Part shown: one piece after another, positions 1-64,000 of the stretch
How the letters are laid out: each line of letters starts with the position of its first letter
How positions within the stretch are numbered: position 1 is the stretch's first letter
Assembly: GCF_024494725.1 (NCBI RefSeq)
Contig: NZ_JANHDK010000002.1
Location: 310,001 to 374,000 of the forward strand
Length of the DNA: 64,000 bases
From: Haloplanus ruber
GTDB lineage: Archaea > Halobacteriota > Halobacteria > Halobacteriales > Haloferacaceae
Direction: 5' to 3'
Program-made: the position numbers and the translations under genes
The notes under the pieces: generated by a model
What the model was told of the DNA's origin: nothing
Seen by the model: only the letters and a program-made list of their open reading frames with translations
Database searches by the model: none

Positions 1-1024
1 AAGCGTCGTCGGCGGCAGCGGCTTCACCGGCGGGGAACTCCTCCGCCTGCTCGACGGTCACCCCGAGTTCGAGGTGGTCCAGGCGACCAGCCGGAGCTAC
101 GAGCGCAAGACCGTGGGCCACCAACACCCCAATCTGCGGGGGATGGACCTCCGCTTTACCGATCCGGCGGAACTCGAACCCGTCGACGTGCTCTTCGCGG
201 CGACGCCACACGGCGTCTCGATGGAGCGCATCGACGCCTTCCAGGCGGCGGCCGAGACGGTCGTCGACCTGAGCGCGGACTTCCGGCTGGGGAGCGAGGC
301 GCAGTACGACGAGTGGTACGACGGCCACGACCGGCCGGAACTGCTCGCCGACGCCGAGTACGCCCTGCCGGAGCTCAACCGCGAGAATCTCGCCGGCGCC
401 GACCTGATCGCCTCCGGCGGCTGTAACGCGACGGCGACCATCCTGGGCCTGAAGCCCCTCTTCGACGCCGGCATCCTCTCGGGCGACGAGGACGTCGTCG
501 TGGACGTGAAAGTCGGCTCTTCGGAGGGTGGCGCCGGCGGCGGCGCGGCCTCCTCCCACCCCGAGCGCTCGGGAATCGTCCGTCCCTACGCCCCGACGGG
601 CCACCGCCACGAGGCAGAGATCGAGGAGTTCCTCGGCCTCTCAGTCTCGTTTACCGTCCACGCGGTCGACATGACGCGTGGGGCGGCCGCGACCTGTCAC
701 GTCTTCCCGGACGGCCCGGTGGGAAAGAAGGACATGTGGAGCGCCTACCGCGAGAGCTACGACGACGAGCCGTTCATGCGGACCGTCGCCGGCGGCGGCG
801 GTGTCTACCGTTATCCCGAGCCGAAGGCGGTCGCGGGCACCAACTACGGCGAGGTTGGGTTCGACATCGACCCCGGAAACGAGCGGGTAGTGGTGTTCTC
901 CGCCATCGACAACATGATGAAAGGCTCGGCGGGACAGGCAGTCCACGCCGCGAACGTCGCGCTCGGCGTCAAGGAGACGGCCGGCCTCTCGTTCCAGGGG
1001 CTACACCCGGTGGGGGCACCCTGA
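1..1024 (+). CDS. argC: ArgC/LysY-type semialdehyde-forming reductase (5' end outside window)
   Basis: NADP-dependent reductase of the ArgC/LysY family, reducing the carrier-bound acyl phosphate to the semialdehyde in the arginine (and possibly lysine) pathway. The reading frame is open from base 2, and upstream of the first Met at 74 it still encodes the nucleotide-binding motif GGSGFTGGELLRLL, so the true start lies before the window. The catalytic Cys is in the segment SGGCNATA, and a Gly/Ala-rich loop follows at about GGAGGGAASSHPER. The C-terminal GEVGFDID and MMKGSAGQAVHAAN segments are typical of the family. It is first of five genes visible in one operon; in haloarchaea the upstream genes are usually argW/lysW and argX/lysX, which I cannot see here. 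Confidence 0.93.
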   Translation, partial: SVVGGSGFTGGELLRLLDGHPEFEVVQATSRSYERKTVGHQHPNLRGMDLRFTDPAELEPVDVLFAATPHGVSMERIDAFQAAAETVVDLSADFRLGSEAQYDEWYDGHDRPELLADAEYALPELNRENLAGADLIASGGCNATATILGLKPLFDAGILSGDEDVVVDVKVGSSEGGAGGGAASSHPERSGIVRPYAPTGHRHEAEIEEFLGLSVSFTVHAVDMTRGAAATCHVFPDGPVGKKDMWSAYRESYDDEPFMRTVAGGGGVYRYPEPKAVAGTNYGEVGFDIDPGNERVVVFSAIDNMMKGSAGQAVHAANVALGVKETAGLSFQGLHPVGAP

Positions 1025-1102
1025 GATGACGTCGGAACGCCGTTCCTGCACGGGGACGCAGGGGCTTGCCGCGGGCCGCCAGCGTCTGGCGAGCCACGGG
1101 AG

Positions 1103-1936
1103 GTGTCTCGGGTGACGGTCGTCGTCAAGATTGGGGGCGCGAAGGCGGTCGATCCAGCCGGCGCCGTCGGCGACGTGGCCGATCTGGTCGCGGCGGGCGA
1201 ACCCGTCGTCGTCGTCCACGGTGGCTCCACGGCGGTCGACGACCTACTGGATCGGCTCGGCATCGACCCGACGTACGTCGAGACACCGGGCGGCGTGGTC
1301 GGGCGCTTCACCGACGAGGCGACGATGGAGGCGTTCACGATGGCGATGGGAACGGTCAACACGGATCTGGTCGCGGCGTTCCGCAGGGCTGGCGTCGACG
1401 CCGTCGGCCTCTCGGGGGTCGATGGCGGCCTGCTCACGGGCGCCCGGAAGTCCGCGGTGCGGGTGGTCGAGGACGGCAAGAAGAAGATCAAACGCGGCGA
1501 CCACTCGGGGAAGCTCGAGTCGGTGAACGCCGAGTTGCTGGAGACGCTGTTGGAAGACGGCTACGTGCCCGTCACGGGGCCGCCGATGCTGGCCGACGAC
1601 GGGACACCGGTCAACACGGACGCCGACCGGGCGGCCGCGGCCGTCGCGGGCGCGCTCGGCGCCCGGCTGGTCGTCCTCACCGACGTGGCGGGCGTGTACG
1701 CCGACCCCGACGACCCGTCGACGCTGATCGACTCGGTAACGACCCCCGCGGAGTACGACGCGCTGACCGACGCCGCGGAGGGATTCATGACAAAGAAGGT
1801 GATGGCCGCGACGGAAGCCCTCGAGTCGGGGGCGTCCGAGGTGGTCGTCGCCGACGCCAACGCCGACGCGCCCGTGACGGACGCGCTCGGCGACGACGGT
1901 ACACATATCCACGCGAGCGCACTGGAGGACACATGA
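1103..1936 (+). CDS. argB: ArgB/LysZ-type amino-acid kinase (acetylglutamate / LysW-aminoadipate kinase family)
   Basis: Kinase of the amino-acid kinase superfamily that phosphorylates the side-chain carboxylate of the carrier- or acetyl-blocked substrate, the step before ArgC. Visible features are the N-terminal VVVKIGGAK phosphate-binding motif, the Gly-rich VVVHGGS loop, and the C-terminal GFMTKKVMAATEALESGASEV segment that closes the ATP site. The length of 277 residues suits LysZ/ArgB. The start is GTG at 1103; GTG at 1112 (giving MTVVVKIGG) is equally plausible. It lies 78 bases after argC, and its stop overlaps the next start as ATGA at 1933. The carrier-dependent version is inferred from the archaeal context rather than proved by residues. 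Confidence 0.9.
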   Translation: MSRVTVVVKIGGAKAVDPAGAVGDVADLVAAGEPVVVVHGGSTAVDDLLDRLGIDPTYVETPGGVVGRFTDEATMEAFTMAMGTVNTDLVAAFRRAGVDAVGLSGVDGGLLTGARKSAVRVVEDGKKKIKRGDHSGKLESVNAELLETLLEDGYVPVTGPPMLADDGTPVNTDADRAAAAVAGALGARLVVLTDVAGVYADPDDPSTLIDSVTTPAEYDALTDAAEGFMTKKVMAATEALESGASEVVVADANADAPVTDALGDDGTHIHASALEDT

Positions 1937-3054
1937 GCGGATTCGTCTTTTCAGAGAAGCCGATACAGATCGAACGCGGCGAGGGGGCGACCCTCTACGC
2001 CGACGATGGAACCGAATACCTCGATTTCGGCGCGAGTTACGCCGTCGCGGCCGTAGGACACAGCCACCCGCGGGTGGTCGACGCCGTGCAGTCACAGGCT
2101 GAGGACCTCATGTACGTCCAGGCGTCCTACCCCGTCGAAGCGCGGACGACGCTGTACGAGAAACTGGCGACGGTGTCGCCACCCGGCCTCGACAACGTCT
2201 GGCTGTGTAACTCGGGGACCGAGGCCAACGAAGCGGCGATGAAGTTCGCACGCAACGCCACCGGCCGGTCGAAGATTGTCGCCACCCGCCGAGGGTTCCA
2301 CGGCCGGACGCTCGGCGCCCTCGCGATGACGTGGAAGGACAAGTACAAGAAGTCGTTCGAGCCACTTGCGGGCGGCATCGAGTTCGTCTCCTACGGCGAT
2401 AGCGAGGAACTCGCCGAGGCGGTCGACGAGGAGACGGCCGCGGTCTTTCTCGAACCCATCCAAGGCGAGGGCGGCATCCACCCCGCCGACGACGCGTACC
2501 TCCACGAGGCACGCGCGCTCACCCGGAAGGCGGGGGCGGCCCTGGTCTTCGACGAGATTCAGACCGGCGTCGGGCGCACCGGGACGCTGTGGGCCTGCGA
2601 ACGCGCGGACGTCTCGCCCGACATCCTCACGACCGCGAAGGGCATCGCCAGCGGCCTGCCACTCGGCGCGACCGTCTGTGCGGACTGGATCGCCGACGCC
2701 GACCCGGAACACGGATCGACGTTCAGCGGGAGTCCCGTCGTCTGTGCGGCCGCCAACGCCACGCTCGACGTCATCGTCGAGGAGGACCTCCCGACCCACG
2801 CCGCGGACGTTGGCAACTACCTGATGGAGTCGATTGAGGCCGCGGACCTCCCGATCCGCGACGTCAGGGGCCAGGGACTGATGATCGGCGTCGAGGTGAA
2901 GCGAGGGTCGAACCGCCTCCTGCGGGACTTGGCGCTCGAAGAGGGGATTCTCGCGTTACCGGCCGGGCGGACCGTCCTTCGCCTGTTGCCGCCGCTGATC
3001 GTCGACGAGGCCGACGCCGACCGCGTGGTGGAGGCACTGGAGGCGGTACTGTGA
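1933..3054 (+). CDS. argD: ArgD/LysJ acetylornithine / LysW-lysine aminotransferase
   Basis: PLP-dependent class III aminotransferase converting the blocked glutamate or aminoadipate semialdehyde to the ornithine or lysine derivative with glutamate as amino donor. The PLP site is recognisable: CNSGTEANEAAMKFAR phosphate-binding segment, GFHGRT, FDEIQTGVGRTG with the Asp that pairs with the pyridine nitrogen, and TTAKGIASGLPLG with the Schiff-base Lys. Its 373 residues make it a short, ArgD-like member. The ATG at 1933 overlaps the argB stop, and the argD stop overlaps the GTG of the next gene at 3051, so translation is probably coupled through the operon. Confidence 0.93.
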   Translation: MSGFVFSEKPIQIERGEGATLYADDGTEYLDFGASYAVAAVGHSHPRVVDAVQSQAEDLMYVQASYPVEARTTLYEKLATVSPPGLDNVWLCNSGTEANEAAMKFARNATGRSKIVATRRGFHGRTLGALAMTWKDKYKKSFEPLAGGIEFVSYGDSEELAEAVDEETAAVFLEPIQGEGGIHPADDAYLHEARALTRKAGAALVFDEIQTGVGRTGTLWACERADVSPDILTTAKGIASGLPLGATVCADWIADADPEHGSTFSGSPVVCAAANATLDVIVEEDLPTHAADVGNYLMESIEAADLPIRDVRGQGLMIGVEVKRGSNRLLRDLALEEGILALPAGRTVLRLLPPLIVDEADADRVVEALEAVL

Positions 3055-4139
3055 CGGTGAGCGAGTCCGAGGAGACGGCGGAGACGGCCGAAAGCGAACT
3101 GAACGAGGCCCGTCGACTCCTCGTCGATCTGGTCGAGATTCCGTCGCCGTCGGGCGAGGAGGGGGCCGCGGCCGACCGCCTCGTCGACTTCTTCGAGACC
3201 CACGACCGCGAGGCTTGGATCGACGAGGTGGGCAACGTCCACGCGCCGGGCGACGACGCCGTCCTCCTGACCTCCCACATGGACACGGTGCCGGGCGACA
3301 TCCCGGTCGAGATCGAATCGACCGATGGCGAGCCGGCGCTGTGGGGTCGGGGAAGCGTCGACGCGACCGGATCGCTGGCGGCGATGGCCGTCGCGGCCGT
3401 CGAGACGGGCGTGAGCTTCCTCGGCGTCGTCGGCGAGGAGGTCGACTCGCGTGGCGCCCGACACGTGATCGAGAGCGACCGGGCCGAACCCGGCGCCGTC
3501 GTCAACGGCGAGCCGAGCGGGTGGACGGGCATCACACTCGGCTACCGTGGCCTTCTGGCGGGGACGTACGTCGCCACCAGCGAGTCGGGCCACACCTCGC
3601 GTCCGGAGAACAACGCGATCCAGGACGCGATGGACTGGTGGTCGCGAGTCGAAGCGGAGTTCGACCCCGACGAGTATCTCCCCGTCTTCGAGCGGGTCAC
3701 CTGCAAGCCCACGTCGTTCGAGGGCGGCAGTAGCGTCGACGGTCTCTCCGTCGAGGCGACGATGGAGGTACAGCTCCGGGTCCCCCCGAAATACACCGTC
3801 GAGGACGTCCGCGAGGTGGCCGACGGCCAACTCGATGCGGGCACCGTCCACTGGTACGACCGGGTGCCGCCGGTCATGGAGAGTCCGCGGACGGCCGCGG
3901 CGCGGGCGTTCCGGGCGGCCATCCGGGAGGCCGGCGGCGACCCGCGGCTCCTGCGCAAGACCGGGACGGCCGACATGAACGTCTTCGCGTCGGCGTGGGA
4001 CTGCCCCATGGTCACCTACGGCCCCGGCGACTCCGACTTGGATCACGCCCCCGACGAACACCTCCCGCTCACCGAGTACGACCGGTCGATCAACGTGTTG
4101 ACCGACGTCTGCGAGCGGCTCACGGAGGTGGACGGATGA
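3051..4139 (+). CDS. argE: ArgE/LysK-type M20 deacylase ([LysW]-ornithine/lysine hydrolase)
   Basis: Zinc-dependent peptidase of the M20/LysK family releasing ornithine (or lysine) from its carrier or acetyl block. The metal-site motifs are in order: SHMDTVPG near residue 80, GRGSVDATGSLAAM with the bridging Asp, GEEVDS with the catalytic Glu pair, and the late KTGTADMNVF segment. The length is 362 residues. It starts with GTG at 3051, overlapping the argD stop, and ends overlapping argF (ATGA at 4136). The acidic N-terminal 20 residues are not conserved in the family, so a slightly later start is possible. Use of the LysW-type carrier is inferred from archaeal precedent. Confidence 0.9.
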   Translation: MTVSESEETAETAESELNEARRLLVDLVEIPSPSGEEGAAADRLVDFFETHDREAWIDEVGNVHAPGDDAVLLTSHMDTVPGDIPVEIESTDGEPALWGRGSVDATGSLAAMAVAAVETGVSFLGVVGEEVDSRGARHVIESDRAEPGAVVNGEPSGWTGITLGYRGLLAGTYVATSESGHTSRPENNAIQDAMDWWSRVEAEFDPDEYLPVFERVTCKPTSFEGGSSVDGLSVEATMEVQLRVPPKYTVEDVREVADGQLDAGTVHWYDRVPPVMESPRTAAARAFRAAIREAGGDPRLLRKTGTADMNVFASAWDCPMVTYGPGDSDLDHAPDEHLPLTEYDRSINVLTDVCERLTEVDG

Positions 4140-5035
4140 GCGTCGAGACGACCGACCTGCTGGACGTGGACGACCTCACAGCCGCCGAACTGGAGGCAGT
4201 GCTCGACCGCGCGGCAGCGATCAAAGCCGGCGAGGACGACACCGACCTCGACCGACAGACGCTCGCGATGGTGTTCGAGAAGCCGAGCACACGCACCCGC
4301 ACCTCCTTCGAGACGGCGATGACACAGCTCGGCGGCCACGCCATCTTCCTCGGCCCGGACGATATCCACCTCGGACGTGGAGAGCCGGTGAAAGATACTG
4401 CGCGCGCGCTCGCGGGATACGCCGACGCGGTTATGGCGCGGCTGTTCGACCACGCGGACGTCGAGGAGTTGGCCGCGTACGCCGACGTCCCCGTCGTCAA
4501 CGGCCTGACCGACGACGCCCACCCCTGTCAGACGCTCGCGGACCTGCTGACGATCCGCGAGGCGTTCGACGGCTTCGACGACGTGACCGTCGCGTGGGTC
4601 GGCGACGGCAACAACGTCGCGCAGTCGTTCGTCCTCGGGGCGGCGCTCGCCGACCTCGAGTGTACGGTCACGACCCCGCCGTCCTACGGCGTCGACCCGG
4701 CGGTGATGGACCGCGCGGCCGAACTCGGGCCCGCACCCACCGTGGTCGACGACCCTCACGACGCCGTCGGCGACGCCGACGTGGTCTACACCGACGTGTG
4801 GGTGTCGATGGGCGAGGAAGACGTGCGCGAGGAGAAACTGGCCGCCTTCGAGGGCTACCAGGTGAACGCCGACCTGCTTGACGGGAGCGACGCCAAGGTG
4901 ATGCACTGCCTGCCCGCCCACCGCGGGGAGGAAATCACCGACGACGTCATCGAGAGCGACCGCGAGTTGATCTGGCAACAGGCGGAGAACCGCCTGCACG
5001 CCCAGGCCGGCCTGCTGGTCGAACTGCTCGACTGA
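4136..5035 (+). CDS. argF: Ornithine carbamoyltransferase
   Basis: Transfers the carbamoyl group of carbamoyl phosphate to ornithine, giving citrulline. All diagnostic motifs are present: KPSTRTRTSFE (carbamoyl-phosphate site), HPCQTLADLLT, the ornithine-binding VSMGEE region and MHCLPAHRGEEI with the reactive HCLP. The protein has 299 residues, normal for the family. The ATG at 4136 overlaps the argE stop. It is the last gene of the operon: the following 154 bases contain no gene, and the next gene has its own promoter-like sequence. Its presence beside argC-argE shows that this cluster serves arginine synthesis rather than only lysine. Confidence 0.96.
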   Translation: MSVETTDLLDVDDLTAAELEAVLDRAAAIKAGEDDTDLDRQTLAMVFEKPSTRTRTSFETAMTQLGGHAIFLGPDDIHLGRGEPVKDTARALAGYADAVMARLFDHADVEELAAYADVPVVNGLTDDAHPCQTLADLLTIREAFDGFDDVTVAWVGDGNNVAQSFVLGAALADLECTVTTPPSYGVDPAVMDRAAELGPAPTVVDDPHDAVGDADVVYTDVWVSMGEEDVREEKLAAFEGYQVNADLLDGSDAKVMHCLPAHRGEEITDDVIESDRELIWQQAENRLHAQAGLLVELLD

Positions 5036-5189
5036 CCGGCGACCGTCGGTCTCGCGCCGACTCGCCCGCACAGCAATCGACGATCCAACTCTTATACTGA
5101 GGCATGTGACCGTATAACTCCGGCGGCGGCGTGTGTCTCGGGCGTCAGATTCCCGAACGGGGTTGTTCCCACTCGTCGTGTGGTGTGGT

Positions 5190-5657
5190 ATGTCAACACA
5201 AACTGCGGCCGAAACGGGCAAGCTGGACGGCAACTGGCGAGCGGGGACTCTCGGCGGTATCGCCGGTGGACTGGTGATGGGAGCGCTCGTCGTGGCGATG
5301 AACGCTCCGACGCTGGCGGTGGCCATTCCGTCGCTGTATGCGCTGGCACCGCCCCCGACCCTCGGGCTGGGGATGGTCGTCCACGTCTCTCACGGGGCGG
5401 TGCTGGGCGTGGTCTTCGCGGCGCTCGTCGGCGTGAGCGGCGTGCGGACGCCGACAACACAGGTGGGGCTGGGAATCGCGTGGGGTGTCGCGGCGTGGGT
5501 GGGCTTCGCGGCCCTCCTCATGCCCCTCTGGCTACGTGCGGTCGGATCGCCCGCGTCGCCACCGTTCCCCAACTTCGCGCTGCCGTCGCTCCTGTGGCAC
5601 GCTGTCTACGGCGCCGTGTTGGGGGCGGTCTACGTGGCGACCGAGGAGGCGGTGTAG
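5190..5657 (+). CDS. Small polytopic membrane protein, conserved hypothetical
   Basis: A 155-residue protein that I do not recognise functionally. After a short polar N-terminus (about 20 residues) there are four hydrophobic segments at roughly 22-42, 60-83, 92-115 and 130-150, rich in Gly, Ala and Val, so it is an integral membrane protein. The ATG at 5190 is preferred over an upstream in-frame GTG at 5133, because the upstream 19 residues are basic and poor in the haloarchaeal acidic signature. It ends five bases before the end of the convergent aminotransferase gene, so the two share a very short terminator region. Function unknown. Confidence 0.75.
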   Translation: MSTQTAAETGKLDGNWRAGTLGGIAGGLVMGALVVAMNAPTLAVAIPSLYALAPPPTLGLGMVVHVSHGAVLGVVFAALVGVSGVRTPTTQVGLGIAWGVAAWVGFAALLMPLWLRAVGSPASPPFPNFALPSLLWHAVYGAVLGAVYVATEEAV

Positions 5658-5662
5658 ACCGG

Positions 5663-6985
5663 TCAGTGCCCGTCCCAGTCGTCGAGGGCGTCCTCGATGG
5701 CGGTGACGGTGCGTTCGAGGTCGTCGCGTGGGATGGTCAGCGGCGGCTGGAATCGGAGGACGTTGGAGTGGAAGCCGCCGACGCCGATGACGATGCCCGA
5801 CTCACGGAGGTGGTGGCCGACGTGTTTCGCGAGTTTTGGGTCGGGCGCGGGGGCGACGTCCATCGGCCCGGTCTCGGCGGGGTCGATGAGTTCGACCCCC
5901 TGCATCAGTCCGAGGCCGCGGGTCTCGCCGACGACGTCGTACGCTTCCAGATCCGCGAGGCGGTCGCTCAGCCACGCCCCTCGGTCACGGGTGTCGTCGA
6001 CGATGCCGTCCTGTAGCTCCTCAATGGTCGCGAGCGCCGCCGCGCAGGCGACGGGGTTGCCGCCGAACGTCGAGAGGTGATCGCCGGACTCGAAGGCGTC
6101 CGCGACCTCCGGGCGGGCAGTGAAAGCCCCCAGCGGCAGGCCGTTGGCGATTCCCTTTGCCTGGGGCATGATGTCAGGGACCACATCGAAGTGGTCCGAC
6201 GCCCACAGTTCGCCGGTGCGGCCGTAGCCCGACTGAACCTCGTCGACGATCAGCAAGGCGCCGTGGTCGTGGGCGATTTCCTGCACGCGGGAGAGCCATC
6301 CCTCCGGCGGGACGATGATGCCACCCTCGCCCATCACCGGCTCGACGACGACCGCCGCGAGGTTGTCGGCAGTGTGAGTGTTGATGACACGCTCGACGTC
6401 CTCGGCACAGGCACAGGAACAGGGGCCGCCGTCACAGAGCTGGCACCGGTAGGCGTAGGGGGGTGCGACGTGAGCGACGTCGTTGATCGTCGGCGCCATG
6501 TCGGACTTGTAGGCCTTGTTGCCGGTCAGCGCGAGGCTCCCGAGGGTCCGGCCGTGGAACGACATCTCCAGGGCCAACACCTCCTTGTTACCCGTGTACT
6601 TGCGAGCGAGTTTGATCGCCCCCTCGACGGCCTCGGTCCCGGAGTTACAGAAAAAGGACTTCTGAAGGTCTCCCGGCGTCACCTCGGCGAGTTTCTCGGC
6701 GAGGTCCGCCGCCGGCTGGTGGGGATGGACGTACGTACAGCCGTGGACGAACTCGTCGAGTTGCTCCTTGGCAGCCTCGACGACCGCGTCGTTGCCGTGG
6801 CCGACGTTGGTCACGGAGATACCCGAGAAGACGTCCAGATACTCGTTGCCGTCGAAGTCCTCGACGGTACAGTCGTCCGCCCGCCGGATCGGAACGTTCA
6901 GTTCCTTCCAGATCGGCATCAGGTACTCCTCGTACTGCGCTTGGACCGTCGCGTTGGTGGCCCTCGATGTGTAGTCCTGTGACAT
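5663..6985 (-). CDS. Class III aminotransferase (4-aminobutyrate / putrescine type) with a Cys cluster
   Basis: PLP-dependent aminotransferase of 440 residues. PLP-site motifs are CNSGTEAVEGAIK, SFHGRTLG, VDEVQSGYGRTGE and the Schiff-base Lys277 in PQAKGIANG. Between residues 181 and 193 lies a cluster of five cysteines (C181, C184, C189, C191, C193) that could bind a metal. The family covers GABA, ornithine and putrescine-type omega-amino donors; the next genes (polyamine-type ABC transporter, aldehyde oxidoreductase, ureohydrolase) favour an omega-amino substrate, but the exact one is not readable from sequence. Transcription is from a TATA-like box near 7021-7028, with a perfect inverted repeat just upstream. 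It is convergent with the membrane protein at 5190. Confidence 0.88.
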   Translation of the reverse strand: MSQDYTSRATNATVQAQYEEYLMPIWKELNVPIRRADDCTVEDFDGNEYLDVFSGISVTNVGHGNDAVVEAAKEQLDEFVHGCTYVHPHQPAADLAEKLAEVTPGDLQKSFFCNSGTEAVEGAIKLARKYTGNKEVLALEMSFHGRTLGSLALTGNKAYKSDMAPTINDVAHVAPPYAYRCQLCDGGPCSCACAEDVERVINTHTADNLAAVVVEPVMGEGGIIVPPEGWLSRVQEIAHDHGALLIVDEVQSGYGRTGELWASDHFDVVPDIMPQAKGIANGLPLGAFTARPEVADAFESGDHLSTFGGNPVACAAALATIEELQDGIVDDTRDRGAWLSDRLADLEAYDVVGETRGLGLMQGVELIDPAETGPMDVAPAPDPKLAKHVGHHLRESGIVIGVGGFHSNVLRFQPPLTIPRDDLERTVTAIEDALDDWDGH

Positions 6986-7020
6986 TCGTTACCCGTGCCT
7001 ATGTGAACTCTTTCCTACTA

Positions 7021-7028
7021 AATTAAAC
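7021..7028 (-). promoter_or_regulatory. TATA box of the class III aminotransferase gene
   Basis: On the minus strand the sequence reads gtttaattta, about 35-40 bases before the ATG at 6985, in an otherwise GC-rich region. It fits a haloarchaeal TATA element giving a short 5' leader. Confidence 0.55.
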
Positions 7029-7033
7029 TTTCT

Positions 7034-7054
7034 CGAATATTACGCCAATATTCG
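7034..7054. promoter_or_regulatory. Perfect 8-bp inverted repeat, candidate operator
   Basis: CGAATATT (7034-7041), five-base spacer, AATATTCG (7047-7054). The two arms are perfect complements, and they lie just upstream of the TATA box of the aminotransferase gene, in the only gap between it and the 3' end of the AOR gene. The position suits a dimeric regulator such as the Lrp/AsnC protein encoded at 8883-9371; that link is inference. Confidence 0.5.
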
Positions 7055-7089
7055 GATCGAAAGTGGACCGTGTACGAACCTGTTCGCGT

Positions 7090-8775
7090 TCAGGCCTCGG
7101 CGGTCGTCGCGCGATAGTCCGCCGGGAGCGCCTCCTCGGGAACGATCCCATCTTCCCACCCGCGGCGGTCGTAGTACTCGTCGAGCGCCCGGTCGAACTC
7201 GGGCAGTTCGTAGGGGAGTTGGTCGTCTTCGCGGTCGAACCCTCGCTGGTTGTTGAAGTGACGTTCGAGGGTGACCACGCGGCCCCCGACCGCGAGGAGG
7301 TCCGCGAAGTCGGCGTCGAACAGCCGTTCGTAGCGGTCGGGGTTCATGTACTGCCGGGAGAACTTACAGACGACGCCGCTGTCGTTGAGCGCCATGAGGT
7401 TCTCACGGTGGACGAGCGTGTCGGCCTTGCCGAGCGTCCCCGACGGCTCCAGAGCCTGATCCTCGTCGACGAGCGGGTACTCCACCGAGTAAAACGTCGC
7501 GTACATGTGGTCGGCGCCGCGGTTGGCGACGGCGTAGGAGAGTCCCTGACCGTTGAGGACGCGCCCTTCGTGGGCGGCGAAGTCCATCCCCTTGACCGAC
7601 CAGTTCTCGACGCCCAGGTCGTCGTGGACCCGGTCGATGCCCTCCGCGAGCGTGTCTCCGACGCCCTCGCGGTAGGCAATCTGTTCGACGGTGTCGTGGA
7701 TCAACTCAGTGTCGCCGAACGCGTCGTTCGCCGCCAGATAGGCCGCAACCGTGTTGCCCGCGGAGATGGCGTCCAATCCGTACCGGTCACAGAGCTCGTT
7801 GGATTTCATCACGTCGACGATGTCGTCGACGCCGGAGTTCGACCCGAAGGCCATGGCCACCTCGAACTCCGGGCCTTCCGTCTCGACGCCGCGTGCCTCG
7901 TCTTTCGTCGGGAGCTTGCAGGCGAACGCACAGGCCGAACAGGTTCCTTTCTTGTACTTTTTCGACTCGACGGCCGCGCCGTCGATTCCGTCGACGCCCT
8001 CGAACTGCCGCTCGGAGAAGTAGTAGGAGGGCAGTCCCTCGACTTCGTTGGCCAACTCCATCACCGCGACGGTACCCTGCCGTTTCATGATGTCGTCGGC
8101 CGTCGCCGCCTCGCGGTGTACCTCGTTTTGGGTCGCGTCGATGTCGATGTCTCGTTTCGCGTCGCCGTCGACGGTGATCGCCTTGACGTTTTTCGCTCCC
8201 ATGACGGCACCGAGACCGCCGCGGCCGAAGGCGCGTTCCTCGGAGGTCATGATGGACGCAAAGCGAACCTCGTGTTCGCCCGCCGGGCCGATGACCGCCG
8301 TCTGATCGGCGGTGATCCCGTGTTCGGTTTCGAGATAGTCGACCGTCTCCGGAACGGTCGCCCCCGCGAGACCGGGGACGGGTTCGAACTCGACGCCGTC
8401 GTCACGGACGTGAATCGCCAACAGTTCGTCGCTCGCCCCCGCAATCTCGATGGCGCCGTAGCCCGTGGCCGTGAAGTTCCGCGACATGAACCCGCCGGCG
8501 TTGCTCGACAGCAGACCGTCAGTCAGCGGCGAGACGCCAGTGCAGTTCATCCGGCCGGTGAAACTCATCGTCGAGGCCTGCATCGGTCCCGTGGTGAACA
8601 CGAGTCGGTTCTCCGGGCCGAGTGGGTCGACGTCGAAGGGGATGCGCTCGTGAGCCAGTCGCGTCCCGACGCCACGACCGCCGATGTACCGCTCTTGGAC
8701 CGTGTCGATGTCGGCCGTCGTCGTCTCGCGTGCCCCGACATCGAGCGTCAGTAGCGGGCCGGTGTCGTGTATCAT
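7090..8775 (-). CDS. aor: Tungsten-containing aldehyde:ferredoxin oxidoreductase
   Basis: Oxidises an aldehyde to the carboxylic acid and passes electrons to ferredoxin, using a bis-tungstopterin cofactor and a [4Fe-4S] cluster. The N-terminal domain has the family segments YIGGRGVGTRL, FTTGPMQ and AFGRGGLGAVMGAKN. The cluster ligands are visible as C279, C282, C286 (CSACAFAC) and the distal C470 (VVCKFS). The length is 561 residues, slightly shorter than thermophile enzymes. ATG at 8775 is preceded by a TATA-like element near 8799-8806. Its neighbours (two omega-aminotransferases, polyamine-type transporter, glutamine-synthetase-like ligase) suggest that it removes amino-aldehydes; the substrate is inferred. 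Confidence 0.93.
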   Translation of the reverse strand: MIHDTGPLLTLDVGARETTTADIDTVQERYIGGRGVGTRLAHERIPFDVDPLGPENRLVFTTGPMQASTMSFTGRMNCTGVSPLTDGLLSSNAGGFMSRNFTATGYGAIEIAGASDELLAIHVRDDGVEFEPVPGLAGATVPETVDYLETEHGITADQTAVIGPAGEHEVRFASIMTSEERAFGRGGLGAVMGAKNVKAITVDGDAKRDIDIDATQNEVHREAATADDIMKRQGTVAVMELANEVEGLPSYYFSERQFEGVDGIDGAAVESKKYKKGTCSACAFACKLPTKDEARGVETEGPEFEVAMAFGSNSGVDDIVDVMKSNELCDRYGLDAISAGNTVAAYLAANDAFGDTELIHDTVEQIAYREGVGDTLAEGIDRVHDDLGVENWSVKGMDFAAHEGRVLNGQGLSYAVANRGADHMYATFYSVEYPLVDEDQALEPSGTLGKADTLVHRENLMALNDSGVVCKFSRQYMNPDRYERLFDADFADLLAVGGRVVTLERHFNNQRGFDREDDQLPYELPEFDRALDEYYDRRGWEDGIVPEEALPADYRATTAEA

Positions 8776-8798
8776 GGTTGGAGACTGTTCTGTGCTAT

Positions 8799-8806
8799 CA
8801 ATAAAT
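8799..8806 (-). promoter_or_regulatory. TATA box of the AOR gene
   Basis: The minus strand reads caacatttattgatag, centred about 28 bases before the ATG at 8775, the spacing expected for a leaderless haloarchaeal transcript. Confidence 0.5.
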
Positions 8807-8882
8807 GTTGTTGTGTGTCCCCTCGAAGGCTTCCGATACGGAGGCTATTCAGATTACGTTCGGATGTTAGAACAAAATACAA

Positions 8883-9371
8883 TTAGTCGTCGACAAGCGT
8901 GTCGACCAGCGCCTCGGTCCCGAAGTCGTTGATCGGATACGGCTCGCGTTTGACCGTCGCGATGACGAACCGCGAACTCGTTCGTCGGATCGCGTCGATG
9001 GCCTCGTACTCCTCGATCAGCGTCTCGACCATCTCCCGACTCGTGACGTGGGAGACGACGATGAAGTCGGTGTCGCCCATGGTGAAATACACCTGATTTA
9101 CCCCTTCGATTTCGGAGAGTTTCTCGCCGACAATCGTGTGGTATCCCTCGTCGAACTCGGCGTACACCTCACTGATGACCGTGATATCGAGACCAAGCTC
9201 CGAGAGATCCATGTCGCCGAGGTCATTTTCTAGGACGCCCCGCTCGCGAAGTTGGTCGAGGCGGTAGTGAACCGTCGATTTCGGAATTCCCGTGTGTTCT
9301 TGGATACGATCCGGGCTCGTGATGCCCTCCGCCGCCACCGTCTTCAGAATACGAATGTCTTTCTCGTCCAT
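8883..9371 (-). CDS. Lrp/AsnC family transcriptional regulator
   Basis: DNA-binding regulator of 162 residues. The N-terminal winged helix-turn-helix (about residues 1-50) reads IRILKTVAAEGITSPDRIQEHTGIPKSTVHYRLDQL in overall pattern, followed by a linker and an alpha-beta RAM-like effector domain (about 65-145) that in this family binds small molecules and drives oligomerisation. It sits between the AOR gene and the polyamine-type transporter genes, so it is the likely local regulator; whether it activates or represses is unknown. The symmetrical element at 7034-7054 and the inverted repeat at 13883-13896 are candidate targets. Confidence 0.9.
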   Translation of the reverse strand: MDEKDIRILKTVAAEGITSPDRIQEHTGIPKSTVHYRLDQLRERGVLENDLGDMDLSELGLDITVISEVYAEFDEGYHTIVGEKLSEIEGVNQVYFTMGDTDFIVVSHVTSREMVETLIEEYEAIDAIRRTSSRFVIATVKREPYPINDFGTEALVDTLVDD

Positions 9372-9492
9372 TGTCGAAGAGGCGTCGTCACGTTCACCGC
9401 AGTCCGTCTGAAATCGACATCGACCCCTCCCGACATCAAGGTTTCCAATTCTTGGACGAGGTTCATCCTTCGGCGGCTGAGTGAGACGACGT

Positions 9493-10617
9493 TTATTCGA
9501 AGATGAGTTCCCCGGAAGTGGCGGGGAAGCCGACGGTTACCGTCTCACCCTCGTCGAAGGCACGGGTCGTCTCGTTGATCTGTCGCTCGACGTGGAGTTC
9601 GAGGGGACCGACGTCGACGTGGTACTGCTGGATCGACCCCTTGTAGATGGCGTCCTCGATGGTGCCGGTCCACTCGTTGACCGTGTTCAGCGTCTCGGCG
9701 CCGTCGGCCAACTGGACCCGTTCGGGACGGACGGCGACCGCCGCAGACCGGCCGTCCGCGTCGGCGGCAGCCGTAACCGTGACGTCGAGGCCGTCGGTCC
9801 TGATGATGCCGGTGTCGTCGCCGGCCTCGTAGGTTCCCTCGAAGAGGTTCGTCTCGCCGAGGAAGTTCGCCACGAACGTCGTCTGAGGGTGTTCGTACAC
9901 CTCGCTGGCCTCGCCCACCTGCTCGATTTGCCCGTCGTTCATGACCGCGATCCGGTCGCTCATCGTCAGCGCCTCCTCCTGATCGTGGGTCACATAGAGG
10001 AAGGTGATGCCGAGTTGCTCCTGGATCTTCTTCAGTTCGACCTCCATGTGCTGGCGGAGCTTCCGGTCGAGACTCGCCAACGGCTCGTCGAGAAGGAGCA
10101 CGTCGGGTTCACGGACGAGCGCCCGAGCCATGGCCACGCGCTGTTTCTGGCCGCCCGAAAGCTCCGTCGCCCGCCGGTCGTGGTAGTCCGGGAGTTCGAC
10201 GAGTTCGAGGATGTCGTCGATGCGCTGGTCGCGCTCGTCGGCCGGGACGCCGTCCATCTCGAGACCGAACGCGACGTTTTCCTTGACGGTCATGTGCGGG
10301 AACAGCGCCCACTCCTGGAACACCATGCTGGTGTCGCGCTCGTTCGCGGAGAGCGGGGTCGAGCGGTTCCCGCTGATGAACACGTCGCCGTCGGTCGGCG
10401 TCTCCAGGCCCGCGATCATGCGGAGCGTCGTCGACTTGCCACACCCCGACGGTCCAAGCAGGGTCAGGAACTCCCCGGCCCTGATCTCGAGGTCGATGCC
10501 CTCGACTGCGAGGACGTCGCCGTACTCCTTTCGCAGCCCTTCGAGCTGTATTCGGCCGGTCCCCTGGACAGTACCCTCGGTCATCTCACTATCGCCCGAT
10601 AGTTGTGGTGAACTCAT
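9493..10617 (-). CDS. potA: Polyamine-type ABC transporter ATP-binding protein
   Basis: Cytoplasmic ATPase of a spermidine/putrescine-family importer. Walker A is GPSGCGKST, the Q-loop region reads MVFQEWALFPHMTVKENV, the signature is LSGGQKQRVAMAR, Walker B is VLLLDEPLASLD and the H-loop is YVTHDQEEA. The C-terminal 120 residues form the TOBE domain usual in PotA/MalK-type subunits. The start is taken at ATG 10617 (374 residues), with an internal ATG at 10584 as an alternative. It lies 19 bases after the potD gene in the same direction, while the two permease genes are divergent. The substrate class (polyamine) is family-level inference; some relatives carry thiamine, iron or other cations. 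Confidence 0.9.
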   Translation of the reverse strand: MSSPQLSGDSEMTEGTVQGTGRIQLEGLRKEYGDVLAVEGIDLEIRAGEFLTLLGPSGCGKSTTLRMIAGLETPTDGDVFISGNRSTPLSANERDTSMVFQEWALFPHMTVKENVAFGLEMDGVPADERDQRIDDILELVELPDYHDRRATELSGGQKQRVAMARALVREPDVLLLDEPLASLDRKLRQHMEVELKKIQEQLGITFLYVTHDQEEALTMSDRIAVMNDGQIEQVGEASEVYEHPQTTFVANFLGETNLFEGTYEAGDDTGIIRTDGLDVTVTAAADADGRSAAVAVRPERVQLADGAETLNTVNEWTGTIEDAIYKGSIQQYHVDVGPLELHVERQINETTRAFDEGETVTVGFPATSGELIFE

Positions 10618-10636
10618 GGATCGTTCGGTTCCGCGC

Positions 10637-11884
10637 TCAGATTCCGGCCCGGGCTTTCGCCTCGGTCCAGAGGTCGGTCCACGTGTCGGTGATCGGTGAG
10701 AACTCGTAGGGCGTCGTGTTCTGGGAAATCTCCGCGGCCGCGTCGAACCCTTCCTCGTTGAACATGAGCGCCTGCTGCTGGCTATCGTCGAACATGTCGA
10801 AGGAGTCGGTGTTGACCGGCGGACTCTTCGCGGAAGGCTTCCAAGAGACGTTGTACTGTCCCTGCGCGGAGATGATCTTCCGCTGGAACTCGACGGCAAG
10901 CTCCCGGTTGGACGGGTTCTTGACGATACAGAGGCCCTCGGTCCACTGCATCCCGCCTTGCTCCGGAATGACGACGTTGACCCAATCGTTGCCCTCGGCG
11001 CGAAGCTGACTCATCGCGAAGTTACCGACGGGCGCCATCACGATGTCCTCCTGCAGGAACGCCTGCCGGATGGCGCTGGTTCCCGAGTAGACGGCGTTCA
11101 TATTCGAGAACATGTCGACGAGCTTCGACCGGATGTCCTCGATCTGGGATTCGGTCTGCTCGAAGGCGGGGTAGCCGAGCGAGAGCGCAATCTTCGGGAT
11201 ATTCCACGTCGGCCAGTCCATAATCCCGATTTTCCCCTCGTACTCCCCGTTCGGTCCGCCCGTCCAGAGAGTCTCGTACGACTGGTAATGCTCCTCGGGG
11301 ACCTGATCCGTGTTCACCGTGAGCGTGTCCCAGCCCCACCGGGTCGGGAGGGCGTACATCTCCCCGTCGTGTCGGAACGAACTGAACGGCTCCTGGAACC
11401 GCTCCAGGAAGTTCTCTCGCTCGGGGTAGTCGGCGGGGTCGAGCGGTTCGATGGTGCCCGCTTGTGCGTGGCGCTGTGCCCACGTGTTGTTCAGCGTCAG
11501 GAGGTCGAAGGTGTCGGTCCCCCCGCTTTGGAGCGTATTGAACCCCTCGGGGTCACTCGAGAGGAGTTTGATGTTGACCGTCGCGTCGTGTTCGCTCTCG
11601 AACTCGCTGACGATTTGGTCGGTGCCGTACCCCTCCCAGGTCAGGATGTTCAGCGTGTTTCCGTCCCCGGAGGCGTTCCCGGTCGTCGTCCCCGTGGAAC
11701 CGCCCTCGCCGCCGTCACCGCTGCTCTCGCCGCCGTCGCCACCGTCGCTGCCGCCGACGTCTCGCCGCCCGGCACAGCCGGCAAGCCCCGCGGCTCCGAC
11801 GCTACCCGCCGCAACCAGAAAGGCACGACGACCCGATCTGTTCGATGCATCACCCTCGCCCGTGTTCCGCCGGGAGTTCGTCAT
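10637..11884 (-). CDS. potD: Polyamine-type ABC transporter substrate-binding lipoprotein
   Basis: Extracellular binding protein of the PotD family. It begins with a twin-arginine signal: NRSGRRAFLVAAGSVG then a lipobox LAGC, so it is exported folded and lipid-anchored. A Gly/Ser/Asp/Glu-rich linker (about residues 35-65) precedes the binding domain, which opens with NTLNILTWEGYGTDQIV, the pattern of PotD proteins. I start at ATG 11884; an in-frame codon at 11899 would add five residues ahead of the signal. Promoter: TATA-like element at 11910-11917. It is divergent from potB, so the shared 224-base region probably controls the whole transporter. Confidence 0.9.
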   Translation of the reverse strand: MTNSRRNTGEGDASNRSGRRAFLVAAGSVGAAGLAGCAGRRDVGGSDGGDGGESSGDGGEGGSTGTTTGNASGDGNTLNILTWEGYGTDQIVSEFESEHDATVNIKLLSSDPEGFNTLQSGGTDTFDLLTLNNTWAQRHAQAGTIEPLDPADYPERENFLERFQEPFSSFRHDGEMYALPTRWGWDTLTVNTDQVPEEHYQSYETLWTGGPNGEYEGKIGIMDWPTWNIPKIALSLGYPAFEQTESQIEDIRSKLVDMFSNMNAVYSGTSAIRQAFLQEDIVMAPVGNFAMSQLRAEGNDWVNVVIPEQGGMQWTEGLCIVKNPSNRELAVEFQRKIISAQGQYNVSWKPSAKSPPVNTDSFDMFDDSQQQALMFNEEGFDAAAEISQNTTPYEFSPITDTWTDLWTEAKARAGI

Positions 11885-11909
11885 ACACACACACTGCAAA
11901 ATCTAACGA

Positions 11910-11917
11910 CTTATACT
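11910..11917 (-). promoter_or_regulatory. TATA box of potDA
   Basis: The minus strand reads aagtataagtc, centred about 29 bases before the potD ATG at 11884; the spacing suits a leaderless transcript. Confidence 0.5.
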
Positions 11918-12076
11918 TACTCCTTGTTTCGGACAAGATCTGATTATATACCTGAATTATGAATGAAGTCCACGTATTGTTCGTTTCACCGTACCACGTG
12001 TCTACTTTCGGCCGCCGCCGCCGACGGAACCACGACCGGCGGCCTCGAAGGACAAACAGTCGGAAGCCACCACAAC

Positions 12077-12083
12077 ATATATT
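12077..12083 (+). promoter_or_regulatory. TATA box of potBC
   Basis: acatatattgg lies 26-32 bases before the potB ATG at 12109. Together with the opposite box at 11910-11917 it defines the divergent transporter promoter region. Confidence 0.5.
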
Positions 12084-12108
12084 GGACAGAGTATCACTAA
12101 CCTGAGCC

Positions 12109-13008
12109 ATGTCAGAACAAACGTCTCAAGAACCAGGGGGAGGTTGGTCTCTGTTCGAATCCTCTCCGGTCTCCCGGGACCTCCTTGTGACCGCAGGGCC
12201 GCTAGTGTTGCTGGAGTTGCTCTTTTTCATCGGCCCGGTGCTCATCATGTTCTACATCGCGACGATGCGCATGGAGGACCTGGTGTTGATCCCGAACTAC
12301 GGCATCGGGAACTTCCTGTCGGTGTTCACGGAGTTCGTCAACCGGACCGCGTTCGTGAACACGACGACGCTCGCGGTGTTGACGACGGTGACGGCGGCCG
12401 TCATCGCGTATCCGCTCGCGTACTACATCGCCCGGTTCGGCGGCCGGTACAAGAACCAACTCGCGGTGCTGGTGATGATCCCCTTCTGGACGAACTTCAT
12501 CGTCCGCGTCTACGGCTGGAAGATCATCCTCGGCTCCCAGGGGGTCCTCAACTCCGCGCTGATGGCGCTCGGGGTCGTAAACCAGCCCATCGAGTGGATC
12601 ATCAACTCCAGTTTCTCCATCTGGCTCGGGCTGACGTATCTCTGGTTGCCATTTATGATCCTCCCGCTGTACTCCAGTCTCGAAAAGATCGACGGCGAGA
12701 TCATCGAGGCCGCCTACGACTTGGGCGCCTCGCGGTACGCCGTGTTTCGCCGGATCGTCCTTCCGCTGTCGCTGTCGGGGCTCGTCGGCGGCTTCATCTT
12801 CGTGTTTATCTTCAGCATGGGGGCGTACATCGTCCCCGCGATGCTCGGCGGCGGCGAACTGTTCATGGGGACGCGGATCGCCTACGAGTTCGGCATCGGC
12901 GGTGACTGGCCGATGGGCGCCGCACTCGGGAGCGTTCTGATGATCGTCGTCGTGGGGGTCCTGTGGTCGCTGCTCGGCTACGTCAACCTGGAGGAGATGT
13001 TCCAATGA
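12109..13008 (+). CDS. potB: Polyamine-type ABC transporter permease (PotB)
   Basis: Inner-membrane permease of 299 residues with six or so membrane segments and the family EAA loop visible as EAAYDLGASRYAVFRRIVLPLSLSG in pattern (about residues 203-225), where PotA docks. The N-terminal 25 residues are cytoplasmic and polar; the first membrane helix follows at about 28-50. The start at 12109 has a TATA box at the expected distance. Its stop overlaps the start of potC (ATGA at 13005), so the two permeases are translationally coupled and probably form a heterodimer. Confidence 0.9.
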   Translation: MSEQTSQEPGGGWSLFESSPVSRDLLVTAGPLVLLELLFFIGPVLIMFYIATMRMEDLVLIPNYGIGNFLSVFTEFVNRTAFVNTTTLAVLTTVTAAVIAYPLAYYIARFGGRYKNQLAVLVMIPFWTNFIVRVYGWKIILGSQGVLNSALMALGVVNQPIEWIINSSFSIWLGLTYLWLPFMILPLYSSLEKIDGEIIEAAYDLGASRYAVFRRIVLPLSLSGLVGGFIFVFIFSMGAYIVPAMLGGGELFMGTRIAYEFGIGGDWPMGAALGSVLMIVVVGVLWSLLGYVNLEEMFQ

Positions 13009-13826
13009 GTACCCAATCGGAACACGAGCGGGGAACCTCGTTCTCCGTCGCGTCGGTCGTCCGGTTCGTCGAACGAAACTGGATCCGCGCCTGGTCGGCG
13101 CTGGTCTTTCTGTTCCTCTATGCGCCCATCGTCGTCCTCATCGTCTTCTCCTTCGAACAGGGGAACTTCTCGACGGTCCCCTGGGACGGCTTCACGCTTC
13201 AGTGGTACCGTCAGCTTGTGGCCAACAGCCGACTCCTCGACGCCGCAGTGAACAGCCTCTACGTCGGGGCGGTCGTCACGACAGTCGCGACGGTGCTCGG
13301 CACCCTCGGTGCCGTTACCCTCGTCCGGTACGACTTCCGACTTAAGAGCCTCTATCGGTTGCTCGTGGTCGCCCCGATGACGATCCCCGGTCTCATCCTC
13401 GGGGTGGCGCTACTCAACTGGTTCAACTACATCGGCATCTCGACGTCGCTGAAGACGGTCATGATCGGACAGTTGGTGTTCGTTACGCCCTTCGTCCTCA
13501 TTACCGTCACCTCGCGGCTCCGTGGGTTCGATCCCGCGATGGAGGAGGCGGCACGCGACCTCGGCGCGAGTCGGTGGCAGACGTACCGCCGTGTCACCCT
13601 CCCGATCCTCATGCCCGGCATCGTCAGCGGCGCGCTCTTTGCCTTTACCCTCTCGTTCGACGACTTCCTCATCGCGTTTTTCACCAGCGGCGTGAAAAAC
13701 ACCCTCCCCATCTACATCTGGTCGAAGATCCAGCACGGCACGAGTCCGGTCATCAACGCCATCAGTACCCTCGTGCTCCTGTTTAGCATCTCGCTGGTGC
13801 TCGTCAGCTACTACTTCACCGACTGA
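13005..13826 (+). CDS. potC: Polyamine-type ABC transporter permease (PotC)
   Basis: Second permease, 273 residues, with the first membrane helix at about 33-55 and the EAA loop AARDLGASRWQTYRRVTLP at about 185-203. The typical PotC segment FTLSFDDFLIAFF follows. The ATG at 13005 overlaps the potB stop; a longer reading from GTG 12963 would overlap potB by 46 bases and is less likely. With PotA and PotD it completes an importer. It is followed by a 115-base AT-rich gap and then a second aminotransferase gene in the same direction. Confidence 0.9.
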   Translation: MSTQSEHERGTSFSVASVVRFVERNWIRAWSALVFLFLYAPIVVLIVFSFEQGNFSTVPWDGFTLQWYRQLVANSRLLDAAVNSLYVGAVVTTVATVLGTLGAVTLVRYDFRLKSLYRLLVVAPMTIPGLILGVALLNWFNYIGISTSLKTVMIGQLVFVTPFVLITVTSRLRGFDPAMEEAARDLGASRWQTYRRVTLPILMPGIVSGALFAFTLSFDDFLIAFFTSGVKNTLPIYIWSKIQHGTSPVINAISTLVLLFSISLVLVSYYFTD

Positions 13827-13882
13827 CGCCCTCTCTACACAGCGTACGACTATCGGATCGAGTAATGTACTGAGTTCTATAA

Positions 13883-13896
13883 TATCTCTGAAGATA
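13883..13896. promoter_or_regulatory. Short inverted repeat upstream of the second aminotransferase
   Basis: TATCT (13883-13887), four-base spacer, AGATA (13892-13896), about 15 bases before the TATA-like element at 13911-13920. A weak operator candidate on length alone, noted because it occupies the same place relative to the promoter as the repeat at 7034-7054. Confidence 0.3.
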
Positions 13897-13910
13897 GTAC
13901 ACGATACAAA

Positions 13911-13920
13911 ATTTTAAATT
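13911..13920 (+). promoter_or_regulatory. TATA box of the second aminotransferase
   Basis: attttaaatt, 22-31 bases before the ATG at 13942, within a short AT-rich stretch. Confidence 0.55.
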
Positions 13921-13941
13921 TCGAGCGGTCTAGCCGAACGT

Positions 13942-15288
13942 ATGGATCTCTGGAGCGACTACGAGGCGCGGTATCGCGAGCGGACCGCCGAGAGCGAGAG
14001 GGCCTACGAGCGCCTCAAAGAGGACGTCCCCGCGGGCGTGGCGAGTACCTACCGCGCCTGGGACCCGTACCCCTTCGTCGTCGACCGGGCCGAGGGCGTC
14101 CACCTCCACGACGTCGACGGTAACGCCTACGTCGACTTCGATATGAACAACGGGGCCGGCATGGTCGGCCACGCCCACCCTGCGGTGACCGAGGCCGCGG
14201 CCGATCAACTCTCGGATGGCACGCTGTACACCCACCCCCACGAACTCCTCGGCGAGGCCGCGGCGGAGTTGAAAAAGCGGTGGTCGATGGTGGATAAGGT
14301 TCGGTTCACGAACAGCGGCACCGAGAGCACGATGCACGCCATCCGGGTCGCTCGCGCCTACTCTGGGCGGGACAAACTCCTGAAGATCGAGGGCGCCTAC
14401 CACGGTGTCCACGACTACGCCCTCATCAGCAAGTCCACCCCGGCGGGGCAGGTCGGTCACCCGAAGCGCCCGAACAAGGTCGTCGAGAGCGACGGGGTCC
14501 CCGACGAAATCGCGGAGACCGTCGAGGTCGCCCCATTCAACGACCTCGACGCCGTCGAGGAGATTCTCGAGGAACACGTCAACGAGATCGGAGCGTTGAT
14601 CGTCGAACCGGTCGTCCTCGCGAAGGGCGTCACGCAGCCGTACGACGGGTTCCTGCAGGGTCTCCGGGAACTCTGTGACGAGTACGGCGTCGTCTACATC
14701 TTCGACGAGGTCAAGACGGGCGTGAAGATCGCCCCCGGCGGCGCCGCGGAGTATTACGACGTCGACCCCGACCTCGTGACGATGGCCAAGGGCATCGGCG
14801 GCAACTTCCCCGTGGGTGCGTTCGGTGGCCGCGAGGAGGTCATGTCGGTCATCGAGGATCACACCGCCCACTACGGCACCTACAACGGGAACCCGCTGGT
14901 CGCACGCGTCGTCAAGACGGTCCTCCAAGACGTCCTCACCGAGGACGCCTACCACCACGTCAACGACCTCGGGGAGCGACTCGTCGCGGGCTACGAGGAC
15001 ATCATGGCAGACGCCGGCATCACCGGCCACGTAGAGAACGTCAACTCTCAGGGGATCGTCTCCTTCACCGACCGCCGGATCGAGAACTACCGCGACTTCC
15101 TCGATCACGTCGACGTGGAGTTCCACGAGAACTTCTGGTTCGGAATGCTCAATCAGGGGGTCGTCCCCCACCCGCACGACGCGTCCCAACAGTGGACGAT
15201 ATCGGTCCAACACGAGAAACGCCACATCGACGAGCATCTGGAGGCGTTCAAGGAGATCGCACCGCGACTCGCCGAAGAACAGGATTAG
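13942..15288 (+). CDS. Class III aminotransferase, glutamate-semialdehyde-aminomutase-like
   Basis: PLP enzyme of 448 residues. Motifs are TNSGTESTMHAIR (phosphate site), AYHGVHD, FDEVKTGVKIAPGG with D255, and the Schiff-base Lys283 in MAKGIGGNFPVG. The pattern is closer to the GSA-aminomutase/omega-aminotransferase branch than to ArgD or the aminotransferase at 5663. True HemL normally lies with haem genes, so here a catabolic omega-aminotransferase role is more likely, given the polyamine-type transporter just upstream and the GS-like and ureohydrolase genes just downstream. It converges with the GS-like gene; the two stop codons overlap by four bases. Confidence 0.85.
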   Translation: MDLWSDYEARYRERTAESERAYERLKEDVPAGVASTYRAWDPYPFVVDRAEGVHLHDVDGNAYVDFDMNNGAGMVGHAHPAVTEAAADQLSDGTLYTHPHELLGEAAAELKKRWSMVDKVRFTNSGTESTMHAIRVARAYSGRDKLLKIEGAYHGVHDYALISKSTPAGQVGHPKRPNKVVESDGVPDEIAETVEVAPFNDLDAVEEILEEHVNEIGALIVEPVVLAKGVTQPYDGFLQGLRELCDEYGVVYIFDEVKTGVKIAPGGAAEYYDVDPDLVTMAKGIGGNFPVGAFGGREEVMSVIEDHTAHYGTYNGNPLVARVVKTVLQDVLTEDAYHHVNDLGERLVAGYEDIMADAGITGHVENVNSQGIVSFTDRRIENYRDFLDHVDVEFHENFWFGMLNQGVVPHPHDASQQWTISVQHEKRHIDEHLEAFKEIAPRLAEEQD

Positions 15289-16595
15289 AGCGTCTCGACG
15301 TACTGAGTCCGCTCCCAGTCGGTCACCGTCTCGCGGAAGGATTCCAGTTCTCGCCGCTTGCTCGCCGTGTAGGCCCGAACGAGTTCCTCGCCGAGCAGTT
15401 CTGTGAGCGTCGCATCGGTCTCGAGGGCACGCAGGGCCGCCCCGGGTGACTGCGGCAGTCGCGGCGCCTCGCCGATGGGGTCGCCCGCGATGGGGTCACC
15501 CGGATCGAGTTCGCGACGCAGGCCGTCGTAGCCGGCCGCGAGGGTCGCCGCGGCGACGAGATACGGGTTCGCGCCGGCGCTCGGCATCCGGTTCTCGATT
15601 CGCGGGGTGCCCTGGGGGACTCGCACCCCGGTCATGCGGTTGTCCGCTCCCCAGGACGCCGTGTACGGGGCGAACCCGTCCGGGTCGAACCGCTTGAACG
15701 CGTTGAGCGTCGGCGTCCCGACCGCGGTGAGGGCATCGGCGTGTTCGAGGATGCCGCCGACGAACTGTCGGCCGAACGTCGAGAGGGCGCCGTCGTCGGA
15801 GGCGAAGGCGTTCTCGTCGCCGTCGAACGCGGAGACGTGAATATGGTAGCCGCTCCCCTCACAGTCGCCGAACGGTTTCGCCATGAACGTTGCCCGCTGG
15901 TCGACGAGGCGTGCGGTCTGTTTCACCAGTCGCTTGAAGTCGAAGGTGGTATCGGCCTGAGCGAGGGGGCGACCGTAGTCGAAGAGCACCTCCAGTTGCC
16001 CGGGACCGTGTTCGTGCTGAAGCGAGGTCAGATCGACGCCGTAGTCGTCGGCGTAGTCGGTCAGTCGGTCGTAGAAGGGGGCGACCGACTCGGTGGCCCA
16101 GGTGAGACACTCGTGTTTGTGGTCGGTCGCGGGTTCGTAGCCGCCCTCGGCCGGGTTCAGTAGGTAAAACTCCAGTTCGCTCCCGAGATACCACCGGTAG
16201 TCGAAGGCGTCTTCGAGTCGCGAGACGACGGTGTCGAGGACCGTCCGCGGCGCCGCCGCGGCGGGGGCGCCGTCGTAGTGGAGGTCACAGATAACGCGGG
16301 CGGCGTCGTCTCGCCACGGAAGGAGCCGGAACGTCGAGGGGTCGGGGTGGACGGTGCCGTCGCCGTAGTCGATTTCGCTCCCGAAGCCGCTGTCCGTCGG
16401 CACCTCGCTCCGGGGGGTCTGGACCAACAGCAGCATGTTCATCGGGAAGCCGTCTCGCCAGTTGTCGAGGAAGTAGTCCGCCCGGATCTGTTTCGAGCGG
16501 GAGAGGCCGTTGATGTCCCCGAACTCGACGAACACGTGGTCGACGTCCGCCGACTCGATGCGCCGCTCCATCTCTGTCCCGTCGTCACCGGTCAT
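15285..16595 (-). CDS. Glutamine-synthetase family ligase (gamma-glutamyl-amine ligase candidate)
   Basis: ATP-dependent ligase of the GlnA family, 436 residues. Visible active-site motifs: SELEFYLL, EHGPGQLE, KPFGDCEGSGYHIHVSAF, and the C-terminal NRMTGVRVPQGTPRIENR with ANPYLVAAATLAAG. The N-terminal segment FGDINGLSRSKQI lacks the Asp and Ser arrangement that binds ammonium in true glutamine synthetases, which is also the case in PuuA-like enzymes that join glutamate to amines. With the GATase gene at 16748 and the transporter, gamma-glutamyl-polyamine synthesis is the best guess. ATG 16595 is used; an earlier in-frame start at 16676 would add 27 basic residues. Substrate not proven. Confidence 0.85.
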   Translation of the reverse strand: MTGDDGTEMERRIESADVDHVFVEFGDINGLSRSKQIRADYFLDNWRDGFPMNMLLLVQTPRSEVPTDSGFGSEIDYGDGTVHPDPSTFRLLPWRDDAARVICDLHYDGAPAAAAPRTVLDTVVSRLEDAFDYRWYLGSELEFYLLNPAEGGYEPATDHKHECLTWATESVAPFYDRLTDYADDYGVDLTSLQHEHGPGQLEVLFDYGRPLAQADTTFDFKRLVKQTARLVDQRATFMAKPFGDCEGSGYHIHVSAFDGDENAFASDDGALSTFGRQFVGGILEHADALTAVGTPTLNAFKRFDPDGFAPYTASWGADNRMTGVRVPQGTPRIENRMPSAGANPYLVAAATLAAGYDGLRRELDPGDPIAGDPIGEAPRLPQSPGAALRALETDATLTELLGEELVRAYTASKRRELESFRETVTDWERTQYVETL

Positions 16596-16747
16596 GGGTC
16601 CCTCGATGAGCCTGCATCGTTGTCCGTGTGCGACGCGGAGTATTTGAATGTTCCTCACGGCGTGGAGGAGGTCCAACGTACCGCGCTCGATTCGAACACG
16701 AGCCGATCACGGAACGCTTTATTATACCGGGGGTCCTGAATCCCACG

Positions 16748-17395
16748 ATGACGATACTCGTCCTCGACGACGAGGTACAGCCGGATTACCGGTATCTCGG
16801 GCCGGAAATCGACCGTCTCACCCCGGACGGCGAGTATCACGTGTACGCCGAAGACCCGATGACTCCCGACCTGGACGCCTACGACGGGGTCATCATCAGC
16901 GGGAGTACCGCCAGCGTCTACGAGGAGGGGCACCCGTTCATCGACCGACAGCACGACCTGGTGACGGCGTGTCTCGACGCCGGAGTGCCGCTGTTGGGAA
17001 TCTGTTTCGGCCACCAACTCGTCAACGACGCCCTCGGCGGGCGAGTGATCGAAGACCACCGGCGGGCGACGTTCGTCGAGATGGACGTGACGGCACCGAA
17101 CGATCCGGTCCTCGACGGCGTCGGGCGCGTCGTGCCCGTCCTGCATGCCGATCTCGTCGTCGAACCCGGCCGGGGAATGGAGCCAATCGCGACGACCGAC
17201 TACAACGACTACTTCTGTACCCGCCACGAGTCGGCGCCGATCTGGACGGTCCAGTATCATCCGGAGTTCACCGAACGCGTCGAGGACAACCCGAGCGACT
17301 GGGCGCGGGGCGAGTACGACTTCGCGGACGCGAACGCGACGGCGACGATCACCAACTTCGCCGCGGTCTGTGCGCGGCGCGCGGCGGCCGACTAA
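16748..17395 (+). CDS. Class I glutamine amidotransferase-like hydrolase
   Basis: A 215-residue stand-alone GATase domain. The nucleophile elbow is GICFGHQ with C86, and the catalytic pair is H171 and E173 in QYHPEF. The fold resembles the GuaA amidotransferase half, without a synthetase partner here. In the bacterial Puu pathway a class I GATase-fold enzyme (PuuD) hydrolyses gamma-glutamyl-GABA; that role is possible here because of the GS-like neighbour, but it may be another gamma-glutamyl or amide hydrolase. A TATA-like tttatta lies near 16715-16725. Divergent from the GS-like gene and convergent with the ureohydrolase, whose stop it overlaps by four bases. Confidence 0.82.
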   Translation: MTILVLDDEVQPDYRYLGPEIDRLTPDGEYHVYAEDPMTPDLDAYDGVIISGSTASVYEEGHPFIDRQHDLVTACLDAGVPLLGICFGHQLVNDALGGRVIEDHRRATFVEMDVTAPNDPVLDGVGRVVPVLHADLVVEPGRGMEPIATTDYNDYFCTRHESAPIWTVQYHPEFTERVEDNPSDWARGEYDFADANATATITNFAAVCARRAAAD

Positions 17396-18402
17396 CCCTC
17401 GGCGAACTGCCGTTCGAGGAGCGTCACGAGGAGGAAGGCACCGAGGATGCCGGTCACCTCGGTCGGATCGTGGGTCGGTGAGACCTCCATCAGATCGGCG
17501 GCACCGACGGCGTCGTGGGTGCCGAGGACCTCCATCGTCCGGAGCGCCTGGTGGGCGCTGAGGCCGTCGGGTTCCGGCGTGCCGGTGCCCGGCGCGACGC
17601 CCGGGTCGACAGCGTCGATGTCGAAGGTGACATAGACCGCGTCGGCGTCCGCGGCGGCAGCCTCGACGGCGTCCGTAATCACGTCCTCGATCCCGCGTTC
17701 GTGGACGTCACGCATCGTATAGCAGTCGATCCCCGACTCGGCGACGAACTCGGCAAAGTTCGGACCCTCGTAGCCGCGGATACCCACCTGGCTGACGTGG
17801 TCGTAGTCGCACCACGGACTCTCGGCGACGAGTCGCGTGCTCGACCCGTGGTAGTGCTGGCCGAAGACGGGACTCTCGGTCACGGTGTCGCTGTGGGCAT
17901 CGATCTGGACGAGACCGACGGTGTCGTGGCCGGCGCCCTCGGCGAAGCCACGGACGGCGGGGTAGGTGCAGTAGTGATCGCCGCCGAGCAACACCGGGAA
18001 CGCCCGCTCGGCCACCGTCGCGACGTGAGCCTCGATGCTCGCCGCCGTCCGCTCGCGGTCCATGGGAAAGACGGGAACGTCGCCGCAGTCGGCGACCGAG
18101 AAATCGGAGAAGTCCACCTGGGCCCCGGTGTTGACGTTCGTGAGCCCCCCCTTGTAGTTCGAGAGGTAGGCCCACCAGGCGCTCGCCCGCCGGAGGGCTT
18201 CGGGACCGTACCGGGCGCCGGGGCGGTTGCTCAGGGCGCCGTCATAGGGGGCGCCGAGGACGCCCACGTCTGCGGCGAGGTCGTCGACATCTTGCGGATC
18301 GCCCTTGAGAAACGTGTTGTGTCCGGCGTAGGCCATCTCGACGCCCGCCCCCTCGGTGTCGGCGCGAAACTCGGTGGCCGGCGTCCGGCGGCGGTCGGTC
18401 AT
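17392..18402 (-). CDS. Agmatinase-family ureohydrolase
   Basis: Binuclear manganese hydrolase cleaving a guanidino group to urea. All six metal ligands are visible: H143 in GGDH, D168, H170 and D172 in DAHSD, D261 and D263 in DIDAVDP; the following GTGTPEPDG matches agmatinase-type enzymes. The length is 336 residues, with a 50-residue N-terminal extension relative to short agmatinases. Agmatine, guanidinobutyrate or guanidine could all be substrates; the sequence does not separate them. The start is ATG 18402; the upstream in-frame codon at 18486 would add an atypical basic stretch. It may be read with the Nramp-like gene 150 bases upstream. Confidence 0.88.
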   Translation of the reverse strand: MTDRRRTPATEFRADTEGAGVEMAYAGHNTFLKGDPQDVDDLAADVGVLGAPYDGALSNRPGARYGPEALRRASAWWAYLSNYKGGLTNVNTGAQVDFSDFSVADCGDVPVFPMDRERTAASIEAHVATVAERAFPVLLGGDHYCTYPAVRGFAEGAGHDTVGLVQIDAHSDTVTESPVFGQHYHGSSTRLVAESPWCDYDHVSQVGIRGYEGPNFAEFVAESGIDCYTMRDVHERGIEDVITDAVEAAAADADAVYVTFDIDAVDPGVAPGTGTPEPDGLSAHQALRTMEVLGTHDAVGAADLMEVSPTHDPTEVTGILGAFLLVTLLERQFAEG

Positions 18403-18552
18403 CGGGCCCTCCGTCGGCGAGGCGGTCGACCCGCGTCTCGTAGCCACAGGCGTCGGCGACTCGGTGGGGACTGGCGCATGGCGCACGATATTCCACCGAT
18501 GCCGTAAAAGTTGCCGACCCGCGTGGGCGCAGTCGACGAGACGCCAGACGGC

Positions 18553-19944
18553 TTAGAGTCCGAGCAGCGTCTGGATGGAGCCGCGGGCCTCCCAGACGCC
18601 GGAGACGATCATGACGACGCCGGCGAAGATGGCGAGGGCGACGGCCCAGCGCCGCGTCGGCGAGAGCGAGTCGATGTCGATGTCGAACGACATGTACATC
18701 ACCGAGAGGTACATGAGGCCGATGACCGGGGCGAACAGCGCACCGGAGAGGGCAAAGAGGATGAGCGGCGCCTCGAACAACAGGTTGAGCGAGAGCGGGA
18801 TGGCCGCAAACAGCAGGACCGTCCCGCGGAAGACGGTGTCACGGGTGATATCGAAGTTGTCGAAGAGACCGTGGAGCGCGAAGGCGTCCTCCCAGAGCCG
18901 CGACATGCCGTAGAGCGGGCCGATGAGCGTCGAGAACAGGGCGGCGACGGTCGTCAGCAGGAAGAGGGTCGCCGACCACTGGCCAAACTGCGTCGTGAAG
19001 ATAGCCGCCATCTCGGGGATGACGGTGAAGCCGCTTGGCTGGATCCCTTGGGTGTGCAGCGTTGCGGCGGCGGCCGTCCACATGAAAAAGGAGAAGACCG
19101 CCAGGATGACCGAGGAGAGTAGGTTCTGCCAGAGGACGATGTCGCCCCAGCCCTTGAGACGGTCGATCTCCTCGTCGGAGAGGTCGTACTTGTCGATATC
19201 GTGGCCGTCGTCGATGGGTTCGAACATCCCCATCACCTTGTCCTTCGCGAACCAGACGTAGGAGACGGTCGGGCCGAAGCCGGCACCGATCCAGCCGAAC
19301 ATCGTGAGGACGAAAGCCATGCCGCCGACGCCGAGACCGGAGACCTGCCCGGGAACCGAGGGAATGAGGCCGCCCGCGAGGCCACTCATCCACTGGTTGG
19401 CGGTGCTGAGCGAGACAAAGGCGATCAACACGAGGAAGATCCACAGAAGCGAGGTGGCAATCTTCTCGATCAGATCGTAGGACCGCGTCATGACGATGCC
19501 GAGGCCGGCTAGCACCGTCAGCACCATCCACAGGTTCGTCGAGATGGCCGGGTACAGTTCGAAGAACGCACCCGCCGTCTCGCCGAGGTGGCCCGAGAGC
19601 CCGATAGCGTAGATCAGGCCGCCCAGGAACACGTAGTAGAAGATCCACTTCAGTGCCCAACTCTTCTCGTAGAGGGCGTCGAGGAACGTATCGCCCGTCA
19701 TGACGCCGTAGCGGACGAGGTAGTACTGGCCGAAAATCTTCGTGAACGTGATGAGGGGAATGAGCCAGATGCCTTCCATGCCGAGGTAGGCGCCGCCGAG
19801 CGGGACGCTCAGCACCTCGCCGCCGCCGATCTGTGACGCGGTGAACACCCACGCCGGTCCCATGTAGCTCAGAAACTCCTTCAGCGTGGACGGCGGTTCG
19901 GAGATACGCGACTCCGTCGCCGCGTCCACGGACCCGGTACTCAC
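18553..19944 (-). CDS. Divergent Nramp-family (APC superfamily) transporter
   Basis: Integral membrane protein of 463 residues (GTG 19944; GTG 19950 also possible) with about eleven hydrophobic segments. The overall pattern resembles Nramp transporters. However the metal-binding DPGN motif of TM1 is replaced by QIGGGE (residues 38-43), and the TM6 segment reads FGWIGAGFGPT instead of carrying the MPH motif. Both known metal sites therefore look absent, and the substrate is probably not a classical divalent metal. It is transcribed towards the ureohydrolase, so it may import its substrate or another solute of the pathway; that is inference. Confidence 0.8.
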   Translation of the reverse strand: MSTGSVDAATESRISEPPSTLKEFLSYMGPAWVFTASQIGGGEVLSVPLGGAYLGMEGIWLIPLITFTKIFGQYYLVRYGVMTGDTFLDALYEKSWALKWIFYYVFLGGLIYAIGLSGHLGETAGAFFELYPAISTNLWMVLTVLAGLGIVMTRSYDLIEKIATSLLWIFLVLIAFVSLSTANQWMSGLAGGLIPSVPGQVSGLGVGGMAFVLTMFGWIGAGFGPTVSYVWFAKDKVMGMFEPIDDGHDIDKYDLSDEEIDRLKGWGDIVLWQNLLSSVILAVFSFFMWTAAAATLHTQGIQPSGFTVIPEMAAIFTTQFGQWSATLFLLTTVAALFSTLIGPLYGMSRLWEDAFALHGLFDNFDITRDTVFRGTVLLFAAIPLSLNLLFEAPLILFALSGALFAPVIGLMYLSVMYMSFDIDIDSLSPTRRWAVALAIFAGVVMIVSGVWEARGSIQTLLGL

Positions 19945-20123
19945 CGCCACACACCCCCCGTCGGGGCGTCCGCGTCGAGGTGGAGTCGGGGCCGCTGACG
20001 GTCGATGCCTCGGGACGCGTCGACGCATGTCGACGCGCGGATAACTCGATGAACTCGCTGACCCATGTTCGATCCGATGAAAGATAGTGAAGGTAGTATA
20101 AACGCGGAATGGCGCACTTTTTG

Positions 20124-20137
20124 CATGATTTATCATG
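20124..20137. promoter_or_regulatory. Inverted repeat upstream of the Nramp-like gene
   Basis: CATGAT-tt-ATCATG, perfect six-base arms with a two-base spacer, about 180 bases upstream of the assigned start and beside TATA-like sequences. Candidate binding site for a dimeric regulator. Confidence 0.4.
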
Positions 20138-20282
20138 AAAGCCATATTCCTTAAGGTCATATAACCATCCAGCGCGGCCGACGGAATCGGCCGACAGCGC
20201 GTCGACGGCCGCCGTTGAACGGGAGATACCACGAACCGGCAACGGGCTGGGGCGTAGTAACGAATGACGCGGTCGAAAGTGA

Positions 20283-20290
20283 TTTAATTA
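20283..20290 (+). promoter_or_regulatory. TATA box of uspA-like gene
   Basis: gatttaattatt lies about 25 bases before the ATG at 20312; expected position for a leaderless transcript. Confidence 0.5.
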
Positions 20291-20311
20291 TTGTGAGGAA
20301 TTACTGTTGGT

Positions 20312-20731
20312 ATGGTGATACTGGCGGCGATAGACAGAGATCCCGGGTGTAAGGGCGTCGTGGAGACGGCACACGACCTGGCGACGAGCATGGACATGGA
20401 GCTAGTGATCCTCCACGTGGTCCCCGAGGACGGTGACGAGGAGGGGGCCCGCGAAGAGGTGAGCGACATCGTCCGCTCTGTCATCGGTGACCTAGAGGGG
20501 GTCGACCTCCGGATCATGCCCGAGCAAACGCGCCGTGACCTGCCCACCGGGCGGACGGCGAACCACATCCTGCAGGTGGCCGAGGACATCGACCCGGATT
20601 ACATCGTCATCGGGTCGCGCAAGCGCACGGGGTTGGGGAAGATTCTGCTCGGAAGCGTCTCGAAGCTGATTCTCTCGAACGCGGAGGTGCCGGTCGTGAC
20701 CGTCGAGCAGAAGCGGCGGGCCGAGGCCTGA
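20312..20731 (+). CDS. Universal stress protein, UspA family
   Basis: Single-domain UspA protein of 139 residues. It opens with the hydrophobic strand VILAAIDRD and ends with the nucleotide-binding pattern GSRKRTGLGKILLGSVSKLIL, which has the G-2x-G-9x-G(S/T) arrangement of ATP-binding members. The family acts in stress survival or as a small accessory to transporters. It is transcribed away from the Nramp-like gene and ends exactly where the convergent MFS gene ends (TGATCA), so the two share one terminator zone. Confidence 0.9.
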   Translation: MVILAAIDRDPGCKGVVETAHDLATSMDMELVILHVVPEDGDEEGAREEVSDIVRSVIGDLEGVDLRIMPEQTRRDLPTGRTANHILQVAEDIDPDYIVIGSRKRTGLGKILLGSVSKLILSNAEVPVVTVEQKRRAEA

Positions 20732-21937
20732 TCAGCGTCGCAGAGACAGGTAGATGCCCGTACCGGCGAGGGCGGCGGCGACGCCGGCGGCGAGAAGCAG
20801 GACGCGGTAGCCACGAAGCGGCGAGTCGAAGGCGACCCCCGCGGTGGCGGTGAAGCCGACGGGGCCGAGCGTCTGTCCGAGCCGTAACACGCTGGTCCGC
20901 ATCCCCATGACGCCGGCACGGAGGTCGTCGTCGACGAGCGTAACGACGGCGGTGTCGACGGAGGGCATGACGACGCCGAAGCCGACGCCAAAGACCAGCA
21001 GTGACGCTCCGACGGCCAGCGGTGAGGGGGAGAGGCGGACGGCGAGCAGTCCCACGCCGTAGGCGACGAAGCCGAGCGCGACGAGTTCCGGCGGCGACCG
21101 CCACTCGGCGAGTCGGCCGTACTGCGAGGAGACGGCGGCGCTCGCGGCCGCGACGGCCGCCAGCGTGGCACCGATGCGACCGGCTCCGAGGCCGAACGCG
21201 TCGCTCAGGAGCAGCGGCAGGACGGTGAGGACGGCGCCGTAGAAAATGAAGAAGGCAGCAAAGAGCGCGGCGAAGATGGCGAGCGCCCGCGGGAGGACCG
21301 CGACGGTTCGCAGGCGGGCGAGGTAGGTGCGCACGTCGGTCGCAGGCGTCCTCGTCGGCTCGGTCAGCGCCACGAGGGCGAGGAGGCCGACGAGGGCACC
21401 GACGCCGAAAAAGAGAAACGGGGCGTTCCAGCGGATCCCCGCGAGCACGCCCCCGAGAAGCGGGTAGAACGCGGCGCCGGTGCCGACGGTGCTCCCGTTC
21501 AGGCCCATGACGGCGTCACGACGGCGGCCGTCGTAGACGTCACCGATCAGCGTCACGGCGAGCGTGACGAGCGCGCTCGCGCCCACGCCTTGGAGCAGAC
21601 GGAGAGCCACCACCTCGGTGAAGGTGCGGGCGAAGGCGACACCCGTCCCCGCGACGGCAAACAGGAAGAGAAGAGGGATGACCACCCGGCGACGGCCGAA
21701 CCGGTCGGCGACGAGGCCGACGAAAGGTGTGACGACGACGCCGGGGAGGGTGTAGGCGGTGATGACCAGGCCGATCCGGGCGTCAGAGACGCCGAACACC
21801 GAACGCAGATCCGGGAGGGCCGGGCTGACGAGGGAGACGCCCATCACCCCCATCAGCGAACACGCGAGAACGACATAGAGCGTACTCGACCGCCACGGAA
21901 CCAGCGCCAGCCCGCGGTCTTCGTCGAGATCCAGCAC
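20732..21937 (-). CDS. Major facilitator superfamily transporter
   Basis: Twelve-segment secondary transporter of 401 residues. The conserved loop 2-3 motif reads GLVADRFGRRRVVIP, and the fifth-helix antiporter-like segment GSTVGTGAAFYPLLGG resembles motif C of drug-export members (DHA1 type). The start is GTG 21937, giving VLDLDEDRG before the first helix. The substrate cannot be told; drug or metabolite export is the usual role for such proteins. Convergent with the uspA gene and separated from the FetAB pair by 135 bases. Confidence 0.87.
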   Translation of the reverse strand: MLDLDEDRGLALVPWRSSTLYVVLACSLMGVMGVSLVSPALPDLRSVFGVSDARIGLVITAYTLPGVVVTPFVGLVADRFGRRRVVIPLLFLFAVAGTGVAFARTFTEVVALRLLQGVGASALVTLAVTLIGDVYDGRRRDAVMGLNGSTVGTGAAFYPLLGGVLAGIRWNAPFLFFGVGALVGLLALVALTEPTRTPATDVRTYLARLRTVAVLPRALAIFAALFAAFFIFYGAVLTVLPLLLSDAFGLGAGRIGATLAAVAAASAAVSSQYGRLAEWRSPPELVALGFVAYGVGLLAVRLSPSPLAVGASLLVFGVGFGVVMPSVDTAVVTLVDDDLRAGVMGMRTSVLRLGQTLGPVGFTATAGVAFDSPLRGYRVLLLAAGVAAALAGTGIYLSLRR

Positions 21938-22072
21938 GTAGACCCCGTGGACCCTCCGGCTTGTTATCGTTCCGCTCCCGGCAGGTGACGCTCCCAGGAC
22001 TCGACCGTCGGGGGAGGCCGAACGTTCATGCGCGACGGTGTCGTATAACTCCGATACAGCGCCGATCCACCA

Positions 22073-22741
22073 ATGACGAAACTCCGCGCCGACGAACTAC
22101 GGTACGAAGTCGACGGCGACACCATCCTCGACGGCGTCTCCCTCGCCGTCGACGCCGGGGAGACGGTGGCCGTGGTCGGCCCCTCGGGTGCCGGAAAATC
22201 CTCGTTGCTCCGCCTGCTCAACCGGCTCAACGAGCCGACTGGCGGGACGGTGTCCCTCGATGGCACCGACTACCGGAGCCTCGACCCAGGGACGCTCCGG
22301 AAGCGGGTGGGACTGGTGCCCCAACAGCCGGCACTCCGGGACGGCACCGTCCGCGAGAACGTGACCATCGGGCCGCGGCTCCGCGGCGAGTCCGTCGCCG
22401 AGGAGCGAGTCACCGAGTTGCTGGCCGACGTGGGGCTGGCCGGCTACGCGGACCGCGACGTGAGCGACCTGTCGGGCGGCGAGGCTCAGCGGGTCGCCAT
22501 CGCACGGACCGTCGCCAACGACCCCGACGTGCTCCTGCTCGACGAGCCGACGGCGAGCCTCGATAGCGAGGCCGAAGCCGCCATCGAGCGGCTGCTGACC
22601 GACCTCCTCGCCGCCGGAAAGCGGACGGCGATTCTCGTCACCCACGACGAGCGACAGGCGGCGCGACTGGCCGACCGGGTGGCCCGCGTCGCCGACGGAC
22701 GGATCGTCGACGTGGGCACCCCACGGGAGGTGATCGCGTGA
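22073..22741 (+). CDS. ABC transporter ATP-binding protein, FetA/YbbL-like
   Basis: ATPase of 222 residues with Walker A GPSGAGKSS, Q-loop LVPQQPALRDGT, signature LSGGEAQRVAIART, Walker B VLLLDEPTASLD and H-loop LVTHDERQ. The partner permease of the UPF0014 (FetB/YbbM) family follows with a four-base overlap, and this gene pair is known in bacteria as an iron exporter or stress-related transporter. In archaea the substrate is untested. A promoter-like cgtataactccgat lies about 30 bases upstream. Confidence 0.86.
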   Translation: MTKLRADELRYEVDGDTILDGVSLAVDAGETVAVVGPSGAGKSSLLRLLNRLNEPTGGTVSLDGTDYRSLDPGTLRKRVGLVPQQPALRDGTVRENVTIGPRLRGESVAEERVTELLADVGLAGYADRDVSDLSGGEAQRVAIARTVANDPDVLLLDEPTASLDSEAEAAIERLLTDLLAAGKRTAILVTHDERQAARLADRVARVADGRIVDVGTPREVIA

Positions 22742-23577
22742 TCGCCGTCCCCGACCGGGTGACCGATCCGGTGGTCGTGCGCGGCCTCGTCCAAGTCGCC
22801 GCCGCGACGGCGCTCGCGGCCGTCGTCGTCGCCGTCTCCTCGCTCCGAAATCTGGACTTAGAACGGGAACTCGGCGGCTCGTTCGTCCGCGGGTTCATCC
22901 AGGTGCTCGCGATGGGCGTCCTCATCGGCGCACTCTTTGCGGTCCCACTCTCGTACTCCGCGCTCCTGCTCGCGGCGATGGTCTGTTATGCCGCCTGGGA
23001 GTCGCGCAAGCGCGGCGACGGCGTTCCCAACGCCTTCCGCATCTCCGTGGTCTCGCTCGCGCTCGGCTCCTCGGTCGTCATCGTGACGATGGTCGCGGCG
23101 GGCGCCATCGAGCGGACGGTGCGCAATCTCGTCCCCGTGGGAGGCATGATCATCGCCAACGCGATGAAGACCAACTCGCTGACGCTGGATCGGTTCCAGG
23201 GCGAGGTGGCGTCGAATCGCGCCGAAATCGAGGCCGTCCTCGCGCTCGGGGTGCCCCCGGAACGGGCCATCTCCGAGTTCGTCACGGAGTCGGTGCGGGC
23301 CTCTCTCATCCCCGTCGTCGACGCGATGCGGACGCTCGGCCTGGTGTACATCCCCGGGATGATGTCTGGGATGATCCTCGGCGGCGCCAACCCGATCTAC
23401 GCCGCCGAGTACCAGTTTGTCATCATGGGGATGATCTTCGCCGCGGGCGGGCTGACCAGCATGACGACGAGCCTCCTCCTCGCCCGCTCGGCGTTCACCG
23501 ACGCCGCCCAGCTCCGAGCGTTCGAACCAACCGAAACGACGCTGCTCGGAACGCTTCGGGCGGCCGTGAAGCGATGA
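22738..23577 (+). CDS. FetB/YbbM-like (UPF0014) membrane permease
   Basis: Integral membrane protein of 279 residues and about seven hydrophobic segments. Family hallmarks are the segment VPVGGMIIANAMKTNSL in pattern and, later, GMMSGMILGGANPIYAAEYQ. It starts with GTG at 22738, overlapping the ATPase stop, consistent with a two-gene transporter. Bacterial relatives export iron under oxidative stress; peroxiredoxin and KatG genes occur in the same 10 kb but are not in the same operon. Confidence 0.85.
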   Translation: MIAVPDRVTDPVVVRGLVQVAAATALAAVVVAVSSLRNLDLERELGGSFVRGFIQVLAMGVLIGALFAVPLSYSALLLAAMVCYAAWESRKRGDGVPNAFRISVVSLALGSSVVIVTMVAAGAIERTVRNLVPVGGMIIANAMKTNSLTLDRFQGEVASNRAEIEAVLALGVPPERAISEFVTESVRASLIPVVDAMRTLGLVYIPGMMSGMILGGANPIYAAEYQFVIMGMIFAAGGLTSMTTSLLLARSAFTDAAQLRAFEPTETTLLGTLRAAVKR

Positions 23578-23644
23578 CTGTTGCTACGGTCAAGTCAGTC
23601 AAACACTTATACGTCCACCCCCCCAGAGAGGGGTAGAAGCTTCG

Positions 23645-24958
23645 ATGAGTGCCACGACCAACCCGATTCGGGTGTTACACGTCGACGACGACTCCGATTT
23701 CCTATCGCTGGCGTCGACGTTTCTCGAACGGGAGTCGGAGCGACTAGACGTGGAGACGGCGATGGGGGCCGCCCAGGGGTTAGAGCGACTGGCCGCCACC
23801 GAAATCGACTGTGTCGTCTCCGATTACGACATGCCCGGCCGGGATGGCGTCGAATTCCTCGAGACCGTCCGCGAGCGACACGGCGACCTTCCGTTCATTC
23901 TGTTTACGGGCAAGGGGAGCGAGGAGGTGGCGAGCGAGGCCATCTCCGCAGGCGTCACCGACTATGTCCGGAAGCGGGCGGGTGCCGACGGCTACACCAT
24001 TCTGGCAAATCGGATCGAGAACGCAGTCGAGGCTTCGCGGGCGCGAGCGCGAGCAATCAGACAGGAGCGCATCAACACGCTGATCAGGGAGGTCAACCGG
24101 CGGCTCGTGGCGGCCGAGACGACCACAGCGGTCGAACGCGCGGTCTGTGGGTCGCTGACCGACGCCGATCCCTACTGCTTCGCGTGGATCGGCAAGCCGG
24201 ACGGGTCGACGGTGACGGCACGGACCTCGGCGGGCGACGCCGCGGCCTACCTCGACGAGGTGACCGTCCGATGTGACGAGCGGCCGGGGGGCGCGAGGCC
24301 GGTTGGGGAGGCGCTCCGTACGGGCGAACTCCAGGTCGTCCAGCATCTGGTCTCGAACCCCGACATCGAACCCTGGCACGACGCCGCCGAGCGCTACGGC
24401 TTCGAGTCGATGGCAGTCGTCCCGCTCGGATACGGCGACGGGGACCGAGGGGTACTGGCCATCTACGCCGACCGGCCGGACGCCTTCGGCGAGGTAGAGC
24501 GGACGGTCCTCGCGGAGCTCGGCGAGACGACGAGCAGCGCCCTCGGCGCGGCCGACACCAAACGGCGACTGGAGAGTCGCGAGGCGGCCGACCGCCGGCG
24601 CAAGGAACACTACTACCGAACGCTCGCGGAGGCGCTCCCTAACGGCGCGGTGGCACTGTTCGATACCGACCTTCGGTATACGGTCGTCGGCGGCGCGGTG
24701 TTCGAGGACCTGGACATTTCGCCGGCGGCGCTGGAAGGGGAGGCGCTCGCCGAGGCCCACTCCGCGACGTTCAGACAGCGGTTTCTGGATCACTACCGGG
24801 CGGCACTCGACGGCGAGGAGACGAGTTTTGGCTTCGAGTACGGAGAACGGCGGTTCGAGGCCCACGTCGCCCCCGTCCGGGACGAGGAGGGGACCGTCGT
24901 CGGTGGGCTAGCGATGACACAGCGAGTGCTCGCGCGGTCCGAACAGTCGGCAGAGTGA
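23645..24958 (+). CDS. Response-regulator protein with GAF and PAS domains, no kinase
   Basis: A 437-residue signalling protein. The receiver domain (about 1-120) has the acidic pair in VDDDSDF, the phospho-acceptor D60 in VVSDYDMPGRDG and the Lys in FTGKGSEE. A short coiled-coil leads into a GAF-like domain (about 140-300) and a PAS-like domain (about 320-430). No histidine-kinase or DNA-binding domain is visible, so its output is unknown. Its receiver domain is closely similar to that of the kinase at 27233. A TATA-like cacttatacg lies near 23608-23617. Confidence 0.86.
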   Translation: MSATTNPIRVLHVDDDSDFLSLASTFLERESERLDVETAMGAAQGLERLAATEIDCVVSDYDMPGRDGVEFLETVRERHGDLPFILFTGKGSEEVASEAISAGVTDYVRKRAGADGYTILANRIENAVEASRARARAIRQERINTLIREVNRRLVAAETTTAVERAVCGSLTDADPYCFAWIGKPDGSTVTARTSAGDAAAYLDEVTVRCDERPGGARPVGEALRTGELQVVQHLVSNPDIEPWHDAAERYGFESMAVVPLGYGDGDRGVLAIYADRPDAFGEVERTVLAELGETTSSALGAADTKRRLESREAADRRRKEHYYRTLAEALPNGAVALFDTDLRYTVVGGAVFEDLDISPAALEGEALAEAHSATFRQRFLDHYRAALDGEETSFGFEYGERRFEAHVAPVRDEEGTVVGGLAMTQRVLARSEQSAE

Positions 24959-24968
24959 GTCGGCTGGC

Positions 24969-25442
24969 TTAGGCCGCCTCGACCGCGTCGAGGACGGCAT
25001 CGTAGTCGGGTTCGTTCGTCGGATCGTCGGCCACCCAGCTGAAGGTGACGGCGCCGTCGTCGTCGAGGACGAACACGGCGCGGTTGGCGATGCCGTGGAG
25101 GCCGAGATCAGGGATCGACATCTCCAGGTCGTACGCCCGGATGGCGTCGCCGGCCATGTCGCTCACGAGGTCGAACTCCAGGCCGTGCTCCTCGCGGAAC
25201 GCTCCCTGTGAGAACGGCGAGTCGGCGCTCACGCCGAGGACGGTGGCGCCGGCGTCGTGGAAGTCACCGAGACGCTCCTGGAAGCCGAGCAGCTCGTTAC
25301 GACAGGGCGGCGTGAAGGCCCCGGGGAAGAAGGCGAGAACGACAGGCCCGTCGCCGAGGTGGTCCGCGAGGTCGAACGGTTCGTGATCGGCCGTGCCGAG
25401 CGTCGCCGTGAAGGTGGGTGCGGTGTCGCCGGAAGAAACCAT
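24969..25442 (-). CDS. Peroxiredoxin, AhpC/TSA family (BCP/AhpE-like)
   Basis: Thiol peroxidase of 157 residues reducing hydroperoxides. The active site is the segment FFPGAFTPPC with the peroxidatic Cys, preceded by the conserved Pro and Thr and followed by a catalytic Arg-type segment; later cysteines are absent, so it looks like a one-Cys enzyme needing an external thiol. The start MVSSGDTAPTF at 25442 fits the family; an in-frame start 13 residues earlier (25481) is less likely. Convergent with the response-regulator gene. Confidence 0.9.
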   Translation of the reverse strand: MVSSGDTAPTFTATLGTADHEPFDLADHLGDGPVVLAFFPGAFTPPCRNELLGFQERLGDFHDAGATVLGVSADSPFSQGAFREEHGLEFDLVSDMAGDAIRAYDLEMSIPDLGLHGIANRAVFVLDDDGAVTFSWVADDPTNEPDYDAVLDAVEAA

Positions 25443-25547
25443 ACCCTGTGATACGGCCGCTGCCGGTATAAATCCAACCACGAACGGGCGCGGGGAGAAC
25501 GATCCCGATCCGTATACTACTAACAGGGTGCCGCCATAGCGGATAGT

Positions 25548-27152
25548 ATGGCCGAGTTCGGCGCGCTCTCGCTCGTTCCCCCGCTGTTTGCCATCGGGCT
25601 AGCGATCATCACACGAAAGGCGGTGCTGTCGCTGTTCCTCGGGGTGTGGTCCGGCGGCGTCATCTACACCGGTGGCGTGGGACTGGGACAGACCTTCGAC
25701 TGGATCGCCGCCGCGGTGGGCGAGAGTACCTTCCACGCGCAGATTCTCATCTTCACGCTCCTGCTTGGATCGGCGGTGGCGATGATCTGGCAGCTCGGCG
25801 GCTCACACGCGGTGCGTGACTGGGCCATCGCCCGCCTCGACACCCGGCGGAAGGTCGGGATTGTGACCTGGCTGCTCGGGATACTCCTCTTTTTCGACGA
25901 CTACGCCAACACGGCAGTCGTCGGGAGCACGATGCGTGACGTCTCCGACCACTTGCGCATCTCGCGGGAGAAACTCTCCTATCTCGTCGACTCGACGGCG
26001 GCCCCGGTGGCGACCCTCGGCATCTCCTCGTGGGTTGCCTTCCAACTGTCGATGATCGAGTCGGGCTACGAGGCGACCGGCCTCGCGGCGAGCGAGGTGC
26101 CCGACGCCTTCGCCGTCTTCCTCCGGTCGATTCCGTACAACACCTACGCCATCCTCGCGGTGGCGATGGTCGGCATCGTCGTCCTGAGCGGCCGAGACTA
26201 CGGCGAGATGCTCACCGCCGAGCGCCGTGCGACGACGACGGGGGAGGTCACCCGTGAGGACGCCCGGCCGATGCAGGATGTCGCCGCCGAACTCGGCGAG
26301 CCGAACGTCGAGAACCCGAAGCTGCTCGCCTTCTTTCTCCCCATCGGCGTGTTGATCGCCGTCACGCTGGGGACGGCACTGTACACCGGGTACAGCCCCG
26401 ATGCTTCGCTCTACGACACCATCGTCGACGCGGACTACGCGGTGGCGCTCATCTTCGGCTCCTTCGGCATGGTCGCTTCGACGTACGGGATCGGGATCAC
26501 GACCGGTCGGCTCTCGCTCGGCGAGAGCGTCGACACCACCATCGACGGGTTCGGTCTCATGCTCACCGCGGTGACCATCCTCGTGCTCGCGTGGTCCATC
26601 GGCAACGTCGTCGAGGCACTCGGCACCGGGGAGTACGTCGGTCGGATCGCAGGACAGGTGCTCGACCCCGCGCTTCTGCCCGTCGTCGTACTCTTCACCG
26701 GCGCGTTCATCGCCTTCTCGACCGGGAGTTCCTGGGGGACGATGGGCATCGTGACGCCCATCGCCGTCCCCGTCGCCTGGGACCTGACCGGCGGCCACGC
26801 CATGGTGGCGGCAGTCGTCGGCAGCGTCTTCTCCGGCGCCATCTTCGGCGATCACGCCTCGCCCATCTCCGATACGACCGTCCTCTCGGCGACCTTCACC
26901 GGGGCCGATCTGGTGGATCACGTCCGCACACAACTGTACTACGCCGTTACCGTCGTCATCGTCGCGGCGGCCCTGTTGCTCGTCTGGGGCGTCACCCGCG
27001 TGAACCCGTGGCTCTTGCTTCCGGTTGGCGTCGTCACGCTCACCGGCCTGGTGTACGGCCTGTCGTCGCTCGACGCCCGCCGCCGCGGGATCGAGCCGAC
27101 GGAGACCGACGGGGACAGGCCGGGCCGTGCCCTGGACGAGACGGACGGCTAA
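25548..27152 (+). CDS. NhaC-family Na+/H+ antiporter
   Basis: Polytopic membrane protein of 534 residues with about twelve segments. The NhaC pattern is clear: FFDDYANTAVVGSTMRDVSD near residue 105-125 with the acidic pair in a membrane-entry loop, and GSSWGTMGIVTPIAVPVAW and GDHASPISDTTVLSAT in the second half. Exchanges cytoplasmic Na+ for protons, or carries an organic acid in relatives. The C-terminal tail is acidic and short. Own promoter near 25515-25525 (ccgtatactact). A kinase gene follows 80 bases later in the same direction. Confidence 0.88.
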   Translation: MAEFGALSLVPPLFAIGLAIITRKAVLSLFLGVWSGGVIYTGGVGLGQTFDWIAAAVGESTFHAQILIFTLLLGSAVAMIWQLGGSHAVRDWAIARLDTRRKVGIVTWLLGILLFFDDYANTAVVGSTMRDVSDHLRISREKLSYLVDSTAAPVATLGISSWVAFQLSMIESGYEATGLAASEVPDAFAVFLRSIPYNTYAILAVAMVGIVVLSGRDYGEMLTAERRATTTGEVTREDARPMQDVAAELGEPNVENPKLLAFFLPIGVLIAVTLGTALYTGYSPDASLYDTIVDADYAVALIFGSFGMVASTYGIGITTGRLSLGESVDTTIDGFGLMLTAVTILVLAWSIGNVVEALGTGEYVGRIAGQVLDPALLPVVVLFTGAFIAFSTGSSWGTMGIVTPIAVPVAWDLTGGHAMVAAVVGSVFSGAIFGDHASPISDTTVLSATFTGADLVDHVRTQLYYAVTVVIVAAALLLVWGVTRVNPWLLLPVGVVTLTGLVYGLSSLDARRRGIEPTETDGDRPGRALDETDG

Positions 27153-27232
27153 CACGCCCCGGCGAAACGGGTGGTCACGGCCCGTCAACCGTCGGAATGA
27201 CTTTGACGACCGCACCCCAATATCAGGACGAG

Positions 27233-29371
27233 ATGGGGACACCGATCCAGGTGTTGCACGTCGACGACGATTCAGCGTTCGCCGAGATGACGGCCGAGTT
27301 TCTAGAGCGGGAAGATGAGCGATTCGACGTCCAGACGGCAGGCAGCGCCGCCGAGGGACTGGAACGGGTCCGAGCAGGTGGGATCGACTGTATCGTCTCC
27401 GACTACGACATGCCCCGGCAGAACGGCATCGAATTTCTCGAATCTGTCCGGGAGAACCACCCCGACGTCCCGTTCGTTCTCTTCACCGGGAAGGGAAGCG
27501 AGGAGGTGGCAAGCGAGGCCATCTCCGCGGGCGTCACCGACTACCTCGAGAAAGGTGGGGGACCGAGTCAGTACACCGTCCTCGCGAACAGGGTGGGAAA
27601 CGCGGTGGAGCAGTACCGCTCGCGTCGGGAACTCGAAGCCAGCCGCGAGCGGCTCTCGCTGTTCTTCGAGCAGTCGCCGCTCGGGGTGATCGAGTGGAAC
27701 GACGAGTTCGAAATCGCCCGCGTCAACGAGGCGGCCGTGGAGATTCTCGGCTACGACGCCGAGGTGTTGCGCGGGAAGTCCTGGCGGTGGATCATCCCCG
27801 ACACCGAGGTCGAACATGTCGGCGACGTCGTCGATGCCCTGTTGGCGAATCGGGGCGGCTACCGGAGCGTCAACGAGAACGTCCGCCCGGACGGCGAACG
27901 GATCGTCTGTGAGTGGCACAATCGGATCGTGACCGACAACGACGGGAACATGCTCGCCGCCTTCTCACAGTTCCAGGACGTCACCGAGCGCGAGGAACGC
28001 GAGAAACGGCTCCGGCGGAGTACGGCTCGGCTGGAGGCCCTCTTCGAAGAATCACCGGATATGATCAACGTCCACGACACCGAGGGAAACATCGTCGATC
28101 CGAACCCCCGACTGTGCGAGGAGACTGGATACGACGCCAACGAACTCACCGGCATGAAGGTGTGGGACCTGGATCAGACGGTCGACCCGGAGGAGTTGCG
28201 GACGGTCTGGGAGCGGATGGGCGCCGGCGACAGGCGCCGTTTCGAGGTGGTCTATCGCCGGCGCGACGGGTCGACGTTTCCGGTCGAGGTTCACGTCAGG
28301 CGCCTCGACCTGGAGGGGCAAGGGCGGTTCGTCGCCATCAGCCGCGACATCTCCGCACGAAAGAAGCGAGAACGCGACCTGAAAGAGACCAAAGAGCGGC
28401 TAGATACGGTGGCCTCGAACGTGCCGGTGGTGCTGTTCGCGCTCGACGCCGAGGGCGTCTTCACCCTGTCGGAGGGGCGCGAACTGTCGACGCTCGGTCT
28501 CGAACCCGGCGAGGTGGTCGGCGAGTCGGCGCTCGACCGCTACGCAGGGGAGCCGCAAGTGATCGACGCCATCGAGCGATCCCTCGACGGCGAGGCGGTC
28601 ACCATGGTACAGGAGATCGATGACCGGTTCTTCGAGACGGAGTATCAGCCGATCTTCGACGACGACGGCACCGTCTCCGAGGTGATCGGGATCGCCACGG
28701 ACATCACCGAGCGCCGGCGCCGGGAAGCGGAACTCGAACGGAAAAACGACCAGCTAGAGGAGTTCGTCGGCGTCGTCTCCCACGACCTCCAGAACCCACT
28801 GAACGTGGCCGAAGGGCGCCTCGAAATCGCCCGCGAGGCGTATGACAGCGACCACCTCGACGAGGCGGCGCGGGCACTCGACCGGATGGAGGAGTTGATC
28901 ACGGACCTCCTCAGGCTGGCACGGGAGGGTGAACGGGTGAACGAAATCGAATCGGTCGCGCTGGCGGACCTCGTCGAGGACTGCTGGTACAACGTCGAGG
29001 CACCGGCCGCGGACCTCGCTGTCGAGACGCGACTGACGCTGCGGGGCGATCCGGGGCGGCTCCGACATCTGCTGACGAACCTCCTCCAAAACGCGGTCGA
29101 ACACGGGTCGACGGACGGGCCGGTGACGGTGACGGTCGGCACGCTCGCCGACGGTTCGGGGTTCTACGTCGCCGACGACGGCCCCGGCATCCCCGACGAC
29201 GAACGCGAGCGAATCTTCGAGAGCGGCTACTCGACGGACACGGACGGAACGGGGTTCGGCCTCGCCATCGCCAAGGAGGTCACCGAGGCCCACGGGTGGT
29301 CACTCGGCGTGACCGAGGGAGCGGCCGGCGGCGCTCGCTTCGAAATCCGCGGTGTCGACATCGTCGAGTGA
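27233..29371 (+). CDS. Hybrid sensor: receiver, three PAS domains and histidine kinase
   Basis: Soluble 712-residue signalling kinase. An N-terminal receiver domain (phospho-acceptor D57 in VSDYDMPRQNG) is followed by three PAS domains (about 130-250, 260-380, 385-500), then a dimerisation/phosphotransfer helix with the His in GVVSHDLQNP and an ATPase domain with N-box LLTNLLQNAVEHG, G1 DDGPGIPDDE and G2 GTGFGLAIAKEV. No membrane segments, so it senses a cytoplasmic cue, perhaps redox or light. ATG 27233 is used; ATG 27197 would add 12 residues. The receiver is nearly the same as that of the protein at 23645, pointing to duplication. Confidence 0.88.
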   Translation: MGTPIQVLHVDDDSAFAEMTAEFLEREDERFDVQTAGSAAEGLERVRAGGIDCIVSDYDMPRQNGIEFLESVRENHPDVPFVLFTGKGSEEVASEAISAGVTDYLEKGGGPSQYTVLANRVGNAVEQYRSRRELEASRERLSLFFEQSPLGVIEWNDEFEIARVNEAAVEILGYDAEVLRGKSWRWIIPDTEVEHVGDVVDALLANRGGYRSVNENVRPDGERIVCEWHNRIVTDNDGNMLAAFSQFQDVTEREEREKRLRRSTARLEALFEESPDMINVHDTEGNIVDPNPRLCEETGYDANELTGMKVWDLDQTVDPEELRTVWERMGAGDRRRFEVVYRRRDGSTFPVEVHVRRLDLEGQGRFVAISRDISARKKRERDLKETKERLDTVASNVPVVLFALDAEGVFTLSEGRELSTLGLEPGEVVGESALDRYAGEPQVIDAIERSLDGEAVTMVQEIDDRFFETEYQPIFDDDGTVSEVIGIATDITERRRREAELERKNDQLEEFVGVVSHDLQNPLNVAEGRLEIAREAYDSDHLDEAARALDRMEELITDLLRLAREGERVNEIESVALADLVEDCWYNVEAPAADLAVETRLTLRGDPGRLRHLLTNLLQNAVEHGSTDGPVTVTVGTLADGSGFYVADDGPGIPDDERERIFESGYSTDTDGTGFGLAIAKEVTEAHGWSLGVTEGAAGGARFEIRGVDIVE

Positions 29372-29516
29372 CAAGCGCCGACAGCGCTCGACGGTCACCA
29401 CAGGTCGTCGAACGGGTTGACTGCCTCACGAGTCACTACGGGGTCGAACGCGAGACGTGAAAAGGCGGCACCGATCCGGTCCGGCTACGACGGGAACGAC
29501 GGCGTCGTGGTCGCGA

Positions 29517-31808
<2,292 letters not shown>

Positions 31809-31883
31809 CTAGATGTGGATACGAGCGTACTAATCGTTGTTGTTGGCAGATGATGAACGGAGCGACGAGCGGCGGGTTGGGGG

Positions 31884-33053
31884 TTACTCGTCGGCGTCCG
31901 TCGGCACGCCACAGAGATTGCCCGCGTCGTCGAACAGTTTGGCGCGGAGATAGCGCGCCCGGTAGCGGTTGGCGTCGTCGCCCGTGTCGGCGTCACGAAT
32001 CTCGCCGGCCCGGCCGTCGGCGACGGCGTCGATGATCGCCTCGACCTGTTCTTTCTCGCTCGGTGTGAGGTCGAACTCGTAGGTACGGGACTGTTCGGCC
32101 TCCAGTCGCGTCCACTTGCGTGCGGCGGCGATCACCAGCGAGCACGGCTCTCGACAGGGGAAGACACCCGTCCCGCCGTCACCGGACTGCGTCCGGTTGT
32201 CGTCGGCCTCCGGCCGACTGCCCGGGGACCGTCGGTCCCCGCCGTCAACATCCAGCGGCGTCTCGTCGTCGTACTCCCACTCGCGGCGCTTGAGACACTG
32301 GGAGTCGTCACAGCAGGCCTCGGCGACCCAGTTCACGTGGTCGTGGCCGTCACCCCGGTCCCACGTCTCCACGACGCCGTAGATACCGGTCTGGCGCGAG
32401 ACGGCCTCGTGCCAGTGGGTGACATCGAGTGTCCCCTCGCGCTCGCGGTGCCAGTTGGCGACCGTCGCCGGATAGAGGCCGTCGACGGCCCGCACCGCCG
32501 CCGCGGGGTCGAGGTCGACGAACACCCATCCGTGGGGGAGCGTCGGCGCCGTCGACAGCGGCCGGTAGTCGCCGTCATCGTCGGTTTTCCGGAGTCGGCG
32601 CGCCTCGTGGGGGTCGGCGTGGACGGTCAGCGCCGACCGGTCGGCGTCGGCGTCGTCGACGTGTCGGAGTTCGTAGCGACGACGGCCACCCTCGGCCGCG
32701 CGGGCGGTGACGGCAACCTGTCCCCACTCGCGAGTGATCCCGTCGGCGTCGCGGAGTCGGGCGTCTCGCTCGGGGACCGATAGGTCGTCCGCCCGCTCAA
32801 CCCACCGGAGGAACGCCCACTCGGCCTGGCGCTGGGGGGCGTGCTGGTGCCAGAACAGCCAGTTCTCGACGTGCGGGCGGTGTCGGTCGACGGCGTCGGC
32901 CAACTCGCTCGCTGAGAGACCGTCGTAGCGGGCGTCGGGCACGGCGAATCGGAAGCCGTCGGCGTCGCGCGCCACCGTGAGACCGTCGAAGTCGACGCCA
33001 TCGGCGGCGGCCTCGCGGAGCGCGTCGACGGGCGTGGGGTCGGCGTCCGACAT
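31884..33053 (-). CDS. DR2241-like Fe-S protein, CbiX partner
   Basis: A 389-residue protein of the type found beside CbiX in haloarchaea and related to Deinococcus DR2241. The C-terminal half has cysteines arranged CCDDSQC and CREPC, suitable for an iron-sulfur cluster, within a region containing an Asp-rich linker. The N-terminal 100 residues are helical and charged. It starts one base after the end of cbiX (ATG 33053; a GTG at 33062 overlaps the cbiX stop), so the two are translated together. Function is unproven; a role in cobalt chelation or tetrapyrrole handling is inferred from the pairing. Confidence 0.7.
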   Translation of the reverse strand: MSDADPTPVDALREAAADGVDFDGLTVARDADGFRFAVPDARYDGLSASELADAVDRHRPHVENWLFWHQHAPQRQAEWAFLRWVERADDLSVPERDARLRDADGITREWGQVAVTARAAEGGRRRYELRHVDDADADRSALTVHADPHEARRLRKTDDDGDYRPLSTAPTLPHGWVFVDLDPAAAVRAVDGLYPATVANWHREREGTLDVTHWHEAVSRQTGIYGVVETWDRGDGHDHVNWVAEACCDDSQCLKRREWEYDDETPLDVDGGDRRSPGSRPEADDNRTQSGDGGTGVFPCREPCSLVIAAARKWTRLEAEQSRTYEFDLTPSEKEQVEAIIDAVADGRAGEIRDADTGDDANRYRARYLRAKLFDDAGNLCGVPTDADE

Positions 33054-33054
33054 C

Positions 33055-33918
33055 TCAGTCACCGTCGGCGGCGGCCGTCGGCGCGCGTGAAATTCGCATC
33101 TCGGCGTCGACGTCGGCGCCCGCGTCGGCCGCGCGTTCGAGGATCACGTCGGCCATGAGCGGTTCCGTCCCGATGGCGCCGGCGTACCAGATGTCGTGTC
33201 CGTCGAGGCGCGCCGGAACCGCGTACCCGTCGTCGTCGGCGATACCCATATCCGCCGGAATGTCCTCCTGGGTGTGGTAACCGTCGGCGACGAAAAGTGG
33301 GACGACGACGATATCCTCGCTCTCGAAGTGGTCGGTCACGTCGTCGACTTCGGGCGCTTCGTCCATGAACAGTGCCCGGACCTCCGCGAACCGGTCGCGG
33401 TCACGCACCCGGTCGGCGTGGTACTGGATGGCTTTCGCGGAGTTCTCGTTGCGCTTGGTGCCGTGGCCGACGACTGCCAGTCCGACGCCCTCACCGACCG
33501 CCGAGTCACCGGTGACCGTCTCGGCCCGGCGAACGATCACGTCGGTCATCGCGTCGTGGGTCCCGACCGGGCCACAGTAGTGGACGGTCTTGTCCACGTC
33601 CGTGGGACGGAGCGTGACCGAGTCGGCGCTCGTGCCGTCGGAACCCCAGTCCGTGACGTCGAAATCGAGGCGGAGTTCCCGCGGGATCACCTCCTCGGTG
33701 AAGTAGCCCTCGCTGACGAACAGCGGGACGACGTACACCTCGTCGGCGGCCACCGTCCGGAGAGCGTTGCGAAACGACGGCTCCTCCTTCCAGTAGGCCT
33801 CCCGAACCTCGGCGAACGCGCCTGCGGCCCGGATGGCGTCGGCGTGGTCCTGTGCCGGCGTGCTCGACCGGGGGTTGAGGTGAGAGCCGTGCGCGACGAC
33901 CAGTAATGCCTCACTCAT
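33055..33918 (-). CDS. cbiX: Sirohydrochlorin cobaltochelatase, double-domain CbiX
   Basis: Inserts cobalt into sirohydrochlorin in the anaerobic cobalamin route. The 287 residues form two CbiX repeats, each starting with a catalytic-His strand: VVAHGSHLNPRS (His10) and VVGHGTKRNENS in the second half. Internal His and Glu ligands occur at SEGYFTEEVIP and DGYHTQEDIP. The gene has no other cob genes beside it in this window. A DR2241-like Fe-S protein follows directly. Start ATG 33918. Confidence 0.92.
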   Translation of the reverse strand: MSEALLVVAHGSHLNPRSSTPAQDHADAIRAAGAFAEVREAYWKEEPSFRNALRTVAADEVYVVPLFVSEGYFTEEVIPRELRLDFDVTDWGSDGTSADSVTLRPTDVDKTVHYCGPVGTHDAMTDVIVRRAETVTGDSAVGEGVGLAVVGHGTKRNENSAKAIQYHADRVRDRDRFAEVRALFMDEAPEVDDVTDHFESEDIVVVPLFVADGYHTQEDIPADMGIADDDGYAVPARLDGHDIWYAGAIGTEPLMADVILERAADAGADVDAEMRISRAPTAAADGD

Positions 33919-33987
33919 TGGCGGGGGTACGTTCGTCGGAGGCTTAGGCCCTCCGTCCCGCGGAGCCGTGAGAGCGCCCGGGAACCC

Positions 33988-35232
33988 CTAGGCCGCGCCG
34001 ATCTTGTACACCCCGCCGGCCCGCCCGTCGCCGCCGTCGAGGAACGACTCGGCGGCGCGGTCGGCGAAGTAGACAGCCCCATCGACGACTACCGGCGTAC
34101 TCGTCACGTCGCCGACGCCGTCGACCGCCCAGACGCGGTCGCCGGTCCGCTTGTCGAGCGCGTAGCAGGAGCGGTCGTACGAGCCGACGAGGACGTGATC
34201 GCCGGCGACGGTCGGACAGCCGGTGATCCGGCCGCCGGTGTCGAACGTCCACCGGACGGCACCGCTCGCGGCATCCAAGGCGTAACACCGCGAGTCGTGA
34301 CTGCCGACGTAGACGGTGTCCGTCGCCGCTTCGACTGCTGGACCGGACATCACGCGCCCGTCGGTCTCGGCGGCCCATTCGTGGCGACCGTCCGCGAGGT
34401 CGACACGGTAGACGCGCCGGTCCCAGGAGCCGAAAAAGGCACTCCCGTCGTGGATGGCGACGGGTCCTTTGATCGCGTCGCCCGTCTCGAACGACCACGC
34501 GAACGACAGGTCAGGATACGTCCAGGCGTACAGGTGACCGTCGTTGGCGCCGACCACCAGCCGACCGGCCGCGGGGTCGATGGCGGCCGTCGAGTGGGGG
34601 TGGTCGGTCGGCCGCCGGTCGTCCCACACCACCTCACCGGTGACGGCGTCGACGCCAAACATCGCGCCACTCGGCTCGTAATACTCGACGGCGATGTGGA
34701 CGACCCCGTCGTGATACCCCGGACTCGATCCGATGGCGTCACCGAGGCTCCGACGCCAGAACCGCTCGCCAGTCGCTAGGTCGAACGCGTAGAGCGCGCC
34801 GTCGTACGCGCCGACGTAGACCGTCTCGTTGGCGAGAGCGGGAGTGCCGTGAATTCCGCGCGCCGTCTCCTCGACGGCGGCGGTCCAGACGATATCTCCG
34901 GCGGGCGTGACCCGGCGGACGACACCGTCGTCGCCGGGAACCACGACGTCCCCGTCCGGCGCCGGGACGGGACTGGCCTTCGCGGCCGTGTGATCGCCCG
35001 TGTTCACGCCTCGGTGGACCCACTCGACGGCTGGGTCGACGGGGACCGTCGCGTCGGGGAAGACCCCTTGGCGTCGCGGGCCGCCCCGGAACTGCACGGT
35101 GGCGGCCGCCGACGGCGGGGGGCCGTCGTCGTCGATGGGGTCGGGATCGGTCCGCGGGGCGGAGAGACACCCGGTCACGGCGCCGGTCAGGGCGAACGCG
35201 GCGGTTCCGAGGACGGCACGGCGAGAGCGCAT
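33988..35232 (-). CDS. PQQ-type beta-propeller lipoprotein
   Basis: Exported protein of 414 residues. The N-terminus RSRRAVLGTAAFALTGAVTGC is a twin-arginine signal with lipobox TGC, followed by a Pro/Asp-rich linker. The rest is a series of about 40-residue blades with the consensus of PQQ/WD-like propellers, for example VYVGSHDSRCYALDAASG then VRWTFDTGG. No catalytic residues of quinoprotein dehydrogenases are obvious, so it may be a scaffold or binding protein like BamB. Single gene between cbiX and the transducer. Confidence 0.85.
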   Translation of the reverse strand: MRSRRAVLGTAAFALTGAVTGCLSAPRTDPDPIDDDGPPPSAAATVQFRGGPRRQGVFPDATVPVDPAVEWVHRGVNTGDHTAAKASPVPAPDGDVVVPGDDGVVRRVTPAGDIVWTAAVEETARGIHGTPALANETVYVGAYDGALYAFDLATGERFWRRSLGDAIGSSPGYHDGVVHIAVEYYEPSGAMFGVDAVTGEVVWDDRRPTDHPHSTAAIDPAAGRLVVGANDGHLYAWTYPDLSFAWSFETGDAIKGPVAIHDGSAFFGSWDRRVYRVDLADGRHEWAAETDGRVMSGPAVEAATDTVYVGSHDSRCYALDAASGAVRWTFDTGGRITGCPTVAGDHVLVGSYDRSCYALDKRTGDRVWAVDGVGDVTSTPVVVDGAVYFADRAAESFLDGGDGRAGGVYKIGAA

Positions 35233-35286
35233 ACGCCCACGACCGACGCCCGACGGATATACGCTGTGTCGGCCGTGGTGTCGCCG

Positions 35287-36948
35287 TCACCCGCTCCCGA
35301 CGCCGTCGGCCGGCGCCCCCGCCGTCTCGAACACCGCCACCTGTTCGTGGAGTTTCGTCCCGGACCGGTTCACCCGCTGAGCCATCGTGGACACCTCCTC
35401 CATCGCCGAGGACTGCTGTTCGACGCCCGCCGAGATCTGGTTGACGGAACTCGCGATTTCCTCGGACATGGCGGACGTATCCTCGACGACCACGTTCACC
35501 GCCTCGGCCTCCTCGGCCTGTGACCGAACCGCATCGCTGATCTCGCTCACCCCCTCGCTGGCCTCCTCGGCCGCCGCGTCGATGTCGTCGAGAACCGCGA
35601 CGACCTCCTCGACTGCGGCCACCCCCTCTGTCACTTCCGCCATCGTCTCCTCGACCCGTTTGGCGACGGTCGCGGTCTGTGCCTGTGTCGCCTCGATAAT
35701 CTCCGCGATATCTTGGGTTGCGTTCTGTGAGTCCTCCGCCAGCGACTTGATCTCGTCCGCGACGACCGCGAACCCGTCACCGTCGGCGGAGTCGCCACCG
35801 CCCCCGGCGCGGGCGGCCTCGATGTTCGCGTTCAGTGCCAGCAGATTCGTCTCGTCGGCAATATCGGAGATGAACGCCGAGATGTCACCGATCTCGTCCA
35901 TCTGATCCTCCAAGTCGTCGATATCGTCCTCGATCCGGTCGGCGGCGGCGGCCGCACTCCGGATCCGGTCGATTGCCTCCGTCACTTCGTCGGCGCCCGC
36001 GGCCGCCAACGACGCCGCACGCTCGGACTGGTCGTTCACCTCGCTGGCCGAGGCGCTCACCTCCTCGACCGACGCCGAGAGGTTCGCGATGTTCTCGCTG
36101 GCCTGTTCGGCCTTCGTCGCGAGGTCGTCCGTCCCCGCGACGATTTCACCACTCGACGAGTCGATCTCCTGGATGGAACTGGTCACCTCCTCGGCGGTAC
36201 TGCTGAGGGCCTCGCTGGTGTCGACCAGTTCGTCGGCGACGGACACGATGCCGCCGATCATCTCCTCGAGGTGTGCCGCCATCTCGTTGAGACTGTCTGT
36301 CACCGCCAGCAGATCATCGTCGACGAACGCCGGGTCGTCGAGCGAGGCACGAGCGCCGAGGTCACCGTTCTCGATTGCCCCCATGGTAGACTGGAGTTCG
36401 CCGACGAGTTCGCGGAGTTCCGCCTGTTTCAGGGCGTCCTCGGTGCGGTCGTGAATCATCTCGACGACGGCCTCGACGTTCCCGTCGTCGTCGTAGAGCG
36501 GCGCCGCGTTGAACTCGATGTGGCGGTCGTCACCGTTCGCGTCCTTCATCACGCTCTCGTCGGCGTAGAGGGTGTAGCCGACGTCGTCGACCCGTGGGAC
36601 ACCGTACTCCTCGTCCGCGCTCTCGGGGGCCGCGAGAATCTTATCCGCGAGGGTCTCCGCTCGGCGTCCGTCGTGGTAGAACGCCGGGCCGACCACTCCG
36701 TGTTCGCGGGCGAGTTGTCGTGCCCGCTCTTGATTCTCGCCGGTCAGCATCTCCAGCGCACGGTTCCACTTGACGACGTCGCCGTCGGCGTCGAGAACGA
36801 AAATCGGCGTGTCGATGTGATCGAGGATCGCCCGAAATCCGACGTCAAATGTCCCCGCCCCGTCCGCGTTCGGTTCCGGGTCGTCGTCCGTCGGTTCGGC
36901 CCCTGCCCCAGAGGGGCTGTCTCCACCGAGCAGCGAAAGAACGTTCAT
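35287..36948 (-). CDS. Soluble methyl-accepting transducer with PAS domain
   Basis: Halobacterial transducer-type protein of 553 residues with no membrane segment. An acidic 45-residue lead is followed by a PAS domain (about 40-165, starting ILDHIDTPIFVLDADG) and a HAMP-like stretch, then the long coiled-coil signalling domain (about 245-545) containing the hairpin tip pattern ISDIADETNLLALNANIEAARAG where CheA and CheW bind. Glu-rich methylation-type segments flank it. It would signal a cytoplasmic cue to the archaellum switch. ATG 36948 is preferred over an in-frame start 25 residues earlier, which is basic and unlike haloarchaeal proteins. Confidence 0.9.
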   Translation of the reverse strand: MNVLSLLGGDSPSGAGAEPTDDDPEPNADGAGTFDVGFRAILDHIDTPIFVLDADGDVVKWNRALEMLTGENQERARQLAREHGVVGPAFYHDGRRAETLADKILAAPESADEEYGVPRVDDVGYTLYADESVMKDANGDDRHIEFNAAPLYDDDGNVEAVVEMIHDRTEDALKQAELRELVGELQSTMGAIENGDLGARASLDDPAFVDDDLLAVTDSLNEMAAHLEEMIGGIVSVADELVDTSEALSSTAEEVTSSIQEIDSSSGEIVAGTDDLATKAEQASENIANLSASVEEVSASASEVNDQSERAASLAAAGADEVTEAIDRIRSAAAAADRIEDDIDDLEDQMDEIGDISAFISDIADETNLLALNANIEAARAGGGGDSADGDGFAVVADEIKSLAEDSQNATQDIAEIIEATQAQTATVAKRVEETMAEVTEGVAAVEEVVAVLDDIDAAAEEASEGVSEISDAVRSQAEEAEAVNVVVEDTSAMSEEIASSVNQISAGVEQQSSAMEEVSTMAQRVNRSGTKLHEQVAVFETAGAPADGVGSG

Positions 36949-37128
36949 ACACGAATTTCGGCCGTTCGGCGATATAAAAACCACGTGGCCGGTTTTCAGT
37001 TCCGAAAATCGAATCGGAGACAACTACTGTGAGCGCTCGTTCATTCCGAACACGCTAGAGCCGACGAGGCGGGACAGAATCCCGGTCGACGCGACACGCG
37101 TCACTGCCGGTTGTGTGAGAATGTCGAG

Positions 37129-37201
37129 TAGTCCCACCAGGATTCGAACCTGGGTCGAAGCCCCCAGAAGGCTTCAGGATTGGCCGCTACCCCATGGGAC
37201 T
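37129..37201 (-). tRNA. tRNA-Gln (anticodon CUG)
   Basis: On the minus strand 73 bases fold as a tRNA: acceptor AGTCCCA pairs with TGGGACT, with discriminator A at 37129. The anticodon stem AAGCC/GGCTT closes a seven-base loop TTCTGGG with anticodon CTG (reading CAG, Gln), and the T-arm has GGTTCGAATCC. CCA is not encoded. No intron is seen. It stands alone between the transducer and the ArlD/E-like gene. Confidence 0.95.
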
Positions 37202-37365
37202 GACAGTCCCGGACGGTGATGTCCGGTGGACACCAGCTACTACCCGCGAAGCGCATATGAGTGTTGCGAAGTCGGAGCGGACCGCAGGGGACCGAAACCT
37301 CGGGGGACCGCCATTCCGTGCCGTCCTCGCGGCGGTGAGTCGTGTGGCGGGACGGGCCGGACCGA

Positions 37366-37833
37366 TCAGTCGTCGACGCCAAGCAACCGAACCACGTGCG
37401 CGAAGCTCAGGAGGTGATCCGCACGGTCGAGTTCGCCGTCACCGGGGTCGAGAGCGGCAACGGCGTCGGCGACGCGGGCGTCGAGTGTCGCCGCGGCGTC
37501 CTCGCCGAGCCAGCCGAGCGCGCGGTAGCGGTCGATAGCGTCCCGCGTCGCCGTCTCGCCCGCGGTTCGGACGAGGTACGCGATCCAGTCGCGCCCGACG
37601 CGGCGGGCCGCAGCCGCGTTCGGGAAGGCGGAGAGGTAGGGCCGCTCCCCGAGGGCGGCCGGATCGACGCCGCCGATGGCGACCAGCCGTTCGCACTGGG
37701 CGCGGGAGGGTTCGTCGGGTGCGGCCGGCCGGTAGCCCGATCCCTCGACTGGGGGAAGGTTGACGTCCGCGTCGGCGTCGTCGCCGGCGAGCGAGCGGAG
37801 TTCGCTCGCGTCGTACTCCGACGGATCGAACAC
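37366..37833 (-). CDS. Stand-alone ArlD/E (FlaD/E) domain protein
   Basis: A 155-residue acidic protein whose C-terminal half matches the archaellum accessory D/E domain: PYLSAFPNAAAARRVGRDWIAYL in overall pattern, then GETATRDAIDRYRALGWLGEDA, and a helical tail ending DHLLSFAHVVRLLG. ArlD/E normally links the archaellum motor to the chemotaxis adaptor. This gene is not in an archaellum operon but lies near a transducer and a kinase gene, so a chemotaxis-adaptor role is possible. Assignment is by motif reading only. Confidence 0.65.
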   Translation of the reverse strand: MFDPSEYDASELRSLAGDDADADVNLPPVEGSGYRPAAPDEPSRAQCERLVAIGGVDPAALGERPYLSAFPNAAAARRVGRDWIAYLVRTAGETATRDAIDRYRALGWLGEDAAATLDARVADAVAALDPGDGELDRADHLLSFAHVVRLLGVDD

Positions 37834-37925
37834 GGGAGCAAATTCGGGCGGGAACGCTCAAGGCTCTTTGGGCGGCCGGCGACCGGCGTGTCGGTGGCGG
37901 TATCGCTCGTTTCGTGCCGCCAACC

Positions 37926-39641
37926 TCACTCAACCGGAATCCGCAGGGTTGCGACGGTCCCGCGAGGGCCCCGGTCGGTGTACGTCGACTCGGCCCCGAG
38001 TGCCCCGGCCGCCCAGTGGACGATCCACAGGCCGAGACCGGAGCCGTGACGGAGGGCCGTCTCCTCGCCGGCCTCGACCGCTTCGAGTTCGGCGTCGGGA
38101 ATGCCAGGACCGTCGTCAAGAACCCGCACGAGCAACGTTCCGTTGGCCCGGTCGACGACGACGCGGGCCCACGCGCCACCGTCCGGACGTTCGACACCTG
38201 CGCCGTCGTGGTGGCGGATCGCGTTCTCGACGAGGTTCTCGACGGCGGCGACGAGCGCGCGCTTCGACAGGGACGCGGTGACGCCGGTGTGGACGTCGAG
38301 AGCGAGGTCTGCGCCCGGGTGGGCCTCGCGGGCCGCGGCGACGACGTCGTCGAGGGTCGCCTCGACGTCGACGGACTGTGGCCGTTCGCCGTCGATCAGG
38401 CGTTCGACGGTCCCAGCCTTGTCGCCGAGAGCGGCGAGGGCGGCCGACCGGCGCTCGATGGTGTCGGCCATATCCCGGGTCGCATCGTCGTCCAGTCGGT
38501 CGACGAGAATCTCGGCGTAGCCGTGGACGGCGCCCGCGTCGTTCCGGAGGTTGTGCCGGAGGACGCGGTTGAGCACTTCGAGTTGCTGGCGGCGGCGCTC
38601 TCGGTCGGTGACGTCCGAGCAGACGACGGTCCAGCCGACGTGGGTGTCGCCCGGGTCGCGGAGCGGCGACGCCGACACCGCGTACGTCCGGCGCTCGCCG
38701 TCGACGGTGGACTCGATGACGTTCGGGTCCGGGTCTCCCTCGGCGTCGATGTCGACGCCCACCGTCTCGTCGAGTGGGCTATCGAGGGGGCTGACGCCGG
38801 CGGCCCCGTCGACGAACGCCGACCGAGCGGCGGCGTTACACCTGACGACCCGCCGTTCCCGGTCGACGACGATGATCGGGTCCGCGAGGTCGTCGATGGC
38901 GGTTCGCTCGGCCGCACGGAGTGTCGTCGGGTCGCGCTCGAACAGTTCGGCGCGGCCGAAGGCGTACGCGTCGAGGGCGACGTGCGGGACGAACATCACC
39001 GGCGCGAGGTTCAACTGGGGGATTGGGCCGAGGCCGCCGGCCCAGGCGAGCAACGCAAAGCCGGGCGGGAGGGCGCTGACCGCGACGGCAGCCGTCTCGC
39101 GGCGGTAGAGCGGGCCGTAGTTGAGGAAGGTGTCGACGAGGAGGACGACCCCGACGGTGACCGCGAGCGTCGCCCCGCCGATGGTCAGGTAGGCGGCAGG
39201 TTCGAGGGCGTACGCCGCCGTCGCGACGCCGAAAACGGGATCGAGTCGAAACCCAGTCCACATCGCGCCGTGGAGCGGGTTCGTGACGGCGAGTCCCGTC
39301 GCGGCGACGCCGAGGGCGGCGACGGTCCCGAACGCCGGACCGGAGACGACATCGCCCCGGCCCGTGTATTCGAGCGCGAACGCGAGGAACGCGAGACCGG
39401 TCCAGACGGTTCCGGCCCAAACGAGCGATTCGAGCACGACCCGGAGCGTTGGGTCGAAGGTCAGCAGGGCGACGCCGTAGGCGCCACACCACACCGACTG
39501 GGCGAGGAGAACGCCGAGAAACCACGTCGCCCCCGGCCGGTCGCGGTAGGCGAGGACGTACCGTGCGAGCACGAGCGTCCCGGCGACGGCCGCGAACGAT
39601 CCGACAGCCGGCCACGCGGGGACCGTCGCGGCGAGTGCCAT
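37926..39641 (-). CDS. Membrane histidine kinase with 7TM sensor and PAS domain
   Basis: A 571-residue sensor kinase. The first 225 residues contain seven hydrophobic segments of the HisKA-associated 7TM sensor type, then a PAS domain (about 245-350), the dimerisation helix with phospho-acceptor H363 in LRHNLRND, and the ATPase domain with N-box VENLVENAIRHHD, G1 DDGPGIP and G2 GSGLGLWIVHW. No receiver gene is adjacent, typical for orphan haloarchaeal kinases. ATG 39641 directly precedes the first membrane segment. Confidence 0.9.
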   Translation of the reverse strand: MALAATVPAWPAVGSFAAVAGTLVLARYVLAYRDRPGATWFLGVLLAQSVWCGAYGVALLTFDPTLRVVLESLVWAGTVWTGLAFLAFALEYTGRGDVVSGPAFGTVAALGVAATGLAVTNPLHGAMWTGFRLDPVFGVATAAYALEPAAYLTIGGATLAVTVGVVLLVDTFLNYGPLYRRETAAVAVSALPPGFALLAWAGGLGPIPQLNLAPVMFVPHVALDAYAFGRAELFERDPTTLRAAERTAIDDLADPIIVVDRERRVVRCNAAARSAFVDGAAGVSPLDSPLDETVGVDIDAEGDPDPNVIESTVDGERRTYAVSASPLRDPGDTHVGWTVVCSDVTDRERRRQQLEVLNRVLRHNLRNDAGAVHGYAEILVDRLDDDATRDMADTIERRSAALAALGDKAGTVERLIDGERPQSVDVEATLDDVVAAAREAHPGADLALDVHTGVTASLSKRALVAAVENLVENAIRHHDGAGVERPDGGAWARVVVDRANGTLLVRVLDDGPGIPDAELEAVEAGEETALRHGSGLGLWIVHWAAGALGAESTYTDRGPRGTVATLRIPVE

Positions 39642-39721
39642 ACGCGGGGAGATTGATGGCGAGGGTAAAGAGGGCGTGGGTCAGACGGCGGTGACGCGGG
39701 CAGGGCCGGCGCAGGTGGGAT

Positions 39722-40171
39722 TCACTCCGCGTCGACGGCCCGCCCCGACCGCTCCTCGATATCGAGTGCCCACACGTTGGGATGCTCCTGAAGGTTATGT
39801 GCCGAGAGGAGATCCGACTCGAAGGCGTTGTCGGCCAGTGCCGCCCGTGCGGCGTCCCACTCTCCGGGGGTGATCCGGTCGAGCGATCCCGCGACGATGA
39901 CGCTCCGCCAGGTGCCCCCGGAGTCGACGTCGAAGGCGACGAAACTCGCCTGGTTGGACCGCTCGGCGTAGGTTTCCTTTCTGAGCTCCGCGGAGCGGCC
40001 GACGAACAGGAAGTAGAGATGGCCGCCGTCGTAGCCGAAGGATAGCGGGACGCCGTAGGGCACGCCGTCGGCGGTCATCGAGAGCACCCCCACACCGGTC
40101 CGCGTGAGGAACTCGTCGATTTCGGCTTCGTCCATCTCCGAGCCGAGTAGGGTCTGGTACGACGAACTCAT
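39722..40171 (-). CDS. Pyridoxamine 5'-phosphate oxidase-like flavin-binding protein
   Basis: A 149-residue split-barrel protein of the PNPOx-like superfamily. The conserved opening is ISRTGVGVLSM-type (here EFLTRTGVGVLSMTADGVPYGVPLSFGYDGGHLYFLF in overall pattern), then SNQASFVAFDVD. Members bind FMN or F420 and reduce or bind small molecules; the exact role is not readable. ATG 40171 gives MSSSYQTLLG; the reading frame continues upstream, but that part is not conserved in character. It is divergent from purO, with a 148-base gap. Confidence 0.85.
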   Translation of the reverse strand: MSSSYQTLLGSEMDEAEIDEFLTRTGVGVLSMTADGVPYGVPLSFGYDGGHLYFLFVGRSAELRKETYAERSNQASFVAFDVDSGGTWRSVIVAGSLDRITPGEWDAARAALADNAFESDLLSAHNLQEHPNVWALDIEERSGRAVDAE

Positions 40172-40319
40172 ACCAAGAATAGTCAACGATGCGAAAGGAA
40201 AAACCGGCGCGTCGTTTTCAATCGGTGGGAACAGGGTGTCCGACGGCGCGGCGGTGTCACTCTCTGCGGCTCCCGCGGGAAAAGAAAGACCCACGTAGCC
40301 GGTGACGAAAGGGTCGAGC

Positions 40320-40892
40320 ATGTACATTGGCCGCTTCGTCGTCGTCGGCCCGGGAATCGGCGCCTACCGCGTCTCCTCCCGGTCGTTCCCGAACCGTCGG
40401 ATCGTCGAACGCGACGACGCGCTCACCGTCGCGCCCACGCCCGATGCACCCGAAACAGACAACCCGTACGTCTCGTACAACTGCGTGCGGGAAAGCGAGG
40501 GGCAGGCGGTGCTCGGTAACGGCTCGCACGTCGATCCGGTGACGGAGAAACTCGATCTGGGCTATCCGGCACGGGACGCGCTGGCGACGGCCCTGCTCTC
40601 GCTCGACTACGAGAAAGACGACTACGACACCCCACGGGTCGCCGGGGTCGTCGGGCCGGATGCGGCGACGGTGGGTATCGTCCGCCGGAACGCGCTGGTG
40701 GTCGAACAGGTTACGGAGCCGACCCTCGTCGCCACCTACGAAGAAAATCGGCCGCGGGCGTTCGGCTTCGACGCGGACGACGCCACGGCGGCGGCCCGCG
40801 AGGCGTACGACCTCGACTTCGAACATGCGGTCTGTGCGGCGGGGGTCGCCGTCGACGACGGCATCGAGACGGCCGTCGTCAACGGGGAGTAG
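40320..40892 (+). CDS. purO: IMP cyclohydrolase, archaeal PurO type
   Basis: Last step of purine synthesis: closes FAICAR to IMP. The 190-residue protein begins [10 protein letters not shown] and has the PurO segments [31 protein letters not shown], and [26 protein letters not shown] in pattern. The family is confined to archaea and is unrelated to bacterial PurH. The gene overlaps the end of the convergent acetolactate-synthase-like gene by 14 bases. A possible TATA is weak. Confidence 0.93.
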
Positions 40893-42555
40893 CGTCGGGA
40901 GCCACTGTGGGGTCGAGGTGGACGTCGACGACCGACGGGCCGTCGACGGCCAGCGCCGCGTCAAGCGTTCGCTCGACATCGTCGGGGTCGTCGAGACGAA
41001 AGCCTTGAGCACCGAACACCTCGGCGAGGACGTCGAACTGCGGGACGCCAGCACGTGTCGGTGCCGTCCGGGAGTCCGCGGACGAGTTGTCTCCGGACCG
41101 ACAGGCCGACCCGGGGTCGGCGTCGTTCAGGACGACCACCGTCAGATCGAGCTTCTCGCGAACGGCCACGGCCAGTTCCTGCTGTGTCGTCAGAAACGAG
41201 TCGTCGCCCTCGAAGCAGACGACCGACCGGTCGCCGCCGGTGGCCACGCAGGCACCGATGGCCGCGGGCAGTCCGTAGCCCATCGTGCCTAGTCCATTCG
41301 GGGCGAGCCACGTCCGCGGGTGCCCGAAGGTCCAGTACCGCATCGCCCACAGTCGGTGTCGACCGCCGCCGGCCGTGACGAGCGTGTCGTCGGGGGTCAG
41401 TTCGTCGAGGCCTTCGACGACGGCCCGTGGATGCAGCGATCCGTCCGTAGGCGTATCGTCAGGCGAGTGCTCACGCCGCCACGCTTCGAACTGCGCCCGC
41501 CACGCCGCCAAGGCCGGTGATCGGGGCATCGCGTCGAACAGTCGGCCGAGGAGCGTCCCGATGTCGCCGACCAGCGAATCGTCCGGAACACCCCCATTCG
41601 TCGCGGTGGCGTCGACACCGAGGTGGACGAACTCGGCGGCGGGAGCGATCGACTCGCTACCCGGGCGCCGGTCGGCAACGCGCGTCCCGACGGCAAGGAC
41701 GAGGTCGGCGTTGGCAAGCGTCAGGTTCGCCGTCGCGGTGCCGTCGGTCCCCGCAACCGAGAGGGCGAGCGAGTGGTCCTCCGGAAACGAGCCCAGGCCC
41801 AACGGGGTCGTTGCCACCGGGAGACCGTGTGCGGTCGCGAACGCCTGGAGTTCGTCGCTAGCCTCGGCCGAGATCACGCCACCGCCCGCGAGGACGACCG
41901 GACGCTCGGCGTATGCGAGGGCCTCGGCGGCCGCCCGCACCGACGCCGGATCGACACGCGTCGGGGCGTCGGTCTCCGTCGGAGAGGCCGGCGAGCGCTC
42001 GGTCGTCGCCAGCGTGACGTCCTTGGGGAGGTCGACCAGCGTCGGACCGGGGCGGCCCGCACGAGCGAGGGCGAACGCCTCGGCGACGGTGTCGCCGGCC
42101 GCGTCGACGTCGGTCACCAGGTAGTTCGTCTTGGTTACCGGCTGAGTCACGCCAATCGTGGCTGCCTCCTGGAACGCGTCCCGCCCGATGAGGTGGGACG
42201 GCGCTTGGCCGGTCAGGGCGAGGACGGGAGCGGCGTTCGCCCTGGCGTCGGCCAGTCCCGTAACGAGGTTCGTCGATCCGGGGCCGGACGTCGCCAGGCA
42301 GACACCGGGCGAACCGGAGACGGCGCCGTACGCCTCGGCCGCGTGGACCGCGCTCCGCTCGTGGGCCATGGTGACGTGGTCCATTGGCGCGTCGTAGAGG
42401 GCGTCGTAGACGGGCATGATCGCCCCGCCCTGGACGCCGAACAGGTGGTCGATACCGGCCCGTTCGAGCGTCGCGACGGCCGCCTCGCCGCCGGTTCTGG
42501 AAGTCGTTGTCGATACGTCGTCCGCGTGCTGCGCCGGTGCCGATTGGTTTGACAT
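40879..42555 (-). CDS. Acetolactate-synthase-like thiamine-diphosphate enzyme
   Basis: ThDP-dependent enzyme of 558 residues with the three-domain IlvB architecture. The catalytic Glu is E66 in [15 protein letters not shown], and the central and C-terminal domains have [10 protein letters not shown] and [19 protein letters not shown]. The cofactor motif is altered: GDDSF at 450-454 instead of GDGSF, and LND at 476-478 instead of LNN, with the following residues [15 protein letters not shown] replacing the usual LGMVRQ segment. It may therefore have a changed reaction, or reduced activity. No small subunit gene is adjacent. A perfect GGTCTGG/CCAGACC hairpin lies 15-41 bases upstream of the start. 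Confidence 0.8.
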
Positions 42556-42569
42556 CTGGTGGATTGGGG

Positions 42570-42596
42570 GGTCTGGACCGCCACGACCGCCAGACC
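42570..42596 (-). promoter_or_regulatory. Hairpin in the leader of the ALS-like gene
   Basis: GGTCTGG (42570-42576) and CCAGACC (42590-42596) are perfect seven-base complementary arms separated by 13 bases, placed just before the start codon at 42555. It could be an operator or an RNA hairpin in the leader; the sequence does not say which. Confidence 0.35.
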
Positions 42597-42777
42597 GACG
42601 GCGTCACTCCGAAGCGATTCGAACGGGCCGAGAACAGAGGATAGTGAGGTGGGGCGTTACTGGGGAGCCCCGATAATGGCGAGGCGAGCGACGCCGCCGA
42701 CGGTCCCGCTGCTCCGGAGGGGTGACCCCGTCCGCGCAGCGAGTCGACGCATACGTGATACGTCTTCGTACCGGATC

Positions 42778-43190
42778 TTAACTATTTCGCTGCCGTGCCC
42801 GGCGTACCTCAGGAACCGGGCGAATCACGCCGAACAGCAGTCGATTGGCGGCGAATCCGATGGCGAGGCCAAAGAGGAGGAGTGGAATCGCCGGGAGCGG
42901 GTCGGACCCGGTCGCCACCCACCAGACGATGCCGACTACGGCGAGGACGGCGGCGGAATACAGGAGATAGCGACCGAGACGGCTGCGGTCCGCGGCGGCG
43001 GTGAGGAGACTCCACCCCAGTGCCACGAGAGGGACGGACCACCAGCCAGTCGAGGGGAGGCCGCTCGTCGAGACAGCGTCGCGGTGACGAACGTCAAACA
43101 GGCGACGCCGAGTTCGAGGCGGACGATGCGCTGGTCGAGAACGTCGTCCGGATCGGTGGGAGGGACGGACTCGGTGGCGGGAGCGGACAC
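42778..43190 (-). pseudogene. Small four-helix membrane protein gene with a frameshift
   Basis: Two overlapping minus-strand frames together encode one coherent protein of about 137 residues. The first part, from GTG 43190, reads an acidic lead and DDVLDQRIVRLELGVACLTF with one hydrophobic helix; the second frame, from about 43071, continues STSGLPSTGWWSVPLVALGW and three more hydrophobic helices to the stop at 42778. The break is at about 43070-43076 and is explained by one missing base. Neither half alone is a sensible protein: the short second half would start at GTG 43026 inside a helix. It could be a true pseudogene, a sequencing error or programmed frameshifting. Function of the family unknown. 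Confidence 0.65.
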
Positions 43191-43280
43191 GGTGTCTGTT
43201 ACGGCGACAGCCGTTCTAAGCGTTGGGCCGAGGGCAGGGGTCACGGCAAGGCCTAACCGCCGCCGTGTGCAAGCGACGCC

Positions 43281-43958
43281 ATGCGCCTCGGCGTTATCTC
43301 CGACATCCACGGCAACCGAGTCGCCCTCGAAGCCGTCCTCGACGACCTGCCGGACGTGGACCAACTGGTCTGTGCGGGCGACGTAGTGGGCTACAACCCG
43401 TGGCCAGCCGACTGCGTCGCGGCGGTCCGCGAACGGTCGATTCCGACGGTGATGGGCAATCACGACCGGGCGGTCGCCGGTGACACGCCGTTTCGGTTCA
43501 ATTCGATGGCGGCGGCGGGCGTCGACTACGCCCGCGAGCGACTGGACGACGACGCGCTGTCGTGGCTGGCCGCCCTCCCCCCGACGCGGACCGTCGCCGA
43601 CGGCCGGGTGAAACTCGTCCACGGCCACCCTGCCGACCCCGACCGATACACCTTCCCCGACGAGTTCTCGGCGGCGATGCTCGACGAGGAGGTGCTGCTG
43701 GTGACAGGCCACACCCACGTCCAGGGTCACCGTGTCTTCGACTCGGGAGTCGTGATGAACCCGGGGAGCGTCGGCCAACCACGGGATGGCGATCCGCGGG
43801 CGGGATACGCGGTGGTCGAGGTGGGCGACGAGGCGGGCAGCGACGGGGTGACAGTCGAGGAACGCCGCGTCGCATACGACATCGACGCCGTCGTCGACGC
43901 GGTGAAGGAGGCAGGATTGCCCGAACGGATCGGGACGCGTCTGTACGACGGGGGGTAG
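43281..43958 (+). CDS. Calcineurin-like phosphodiesterase (YfcE/MJ0936 type)
   Basis: Metal-dependent phosphoesterase of 225 residues. The binuclear-metal motifs are all present: DIHGN (residues 8-12), GDVVGYN, GNHD, HGHP and GHTHV. The size and motif order match the MJ0936/YfcE group that hydrolyses small phosphodiesters in the cytoplasm; natural substrates of these are not well known. Divergent from the frameshifted membrane-protein gene, ends 9 bases before the end of the convergent aspartate kinase gene. Confidence 0.9.
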   Translation: MRLGVISDIHGNRVALEAVLDDLPDVDQLVCAGDVVGYNPWPADCVAAVRERSIPTVMGNHDRAVAGDTPFRFNSMAAAGVDYARERLDDDALSWLAALPPTRTVADGRVKLVHGHPADPDRYTFPDEFSAAMLDEEVLLVTGHTHVQGHRVFDSGVVMNPGSVGQPRDGDPRAGYAVVEVGDEAGSDGVTVEERRVAYDIDAVVDAVKEAGLPERIGTRLYDGG

Positions 43959-43967
43959 TCGTTCCCC

Positions 43968-45149
43968 TCAGATCGTCTGTTCCTGCACGATTTCGAGGGT
44001 CTCCTCGCGGTCCGCCCAGTCGACGAAGATGGCGACCGAGGTGGCCGAGGTGATGAAGTCGTGGATATTGATGCCGGCCTCGGAGACGGGTTGGACGATG
44101 TCGAAGATGATCCCGGGGCGGTTCGGAAGTTCGCCGCCGGTGACCCGGATGACGGCGAACCGGCTCTCGACGGTCACCGAGGAGAGCGTCTCGTCCTCGA
44201 CGACCTGTTCGTGGAGGATATACTCGGCGTCCTCGGCCAGATCCTCGTTGACGTAGAAGGTGACAGAGTCCATGCCGCTGGCGACGGCGTCGATGTTGAT
44301 GTTCTCGCTCCGGAGCGCCTCCGCGAGGTCGGCGAGGATGCCCGGCCGGTTCCGCAGGGCGCGGCCGGCGACGGTGATGCAGGCGAGGGGTTCGTCCTGC
44401 ATGTCGATGAGATTCTGGAACTGACCCTCGATTTTCGTGCCGCCAGTCAGGAGGTTGCCGTGCTGGTAGTGGACGACCCTGACCGTCAGTTCCTCGTCCT
44501 TGTAGGAGAGCGCGCTGGGAGCGACCACCTCGGCCCCCCGAAAGGAGAGATTCCGGAGTTCGTCGACGGTGATATTGCCGACGTTGCGCGCCCCTTCGAC
44601 GACCCGGGGGTCGCCGGTCATGACGCCCTCGACGTCGGTGACGATGACCACCTCGTCGGCCTCCATGAACTTGCCGAGCATCACGGCCGTGGTGTCGCTG
44701 CCACCGCGGCCGAGCGTGGTCACCTTGCCGTCGAGAGTCTGGGCGAGAAAGCCCGTGATGACGGGGACGACGTGGTCGAGGTCGTCGGCGAGCGACTGGG
44801 CGCGTCGGAGCGTCTCCTCGGCGTCGACCTCGCCGTACTCGTCGGTGATGATCGGCCACGCCTCCGTGCCGGGTTCGACGAACATGGCCTCGACGCCGCG
44901 GGAGGCCAAGGCCGCCTTCAGCATGCGGACGCTCGTCCGCTCGCCCATGCTGACGATTTCGGCGCGGTCGGCGTCCTCCGCCTCGAACGTGATCTCTTCG
45001 AGGAGTTCGTCGGTCGTCGAGCCCATGGCACTCGCGACGATGGCGACCTCGTGGCCCTCCGTGACCGCCTTCGCGACAGTGTCGGCTGCGCGCTCGATGC
45101 GGTCGCCGCTGCCCAGCGAGGTACCGCCGAACTTCGCCACTACACGCAT
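43968..45149 (-). CDS. lysC: Aspartate kinase
   Basis: First enzyme of the aspartate family pathway (threonine, methionine, and in part lysine). The substrate/ATP motif MRVVAKFGGTSLGSG opens the protein, GRGGSDTTAV marks the ATP-phosphate segment, and two ACT domains in the last 140 residues (starting at about LACITVAGRAL and SVTVESRFAVIRVTG) provide feedback control. The length is 393 residues. ATG 45149 is chosen because the conserved motif starts there; an ORF extension to 45227 is not supported. Confidence 0.95.
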   Translation of the reverse strand: MRVVAKFGGTSLGSGDRIERAADTVAKAVTEGHEVAIVASAMGSTTDELLEEITFEAEDADRAEIVSMGERTSVRMLKAALASRGVEAMFVEPGTEAWPIITDEYGEVDAEETLRRAQSLADDLDHVVPVITGFLAQTLDGKVTTLGRGGSDTTAVMLGKFMEADEVVIVTDVEGVMTGDPRVVEGARNVGNITVDELRNLSFRGAEVVAPSALSYKDEELTVRVVHYQHGNLLTGGTKIEGQFQNLIDMQDEPLACITVAGRALRNRPGILADLAEALRSENINIDAVASGMDSVTFYVNEDLAEDAEYILHEQVVEDETLSSVTVESRFAVIRVTGGELPNRPGIIFDIVQPVSEAGINIHDFITSATSVAIFVDWADREETLEIVQEQTI

Positions 45150-45322
45150 CGTGGAGCCTCCGCGGGTTCCGACCGGTACGCAATCATGCCATGGGGTAGC
45201 GAGGTGGACGGTAATAACTGTGTTCACTTGCCTACGGGAGGAACGAGCGCGGAGACGACAGCGGCGGGGAACGGCCGGCGAGCGGGAACTCGGGGCCGGC
45301 GAAGCGTGAACCCCACGCGAGC

Positions 45323-45330
45323 GTTTAAGC
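45323..45330 (+). promoter_or_regulatory. TATA box of the GNAT-like gene
   Basis: gcgtttaagcgg centred about 26 bases before the ATG at 45353; typical leaderless promoter geometry. Confidence 0.5.
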
Positions 45331-45352
45331 GGCTCCCGCCGCTACAGCGGGT

Positions 45353-45784
45353 ATGGAAGTGCGTGACGCGGTCGAGGCCGACGCCGACGCGCTCTCGGCC
45401 ATCGCGGACGTGCCGGCCGACGTGGTCAGGAACCTGATCCACGACCGGACGGTCCGGGTCGCGGTGCGCGAGCCAACGGCGGCGGGTCCGAACGCCGACG
45501 CCGACGACGACGAGGCCCGCGACGTAGACGGGTTCGTTAGCTTCGACGTCCGAAACGGGACTGTCCACGTGACGCAGTTGGCGGGGACCGAGACGGCCTG
45601 CGAGCGACTGCTCGGCGAACCCGTCCGCTTTGCGACGAGCGAGGGGATGACCGTCGAAGTGCTAGCGATCAGTGACGACGACCCCGTCCGGAGGGCCGCG
45701 GAAGCGGCCGGCTTCGAGCACGACGGACGCGGGCCTACCTTCGACGGGAAGTCGACGGTGCGCTACCGGCTCGATCCAACCTGA
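45353..45784 (+). CDS. GNAT-like N-acetyltransferase domain protein
   Basis: A 143-residue protein with the outline of a GNAT fold: N-terminal VRDAVEADADALSAIADV, central strands DGFVSFDVRNGTVHV and the C-terminal RRAAEAAGFEHDGRG that usually ends the acetyl-CoA domain. The central acetyl-CoA-binding loop (Q/RxxGxG/A) is not clear, and an Asp/Ala-rich insert (about 42-60) replaces part of it, so activity is uncertain. Convergent with the DP1 gene. Confidence 0.6.
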   Translation: MEVRDAVEADADALSAIADVPADVVRNLIHDRTVRVAVREPTAAGPNADADDDEARDVDGFVSFDVRNGTVHVTQLAGTETACERLLGEPVRFATSEGMTVEVLAISDDDPVRRAAEAAGFEHDGRGPTFDGKSTVRYRLDPT

Positions 45785-45800
45785 GCGCCGTTCGTCGCCG

Positions 45801-47456
45801 TCAGGCGAACTTCCGGACCGTCAGATCCAGCGTGTCCAGGTCAACGATAGGAGCGAAGCCGGCGTCGGGGTCGATGTTGACGCTCTTCTGGAAGGCCGTC
45901 TGTGCCTGCCAGCACCCGCTGTTGACCGCGAGGACGTTGTGATACTTCCCGTAGCCGAGCTTGTGAACGTGACCGGTGTGGAAGACATCGGGAACGTCCT
46001 CGACCACGAGGTAATCCCGCTCCTCGGGGGCCAGACGCATGTGTCCCCCGTACTTCGGGGCGACGTGGCGTTTCTTCAGCAGGTGGTACATCGCGCGGTG
46101 AGGGTCGTCGTAGCTCGCTTTCGCCTCGGGGAGTTCGGCGATCACCTCGTCCAGTGAGACGCCGTGGTACATCAGGATCGAGACGCCCTCGACGGTCACC
46201 GTCGAAGGGTTCCCGACGATCCGTGCGTCGTGGGCGGTCATGATGTCGCGAAGCTCCTCGTCGAAGGCCGGCTGAGGTTCGGCGAGCCGAACGGCGTCGT
46301 GGTTCCCCGGAATCATCACGATCTCCATGTCGCCGGGAACCGCCTTGAGATGCTCCGAAAACCGCTCGTACTGGTCGTAGATGTCGACGATGTCGAGTTC
46401 CTCGTCCTGATCGGGGTAGACGCCGACCCCCTCGACCATGTCGCCCGCGATCAGCAGGTACTCGACGGCCGCGGCCTCCTCGGTGTGGAGCCAGTCGGCA
46501 AAGCGCTCCCACGCGTCGGCCATGAACTCCTGGCTGCCGACGTGGACGTCGGATATCAGCGCCGCCTGCACGTGGCGGTCGGCCGTGTTCGGCCGATACG
46601 TCCGGGGCACGTCGGGGAAGTAGAGCGCGTCCACGAAGACGATGCCCGCGTCGTCCGAGAGCGTGCCCTCGACGGCGACACACTCGTCGAGGAGAAGTTC
46701 GTCGACCAGGTCGGCGATATCCCGATCCTTCGTGACCAGACAGGGGAAGGTCCCGGTCGTATCTTCGAGTTCGACGATCCAGTGGCCGTTGGCCGACGAG
46801 CGAATGTCGTTCACCAGCCCGATCATCGCCACGTCGCTCCCGCCGGGCATGTCGTCGATAGCCGACGCCGGGCGGTGGTTCACTCGCCCCCTGAGCTGTC
46901 CCGAAAGCTTCTCGTAGCGGTCGCGAAACACGGAGACGAAGTCGCCGTACTCGCCGGTACCGGTGCTCCGGCCGGTGATGTCACCGACGACCGCCGGTGG
47001 TTCGGGCTGGCGAGCCGGGGTTGCCGAGTCCGGAGACCCCTTTGTTTCAGGTGGAGTACCGCTTTTTGTCGTGGAAATATCTGTATTTTTGTTCGGAGTT
47101 GAAGCGGTGGTGTCGTCGGAGGTGGGGGCGGTACGTGCGGAATCGGGGGACGTGGCGTCGGGGGGGGCAGTGTCGGGGGACGTGGCGTCGGGGGGGGCAG
47201 TGTCGGGGGACGTGGCGTCGGGAGTCCCTGTTCCGGCGGCCGCTTCCGGGGACGGCTCGTCGTTGGCGACCGACAGCGCCGAGCGGACGTGGTCGGTCGT
47301 GAGACGGAGTGCGTCGTCGGGAGCCGTCTCGACGGCGGCGTCGACGGCCGTCGCAGGGTCGGCGGCGCCCGCCAGGAGCGTCACCGCTTCGCGTTCGGCG
47401 TTGTAGCCACGGCGGGCGAGTTCCCGGACGATCCGGGCTGGCGTCTCGAGGGGCAC
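45801..47456 (-). CDS. polB: DNA polymerase D small subunit DP1
   Basis: Small subunit of the archaeal replicative polymerase D, with a calcineurin-like 3'-5' exonuclease domain. The protein has 551 residues from GTG 47456 (N-terminus MPLETPARIVRELARRG). An N-terminal helical domain (about 1-75), then a long Asp/Pro/Thr/Ser linker with tandem repeats (about 80-150), then an OB-fold region and the phosphoesterase domain with DVHVG, GDMVEG, PGNHD, YHGVSLDE and HTGHVHKLGY, all expected metal ligands. In haloarchaea this gene is normally close to orc1 and the main origin, as here. Also known as the polymerase II small subunit. Confidence 0.92.
   Translation of the reverse strand: MPLETPARIVRELARRGYNAEREAVTLLAGAADPATAVDAAVETAPDDALRLTTDHVRSALSVANDEPSPEAAAGTGTPDATSPDTAPPDATSPDTAPPDATSPDSARTAPTSDDTTASTPNKNTDISTTKSGTPPETKGSPDSATPARQPEPPAVVGDITGRSTGTGEYGDFVSVFRDRYEKLSGQLRGRVNHRPASAIDDMPGGSDVAMIGLVNDIRSSANGHWIVELEDTTGTFPCLVTKDRDIADLVDELLLDECVAVEGTLSDDAGIVFVDALYFPDVPRTYRPNTADRHVQAALISDVHVGSQEFMADAWERFADWLHTEEAAAVEYLLIAGDMVEGVGVYPDQDEELDIVDIYDQYERFSEHLKAVPGDMEIVMIPGNHDAVRLAEPQPAFDEELRDIMTAHDARIVGNPSTVTVEGVSILMYHGVSLDEVIAELPEAKASYDDPHRAMYHLLKKRHVAPKYGGHMRLAPEERDYLVVEDVPDVFHTGHVHKLGYGKYHNVLAVNSGCWQAQTAFQKSVNIDPDAGFAPIVDLDTLDLTVRKFA
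47036..47056 (-). other. ORB-like element inside the DP1 gene
   Basis: The minus strand reads ctccacctgaaacaaagggg then t, matching 19 of 21 positions of the left ORB of the origin at 50408. It lies in the linker-coding part of DP1, 3.4 kb from the origin. Confidence 0.45.
47143..47220. repeat. 30-bp tandem repeat in the DP1 linker
   Basis: Two perfect 30-base units (47143-47172 and 47173-47202) plus an 18-base partial copy. They encode the PDATSPDTAP repeat in the flexible linker of DP1, so copy number can change without disturbing the folded domains. Confidence 0.9.
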
Positions 47457-47544
47457 ACGGGAGGCACGGGGAGCGCCGGCAAAAGCATGCTGGAAGGCCC
47501 CGCCGTCCAGAAGCTTCAACTCCGGTGACGGTAAACGCCCACCG

Positions 47545-48417
47545 ATGAGTGCCGACGACGGTCCGCGACCGCCCGACCGGGAGACGGACCACGACTCCGA
47601 GCAGCGTCGGGGTCCCGGAGGGACGCTCGATCGGCTGTCGAGAAACGACGGGCTCCGCCTGGTCGTCCGTGAAACGGCACTGAGCGTCGGTGCCGTCGTC
47701 GCCATCGGGCTGTTACTCTTTGCCCTCAGCGGCGTGTGGCCGCCGATGGTCGCCGTCGAGAGCGGGAGCATGGAGCCGCACATGCACAAGGGCGACCTGG
47801 TGTTTATCACCGACACCGGGCGGTTCACACCCGACGCCGCCCACGAGGGGTCGGGCGTCGTCCCCCGGTCGGCGGGCCGTGAGGTCGGCTACTGGAAGTT
47901 CGGCGCCCACGGCTCGGTGATCGTCTACGACGAACCCGGGGGCGCGGGACCGCCGGTGATCCACCGGGCGCAGTTCTGGGTCGACGAGGGCGAGAACTGG
48001 TACGACCGCGCGAACCCCGACTACGTCGTCGGAGACAACTGCGTCGAGACGCCCAACTGCCCGGCGCCACACGCCGGGTTCGTGACGAAGGGAGACGCCA
48101 ACCGCCGCTACGATCAGGTGAACGGTATCAGTCGGAGTGGACCGGTCAAACCAAGCTGGATCGTCGGGACCGCCCGGGTCAGAATCCCGTATCTCGGCTG
48201 GGTGCGACTCGGCGTCTCCGGGACCGTCCTCGGAACAACGCCGGGAGCAGCGGCGGACCCGACGGCAGTAACGCGGGCACCGACACCAGAAGGCCCGGGC
48301 ACGGGTCAGGCGGCGCGTTCGACGCAGGCGAGCGCACCGACCCCGCCGAAGATCAGGAAGCCGGCACCGACGGTCACGCCGACGAGAGTGGGGAGGAGTT
48401 CGGTGGCGACCCAGTAG
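47545..48417 (+). CDS. sec11: Signal peptidase I, archaeal S26B type
   Basis: Membrane protease removing signal peptides. A cytoplasmic acidic tail (about 1-40) and one membrane helix (about 46-66) are followed by the catalytic Ser75 in ESGSMEPHM and the general base His140 in PVIHRAQFW, the Ser/His arrangement of archaeal enzymes. The domain region ends near 225; the last 65 residues are Pro/Ala/Thr-rich and overlap a convergent small membrane-protein gene by 112 bases, so the true C-terminus may be shorter. It lies next to orc1, as in other haloarchaea. Start ATG 47545. Confidence 0.88.
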   Translation: MSADDGPRPPDRETDHDSEQRRGPGGTLDRLSRNDGLRLVVRETALSVGAVVAIGLLLFALSGVWPPMVAVESGSMEPHMHKGDLVFITDTGRFTPDAAHEGSGVVPRSAGREVGYWKFGAHGSVIVYDEPGGAGPPVIHRAQFWVDEGENWYDRANPDYVVGDNCVETPNCPAPHAGFVTKGDANRRYDQVNGISRSGPVKPSWIVGTARVRIPYLGWVRLGVSGTVLGTTPGAAADPTAVTRAPTPEGPGTGQAARSTQASAPTPPKIRKPAPTVTPTRVGRSSVATQ

Positions 48418-48545
48418 CTGTCGGTGACCGTCGCGACGAACGCGGTCAGACTCCAGGCGAGACAGGCGATGCCGGCGGCAACTGGGAGCGCGTAAGGAAG
48501 CGCCCGGAACGCAGTGCGTGAGGGTGGCGTGTCGTCGGAGGGCAT
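48306..48545 (-). CDS. Small membrane protein overlapping the end of sec11
   Basis: A 79-residue protein with a charged N-terminus and two clear membrane helices (ALPYALPVAAGIACLAWSLT and LLPTLVGVTVGAGFLIFGGV in outline), ending ALACVERAA. The hydrophobic pattern is far better than chance, so I accept it despite the antisense overlap. ATG 48545 is preferred to 48563. Function unknown; similar two-helix proteins are common in haloarchaea. Confidence 0.65.
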   Translation of the reverse strand: MPSDDTPPSRTAFRALPYALPVAAGIACLAWSLTAFVATVTDSYWVATELLPTLVGVTVGAGFLIFGGVGALACVERAA

Positions 48546-48618
48546 CGTCGGCGTTGTGACCACGGAGATGGTAGTAGTGTCGGTGCGTCGCTGGGTGGAC
48601 AGCCGGCGGTCACCGGCC

Positions 48619-50154
48619 TCAGTTGTCGAACCGGGCTTGTACGAACGGCTGGGCGTTCTCGATGTCGCCGAGTCGGGAATCGGAGAGCAACACCGCCTCG
48701 GTCTCCTCGACCGGCACCGAGAGGCTGATCTCCTTTGTCCGCCCGTAACGGCCCTTGCTTACCACGACGGCGTTGACGATGCCGAGCATGTCGAGTTCCG
48801 AGATGAGGTCGGTGACGCGTCGCTGGGTGAGTACGTCGGCGTCGATCTCCTCACAGAGTCGCTTGTAGATGTTGTAGACCTCGCCCGTGTTGATGTTGTG
48901 GACACCATTCTTTTCGAGGAGGATGATCGCAAATAGAACGATCTTCGACTGCGTAGGGAGGGTTCGCACCACCTCGATGACCCGGTCGAGTTCGATCTTG
49001 TCTTGGGCCTGCCGGACGTGTCGCTCCTCGACGGTGTCTGCCTGCCCGCGTTCGGCGAGTTCGCCGGCCGTCCGGAGCAAGTCGAGGGCGCGGCGGGCGT
49101 CGCCGTGTTCCTGGGCCGCGAACGCCGCACAGAGAGGGATGACGTCCTCGGTGAGCGAGTCGTCCACGAAGGCCACATCGGCACGGTGTTGGAGGATGTC
49201 CCGCAACTGGTTGGCGTCGTAGGGCGGGAAGACGATTTCCTCCTCCCCGAGGCTCGACTTGACGCGGGGATCGAGAAAGTCGGTGAACTTCAGGTCGTTC
49301 GAGATGCCCATAATCGAGATGCGGGAGTTGTCGAGTTCGGAGTTCATCCGCGAGAGGTTATAGAGCGTGTCATCGCCCGACTTCTCGACGAGCTTGTCGA
49401 TTTCGTCGAGCATGATGACGACGACGCGCTCGTGGTAGTCGACCGCCTCGAAGAAGGAACTGTATACGCGATCCGTCGGCCAGCCCGTCATCGGGACGGA
49501 CGCCATCCCCTCGCGGTCCGCTTCGAGCGCCTCGATCCGCTCGTCGATCCCGTCGACGGAGTCGAAACGAGTGTCCCCGAGCGTGCCGTCGCCGTCGACG
49601 ACCGCCGACCGCAGCGCCGCGAGGTCGTCGAGTCGTCCGTCGATGACGTCCCGATTTTTCTCGATGAACTTGTTGGCGAGCTGTGCCAGCACGCGATACT
49701 GCGTGTCGGTCACCTCGCAGTTGATATACTCGACCTCGCAGGGAACGTCGTATTTCTGGGAGGTCGACTCGAGTTCCTTGCTGACGAACTTCGCGCTCGC
49801 GGTCTTACCCGTCCCGGTCTTTCCGTAGATGAGGATGTTCGAGGGCGTGTCCCCGCGCAGCGCCGAGACGAGGATGGTCGCCATCTGGTTGATCTGCTCG
49901 TTCCGGTGCGGGAGTTCGTGTGGCGTGTACGACGGGCGGAGCACCTCCTTGTTCTCGAAGATCGGCTCCCCGGAGAGGAGGTCGTCGAACAATCCCTGGT
50001 TTTCGTCTGCGTCCTCGCCCTCGTCGTCGAGAACGTCGTCGATGTCGACATCGCCGGAGATGTCGGTCGCCCGGTCGCGGGCGGGCGCATCTAGGTCACG
50101 CTCTTCGGCGTCGATATCGGGGCGCTCGTCGGAAGGTGAGTCGTTCGCGTCCAT
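48619..50154 (-). CDS. orc1: Orc1/Cdc6 replication initiator
   Basis: AAA+ initiator protein that binds ORB elements at the adjacent origin and loads the MCM helicase. The 511-residue protein has an acidic N-terminal tail (about 1-65), Walker A GKTGTGKTA, Walker B VVIMLDEID, sensor 1 in GISNDLKF, the sensor 2 Arg in HGDARRALDLL, and a C-terminal winged helix (about 420-500). ATG 50154 is chosen because upstream codons encode a basic, hydrophobic run. Its start faces the origin region. The long acidic tail and direct adjacency to DP1, sec11 and the oap genes mark it as the main Orc1 of haloarchaea. Confidence 0.95.
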   Translation of the reverse strand: MDANDSPSDERPDIDAEERDLDAPARDRATDISGDVDIDDVLDDEGEDADENQGLFDDLLSGEPIFENKEVLRPSYTPHELPHRNEQINQMATILVSALRGDTPSNILIYGKTGTGKTASAKFVSKELESTSQKYDVPCEVEYINCEVTDTQYRVLAQLANKFIEKNRDVIDGRLDDLAALRSAVVDGDGTLGDTRFDSVDGIDERIEALEADREGMASVPMTGWPTDRVYSSFFEAVDYHERVVVIMLDEIDKLVEKSGDDTLYNLSRMNSELDNSRISIMGISNDLKFTDFLDPRVKSSLGEEEIVFPPYDANQLRDILQHRADVAFVDDSLTEDVIPLCAAFAAQEHGDARRALDLLRTAGELAERGQADTVEERHVRQAQDKIELDRVIEVVRTLPTQSKIVLFAIILLEKNGVHNINTGEVYNIYKRLCEEIDADVLTQRRVTDLISELDMLGIVNAVVVSKGRYGRTKEISLSVPVEETEAVLLSDSRLGDIENAQPFVQARFDN

Positions 50155-50163
50155 TCGGTGTAA

Positions 50164-50184
50164 CCCCGCCGTTTCCACTGGAAG
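50164..50184 (-). other. ORB-like element at the orc1 start
   Basis: The minus strand reads cttccagtggaaacggcggg then g. It contains the TTCCAGTGGAAAC core, with 15 of 21 positions like the left ORB, and lies 10 bases upstream of the orc1 ATG, suggesting autoregulation by Orc1. Confidence 0.5.
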
Positions 50185-50407
50185 ACGCGCCGAGACGGGA
50201 GTGATTCCGCTTCCTGTGTCCTCCCGGCGCGTCCAAATGATCCAGAGGAAATAGAGGAACAGACGGTAGAAAAACCTTCCCCCTGAGCGCTCCAAACAGT
50301 CACGACGACACAAACGCCCGTTCACGGATCGCTACGGGTGGTTTAGGCGGTTCTTGTCTGTGTCGACACGCCAGTCAGGTGAACACGAACCGGCTGGTTC
50401 GCCGGCG

Positions 50408-50435
50408 CCCCCCACCCCTTCGTTTCAGGTGGAAC
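50408..50435 (-). other. Left origin recognition box (ORB)
   Basis: The minus strand reads gttccacctgaaacgaaggg followed by gtgggggg. The TTCCA..GAAAC..AAGGGG core with a G-run is the haloarchaeal ORB pattern. Inverted with respect to the right copy at 50632. Confidence 0.85.
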
Positions 50436-50631
50436 GTGCAGAGAGGGGGTGGGGGGTGAGAGTCGGGTCTAGATCAAAGAGCAAGCTATAATAACAAAGA
50501 CAAGAAACGGTACCCGTATTGCAATAGCACACCTGTTTTCAACGGGGAGTTGTGTGGATTCTAGGGATCGCCCCCGCTTCGTGTCACTGCTCCGTCACCG
50601 CCGAGGCTGCGTGGGTCGCGGGGTGGACCGT

Positions 50632-50659
50632 CTCCACCCGAAACGAAGGGGTGGGGGGG
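50632..50659 (+). other. Right origin recognition box (ORB)
   Basis: Plus strand ctccacccgaaacgaagggg then tgggggg, matching 25 of 27 positions of the left ORB in inverted orientation. The two copies bracket the AT-rich unwinding stretch. Confidence 0.85.
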
Positions 50660-50799
50660 AAGCCCAGCTCCCGTCCCAGTCTCGTGTGGGTGGGCGACGG
50701 CCTGCCGGTCCGTCGCATCGGCGAACGGCCTCTCTCCGTCCGCGTTCGGCCGTCGTACGCCGCCCGCTACTGACAGGTCGGTTATGGTTGTCTGACGCA

Positions 50800-50809
50800 C
50801 ACTTAAGTG
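50800..50809. promoter_or_regulatory. CACTTAAGTG palindrome upstream of oapA
   Basis: Perfect ten-base palindrome, 67 bases before the oapA ATG. It contains a TTAA core that could act as TATA box or as a binding site; the longer distance argues for a short 5' leader. Confidence 0.35.
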
Positions 50810-50875
50810 AACGCGGCGACCTTCATCCCGCATACGCCCTCTCGCGGCGGTAGACGGGAGGTGCGGGAGGATAGG

Positions 50876-51517
50876 ATGGGACTGCTCACAGGACTCAGAG
50901 ACAGCATATCACGCGTTACGGAACGACTGTTCTCGGCGAGTGATCCCAAGCGCATCGGGATCTACGGCCCGCCCAACGCCGGGAAGACAACGCTCGCGAA
51001 CCGGATCGCACGCGACTGGACGGGGGACGCCGTCGGCCCGGAGAGCCACGTCCCTCACGAAACCCGGCGGGCACGCCGGAAAGAGAACGTCGAAATCGAA
51101 CGGAACGGCAGCACCGTCACCATCGACATCGTCGACACCCCTGGTGTCACGACGAAGGTCGACTACAAGGAGTTTCTCGAACACGACATCGACGAGGAGG
51201 ACGCGGTCCGTCGCTCCCGCGAGGCGACCGAGGGGGTCGCGGAGGCGATGCACTGGCTCCGCGAGGACGTCGACGGCGTTATCTACGTCCTCGATAGCAC
51301 CGAGGACCCGTTCACGCAGGTAAATACGATGCTCATCGGGATCATCGAGAGTCAGGATCTCCCGGTGCTCATCCTCGCGAACAAGACGGACCTCGAGGGA
51401 TCGAACATCAAGCAGATCGAGAACGCCTTCCCGCAGCACCAGACAATCCCACTTTCGGCGCTGGAAGGCGACAACATGGACGAAGTGTACGACATGATCG
51501 CGGAGTACTTCGGGTGA
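50876..51517 (+). CDS. oapA: Origin-associated GTPase OapA (Era-like)
   Basis: Small GTP-binding protein of 213 residues. G1 is GPPNAGKT, G3 DTPG, G4 NKTD and G5 SAL, all intact. The first 25 residues form an amphipathic helix. It is the first of three genes (oapA-oapB-oapC) that always lie next to the main origin in haloarchaea; published gene-deletion work in Haloferax supports a link to replication or origin function, but the molecular role is unknown. The ATG at 50876 has no strong upstream TATA except the palindrome region. Confidence 0.88.
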   Translation: MGLLTGLRDSISRVTERLFSASDPKRIGIYGPPNAGKTTLANRIARDWTGDAVGPESHVPHETRRARRKENVEIERNGSTVTIDIVDTPGVTTKVDYKEFLEHDIDEEDAVRRSREATEGVAEAMHWLREDVDGVIYVLDSTEDPFTQVNTMLIGIIESQDLPVLILANKTDLEGSNIKQIENAFPQHQTIPLSALEGDNMDEVYDMIAEYFG

Positions 51518-51523
51518 CGGACC

Positions 51524-51910
51524 ATGCCTGAAGCAACTCCACCCGACGTCGACGGCGTCCAGATCGACCTCATCAGCGGCGCGCGAATGGAGAATCTCAC
51601 GGGGATGGAGAAGATTCGGCTCATCCTCGACGGCGTCCGCGAGGGCAACATCGTCATCCTCGAGGAAGGCCTCTCCCCCGACGAGGAGTCGAAACTCATC
51701 GAGGTGACGATGACCGAGATCAGCCCCGACGAGTTCAACGGGATCGAAATCGAGACTTACCCCCGCTCCGAGACTGCGGATCGGAGCTTCCTCGACCGTC
51801 TGATGGGGCGCGAGTCGACGAAGAAACTCACCGTCATCGGACCGGCGAACCAGATCCAGACGCTCCACAAGGACGAGAACCTCATCAGTGCGCTCGTCTC
51901 ACGTAAGTAA
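51524..51910 (+). CDS. oapB: Origin-associated protein OapB (DUF2073)
   Basis: A 128-residue protein of the DUF2073 family. It opens DGVQIDLISGARMENLTGMEKI and has the conserved VREGNIVILEEGLSPDEESKLIEVTM segment. Some archaeal relatives outside halophiles are reported as RNA-binding subunits, so nucleic-acid binding is plausible. It starts 6 bases after oapA and overlaps the start of oapC by one base, forming an operon. Confidence 0.85.
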   Translation: MPEATPPDVDGVQIDLISGARMENLTGMEKIRLILDGVREGNIVILEEGLSPDEESKLIEVTMTEISPDEFNGIEIETYPRSETADRSFLDRLMGRESTKKLTVIGPANQIQTLHKDENLISALVSRK

Positions 51911-52572
51911 TGCCCCACCAGTGTACGAACTGTGAACGGGTGTTCGCGGACGGATCCAAGGAGATGCTCTCCGGCTGTCCCGACTGCGGCGGGAACAAGT
52001 TCCAGTTCAAACCCGACTCGGCGACCGAGACGCCGACGCTCGGCGACGACTCGGGAGGTGGCGACGACGCCGAAACGACACCCGACCCGTCCGCCGACGC
52101 GACGTCGTCCCCGACGAGGGAATCGACACCCCGGACGCCCTCCGCCGACGCGGCGGCCGCAGGCGACCCCGACCCCACGCCAACTCCGGAGCCGTCCACC
52201 GCGGCGGACGCCACCCCCGGCGACGACGTCATCGAGGCCGAGTCCGACCCGAGCGTCCTCACCGAGGACACCGCCCAGGCGGACGCTCGGAGCGACGTGG
52301 TTTCGGCCGACGAACTCGACGACGCCGCCTCCCCCCCACCGTCGGCCGACGACGCCGCCCGCGCCGTCCCGCCGACCTCCGACGAGTCGCCGGGCATCGA
52401 TGATCTCCGGGCGGAGCTCAACGACCAGTTCGAGAGCATCAAGATCCTCGAACCCGGACAGTACGAACTCAATCTGATGGAACTGTACGACCGCCAGGAG
52501 TGTATCATCTCCCTCCAAGAGGACGGCCACTACGTCATCGAGGTGGCCGACACCTGGCGCGACGACGCGTGA
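51910..52572 (+). CDS. oapC: Origin-associated zinc-ribbon protein OapC
   Basis: A 220-residue protein with an N-terminal zinc ribbon (CTNC at 5-8 and CPDC at 23-26), a long Asp/Pro/Thr/Ala-rich disordered middle (about 40-165), and a folded C-terminal helix-strand segment (about 170-220; SIKILEPGQYELNLMELYDR in outline). This design matches OapC of haloarchaea. Its role is unknown; the zinc ribbon suggests binding DNA, RNA or protein at the origin. Start ATG overlaps the oapB stop. Confidence 0.82.
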   Translation: MPHQCTNCERVFADGSKEMLSGCPDCGGNKFQFKPDSATETPTLGDDSGGGDDAETTPDPSADATSSPTRESTPRTPSADAAAAGDPDPTPTPEPSTAADATPGDDVIEAESDPSVLTEDTAQADARSDVVSADELDDAASPPPSADDAARAVPPTSDESPGIDDLRAELNDQFESIKILEPGQYELNLMELYDRQECIISLQEDGHYVIEVADTWRDDA

Positions 52573-52628
52573 CCGTTCCGCCGGATTCATACACTCCCGT
52601 TCCATTCTCTCCACAGCAACGCTGTTGT

Positions 52629-52674
52629 CCCTCCCCTTGCGTCACCGTTTCACCCTCCCCCTGCGTCACCGTTT
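52629..52674. repeat. Two 22-base direct repeats, 24-base period, after oapC
   Basis: ccctccccttgcgtcaccgt then tt (52629-52650) and its copy with one change (52653-52674). Reverse-complemented, they start with GTGAAACGGTGACG and end in AAGGGGAGGG or AGGGGGAGGG, looking like ORB cores with an insertion. They lie directly before an ORB-like element at 52678. Confidence 0.6.
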
Positions 52675-52677
52675 CAC

Positions 52678-52698
52678 ACCCCTTCGTTTCACTTGCAG
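52678..52698 (-). other. ORB-like element downstream of oapC
   Basis: The minus strand reads ctgcaagtgaaacgaagggg then t, 17 of 21 positions like the right ORB. Together with the direct repeats just before it, it forms a second ORB-like cluster 2 kb from the origin. Confidence 0.5.
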
Positions 52699-52823
52699 TA
52701 CATCCTTTCTCCCGGTTCGGCGCGCGTTACGGGAGTGATTAGCGTGGAATAGAAATAGGGGTAGTACGTGGGTGAATCGCCGACGATACTCCGGCTGTCG
52801 GTGCGCGACGCCGAAGACTACAA

Positions 52824-52831
52824 CGTTTATG
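52824..52831 (+). promoter_or_regulatory. TATA box of the 29-residue ORF
   Basis: aacgtttatgcg lies about 27 bases before the ATG at 52855; a normal leaderless promoter position, supporting the small gene. Confidence 0.5.
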
Positions 52832-52854
52832 CGGGACCGCGACCACCCACCGGT

Positions 52855-52944
52855 ATGAGTCAGGCAAGCAAGATCGTGGTGGCGACGGTCGGCGTATCGG
52901 CGATCATCGCAGCGGTTCTCGTCGTCGGCACCCTGCTCGGGTGA
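52855..52944 (+). CDS. 29-residue membrane peptide
   Basis: ATG 52855 to TGA 52944 encodes 29 residues: a polar MSQASK, then one continuous hydrophobic helix of about 22 residues rich in Val, Ala, Ile and Leu, ending LLG. It has a TATA box at the right place, and its stop overlaps the ATG of the next gene as TGATG, so the downstream protein is probably translated by coupling. Such small single-helix proteins are usually missed by annotation. Function unknown. Confidence 0.6.
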   Translation: MSQASKIVVATVGVSAIIAAVLVVGTLLG

Positions 52945-53744
52945 TGTTCGAGCGCCGGGCGCTCCCCGACCACCTCGCGGCCGTCCGCGAGCGACACGCC
53001 AAGGATTCGATTGTGCTCGATGTCGACACCGACTTCGAGACGCTGCCGCCGGCGACCGCGGAGGATCTCGGGTTGCTGGTCGACGCTCTCGATCCCGCGA
53101 CGTATCCCGAGTCGTGGGTCCCCGCGGACGCGCCCCGCCCGCTCCATCGGTACGCGGGTTCCGATTTCACCGTCGGCCTTCCGGGCGACGGGACGGTGAT
53201 GTGGACCCGTCAGACCGTCCCGCCGACCGTCCTCGTGAAAGCCCGGGCGACGGGGACACCCGACGCCTTCCTCGACTTTCTGCTCGCGGAAGCGTTCGTC
53301 CAGATCGGCCTCGACGCCCCCGAGTCGTTTCTTCCCTTCTTCGGGGAGGCGTATCCCGACCTCGACGTGGCGATCCCGCTCGGCCCGGCAGCAGTCTACC
53401 AGATCGCGGCGGCCCTCTACGAGGGGTGGCTTGGCCTCCGGACCCGACAGATCTTCGCCGAGTGGGAGGACGACCACCCCCGTCTCCACGAGGCGTGGGC
53501 CGACGCCGGCGACAGCCTCCGGGACCGCGTCGCGGATCTCCCCGGAGCGGTCGCCCGCGGCGAGACGGAGTTTGCCGACGCGACGGAACTCGCCTGCTCG
53601 GCGATCAAACACGGACTGGATCTGCCCGCGCCCTTCGCCGCCCTCGATACGACGGCCTACGTGGACTACGGCCCCGAGTACGCCGTCCGGTGGGCGTCGA
53701 CGACGTTCGAGAAACTGGCCGAGGATCAGGACACCGTCGACTGA
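52944..53744 (+). CDS. Conserved haloarchaeal protein of unknown function
   Basis: A 266-residue acidic soluble protein that I cannot assign. It has no membrane segment and no recognisable catalytic motif; Trp- and Pro-containing segments (SWVPADAPRPLHRY, VMWTRQTVPPTVLVK) and a helical C-terminus suggest a folded alpha/beta protein. The ATG at 52944 overlaps the stop of the 29-residue ORF, so both are probably one transcript. Its place beside the oap genes may reflect conserved synteny near the origin. Convergent with the RecA-like gene; gap four bases. Confidence 0.75.
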   Translation: MFERRALPDHLAAVRERHAKDSIVLDVDTDFETLPPATAEDLGLLVDALDPATYPESWVPADAPRPLHRYAGSDFTVGLPGDGTVMWTRQTVPPTVLVKARATGTPDAFLDFLLAEAFVQIGLDAPESFLPFFGEAYPDLDVAIPLGPAAVYQIAAALYEGWLGLRTRQIFAEWEDDHPRLHEAWADAGDSLRDRVADLPGAVARGETEFADATELACSAIKHGLDLPAPFAALDTTAYVDYGPEYAVRWASTTFEKLAEDQDTVD

Positions 53745-53748
53745 GCCG

Positions 53749-54333
53749 TCAGGTGTCGAACGTCGCGGTGACGTCGCCGTCGATACCCAAATCGAGGACG
53801 CCGTCGAACAGTTCGCGGAACCGGTTCAGCGTCGCCTCGTCGTGGACCTCCTTCGAGAGGTGGAACAGTCCGACAGCGTCGTACTCCGCCAGCAGGTCGA
53901 GGAGCGCTCGGGTCGCCTCGTACACTCGGTCCTCGTCCGCGTAGTACGCCATCTCGGTGAGTGAGTCGACGCTCACCCGTCGTTTCCCGCCGTGACTCTC
54001 GAGAAACGCTTCCGTCTTGGCGACGACGCCGTCGAGGTCATCGGGCGAGGCGACGTAGTGGACACGCTCTGACGGGCGCCGGGAGTAGCCCCGCTCGACG
54101 GAGAGTGTGTCCAGGATGTCCGCGCGGGACTCGTCGACGTCGTAGTGTTCGAGTTTCTGTTCGACTTCGCGGGCGGTGGTCCGGGTCGAGACGACGAGGA
54201 AGTTGTCGGTGTCGGTCTTCAGAAAGTCGGTGTCGATCCGGTCGGTCTCGCCGATGCTCGGGTGCAATAGGAGGACTCCCGTCCCGCCGGGAACTGTCTC
54301 CGGCGCGCCGTCGATGGCGAGCGTGTAATCCAT
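53749..54333 (-). CDS. RecA/KaiC-like domain protein with degenerate P-loop
   Basis: A 194-residue protein with the strand/helix order of the RecA/KaiC fold: GTGVLLLHPSIGETDRI at the P-loop place, VVSTRTTAREVEQKL, and the Walker-B-like strand KRRVSVDSLTEMAYY, then VGLFHLSKEVHDE. The Walker A motif (GxxxxGKT) is absent, so ATP binding is probably lost; it may regulate a partner or sense. It is conserved near haloarchaeal origins as far as I recall, but I cannot verify this. Start ATG 54333. Confidence 0.65.
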   Translation of the reverse strand: MDYTLAIDGAPETVPGGTGVLLLHPSIGETDRIDTDFLKTDTDNFLVVSTRTTAREVEQKLEHYDVDESRADILDTLSVERGYSRRPSERVHYVASPDDLDGVVAKTEAFLESHGGKRRVSVDSLTEMAYYADEDRVYEATRALLDLLAEYDAVGLFHLSKEVHDEATLNRFRELFDGVLDLGIDGDVTATFDT

Positions 54334-54385
54334 ACCCGTCTCTCCGACCGAACAGACTTAAGACTGCGGGTGAGCGACGGCCCGG

Positions 54386-54841
54386 TCAGAACAGCGAATC
54401 GGCCGTCGCGGCGCCGATGACGCTGAACACCGCGCCGACGCTGACTGCCTTGAGCGTCACCTCGATGGTCTCGACCGCGACGCCGAAGCCGCCGACGCCG
54501 ACCGTCGTCCCCGTCCCGCCGTCGAGGAAGGTTCCCGGGGCCCCGAACGCCAGTGCCAGGACGAGCACCGAACAGTACGAGACGAGGACGAGCGAGACGA
54601 ATCGGAGCGGCACGCCGCCCACCTCGGACTCGCTGTCCGGGTCGCGGTCGTCGGCCTTGTAGAGTGTCCCGTACCCGATTCCGAGGACGATACCGACGGT
54701 CGCCAGCGCCTGCACCCACGTCATGTCGGCGGCCAGGGTCCACACCTCCTCCGTGACGACGAACGGTCCCGCGAGCAGAAAGCCACCGACGATCTGTTGG
54801 GCGGTGTCCGCCAGTTTGAACCGTCGAGTCGCGCCGACCAT
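54386..54841 (-). CDS. DUF2391-like integral membrane protein
   Basis: A 151-residue protein with four membrane segments (about 15-35, 43-60, 78-98, 118-145). The first part (LADTAQQIVGGFLLAGPFVVTEEVW in outline) resembles the DUF2391 family of small integral membrane proteins. No catalytic residues are visible. It is divergent from the AI-2E-family gene. Start ATG 54841. Confidence 0.7.
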   Translation of the reverse strand: MVGATRRFKLADTAQQIVGGFLLAGPFVVTEEVWTLAADMTWVQALATVGIVLGIGYGTLYKADDRDPDSESEVGGVPLRFVSLVLVSYCSVLVLALAFGAPGTFLDGGTGTTVGVGGFGVAVETIEVTLKAVSVGAVFSVIGAATADSLF

Positions 54842-54981
54842 ACCGTTCTCTCACCTGCCGATCATAAAGGCGCGGTGTTTCGGTGGTCGCGGGCGCCGCC
54901 GACTCTACGACACCCGAACAGACCTCTCCGGTGACCGACGCCTGGGAAACGACTTTGCCCGCGCCCGCCGCAGGTGACGCC

Positions 54982-55983
54982 GTGACTCGCCAACGTCGAT
55001 ACGTCCTGGGTGGGCTTCTGGCCGTCCTCGCTCTCCTCGCCGGCGCCCTCCTCGCGGACGTCCTCGCGACGGTCTTTTTCGCCATCACCGTCGCCTACCT
55101 CCTCTTTCCCCTCCGCGAGGAGCTGACCCGGCGGGGACTCTCGCTGTGGCGAGCCAGCTTCCTCACGACGCTTCTCGCCGCCCTCGCCGTGCTCGTTCTC
55201 GCCGCCCCGCTGGTGTTGGTGGTCGTCGCGCGAGTCGACGCCATCGTCGCCTTCCTCGCGTCCCTTCCGCCGACGCTCTCTGTGGAACTCTACGGCTACT
55301 CGGCGAGTGTCACCCTCTCACAGGCCCGAACGATGGTCGTCTCGTTCGGCCGACAGCTCGCCCGCTCCTTTGCCGTCGTCGCTCCTGTCCTCGCGCTCAA
55401 GCTGACGGTGTTCGGGATGGTCCTCTTTGCCCTCCTCTCTCGCCCGGCAGACTCCCACCGGGGGAGCCTCGCGGTCGTTCCCGCCGGCTATCGGGACGTG
55501 GTTCAGGCGCTGAGCCGACGGACCCGAGCCACGCTCTTTGGCATCTACGTCCTGCAGGCGGCGACGGCTGCGGGCACCTTCGCCGTCGCGCTCGTGCTCT
55601 TTTTCGTGCTCGGCTACCCCTACTTCCTCACCCTCGCCGTGCTCGCCGCCATTCTACAGTTTCTCCCGGTGATCGGTCCGTCGATCCTGATCGCGGTCCT
55701 CGCCGTTGCCCATCTGGCGGCCGGCGACCCCACCCGGGCGATGCTGGTGTTCACCGTCGGATTGCTCTTCGTGGCCTGGCTTCCCGACGTGGTGATCCGC
55801 CCCCGGCTGTCGCGGGAGACGGCCGATCTGCCCGGGAGCCTCTATTTCGTCGGGTTCGTCGGCGGCCTCCTGACGGTCGGTACCGTCGGGGTCATCGCCG
55901 GGCCGCTCGTCGTCGGCCTCGTCGTCGAGACGGCCGAACTCCTCTCGGCGGAGCTCAACGACGTCGGCGTCTCGGAGGAGTGA
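54982..55983 (+). CDS. AI-2E family transporter (PerM-like)
   Basis: Membrane protein of 333 residues with about eight hydrophobic segments. The family pattern is seen in FFAITVAYLLFPLREELTRRG, the large hydrophilic-amphipathic region at 95-150, and the C-terminal FLPVIGPSILIAV and LPDVVIRPRLSRE segments. Relatives include exporters of autoinducer-2, Na+/H+ antiporters and proteins of unknown substrate. GTG 54982 is preferred; an ATG-type start at 54883 would add 33 Pro/Thr/Ala residues. Confidence 0.82.
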   Translation: MTRQRRYVLGGLLAVLALLAGALLADVLATVFFAITVAYLLFPLREELTRRGLSLWRASFLTTLLAALAVLVLAAPLVLVVVARVDAIVAFLASLPPTLSVELYGYSASVTLSQARTMVVSFGRQLARSFAVVAPVLALKLTVFGMVLFALLSRPADSHRGSLAVVPAGYRDVVQALSRRTRATLFGIYVLQAATAAGTFAVALVLFFVLGYPYFLTLAVLAAILQFLPVIGPSILIAVLAVAHLAAGDPTRAMLVFTVGLLFVAWLPDVVIRPRLSRETADLPGSLYFVGFVGGLLTVGTVGVIAGPLVVGLVVETAELLSAELNDVGVSEE

Positions 55984-56052
55984 CTCGTCACTCGGTCTCG
56001 CCGTCTTCACGGCTCGCGTCCGCTCGTCGTTCGGTACGGGGTCTCGTTACAG

Positions 56053-56835
56053 TCACTCGACCTCGCTCCCCTCCAGCGGCCCGCCCCGCTGGGTCCACTC
56101 CGTGAGGCTCCCCTCGTAGAAGTCGACCTGCTCGTACCCCAACTGGTTGAGGACGACGTACGTGTGACTGATGCGCCGGGCGGTGTTGCAGTAGAGGACG
56201 ATCCGTCGGTCCGGCGTGATTCCCCGGTCGGCCAGCAGCGACTCCAGTTCGGCGCGGGGCTTCAGCCCGCGGCTCTCCTCGTCGACGAGTTCCCGCCAAT
56301 CGAGTTGCACCGCGCCCGGGAGATGCCCCTCCGCGTACTCCCACTCCTCGCGCGTGTCGACGATGACGGCCTCGGTGTCGAGTGCCGCCTGCACCGCCTC
56401 GAAGTCCACCAGCGGCGAGGAGTCCGGCTCCCGCACCTCGTAGCTCGATGGCGACACCTCGGTGGCGTCCGTCGTCGTCTCGTACTCCCGGTTCCACGCG
56501 CTGAAGTCGCCGTCGAGTAGGTGGCACTTCCGGTGGCCGTACAGTAATGCCGTCACCACGAACCGGGCGGCGAAGACACCGTGTTCGTCGTCGTACGCGA
56601 CCAGTCGGTCGTCCGTGCCGAGTCCCGCTTCCGTCATCAACGCCGTCCAGTGTTCCGCCCCGGGGAGCATCCCCTCGTCACCCGCCTCACTCCGAAACCG
56701 GTCGAAGGGGATGTTGACCGCGCCGGGCACGTGACCGATGCCATCGAACTCCCAGGCGTCGCGCACGTCGACCACGCACACCTCGTCGCGGTGGGCCGCG
56801 AGCCACTCCGACGAGACGACGATGTCCTCGTTCAT
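56053..56835 (-). CDS. Thiosulfate sulfurtransferase, tandem rhodanese (A)
   Basis: Two-domain rhodanese of 260 residues. The first domain (about 5-115) is inactive-type (VVDVRDAWEFDGIGHVPGAV); the second (about 140-255) has the active loop YCNTARRISH with catalytic C216. It transfers sulfane sulfur from thiosulfate or persulfides. ATG 56835 gives MNEDIVVSSEWL; the upstream extension to 56889 is basic. It is divergent from a second rhodanese gene, with 230 bases between, suggesting common control. Confidence 0.9.
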   Translation of the reverse strand: MNEDIVVSSEWLAAHRDEVCVVDVRDAWEFDGIGHVPGAVNIPFDRFRSEAGDEGMLPGAEHWTALMTEAGLGTDDRLVAYDDEHGVFAARFVVTALLYGHRKCHLLDGDFSAWNREYETTTDATEVSPSSYEVREPDSSPLVDFEAVQAALDTEAVIVDTREEWEYAEGHLPGAVQLDWRELVDEESRGLKPRAELESLLADRGITPDRRIVLYCNTARRISHTYVVLNQLGYEQVDFYEGSLTEWTQRGGPLEGSEVE

Positions 56836-57031
56836 ACCTGCCGATACAGGCCCGCTGGATTTAGTGACGGCGCTTCGGCGCCGTCCCACACCGAGACAAT
56901 ATTTGCCGCTTTTGTCCGCACCCTGCGCCCGTCAGTCGGAACTGGCGGCGTCCTGCCGCGTTCGGTCACGGTGGATGTCGCAATATTTTCCGGTTCAGTG
57001 GAGGAATGGCCGCCTCTGCCGTCAGTGTGGG

Positions 57032-57039
57032 GATTATAG
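57032..57039 (+). promoter_or_regulatory. TATA box of the second rhodanese gene
   Basis: ggattatagggg lies about 30 bases before the ATG at 57066, supporting that start over the upstream in-frame codon at 57006. Confidence 0.5.
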
Positions 57040-57065
57040 GGGAGGGTGCCGTATCGACTGTTGCT

Positions 57066-57935
57066 ATGTCAGACTCAGCGTACGCGAAAGACGTTCTGGT
57101 GTCGGCGGACTGGGTGGAAGACCACCTGGACGACTTCCAGAGCGACGACTCGGACCATCGGCTCGTGGAGGTCGACGTGGACACCGAGGCCTACGACGAG
57201 GGCCACGCGCCCGGCGCCATCGGATTCAACTGGGAGACGCAGCTTCAGGACCAGACGACCCGCGACATTCTCTCGAAGGAGGACTTCGAGGACCTGCTGG
57301 GGAGTCACGGCATCTCCGCGGACTCCACCGTCGTGCTGTACGGTGACAACTCCAACTGGTTTGCGGCCTACACCTACTGGCAGTTCAAGTACTACGGCCA
57401 CGACGACGTCCGCCTGATGGACGGGGGCCGCGACTACTGGCTCGAACACGACTATCCGCTGACCGAGGAGACTCCCGAGTTCTCCGCGGTCGACTACGAG
57501 GCCGCCGGCCCGCGCGAGAGCATCCGTGCCTACCGCGAGGACGTCGAGAACGCCATCGAGCGCAGTCTACCGCTCGTGGACGTCCGAAGCCCCGAGGAGT
57601 TCAGTGGCGAGATTCTCGCGCCCCCGGGACTGCAGGAAACCGCCCAGCGTGGCGGCCACATCCCCGGAGCACGAAACATCTCGTGGGCTGCCGTCACGAA
57701 CGACGATGGCACGTTCAAGACCCAAGAGGAGATTCAGGAGCTCTACGCCGAGGAAGGTATCGACGGCGAGGGGACGACCGTCGCCTACTGCCGGATCGGC
57801 GAGCGATCCTCGGTCGCCTGGTTCGCGCTCCACGAACTCCTCGGCTACGAGGACACCATCAACTACGACGGCTCCTGGACCGAGTGGGGCAACCTCGTTG
57901 GCGCCCCGGTCGAGAAAGGCGAGGCCGACGACTAG
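57066..57935 (+). CDS. Thiosulfate sulfurtransferase, tandem rhodanese (B)
   Basis: Two-domain rhodanese of 289 residues. The first domain has VEVDVDTEAYDEGHAPGAIGF and a DN instead of Cys in its loop (LYGDNSNWFA); the second has the active loop AYCRIGERSS with catalytic C242. The size and the CRIGERS loop match the haloarchaeal TssB-type protein. Its final seven codons, stop and following bases (57912-57956) are repeated exactly 58 bases later, a recent duplication. Strong T-run terminator at 58034. Confidence 0.92.
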   Translation: MSDSAYAKDVLVSADWVEDHLDDFQSDDSDHRLVEVDVDTEAYDEGHAPGAIGFNWETQLQDQTTRDILSKEDFEDLLGSHGISADSTVVLYGDNSNWFAAYTYWQFKYYGHDDVRLMDGGRDYWLEHDYPLTEETPEFSAVDYEAAGPRESIRAYREDVENAIERSLPLVDVRSPEEFSGEILAPPGLQETAQRGGHIPGARNISWAAVTNDDGTFKTQEEIQELYAEEGIDGEGTTVAYCRIGERSSVAWFALHELLGYEDTINYDGSWTEWGNLVGAPVEKGEADD

Positions 57936-58014
57936 TCGGTCTCGAATCGAGCGGGGAGGAACGACCCGTGAGAAAGGCGAGGCCGACGACTAGTCGGTCT
58001 CGAATCGAGCGGGG
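57912..58014. repeat. 45-bp perfect direct repeat at the 3' end of the rhodanese gene
   Basis: 57912-57956 and 57970-58014 are identical over 45 bases, period 58. The first copy holds the last codons (EKGEADD), stop and 21 bases of the 3' region; the second copy is out of frame and non-coding. The exactness suggests a recent tandem duplication or conversion. Confidence 0.93.
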
Positions 58015-58033
58015 CCGCGTGATCACTCTCACG

Positions 58034-58040
58034 TTTTTTT
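58034..58040 (+). terminator. T-run terminator after the rhodanese gene
   Basis: Seven Ts preceded by tctcacg, about 100 bases after the stop and immediately after the second repeat copy. Archaeal termination at oligo-T fits. No strong hairpin is needed or seen. Confidence 0.5.
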
Positions 58041-58141
58041 GACCGCCGACCCGCCGAGCACTCGCGACAGCGGTCGCCGCCGAACTCGGGAGCCGAGCCG
58101 CTGGCGATGCATACAAACCGGGGCCTCTCGTACCGCGCTTC

Positions 58142-58747
58142 ATGGACGGCACGACACTCGTCGAGACGCTGACCGACGACTTGGAGACGGAGCTTTCGCG
58201 GCTCGGATCCTCGAAGTGGCTGTACGCACTGACGGACGGAGAGATGACCGGCTCGGCGGTTCGCACCGCGGCGGCGGCGGACGCGGCGGCGGCGGCCGAG
58301 TGCTTCGAGGCGTGGGCGGCCGACGCCGACGGCGGGACCCCGGACGTCTTCACAGCCCTCGCGGACACGGCCACCGACCGGGCCGAAACCGCCGACGCCG
58401 ACCCTACCGACCGCCGGACCTACGAAACTCTCGGGGACTTCGAGGATTCCGTCGCCCGCCTCGGCGGTGCCCTCGGGCACTCGCTCGTCCTCGACCGGAC
58501 CGTCGGACAGATGGTCGGCTTCTTCGTCGGCGACGCAGACCCCTCGACGGCTGGCACCTTTCGTGACCTCCGGGACGACGCCGATGCCGACCGCGACCGG
58601 ATCGTCGCGGCTCTCGACGACCGCTGTGACTCGGAGGACGACTGGGACCACGCCGCCGACGCCGCGACGGCCGTCGTCGAGGCGACCTACGACGACTACG
58701 TCGAAACGCTGGAGTCGATGGGCGTCAAGCCGAAAAACGTCTGCTGA
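58142..58747 (+). CDS. Acidic helical conserved protein of unknown function
   Basis: A 201-residue, strongly acidic, mostly helical protein with no membrane segment. It has several conserved-looking aromatic/His segments (SSKWLYALTDGEMTG, LGDFEDSVARLGGALGHSLVLDR, VGFFVGDADPSTAGTFR in outline), which could form a helical bundle such as a rubrerythrin- or haem-oxygenase-like fold, but no metal motif is certain. Ends VKPKNVC. The ATG at 58142 follows a promoter-like gatgcatacaaacc at 58107-58120. I do not recognise the function. Confidence 0.75.
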   Translation: MDGTTLVETLTDDLETELSRLGSSKWLYALTDGEMTGSAVRTAAAADAAAAAECFEAWAADADGGTPDVFTALADTATDRAETADADPTDRRTYETLGDFEDSVARLGGALGHSLVLDRTVGQMVGFFVGDADPSTAGTFRDLRDDADADRDRIVAALDDRCDSEDDWDHAADAATAVVEATYDDYVETLESMGVKPKNVC

Positions 58748-58777
58748 GCCGACGCAGCGTCTCGATTTCTGGAGTAA

Positions 58778-58800
58778 TCTCCACCCGAAGCGAAGGGGTT
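58778..58800 (+). other. Ectopic ORB-like element
   Basis: Plus strand tctccacccgaagcgaaggg then gtt: 21 of 22 positions are identical to the right ORB at 50632. It lies between two convergent genes, 8 kb from the origin, and lacks the long G-run. The match is too long to be chance in my judgement. Confidence 0.6.
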
Positions 58801-58821
58801 CGGGACACACTCACACCCCGG

Positions 58822-59085
58822 CTACACGCCGTCGAGTGTCTCGCGGTAAGCGGTGATCGCATCCATCGCCGCCTCGATCCGTGCCCCCACGTCCTCGCCC
58901 GTCGCGGCGTTGACCTCTCGCAGCGTGTTCTCGTGTCGGGCGAGGCGGCCGTGGTCGGTTCCACGCTCTGCCAGTTCCGCGAACGCCTCGGCCTGGTCCG
59001 CGAGACGCTCGCGTTCCTCGCCGTTGGCCGCCTCGGCCGCGGCCTCCAGTTCCTCGCTCGCCCGTTCGAGTTGTTCGTGGGCCAT
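58822..59085 (-). CDS. Small coiled-coil protein (DUF7553-like)
   Basis: An 87-residue, highly charged helical protein (MAHEQLERASEELEAAAEAAN in outline, heptads rich in Leu, Ala and Glu). No signal or membrane segment. Such proteins recur in haloarchaea and probably act as dimeric coiled coils; function unknown. ATG 59085 is the only reasonable start. Confidence 0.7.
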   Translation of the reverse strand: MAHEQLERASEELEAAAEAANGEERERLADQAEAFAELAERGTDHGRLARHENTLREVNAATGEDVGARIEAAMDAITAYRETLDGV

Positions 59086-59261
59086 ACGAGAGGCGTACTC
59101 CGTCCGGGGTTCAAATCCTTTCGGACCCGTCGCGTTGCCGGTGCCCCGACGTCACGCCGTCGTGCGCCGGCGTCTGCCGTCGATAGAGGAGAGAGACACC
59201 GACTACGCCCACAAGGTCAGCTAGCACAACACATACCACGCCACCGACACGTACTCCGCGC

Positions 59262-59528
59262 ATGTCGATACTCGAAACGGTCGGCAAACTTCTAATCGCC
59301 GTCGGCGTCGTCGTCGCCGTCGCCGGACCCGTAGTGGTGGCCTTCGGGTGGACTGTGGCGGCTGGCCTCCGATTTCTCTGGGGTGGCGCACTCTACGCCG
59401 TCGCCGGTCTGGTCCTTCTCCCGCGGCTCTATGAACCCATCTCGCTGTCGGGATTCGACTCGCGGCCCAACCGAGTTCCCTGGCTCTCCTTTATTCTCCT
59501 CGTGTTCGGCACCGCCGTCCTCCCGTGA
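59262..59528 (+). CDS. Small membrane protein, conserved hypothetical
   Basis: An 88-residue protein with three hydrophobic segments (about 8-28, 33-52, 70-87) and no other motif. Probably membrane-inserted. It ends one base before the stop of the convergent membrane-protein gene. Function unknown. Confidence 0.65.
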   Translation: MSILETVGKLLIAVGVVVAVAGPVVVAFGWTVAAGLRFLWGGALYAVAGLVLLPRLYEPISLSGFDSRPNRVPWLSFILLVFGTAVLP

Positions 59529-60170
59529 TCACCGGATCGAGACTCCGGCGAACAGTCCGACGACGCCCCCGACGATGGCCGTCAGGAGCAGGAACACGCC
59601 GAGGCTTCCGGCATCGACCCCGCCCGCTTGGGGGAGCGCCGACAGGACCACCGAGCCGCCGACGAGGAGGGTGGCAACCACCCCGAGGTAGGTGCCGGCG
59701 GACTCTGACTCCGCGCTCACGTCCCGATCAGCCACCGTCGCCGTCGAATCGCCCTCCGTGATCACCTGCCCCGTCGACGTCGCGTCGACGCCCGCCGCGG
59801 ACGCTACCTCCCCAAGCACCAGCCGCCGGAGCAACGCTCCCGCAGCGGAGCGCTCGGCGCCCCACCAGAGTCCGACGAGGACGACGACTCCCACCGCCGC
59901 GAGGACCGACCCGTCCTCGTCGTCATCCGCGTCCCCGAGCGCCTCCGTCATCGACCACGCGGAGATACCCGTGACGAGCGAAAGTAGGCGCACCGCCCCG
60001 ACGAGCAGCGATAGCCCCCCTTCGGGCGACGCGAGCGTCAGGGTGAAGAAGACGACACCGGCGGCAACCGCGAGCCGTCTGACCCGTTTTCGAATCGCGC
60101 CGATCTGCCCTTCCTGCCGCCAACGGTCCACCGGAACGTACTCTCTGGCGTCGACTGCTATCTCGCTCAT
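59529..60170 (-). CDS. Membrane protein with repeated hydrophobic segments, unknown function
   Basis: A 213-residue protein. After a charged N-terminus (MSEIAVDAREYVPVDRW) there are about four to five hydrophobic segments; an acidic Thr/Ser-rich loop (about 130-165) separates the last two. No catalytic motif. Start ATG 60170 is preferred to 60185. It may be a small transporter or sensor; not recognised. Confidence 0.65.
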   Translation of the reverse strand: MSEIAVDAREYVPVDRWRQEGQIGAIRKRVRRLAVAAGVVFFTLTLASPEGGLSLLVGAVRLLSLVTGISAWSMTEALGDADDDEDGSVLAAVGVVVLVGLWWGAERSAAGALLRRLVLGEVASAAGVDATSTGQVITEGDSTATVADRDVSAESESAGTYLGVVATLLVGGSVVLSALPQAGGVDAGSLGVFLLLTAIVGGVVGLFAGVSIR

Positions 60171-60433
60171 CCTCGCCCCCGGCACCCGTCGTGTTTGCCC
60201 CCGACGAATCGCCGGCGACTCTCGCCCGTGCCGTCCATACGGCTCGGTTAGTGACCCACGCGAATATGCGTTCGGCCCCAGCTACGCCCGTCTCTGCCCC
60301 GTCGGTCGTCAGTCCCCGCCAGCCGAAGTCGAATCCTCGGCCGGCGTGACCGGAGCGACGACCTCTCCGCTAGTACGCCGAAACCGAGCCAAGCGAATCC
60401 GTCAAGTCTATCGAGCGACCAGTGTCTGGTACC

Positions 60434-62494
<2,061 letters not shown>

Positions 62495-62586
62495 TCTCGG
62501 GCCGTCCTCCAGCCATTGGTGTGACTCCCGTGTCGGCGTCGGCTGCCGCCGCTACCCTTTTGGACGCGCCGCTCCCAGACTCGGGC

Positions 62587-62775
62587 ATGAATCGTGCGCT
62601 ACTCGACGTCGAGGACCTGCTCAAACTCGTCCTCGTCCTCGTCCTCGTCTGGCTCGTCCTCAGGGTGATCGGCGAGGCGTTCGACATCTTCTTCGGCTTG
62701 CTCGGCTTCCTTCCCGACCTGCTCGGCCTCGTCGTCGTGGTCCTGATCGTCCTCTGGCTCCTCGACCGCATCTGA
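62587..62775 (+). CDS. 62-residue two-helix membrane protein
   Basis: A small protein with two hydrophobic helices (about 12-30 and 42-60) joined by a short acidic-aromatic loop; begins MNRALLDVEDLLKL. The in-frame start at 62521 adds 22 Ala/Ser-rich residues and is less likely. A TATA-like acccttttggac lies near 62556. The next gene starts two bases after its stop and is probably co-transcribed. Function unknown. Confidence 0.65.
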   Translation: MNRALLDVEDLLKLVLVLVLVWLVLRVIGEAFDIFFGLLGFLPDLLGLVVVVLIVLWLLDRI

Positions 62776-62776
62776 C

Positions 62777-63286
62777 GTGTACAGCCTCAACGTCCCCGTT
62801 CCCGGCGCTGTCGAGCGTCTGGCGAACGATCTCCACCCGAAACTGACGGGGTTCGACCAGGTCCGCGACCGCCACGCCGTCGTCTGCAAGCGGTTCGCGG
62901 CCGCGGAGGACGAGTACCACCGCCTGCGCGAACGCCTCCGCTCGTCGCTCTCGCCGACGCCCGCGTTCGAGGCGACGGTGACGGGTATCGACGCCTTCGA
63001 GACGCCGACCCACGGCCTCGGTCCCGTGGTCTACCTCGCCGTCGAGAGTCCGGGACTCTACGACCTTCATCGGCGCTTAGTCGACACCTTCGGCGCCGTT
63101 GACGACGAGTTGGAGGGACCGGCCTACGTCCCCCACGTCACCCTCGCCCGCGACGGCCCGCCCGAGGCCGTCGACCGACTGTTGGCGACGGATATCGACC
63201 CCGTCACGTGGACGGTCCCGGAACTCCACCTCTGGAGTCGTGCCCGGCGGGCGACGGCGTGGCGTGTCTCGTTGCCCCAGCCCTGA
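62777..63286 (+). CDS. 2'-5' RNA ligase / cyclic phosphodiesterase-like protein (ThpR family)
   Basis: A 169-residue protein of the 2H phosphoesterase superfamily. The second HxT motif is intact in VPHVTLAR (about residue 115), but at the first motif place the sequence is RDRHAVVCKRF, giving HAV instead of HxT. It starts with GTG 62777, one base after the stop of the small membrane protein. Family members act on RNA 2'-3' cyclic ends; the altered first motif leaves activity uncertain. Confidence 0.75.
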   Translation: MYSLNVPVPGAVERLANDLHPKLTGFDQVRDRHAVVCKRFAAAEDEYHRLRERLRSSLSPTPAFEATVTGIDAFETPTHGLGPVVYLAVESPGLYDLHRRLVDTFGAVDDELEGPAYVPHVTLARDGPPEAVDRLLATDIDPVTWTVPELHLWSRARRATAWRVSLPQP

Positions 63287-63332
63287 GCGAACGGCCGATT
63301 CTGTCGGCTTACGCGCCACTATCCGGGCGGGC

Positions 63333-63689
63333 CTAAGGTGGCGCCCCCGTCGACTTCCGGGCCCGCTGGACGAGATAGAGTCCGGCGACGTAGTGCGTCA
63401 TCGGGTTCAGAAACGCCACGCTGCCGAGCAGCGAGACGACTACCCCGCCTGCGGCCCAGACTCGCGGGTTCGGACGCCAGGGGCCGTCGGCCGCCCGAAC
63501 CGCCCCAGTCAGCCGGTACAGCGCGTAGTAAAACACCGGCGTGAGCAGGAGTAACGCGCCGCCGAACAGCACCCACCCGCTCGCCGGGCCAACGGTGAAC
63601 CGCTCGCCCGAGAGCACGCCAGCGAGCGACCAGACGACGTTGAGCGTGGCGATACCGACGACCGTCCGTCGCCACCGGCGTCGTTCCAT
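63333..63689 (-). CDS. Small membrane protein, conserved hypothetical
   Basis: A 118-residue protein with three or four hydrophobic segments (about 10-28, 34-60, 78-100) and a basic N-terminus (MERRRWRRTVV). The segment FLNPMTHYVAGLYLVQRARKSTG near the end has no known motif. Probably a small membrane protein of the haloarchaeal type; function unknown. Confidence 0.65.
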   Translation of the reverse strand: MERRRWRRTVVGIATLNVVWSLAGVLSGERFTVGPASGWVLFGGALLLLTPVFYYALYRLTGAVRAADGPWRPNPRVWAAGGVVVSLLGSVAFLNPMTHYVAGLYLVQRARKSTGAPP

Positions 63690-63765
63690 ATTTCCGGTAG
63701 CTCTCCGACGGTGATAAACCCACGCGGCGATGCCGGCCCGCGAACGGGTGACGGCGTCGGGGTCG

Positions 63766-64000
63766 CTACCCGCCGTCCGCTCGCTCTCGCACCCGCATCG
63801 GCATCCCGTTCTCGGGGTGCATGGTCAGCGATCCCCGGAGGTCGAACGGCTCGTCCCGGCCGTAGTCGAGTCGGTACTCTTGGCCGATGACGGCGAGGAT
63901 GATCTTCGCCTCCAGGAGCGAGAACTGCTTGCCGATACAGGCCCGTGGCCCGCCGCCGAACGGGAAGTGCGCGAATCGCGGGCGGTCGGCCCGCCGCTCC
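63766..64000 (-). CDS. Cytochrome P450, 3' end only (start outside window)
   Basis: The reading frame is open to the window edge and ends at the TAG at 63766. It encodes 77 C-terminal residues containing the haem-thiolate motif FGGGPRACIGKQF with the axial Cys, then LEAKIILAVIGQEYRLDY and a final MHPENGMPMRVRER segment, the normal end of a bacterial-type P450. The N-terminal four-fifths are not visible. Confidence 0.9.
   Translation of the reverse strand, partial: ERRADRPRFAHFPFGGGPRACIGKQFSLLEAKIILAVIGQEYRLDYGRDEPFDLRGSLTMHPENGMPMRVRERADGG

Follow-up and report, generated by a model that had tools for sequence, protein, structure and literature searches.

A candidate archaeal island for polyamine and guanidino-compound catabolism in Haloplanus ruber

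Clustering of the genes for polyamine gamma-glutamylation is well illustrated by the spuABCDEFGH locus of Pseudomonas aeruginosa, which encodes the GATase SpuA, the GS-like ligase SpuB/PauA, the class III aminotransferase SpuC and the polyamine ABC importer SpuDEFGH (PMC10606097). Among archaea, earlier work on putrescine utilisation had demonstrated no step beyond the initial gamma-glutamylation: GlnA-2 (HFX_1688) of Haloferax mediterranei, 52% identical to GlnA-1 of the same organism, is a glutamate-putrescine ligase whose part in putrescine catabolism was established by enzyme assay and gene deletion, the steps after ligation being left unassigned (PMC8394153). We analysed a window of 64,000 nucleotides of the H. 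ruber contig NZ_JANHDK010000002.1, for which a sequence-only reading had proposed a single 14-kb block. All the genes named in that reading were recovered by Pfam and NCBIfam scans on the strands described, and their clustering exceeded chance, but the unit stops at about position 18486. Its members, lying between about 5658 and 18486, encode a class III aminotransferase (AT1), a tungsten AOR, an Lrp regulator, PotA, a PotD-like binding protein, PotB, PotC, a GntE/HemL-like aminotransferase, a GS-like ligase, a class I GATase and an agmatinase-family ureohydrolase. Like spuABCDEFGH/pauA, the island brings together GATase, GS-like ligase, class III aminotransferase and polyamine ABC importer; it differs in being archaeal, in adding the tungsten AOR, the GntE/HemL-like aminotransferase, the ureohydrolase and Lrp, in its shuffled gene order and in a GS identity of just 31-38%. 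Candidates for the ligase, aldehyde oxidation, the class I GATase-type hydrolase and the GABA aminotransferase of the E. coli Puu pathway (PuuA-E) are likewise found, whereas PuuB is absent from the window, which has an aminotransferase instead (a DAO occurs only in relatives), AOR takes the place of PuuC, the Pot importer that of PuuP and Lrp that of PuuR, and the GATase is nearer to PF00117 than to Peptidase_C26.

The 13-kb block is a discrete insertion (5658..18486, no strand), bounded on one side by a DUF6789 gene (5133-5657) and on the other by the gene that follows. Genome comparison revealed the arrangement argF-DUF6789-helicase in congeners without the island, and in genome G083 the island sits exactly between the DUF6789 and helicase genes. 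Its GC content is 0.639, against 0.694 for the left flank and 0.672 for the right. A search for repeats flanking the island found none, and a scan with bacterial sigma-70 and terminator models gave nothing above chance. The Nramp-like transporter gene (18553..20232, minus strand), counted in the 14-kb block by the earlier reading, had to be left outside the unit because it belongs to the usual gene stock of the genus, being present in 11 of its 12 genomes (mostly without the island) and unlinked in G083, where about 50 kb separate the two; among the 295 genomes of the order that were sampled, only 3 carry it. An HDAC-family neighbour outside the window was considered as evidence for an acetylpolyamine amidohydrolase and set aside, as its nearest solved relatives were HDAC6/HDAH, with HDAC10 and APAH lower, which supports that role only weakly. 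Other Haloplanus cassettes (L122 and L123) combine a GS-like gene (34-38% identity) with Pot importers; they lack a GATase and contain ALDH, MlrC, Fe-ADH, GcvP and SHMT, and therefore belong to another pathway.

Taken as a whole, the block is probably a catabolic island that was gained by horizontal transfer and serves to degrade polyamines together with a guanidino compound. We consider it likely, from gene content and linkage, that it encodes two converging arms in archaeal form, one a gamma-glutamylation route of Puu/Spu kind and the other acting on a guanidino compound, with GABA/succinate as their common end point. PotABCD would import the cation, and the GS-like ligase would attach gamma-glutamate to one amine, the first Puu/Spu step. 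The free amine would then be converted to an aldehyde by the GntE/HemL-like aminotransferase (in relatives, by a different class III aminotransferase or by an FAD amine oxidase), the aldehyde to an acid by the tungsten AOR (ALDH in relatives), and the GATase would strip the gamma-glutamate, yielding GABA or a homolog. In the second arm, the ureohydrolase would split off urea, with agmatine or 4-guanidinobutyrate as its guanidino substrate. The arms would converge at putrescine/GABA, from which AT1 could produce succinate semialdehyde by transamination, oxidised to succinate by AOR or ALDH, with Lrp as the putative regulator. The substrates (agmatine, guanidinobutyrate, polyamines) and the aldehyde taken by the AOR are those that we infer from these assignments.

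Linkage was tabulated for 24 haloarchaeal regions around a ligase of the same clade (GS-A). The GS gene was accompanied by a class III aminotransferase in 22 regions, a GATase in 20, a Pot importer in 20, an AOR or ALDH in 18 (ALDH in 13), Lrp in 15, a ureohydrolase in 10 and a PuuB-like DAO in 8. Gene order was shuffled between genomes, location on megaplasmids was frequent and several families were represented; an equivalent cluster in Haloarcula JP-L23 has a succinate-semialdehyde-type ALDH and no AOR. Bacterial clusters of like make-up also exist (GS-GS-AT-PotDBCA and Pot-GS-GS-ureohydrolase-GATase). Independent scatter of these genes across relatives, which would have spoken against a common pathway, was thus looked for and not seen: the genes stay together while their order is rearranged, and, judging from these genomes, the predicted pathway travels as a block between haloarchaea.

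The importer genes form two divergent pairs. On the minus strand lie the genes for the PotA ATPase (9493..10617, its start placed after the G083 ortholog), which scored 362 bits with TIGR01187 potA, above the curated cut-off of 355.6, and for a PotD/PotF-like solute-binding lipoprotein (10637..11884, SBP_bac_8). On the plus strand are those for the permeases PotB (12109..13008) and PotC (13005..13826), the start of the latter overlapping the stop of the former; both contain BPD_transp_1 and have PotB and PotC, respectively, as top NCBIfam families, below cut-off. The GS, PotB, PotC, the binding protein and both aminotransferases all remained under the curated equivalog cut-offs. Nearly all of the 30 best PDB matches to the AlphaFold model of the binding protein (pLDDT 75) were the polyamine receptors PotF, PotD, SpuD and SpuE, and residues W83, Y86, W314 and E316 (numbering of alignment A1) are kept. 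The PotA score and this model point to a polyamine importer such as a Puu/Spu-type pathway uses.

The GS-like ligase (15285..16595, minus strand; Gln-synt_C, 294 bits) is the proposed gamma-glutamylpolyamine synthetase. The DGSSI motif of GlnA was absent and GYEAP was replaced by xxFxP in all 22 aligned orthologs, bearing out the prediction of a GS-like enzyme lacking the ammonium site; the metal and glutamate motifs (GSGYH-type, E-x-R) and the catalytic residues are retained, as would suit the GS-fold ligase of a Puu/Spu-type pathway. H. mediterranei GlnA-2 is likewise an archaeal GS-like enzyme without the ammonium residues, but the window enzyme is only 39% identical to the GlnA of its own genome and groups with bacterial ligases, the GS-A clade being sister to the Pau/Spu type (support 100/98). 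Its closest solved relative is not a polyamine enzyme but the glutamate-methylamine ligase 9qur (200 bits), and PMC8394153 cites ligases of this GS-like type that use ethanolamine or isopropylamine, so that the substrate of the gamma-glutamylation arm, brought in by the Pot-like system, might instead be methylamine, ethanolamine, isopropylamine, beta-alanine or an aromatic amine. We regard this as unlikely, given the polyamine receptors matched by the binding protein, the PotA score above the polyamine cut-off, the linked aminotransferases and aldehyde oxidants, which suit a diamine, and the link to a ureohydrolase.

The guanidino arm centres on the agmatinase-family ureohydrolase (17392..18486, minus strand; Arginase family, 252 bits). 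Its two-metal motifs GGDH, DAHSD (DAHxD) and DID (DxDxxDP) were retained without exception across the haloarchaeal ortholog alignment, consistent with membership of the agmatinase/guanidinobutyrase family, whose fold and metal motifs it has in common with GbuA, GpuA and SpeB. It differs from these in an extra conserved loop, WWAYLSxYKGGLTNMxTG (residues 104-123), absent from GdmH, GpuA, GbuA and PAH, and in that the position of GbuA Arg72, considered as a marker to tell guanidinobutyrate from agmatine, is not conserved and favours neither substrate. A SpeB agmatinase equivalog was rejected (TIGR01230, 162.6 bits against a cut-off of 174.3), and a core agmatinase-like gene lies elsewhere in the genome (G000:C5:35679). 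The Ni-dependent guanidine hydrolase GdmH gave the top solved matches (7esr/9fek), but was also discarded, since GTGTPEP and IDAHSD replace GTGWPEP and FDRHVD. AT1 (5663..6985, minus strand; Aminotran_3, 388 bits), of GABA-AT/ornithine-AT type, has GABA aminotransferases as its best solved relatives and is proposed to be a GABA or omega-amine aminotransferase; in 12 genomes it is butt-joined upstream of the ureohydrolase, with a spacing of -46 to +32 bp. The Lrp/AsnC-type regulator (8883..9371, minus strand) contains HTH_24 and AsnC_trans_reg.

The AOR (7090..8775, minus strand), the proposed aldehyde oxidiser after the aminotransferase, combines the AFOR_N and AFOR_C domains with a 4Fe-4S cysteine motif, CSACAFAC, which places it by sequence in the tungsten AOR/WOR family; the nearest solved structures were P. 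furiosus AOR (1aor) and Haloferax WOR (9q1t). Its presence alone says little because AOR paralogs are common in haloarchaea (187 of 295 genomes). No NAD(P)-dependent aldehyde dehydrogenase of PuuC/KauB type was found in the island, where the AOR stands in its place, and the island is therefore described as Puu-like in its predicted working rather than classed as a Puu operon. A more tentative proposal, to which as a whole we give somewhat less than an even chance, is that this AOR is the aldehyde-oxidising step of haloarchaeal polyamine/GABA catabolism, freely swapped with NAD(P)-ALDH between otherwise equivalent islands, and that the linked ureohydrolase represents a new guanidino-hydrolase subfamily defined by its 20-residue loop.

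In other genomes the AOR adjoins AT1 or stands near the ureohydrolase; AT1 adjoins the AOR in genomes without a GS-A ligase, in one case together with glutamate dehydrogenase. Such AT1-ureohydrolase, AT1-AOR and ureohydrolase-AOR pairs, found without GS in many genomes, and the 14 of 24 GS regions with no nearby ureohydrolase would suit two modules acquired together without metabolic convergence, one for GABA/guanidinobutyrate (AT1-ureohydrolase-AOR-Lrp) and one for gamma-glutamylation (GS-GATase-GntE-like-Pot). That separation seems quite improbable, as a ureohydrolase is encoded somewhere in all 11 sampled genomes with a GS-A ligase versus 50 of 284 without (Fisher, 1.4e-8; by genus, 8/8 versus 29/88, p 6.7e-5), one importer is common to both modules and the products of both suit GABA/succinate.

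The remaining genes would serve the gamma-glutamylation arm. The GATase (16748..17395, plus strand), a stand-alone class I enzyme, scored 76 bits with GATase and 39 bits with Peptidase_C26; a search with its structural model retrieved GMP synthetase glutaminases as nearest, SpuA ranking 49th. The triad Cys126-His211-Glu213 is invariant in 11 orthologs and, with the linkage to GS, suggests a class I GATase-fold gamma-glutamyl hydrolase in the PuuD/SpuA role. Candidates for the conversion of amine to aldehyde are the two class III aminotransferases of the window and, in related regions, the DAO-type oxidase. The GntE/HemL-like enzyme (13942..15288, plus strand), a proposed gamma-glutamylpolyamine or polyamine omega-aminotransferase, has orthologs (at least 68% identity) beside GS in 12 of the 24 regions. 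Its top NCBIfam family is GntE_guanitoxin, which could indicate a biosynthetic island whose product, a metabolite or solute, would resemble guanitoxin or be of gamma-glutamyl/guanidino kind. This is very improbable: the score of 386 bits falls short of the 525-bit cut-off, the HemL subgroup is about as near (364 bits), other genes of such a pathway were not recognised in the regions, and the importer, AOR/ALDH, GATase and SSADH-type partners are catabolic. A chance neighbourhood of unrelated nitrogen genes, to which the shuffled order might point, is scarcely tenable and already refuted by the recurrence of the set, which spans 24 regions from several families, plasmids among them, and by its insertion as one block.

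The reading that withstands these comparisons best is that of an archaeal Puu-like block for polyamines and a guanidino compound feeding the succinate level. What stands of it, as originally proposed, rests on co-occurrence despite rearrangement, the clade and residues of the GS, the receptor fold of the binding protein, the AT1-ureohydrolase joins and the succinate-semialdehyde-type ALDH where AOR is missing; the Nramp-like transporter drops out. The island and the 23 related regions provide a candidate for each step after gamma-glutamylation, and for one group among the many tungsten oxidoreductases of haloarchaea they offer a first testable role, in polyamine/GABA aldehyde oxidation.

An open reading frame and domain scan of the window (G000:C2:310001-374000 in a 3.28-Mb genome) bore out the gene list drawn up from the sequence alone. 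Read from left to right, the island (about 5658-18486) comprises a class III aminotransferase (AT1), a tungsten aldehyde:ferredoxin oxidoreductase (AOR), an Lrp regulator, PotA and a PotD-like solute-binding lipoprotein (SBP), all on the minus strand, followed by PotB, PotC and a GntE/HemL-like aminotransferase on the plus strand, a GS-like ligase (-), a GATase (+) and a ureohydrolase (-). The start codons of PotA, PotC, GS and GATase were shifted inward to agree with their orthologs. Upstream lies an arginine-biosynthesis cluster whose last gene, argF, scores above the ornithine carbamoyltransferase cut-off.

In three island-free congeneric species (G111, G062 and G096), argF is followed by a DEAD_2/Helicase_C_2 protein of ~720 aa, with DUF6789 between the two in 2 of the 3. 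G083 carries the island, with proteins 88-97% identical to those of the window; there the complete set sits between DUF6789 and this helicase and, since the island-free congeners lack it, the ~12.8 kb from AT1 through the ureohydrolase is a block insertion. Its GC content is 0.639, compared to 0.694 and 0.672 in the flanks; terminal repeats of the island were looked for and none were found. The sequence-only reading had extended the block rightwards to include an Nramp-like transporter, but the unit stops at the ureohydrolase. This right-hand neighbour was left out because 11 of the 12 genomes of the genus have it, most of them lacking the island, and because ~50 kb separate it from the island in G083. 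The usual metal-site motifs of the Nramp family are DPGN and MPH; at these positions the protein (window 18553-20232; compared locus L167, 9489-13019) reads QIGGGE and FGWIGAGFGP, and the motifs look lost. Genes close to it in congeners include those for a Usp protein and for a PEP-utilising protein resembling PTS enzyme I.

Linkage was counted over 24 GS regions, the window among them, with thresholds set in the script. A class III aminotransferase of some kind was present in 22, the GATase in 20, both Pot permeases also in 20, Lrp in 15 and the ureohydrolase in 10. AOR occurred in 9 regions and ALDH in 13, with 18 regions holding at least one of them and 4 holding both. A DAO-type amine oxidase was present in 8 (alongside AOR in one) and an OCD-family protein, whose best NCBIfam match is archaeal alanine dehydrogenase, under its cut-off, in 9. 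Gene order and strand differ among the regions. Anywhere in the genome, the ureohydrolase was found in all 11 GS carriers vs 50 of 284 non-carriers (Fisher 1.4e-8); by genus, a count that controls relatedness and genome size only roughly, p was 6.7e-5. Several genomes (L117-L119, L188, L191) harbour within the GS island a ~775-aa fusion of an APH kinase and a class III aminotransferase (PRK06148-like), which points to a side substrate resembling ethanolamine or hydroxylysine. Other GS-like genes (34-38%), in the same genus and others, lie in cassettes (L122, L123, L125, L126, L128-L130) with a Pot importer, ALDH, MlrC/M81, Fe-ADH, GcvP and SHMT but without a GATase; they probably encode another amine pathway, one that leads into one-carbon/glycine metabolism.

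PotA scores above the curated polyamine-subfamily cut-off. The structural model of the SBP (17 sequences, mean pLDDT 75, N-terminal 73 residues disordered) matches PotF, PotD, SpuD, SpuE and the PotD of Listeria/Streptococcus; TM values by target are about 0.77-0.87. It retains PotD's Trp/Tyr pair, near the N-terminus, and Trp-x-(Asp/Glu) pair, which bind polyamine in the PotD structure. Motifs of the ammonium site are missing from the GS, whereas its catalytic motifs are intact, and the GATase retains Cys-His-Glu. The free amine would be oxidised by the GntE/HemL-like enzyme, DAO or another class III aminotransferase, all of them candidates. Similarly composed bacterial clusters were met independently in a scan for GS relatives. 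In H. mediterranei, GlnA-2 is a glutamate-putrescine ligase, activity being almost gone in the deletion strain, and the later putrescine steps were proposed, not assigned (PMC8394153).

The best solved relatives of AT1 are GABA aminotransferases. In 12 genomes AT1 immediately precedes the ureohydrolase (gaps -46 to +32 bp), and most of these have no island-type GS; in G261 and G259 it adjoins AOR, with Lrp and, in one, glutamate dehydrogenase, and the ureohydrolase is near AOR in G141, G180, G165 and G187. Haloarcula sp. JP-L23 has the order GATase, GS, PotCB, SBP, PotA, AT1, ureohydrolase, ALDH and no AOR, the best family of its ALDH being NADP-dependent succinic semialdehyde dehydrogenase (588 bits vs a cut-off of 730). 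Mainly from this cluster, we infer that AT1 and AOR act at GABA to succinate. Arginine decarboxylase and agmatinase for putrescine have been reported from ten haloarchaea (PMC3102087). The island ureohydrolase is ruled out as the genome's core agmatinase, which is encoded elsewhere and resembles an archaeal agmatine ureohydrolase (3pzl). The island enzyme has a 20-residue loop, also present in its relatives from haloarchaea, that four solved relatives lack; agmatine or 4-guanidinobutyrate are our best guesses as candidate substrates. The same ureohydrolase recurs in a second haloarchaeal cassette, without GS (L154-L159, L185, L192), together with a GntE-like aminotransferase (55%), two NrpR-domain regulators, SBP, PotA, a fused PotB-PotC, a nitrilase-family hydrolase, a class I aminotransferase and sometimes an HDAC-family protein and AT1. 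At six further loci (L161, L162, L163, L169, L172, L182) it has as neighbour an NrpR-domain regulator, a sodium:solute symporter or both, with no directly adjoining ABC importer, perhaps an alternative uptake of the same substrate.

Orthologs of the GS (about >=50% identity; next group <=41%) occur in 11 of the 295 Halobacteriales genomes sampled, spanning 8 of 88 genera and 5 families. Haloarchaeal plasmid records also hold such orthologs: eight species have one at >=60%, and one of these species has a second copy (51%) on another plasmid. In Natrialba magadii (plasmid-borne) and G317 (L141, L139), two different GS copies lie 8-9 kb apart within a single region, with separate importers, as if serving two polyamines. 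Families are mixed in the GS tree, where the window copy clusters with that of Halorientalis salina (f4), and G178 (f7) and the second copy of G336 (f4) are nested within an f1 group, which fits transfer between haloarchaea. The clade joins bacterial ligases of Pseudomonas and alphaproteobacterial loci (support 100/98), apart from haloarchaeal GlnA, a grouping that we consider good but not final because of several long branches and the midpoint root.

Conservation of the island gene set is wide but patchy. The kind of pathway first proposed, a Puu-like polyamine/guanidino block, is well supported; the island is not classed as a Puu operon because a tungsten AOR replaces the NAD(P)-dependent aldehyde dehydrogenase, but it probably works like the bacterial gamma-glutamylation routes for polyamines, Puu of E. 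coli and Spu of Pseudomonas.

Follow-up and report, generated by a model that had tools for sequence, protein, structure and literature searches.

Haloarchaeal oriC1 and its G-strings are already well described (PMC3528665, PMC3936714, PMC4010727), and for oriC1 of Haloarcula hispanica both ORBs and both G-strings are reported to be required (PMC3936714). In the same species an internal G-rich inverted repeat was described as an enhancer (PMC3936714). At oriC2 of H. hispanica an ORB-rich titration region has been proposed, with genetic support (PMC3936714). Published origin predictions, as far as the accessible text of these reports describes them, were confined to the intergenic DNA next to cdc6 genes (PMC3528665, PMC4595724), so that boxes inside the DP1 gene would have been missed. 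The datA locus of E. coli and, in the same species, the DnaA boxes of the dnaA promoter are initiator sites for titration and autoregulation. What limits initiation at a conserved archaeal origin is, to our knowledge, largely unknown, and the satellite boxes described below bear on this question. These conserved boxes, above all a pair inside DP1, appear to be previously undescribed. The accessible portions of the literature searched make no mention of ORBs in DP1, and an earlier mention of the box at the orc1 start in Norais 2007 or Coker 2009 is possible.

The orc1-oapA intergenic region has the features of oriC1

We analysed a 64,000-nucleotide stretch of the Haloplanus ruber genome (the window), which is part of a 473-kb contig (C2), one of nine contigs of a 3.28-Mb genome that contains further orc paralogues. 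The initial annotation had taken the region 50155-50875 to be the main chromosomal replication origin, lying between divergent orc1 and oapA genes. This region (721 bp) is exactly the interval between the start codon of orc1/cdc6A, which ends at 50154, and the ATG of oapA, which starts at 50876, and the families of both flanking genes were confirmed by Pfam (Table 1). The initiator is of the Orc1/Cdc6A type, with a strong match (E ≤ 1e-150) in 55 of 60 relatives, and the region shows the synteny with oapA, oapB, oapC and DP1 (Pfam) that is found at haloarchaeal oriC1.

The inverted long ORBs with G-runs around an AT-rich stretch, which had been read from the letters, were both recovered. The left ORB, CCCCCCACCCCTTCGTTTCAGGTGGA, is repeated on the right as its reverse complement; the two 26-bp elements are identical at 25 of 26 positions (96% complementary, one base different) and are spaced by 199 nt. 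Both carry a G-string (CCCCCC/GGGGGG) at the outer end, a halophile-specific feature of oriC1. The 80-mer that starts at 50463, in the interior, has 40% GC compared to 66.8% in the window, where only 0.3% of the 80-mers are that low. Just inside the left ORB lies the left arm of an internal G-rich repeat, and its right partner is shrunk to CCCCC at 50571-50575. An internal G-rich inverted repeat is an optional element of oriC1 and is absent from some species. Both ORBs, with at least 20 of 26 matches, recur in 82 of the 90 haloarchaeal loci compared, which comprise the window and 89 relatives. When the 721-bp region was compared with the whole genome, the matches consisted only of the region itself and its own inverted arms.

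The locus is like oriC1-cdc6A of H. hispanica in its orc1/cdc6A neighbour, the inverted ORBs, the extended G-string, the AT-rich interior, one arm of the internal G-rich repeat, the oap genes on the opposite side and the nearby DP1 gene. It differs in the right half of the enhancer repeat and is otherwise typical. We take orc1/HVO_0001 of Haloferax volcanii and orc7 of Halobacterium to be orthologues of the same system. Judged by its sequence, 50155-50875 is oriC1, a textbook origin of an already known kind and an ordinary member of that family. By analogy with the oriC1 homologues that have been studied, Orc1 from the adjacent gene would bind both inverted ORBs, touching the G-strings, and would then open the AT-rich stretch between them and load MCM, leading to bidirectional replication.

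Table 1. Features of the oriC1 locus and its surroundings (window coordinates; PWM, score with the ORB weight matrix)
Feature	Position	Strand	Evidence or remarks
DP1, PolD small subunit	45801..47402	-	DNA_pol_E_B and Metallophos; 5' end not certain, open frame extends to 47828
DP1-embedded ORB without G-string (box A)	47036..47055	+	PWM 35.8; among the four genomic matches to the strict pattern
Decayed partner (box B)	47094..47113	-	58 bp from box A; in 58/102 DP1 genes box B is intact at this site
orc1/cdc6A initiator gene	48619..50154	-	AAA+, Cdc6 lid (Cdc6_lid), Cdc6_C (Pfam)
oriC1 intergenic region (orc1-oapA)	50155..50875	.	exact interval; skew maximum at right edge; conserved in 82/90 loci
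Solitary ORB without G-string, putative autoregulatory box	50163..50182	+	PWM 17.8; 8 bp upstream of orc1 ATG
Left ORB with G-string	50408..50433	+	CCCCCC 50408-50413, core 50414-50433; PWM 36.8
Internal G-rich repeat, just inside left ORB	50443..50456	+	resembles element III of Wu et al. (PMC3936714)
AT-rich stretch, presumed duplex unwinding element	50463..50542	.	40% GC
Right ORB with G-string, inverted	50633..50658	-	PWM 36.8
oapA, GTPase-like origin-associated protein	50876..51517	+	MMR_HSR1 (Pfam); synteny
oapB	51524..51910	+	PF09846 OapB, 5e-43
oapC	51910..52572	+	PF09845 OapC, 2.5e-29
ORB-like box downstream of oapC	52678..52697	+	PWM 17.8; same orientation and same place in most genus members
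ORB variant ACCCCTTCGCTTCGGGTGGA	58780..58799	-	PWM 27.5; gap between convergent genes 58142-58747 (+) and ~58812-59054 (-)

GC skew and gene orientation around the origin

The cumulative GC-skew analysis that had been proposed as a check was run on the 473-kb contig and gave a single maximum at C2:~360880, corresponding to window position ~50880. This turning point lies no more than about 5 bp from the right edge of 50155-50875. The cumulative skew climbs over the 360 kb to its left and drops over the remaining 112 kb to its right, and the observed skew range was reached in none of 5000 block permutations. Fourfold-degenerate sites and intergenic DNA show the skew as well, so that it is not only an effect of gene orientation. 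The skew of C2 at the origin is a maximum and not a minimum, the leading strands being C-rich; in bacteria the sign of the cumulative skew at the origin is usually the opposite (a minimum). In Haloquadratum walsbyi, origins were reported close to high points of the cumulative skew (PMC3119063).

The orientation of genes along the leading strands, which had been put forward as a further sign of an origin, holds for the immediate neighbours: DP1 and orc1 (minus strand) and oapA, oapB and oapC (plus strand) all point away from the origin. DP1 and orc1 are separated by a plus-strand ORF at 47545-48417. Over the whole contig no strand bias of genes was found (136 plus and 159 minus on the left, 39 plus and 54 minus on the right, p = 0.55), which at that scale rules out leading-strand gene bias as support for the origin.

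The initiator, oapABC, the inverted ORBs with their G-strings, the AT-rich interior, the skew and the conservation in 82 of 90 loci all support reading this region as the main chromosomal origin. The designation "main" is supported by homology with oriC1 of H. hispanica and H. volcanii and by the skew peak. It is highly improbable that the region is oriC1-like but inactive and that the genome uses another origin on C1 or C4. Other orc paralogues do exist in the genome, and dormant origins are known in haloarchaea (PMC4595724), but the skew over both sides of the contig converges on 50155-50875 and the features that are essential in other oriC1 are intact here. Two further sites were observed in this context. 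On contig C1, one of the orc paralogues has an ORB-like core with a single mismatch at a distance of 3 kb (G000:C1:968403-971515; L006/L046), possibly a second origin. In another genome (G057), an inverted ORB pair with C-runs is found ~159 kb from orc1 (L267, C1:1885603-1885960; L146), where a rearrangement seems to have parted the initiator gene and the origin.

ORBs outside the origin are concentrated around orc1

A genome-wide search with a strict ORB pattern, ACCCCNNNGTTTCNNNTGGA, identified four sites in the 3.28-Mb genome, all within one 3.6-kb stretch. These are the two origin ORBs, a box 8 bp ahead of the ATG of orc1, and a fourth site that lies 3.1 kb away inside the DP1 coding sequence. 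The initial annotation had overlooked the boxes beyond the two main ORBs. The backward pattern, used as a control, gave no match in any of 60 genomes. A 20-position weight matrix was then derived from 164 sites, the origin ORBs in 82 loci, and used to scan 20 kb around each origin, which revealed two extra positions that are occupied class-wide, at the orc1 start and inside DP1. A chance origin of the boxes is ruled out by the backward control and by the low background at scores of at least 14 (0.9% per equal stretch and strand for the DP1 box).

The box at the orc1 start is present in 75 of 90 loci, always in the same orientation and never reversed. Its distance to the in-frame start that follows it is 1-29 bp, and 7-13 bp in about two thirds of the cases. 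This position suggests that the box may serve autoregulation of orc1.

Outside the intergenic region and DP1, at most 81 strict sites were counted in 52 genomes, 60 of them no more than 100 kb from orc1; the 81 is an upper figure, because a few of these sites belong to origin pairs with a longer or rearranged intergenic region. On near-complete chromosomes, 25 of 29 solitary boxes lie within 250 kb of orc1 (tallied by hand; p = 3e-16, and as the counted loci are related, the p-values given here overstate their independence). Solitary strict sites are mostly intergenic, and a bias in the orientation of solitary boxes towards the origin was not significant (p = 0.07). One further box, whose copy in the window is the variant between convergent genes in Table 1, is conserved across genera: a box is found no more than 450 bp from the 3' end of the same gene in 18 of 30 orthologous loci, and these 18 include 11 of the 12 loci that belong to the genus of the window.

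The boxes inside DP1 are conserved as DNA

Box A of DP1 has a score as good as that of the origin ORBs. Among 102 haloarchaeal DP1 genes, a box with a score of at least 14 was found in 83, in the linker that precedes the conserved domain, and the inverted two-box arrangement in 49. Of 54 scored pairs, 42 have their boxes at an offset of 58 bp; the other offsets are 55, 70, 73 and 76 bp, all in the same codon phase. The inverted pair is taken to be the ancestral state, from which the second box has decayed in H. ruber. Most of the haloarchaeal genera sampled carry DP1 boxes. A recognisable box is absent from about a fifth of the haloarchaeal DP1 genes, including one that is inverted 6.5 kb from orc1 (G013), and no box was seen in the DP1 linker of two non-haloarchaeal loci with DP1 near orc1 (L189, Methanosarcinales; L190, archaeon SCG-AAA382B04). 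Next to the embedded ORB of H. ruber, at 47130-47260, the linker has short tandem repeats in which DATSPDTAPP occurs about three times.

For a codon test, sites were picked by peptide pattern alone and their codons were compared with those in the rest of the same genes. The rare codons CCA for proline (54/55 sites, 8% background), GTT for valine (30/30, 8%) and ACT for threonine (26/26, 8%) were used almost without exception, and the same was observed for glycine GGA (26/26, 10%), glycine GGG (58/58, 23%) and glutamate GAA (58/58, 28%). The residue at the variable position of the ORB itself changes freely between K, E, G and R. Near-invariant use of rare synonymous codons wherever they keep the box intact, combined with free variation at this one residue, demonstrates that selection on the DP1 boxes acts at the DNA level.

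A constraint on the linker peptides PVETKGS and DPSVSTG, which do recur, or an mRNA hairpin between the inverted boxes, which are complementary at conserved positions (93%), has next to no chance of explaining these boxes. The codon test rules out a protein-level cause, since neither the rare synonymous codons nor the K/E/G/R variation fits a purely protein origin. The hairpin is unsupported because boxes A and B, which would form its two arms, show no covariation at their variable positions (0.575 compared to 0.554 when shuffled, 312/2000), and a single box often survives alone. Linkage to oriC1 alone was likewise ruled out as the reason why the boxes are kept: of ten genomes in which DP1 lies at least 8.7 kb from orc1, nine retain them (8.7 to ~94 kb), and they are lost at ~222 kb.

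A role of the DP1 pair as a mini-origin, whether dormant or accessory, or as a site for loading MCM is very unlikely. The convergent arrangement of the ORBs is that of oriC1, and the gap between the boxes is lower in GC than its flanks (61.7 compared to 69.4%; lower in 61 of 80 loci). However, the gap is only 38 bp and contains no strongly AT-rich element, the G-strings that are essential in H. hispanica oriC1 (PMC3936714) are lacking, and the cumulative GC skew has no second inflection on the contig.

Possible roles of the satellite boxes

The satellite boxes are real and are selected as DNA. We infer that Orc1 is their ligand, the obvious one because the satellites share their sequence with the origin ORBs, and we consider it probable that 50155-50875 is oriC1 and that the same Orc1 recognises the satellite ORBs as well. 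As these boxes are without the G-string, which is reported to be essential for firing, they should bind but not fire. Of the roles considered, the likeliest, and the simplest that would cover all the boxes, is the control of free Orc1, by autorepression from the start box and by metering near the origin, a proposal that we put at not quite an even chance. Orc1 bound to the box at the orc1 start would repress its own gene, and the origin-proximal boxes would bind Orc1 without initiating. These boxes would be doubled soon after initiation, upon which free Orc1 would fall and re-initiation would be damped, in a similar way as with datA or oriC2D. With the same reservation, the dispersed, origin-centred set of Orc1 boxes in haloarchaea, with the orc1-start box and the DP1 pair as its core, might serve oriC1 as a system that meters the initiator or organises the origin domain.

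As at datA and oriC2D, initiator-box sites that are conserved as DNA are present outside the firing origin; a dense box cluster as in those systems was not found at the satellite sites, which have one or two boxes each. The 11 ORBs of oriC2D, downstream of cdc6E and proposed to titrate Cdc6E, are also away from the firing origin and near an initiator gene, whereas the boxes described here are single or paired, dispersed, predicted to serve Orc1/Cdc6A, and in one case embedded in coding sequence, that of a subunit of a replicative polymerase. The resemblance to datA and to the DnaA boxes of the dnaA promoter lies in the use of initiator sites for titration and autoregulation, a function that is only inferred here, and initiator and motif are unrelated.

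Two observations speak against metering. Four boxes seem few for titrating an initiator that may be abundant, and the pair in DP1 goes with its gene and not with a fixed distance from oriC1, so that regulation of DP1 fits as well as titration. The main rival to metering is that the DP1 boxes are an intragenic operator, at which bound Orc1 would block transcription of DP1 or an internal promoter and so couple the initiator to the polymerase supply; we regard this as rather unlikely. Relocation of DP1 up to ~94 kb from orc1 leaves the boxes in the gene, but inversions around the origin would preserve a titration site too. The orc1-start box sits where an operator is expected, and a paralogue of Orc1 in Sulfolobus, Orc1-2, is reported to be a transcription regulator (PMC9738581); the DP1 pair, on the other hand, lies well inside the gene and not at its start. 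Control of a promoter is also unlikely for the conserved box between convergent 3' ends, which argues against a purely transcriptional role. Whether Orc1 metering or the operator applies, initiator boxes in silent codons of a polymerase gene make initiator-polymerase coupling or titration at oriC1 directly testable in tractable haloarchaea.

The two convergent genes around the box at 58780 (58142-59054) have no Pfam match; one of the products ends with GVKPKNVC and the other starts with MAHEQLERASEELEAAAE, and the pair recurs near oriC1 in other genera. Finally, two methanogen loci (L191 and L192; Methanosarcinales, Methanothrix) have ORBs of the same orientation whose distances to orc1, of roughly 2.1-2.2 and 3.2-3.4 kb, match between the two, which suggests that satellite boxes may extend beyond the haloarchaea.
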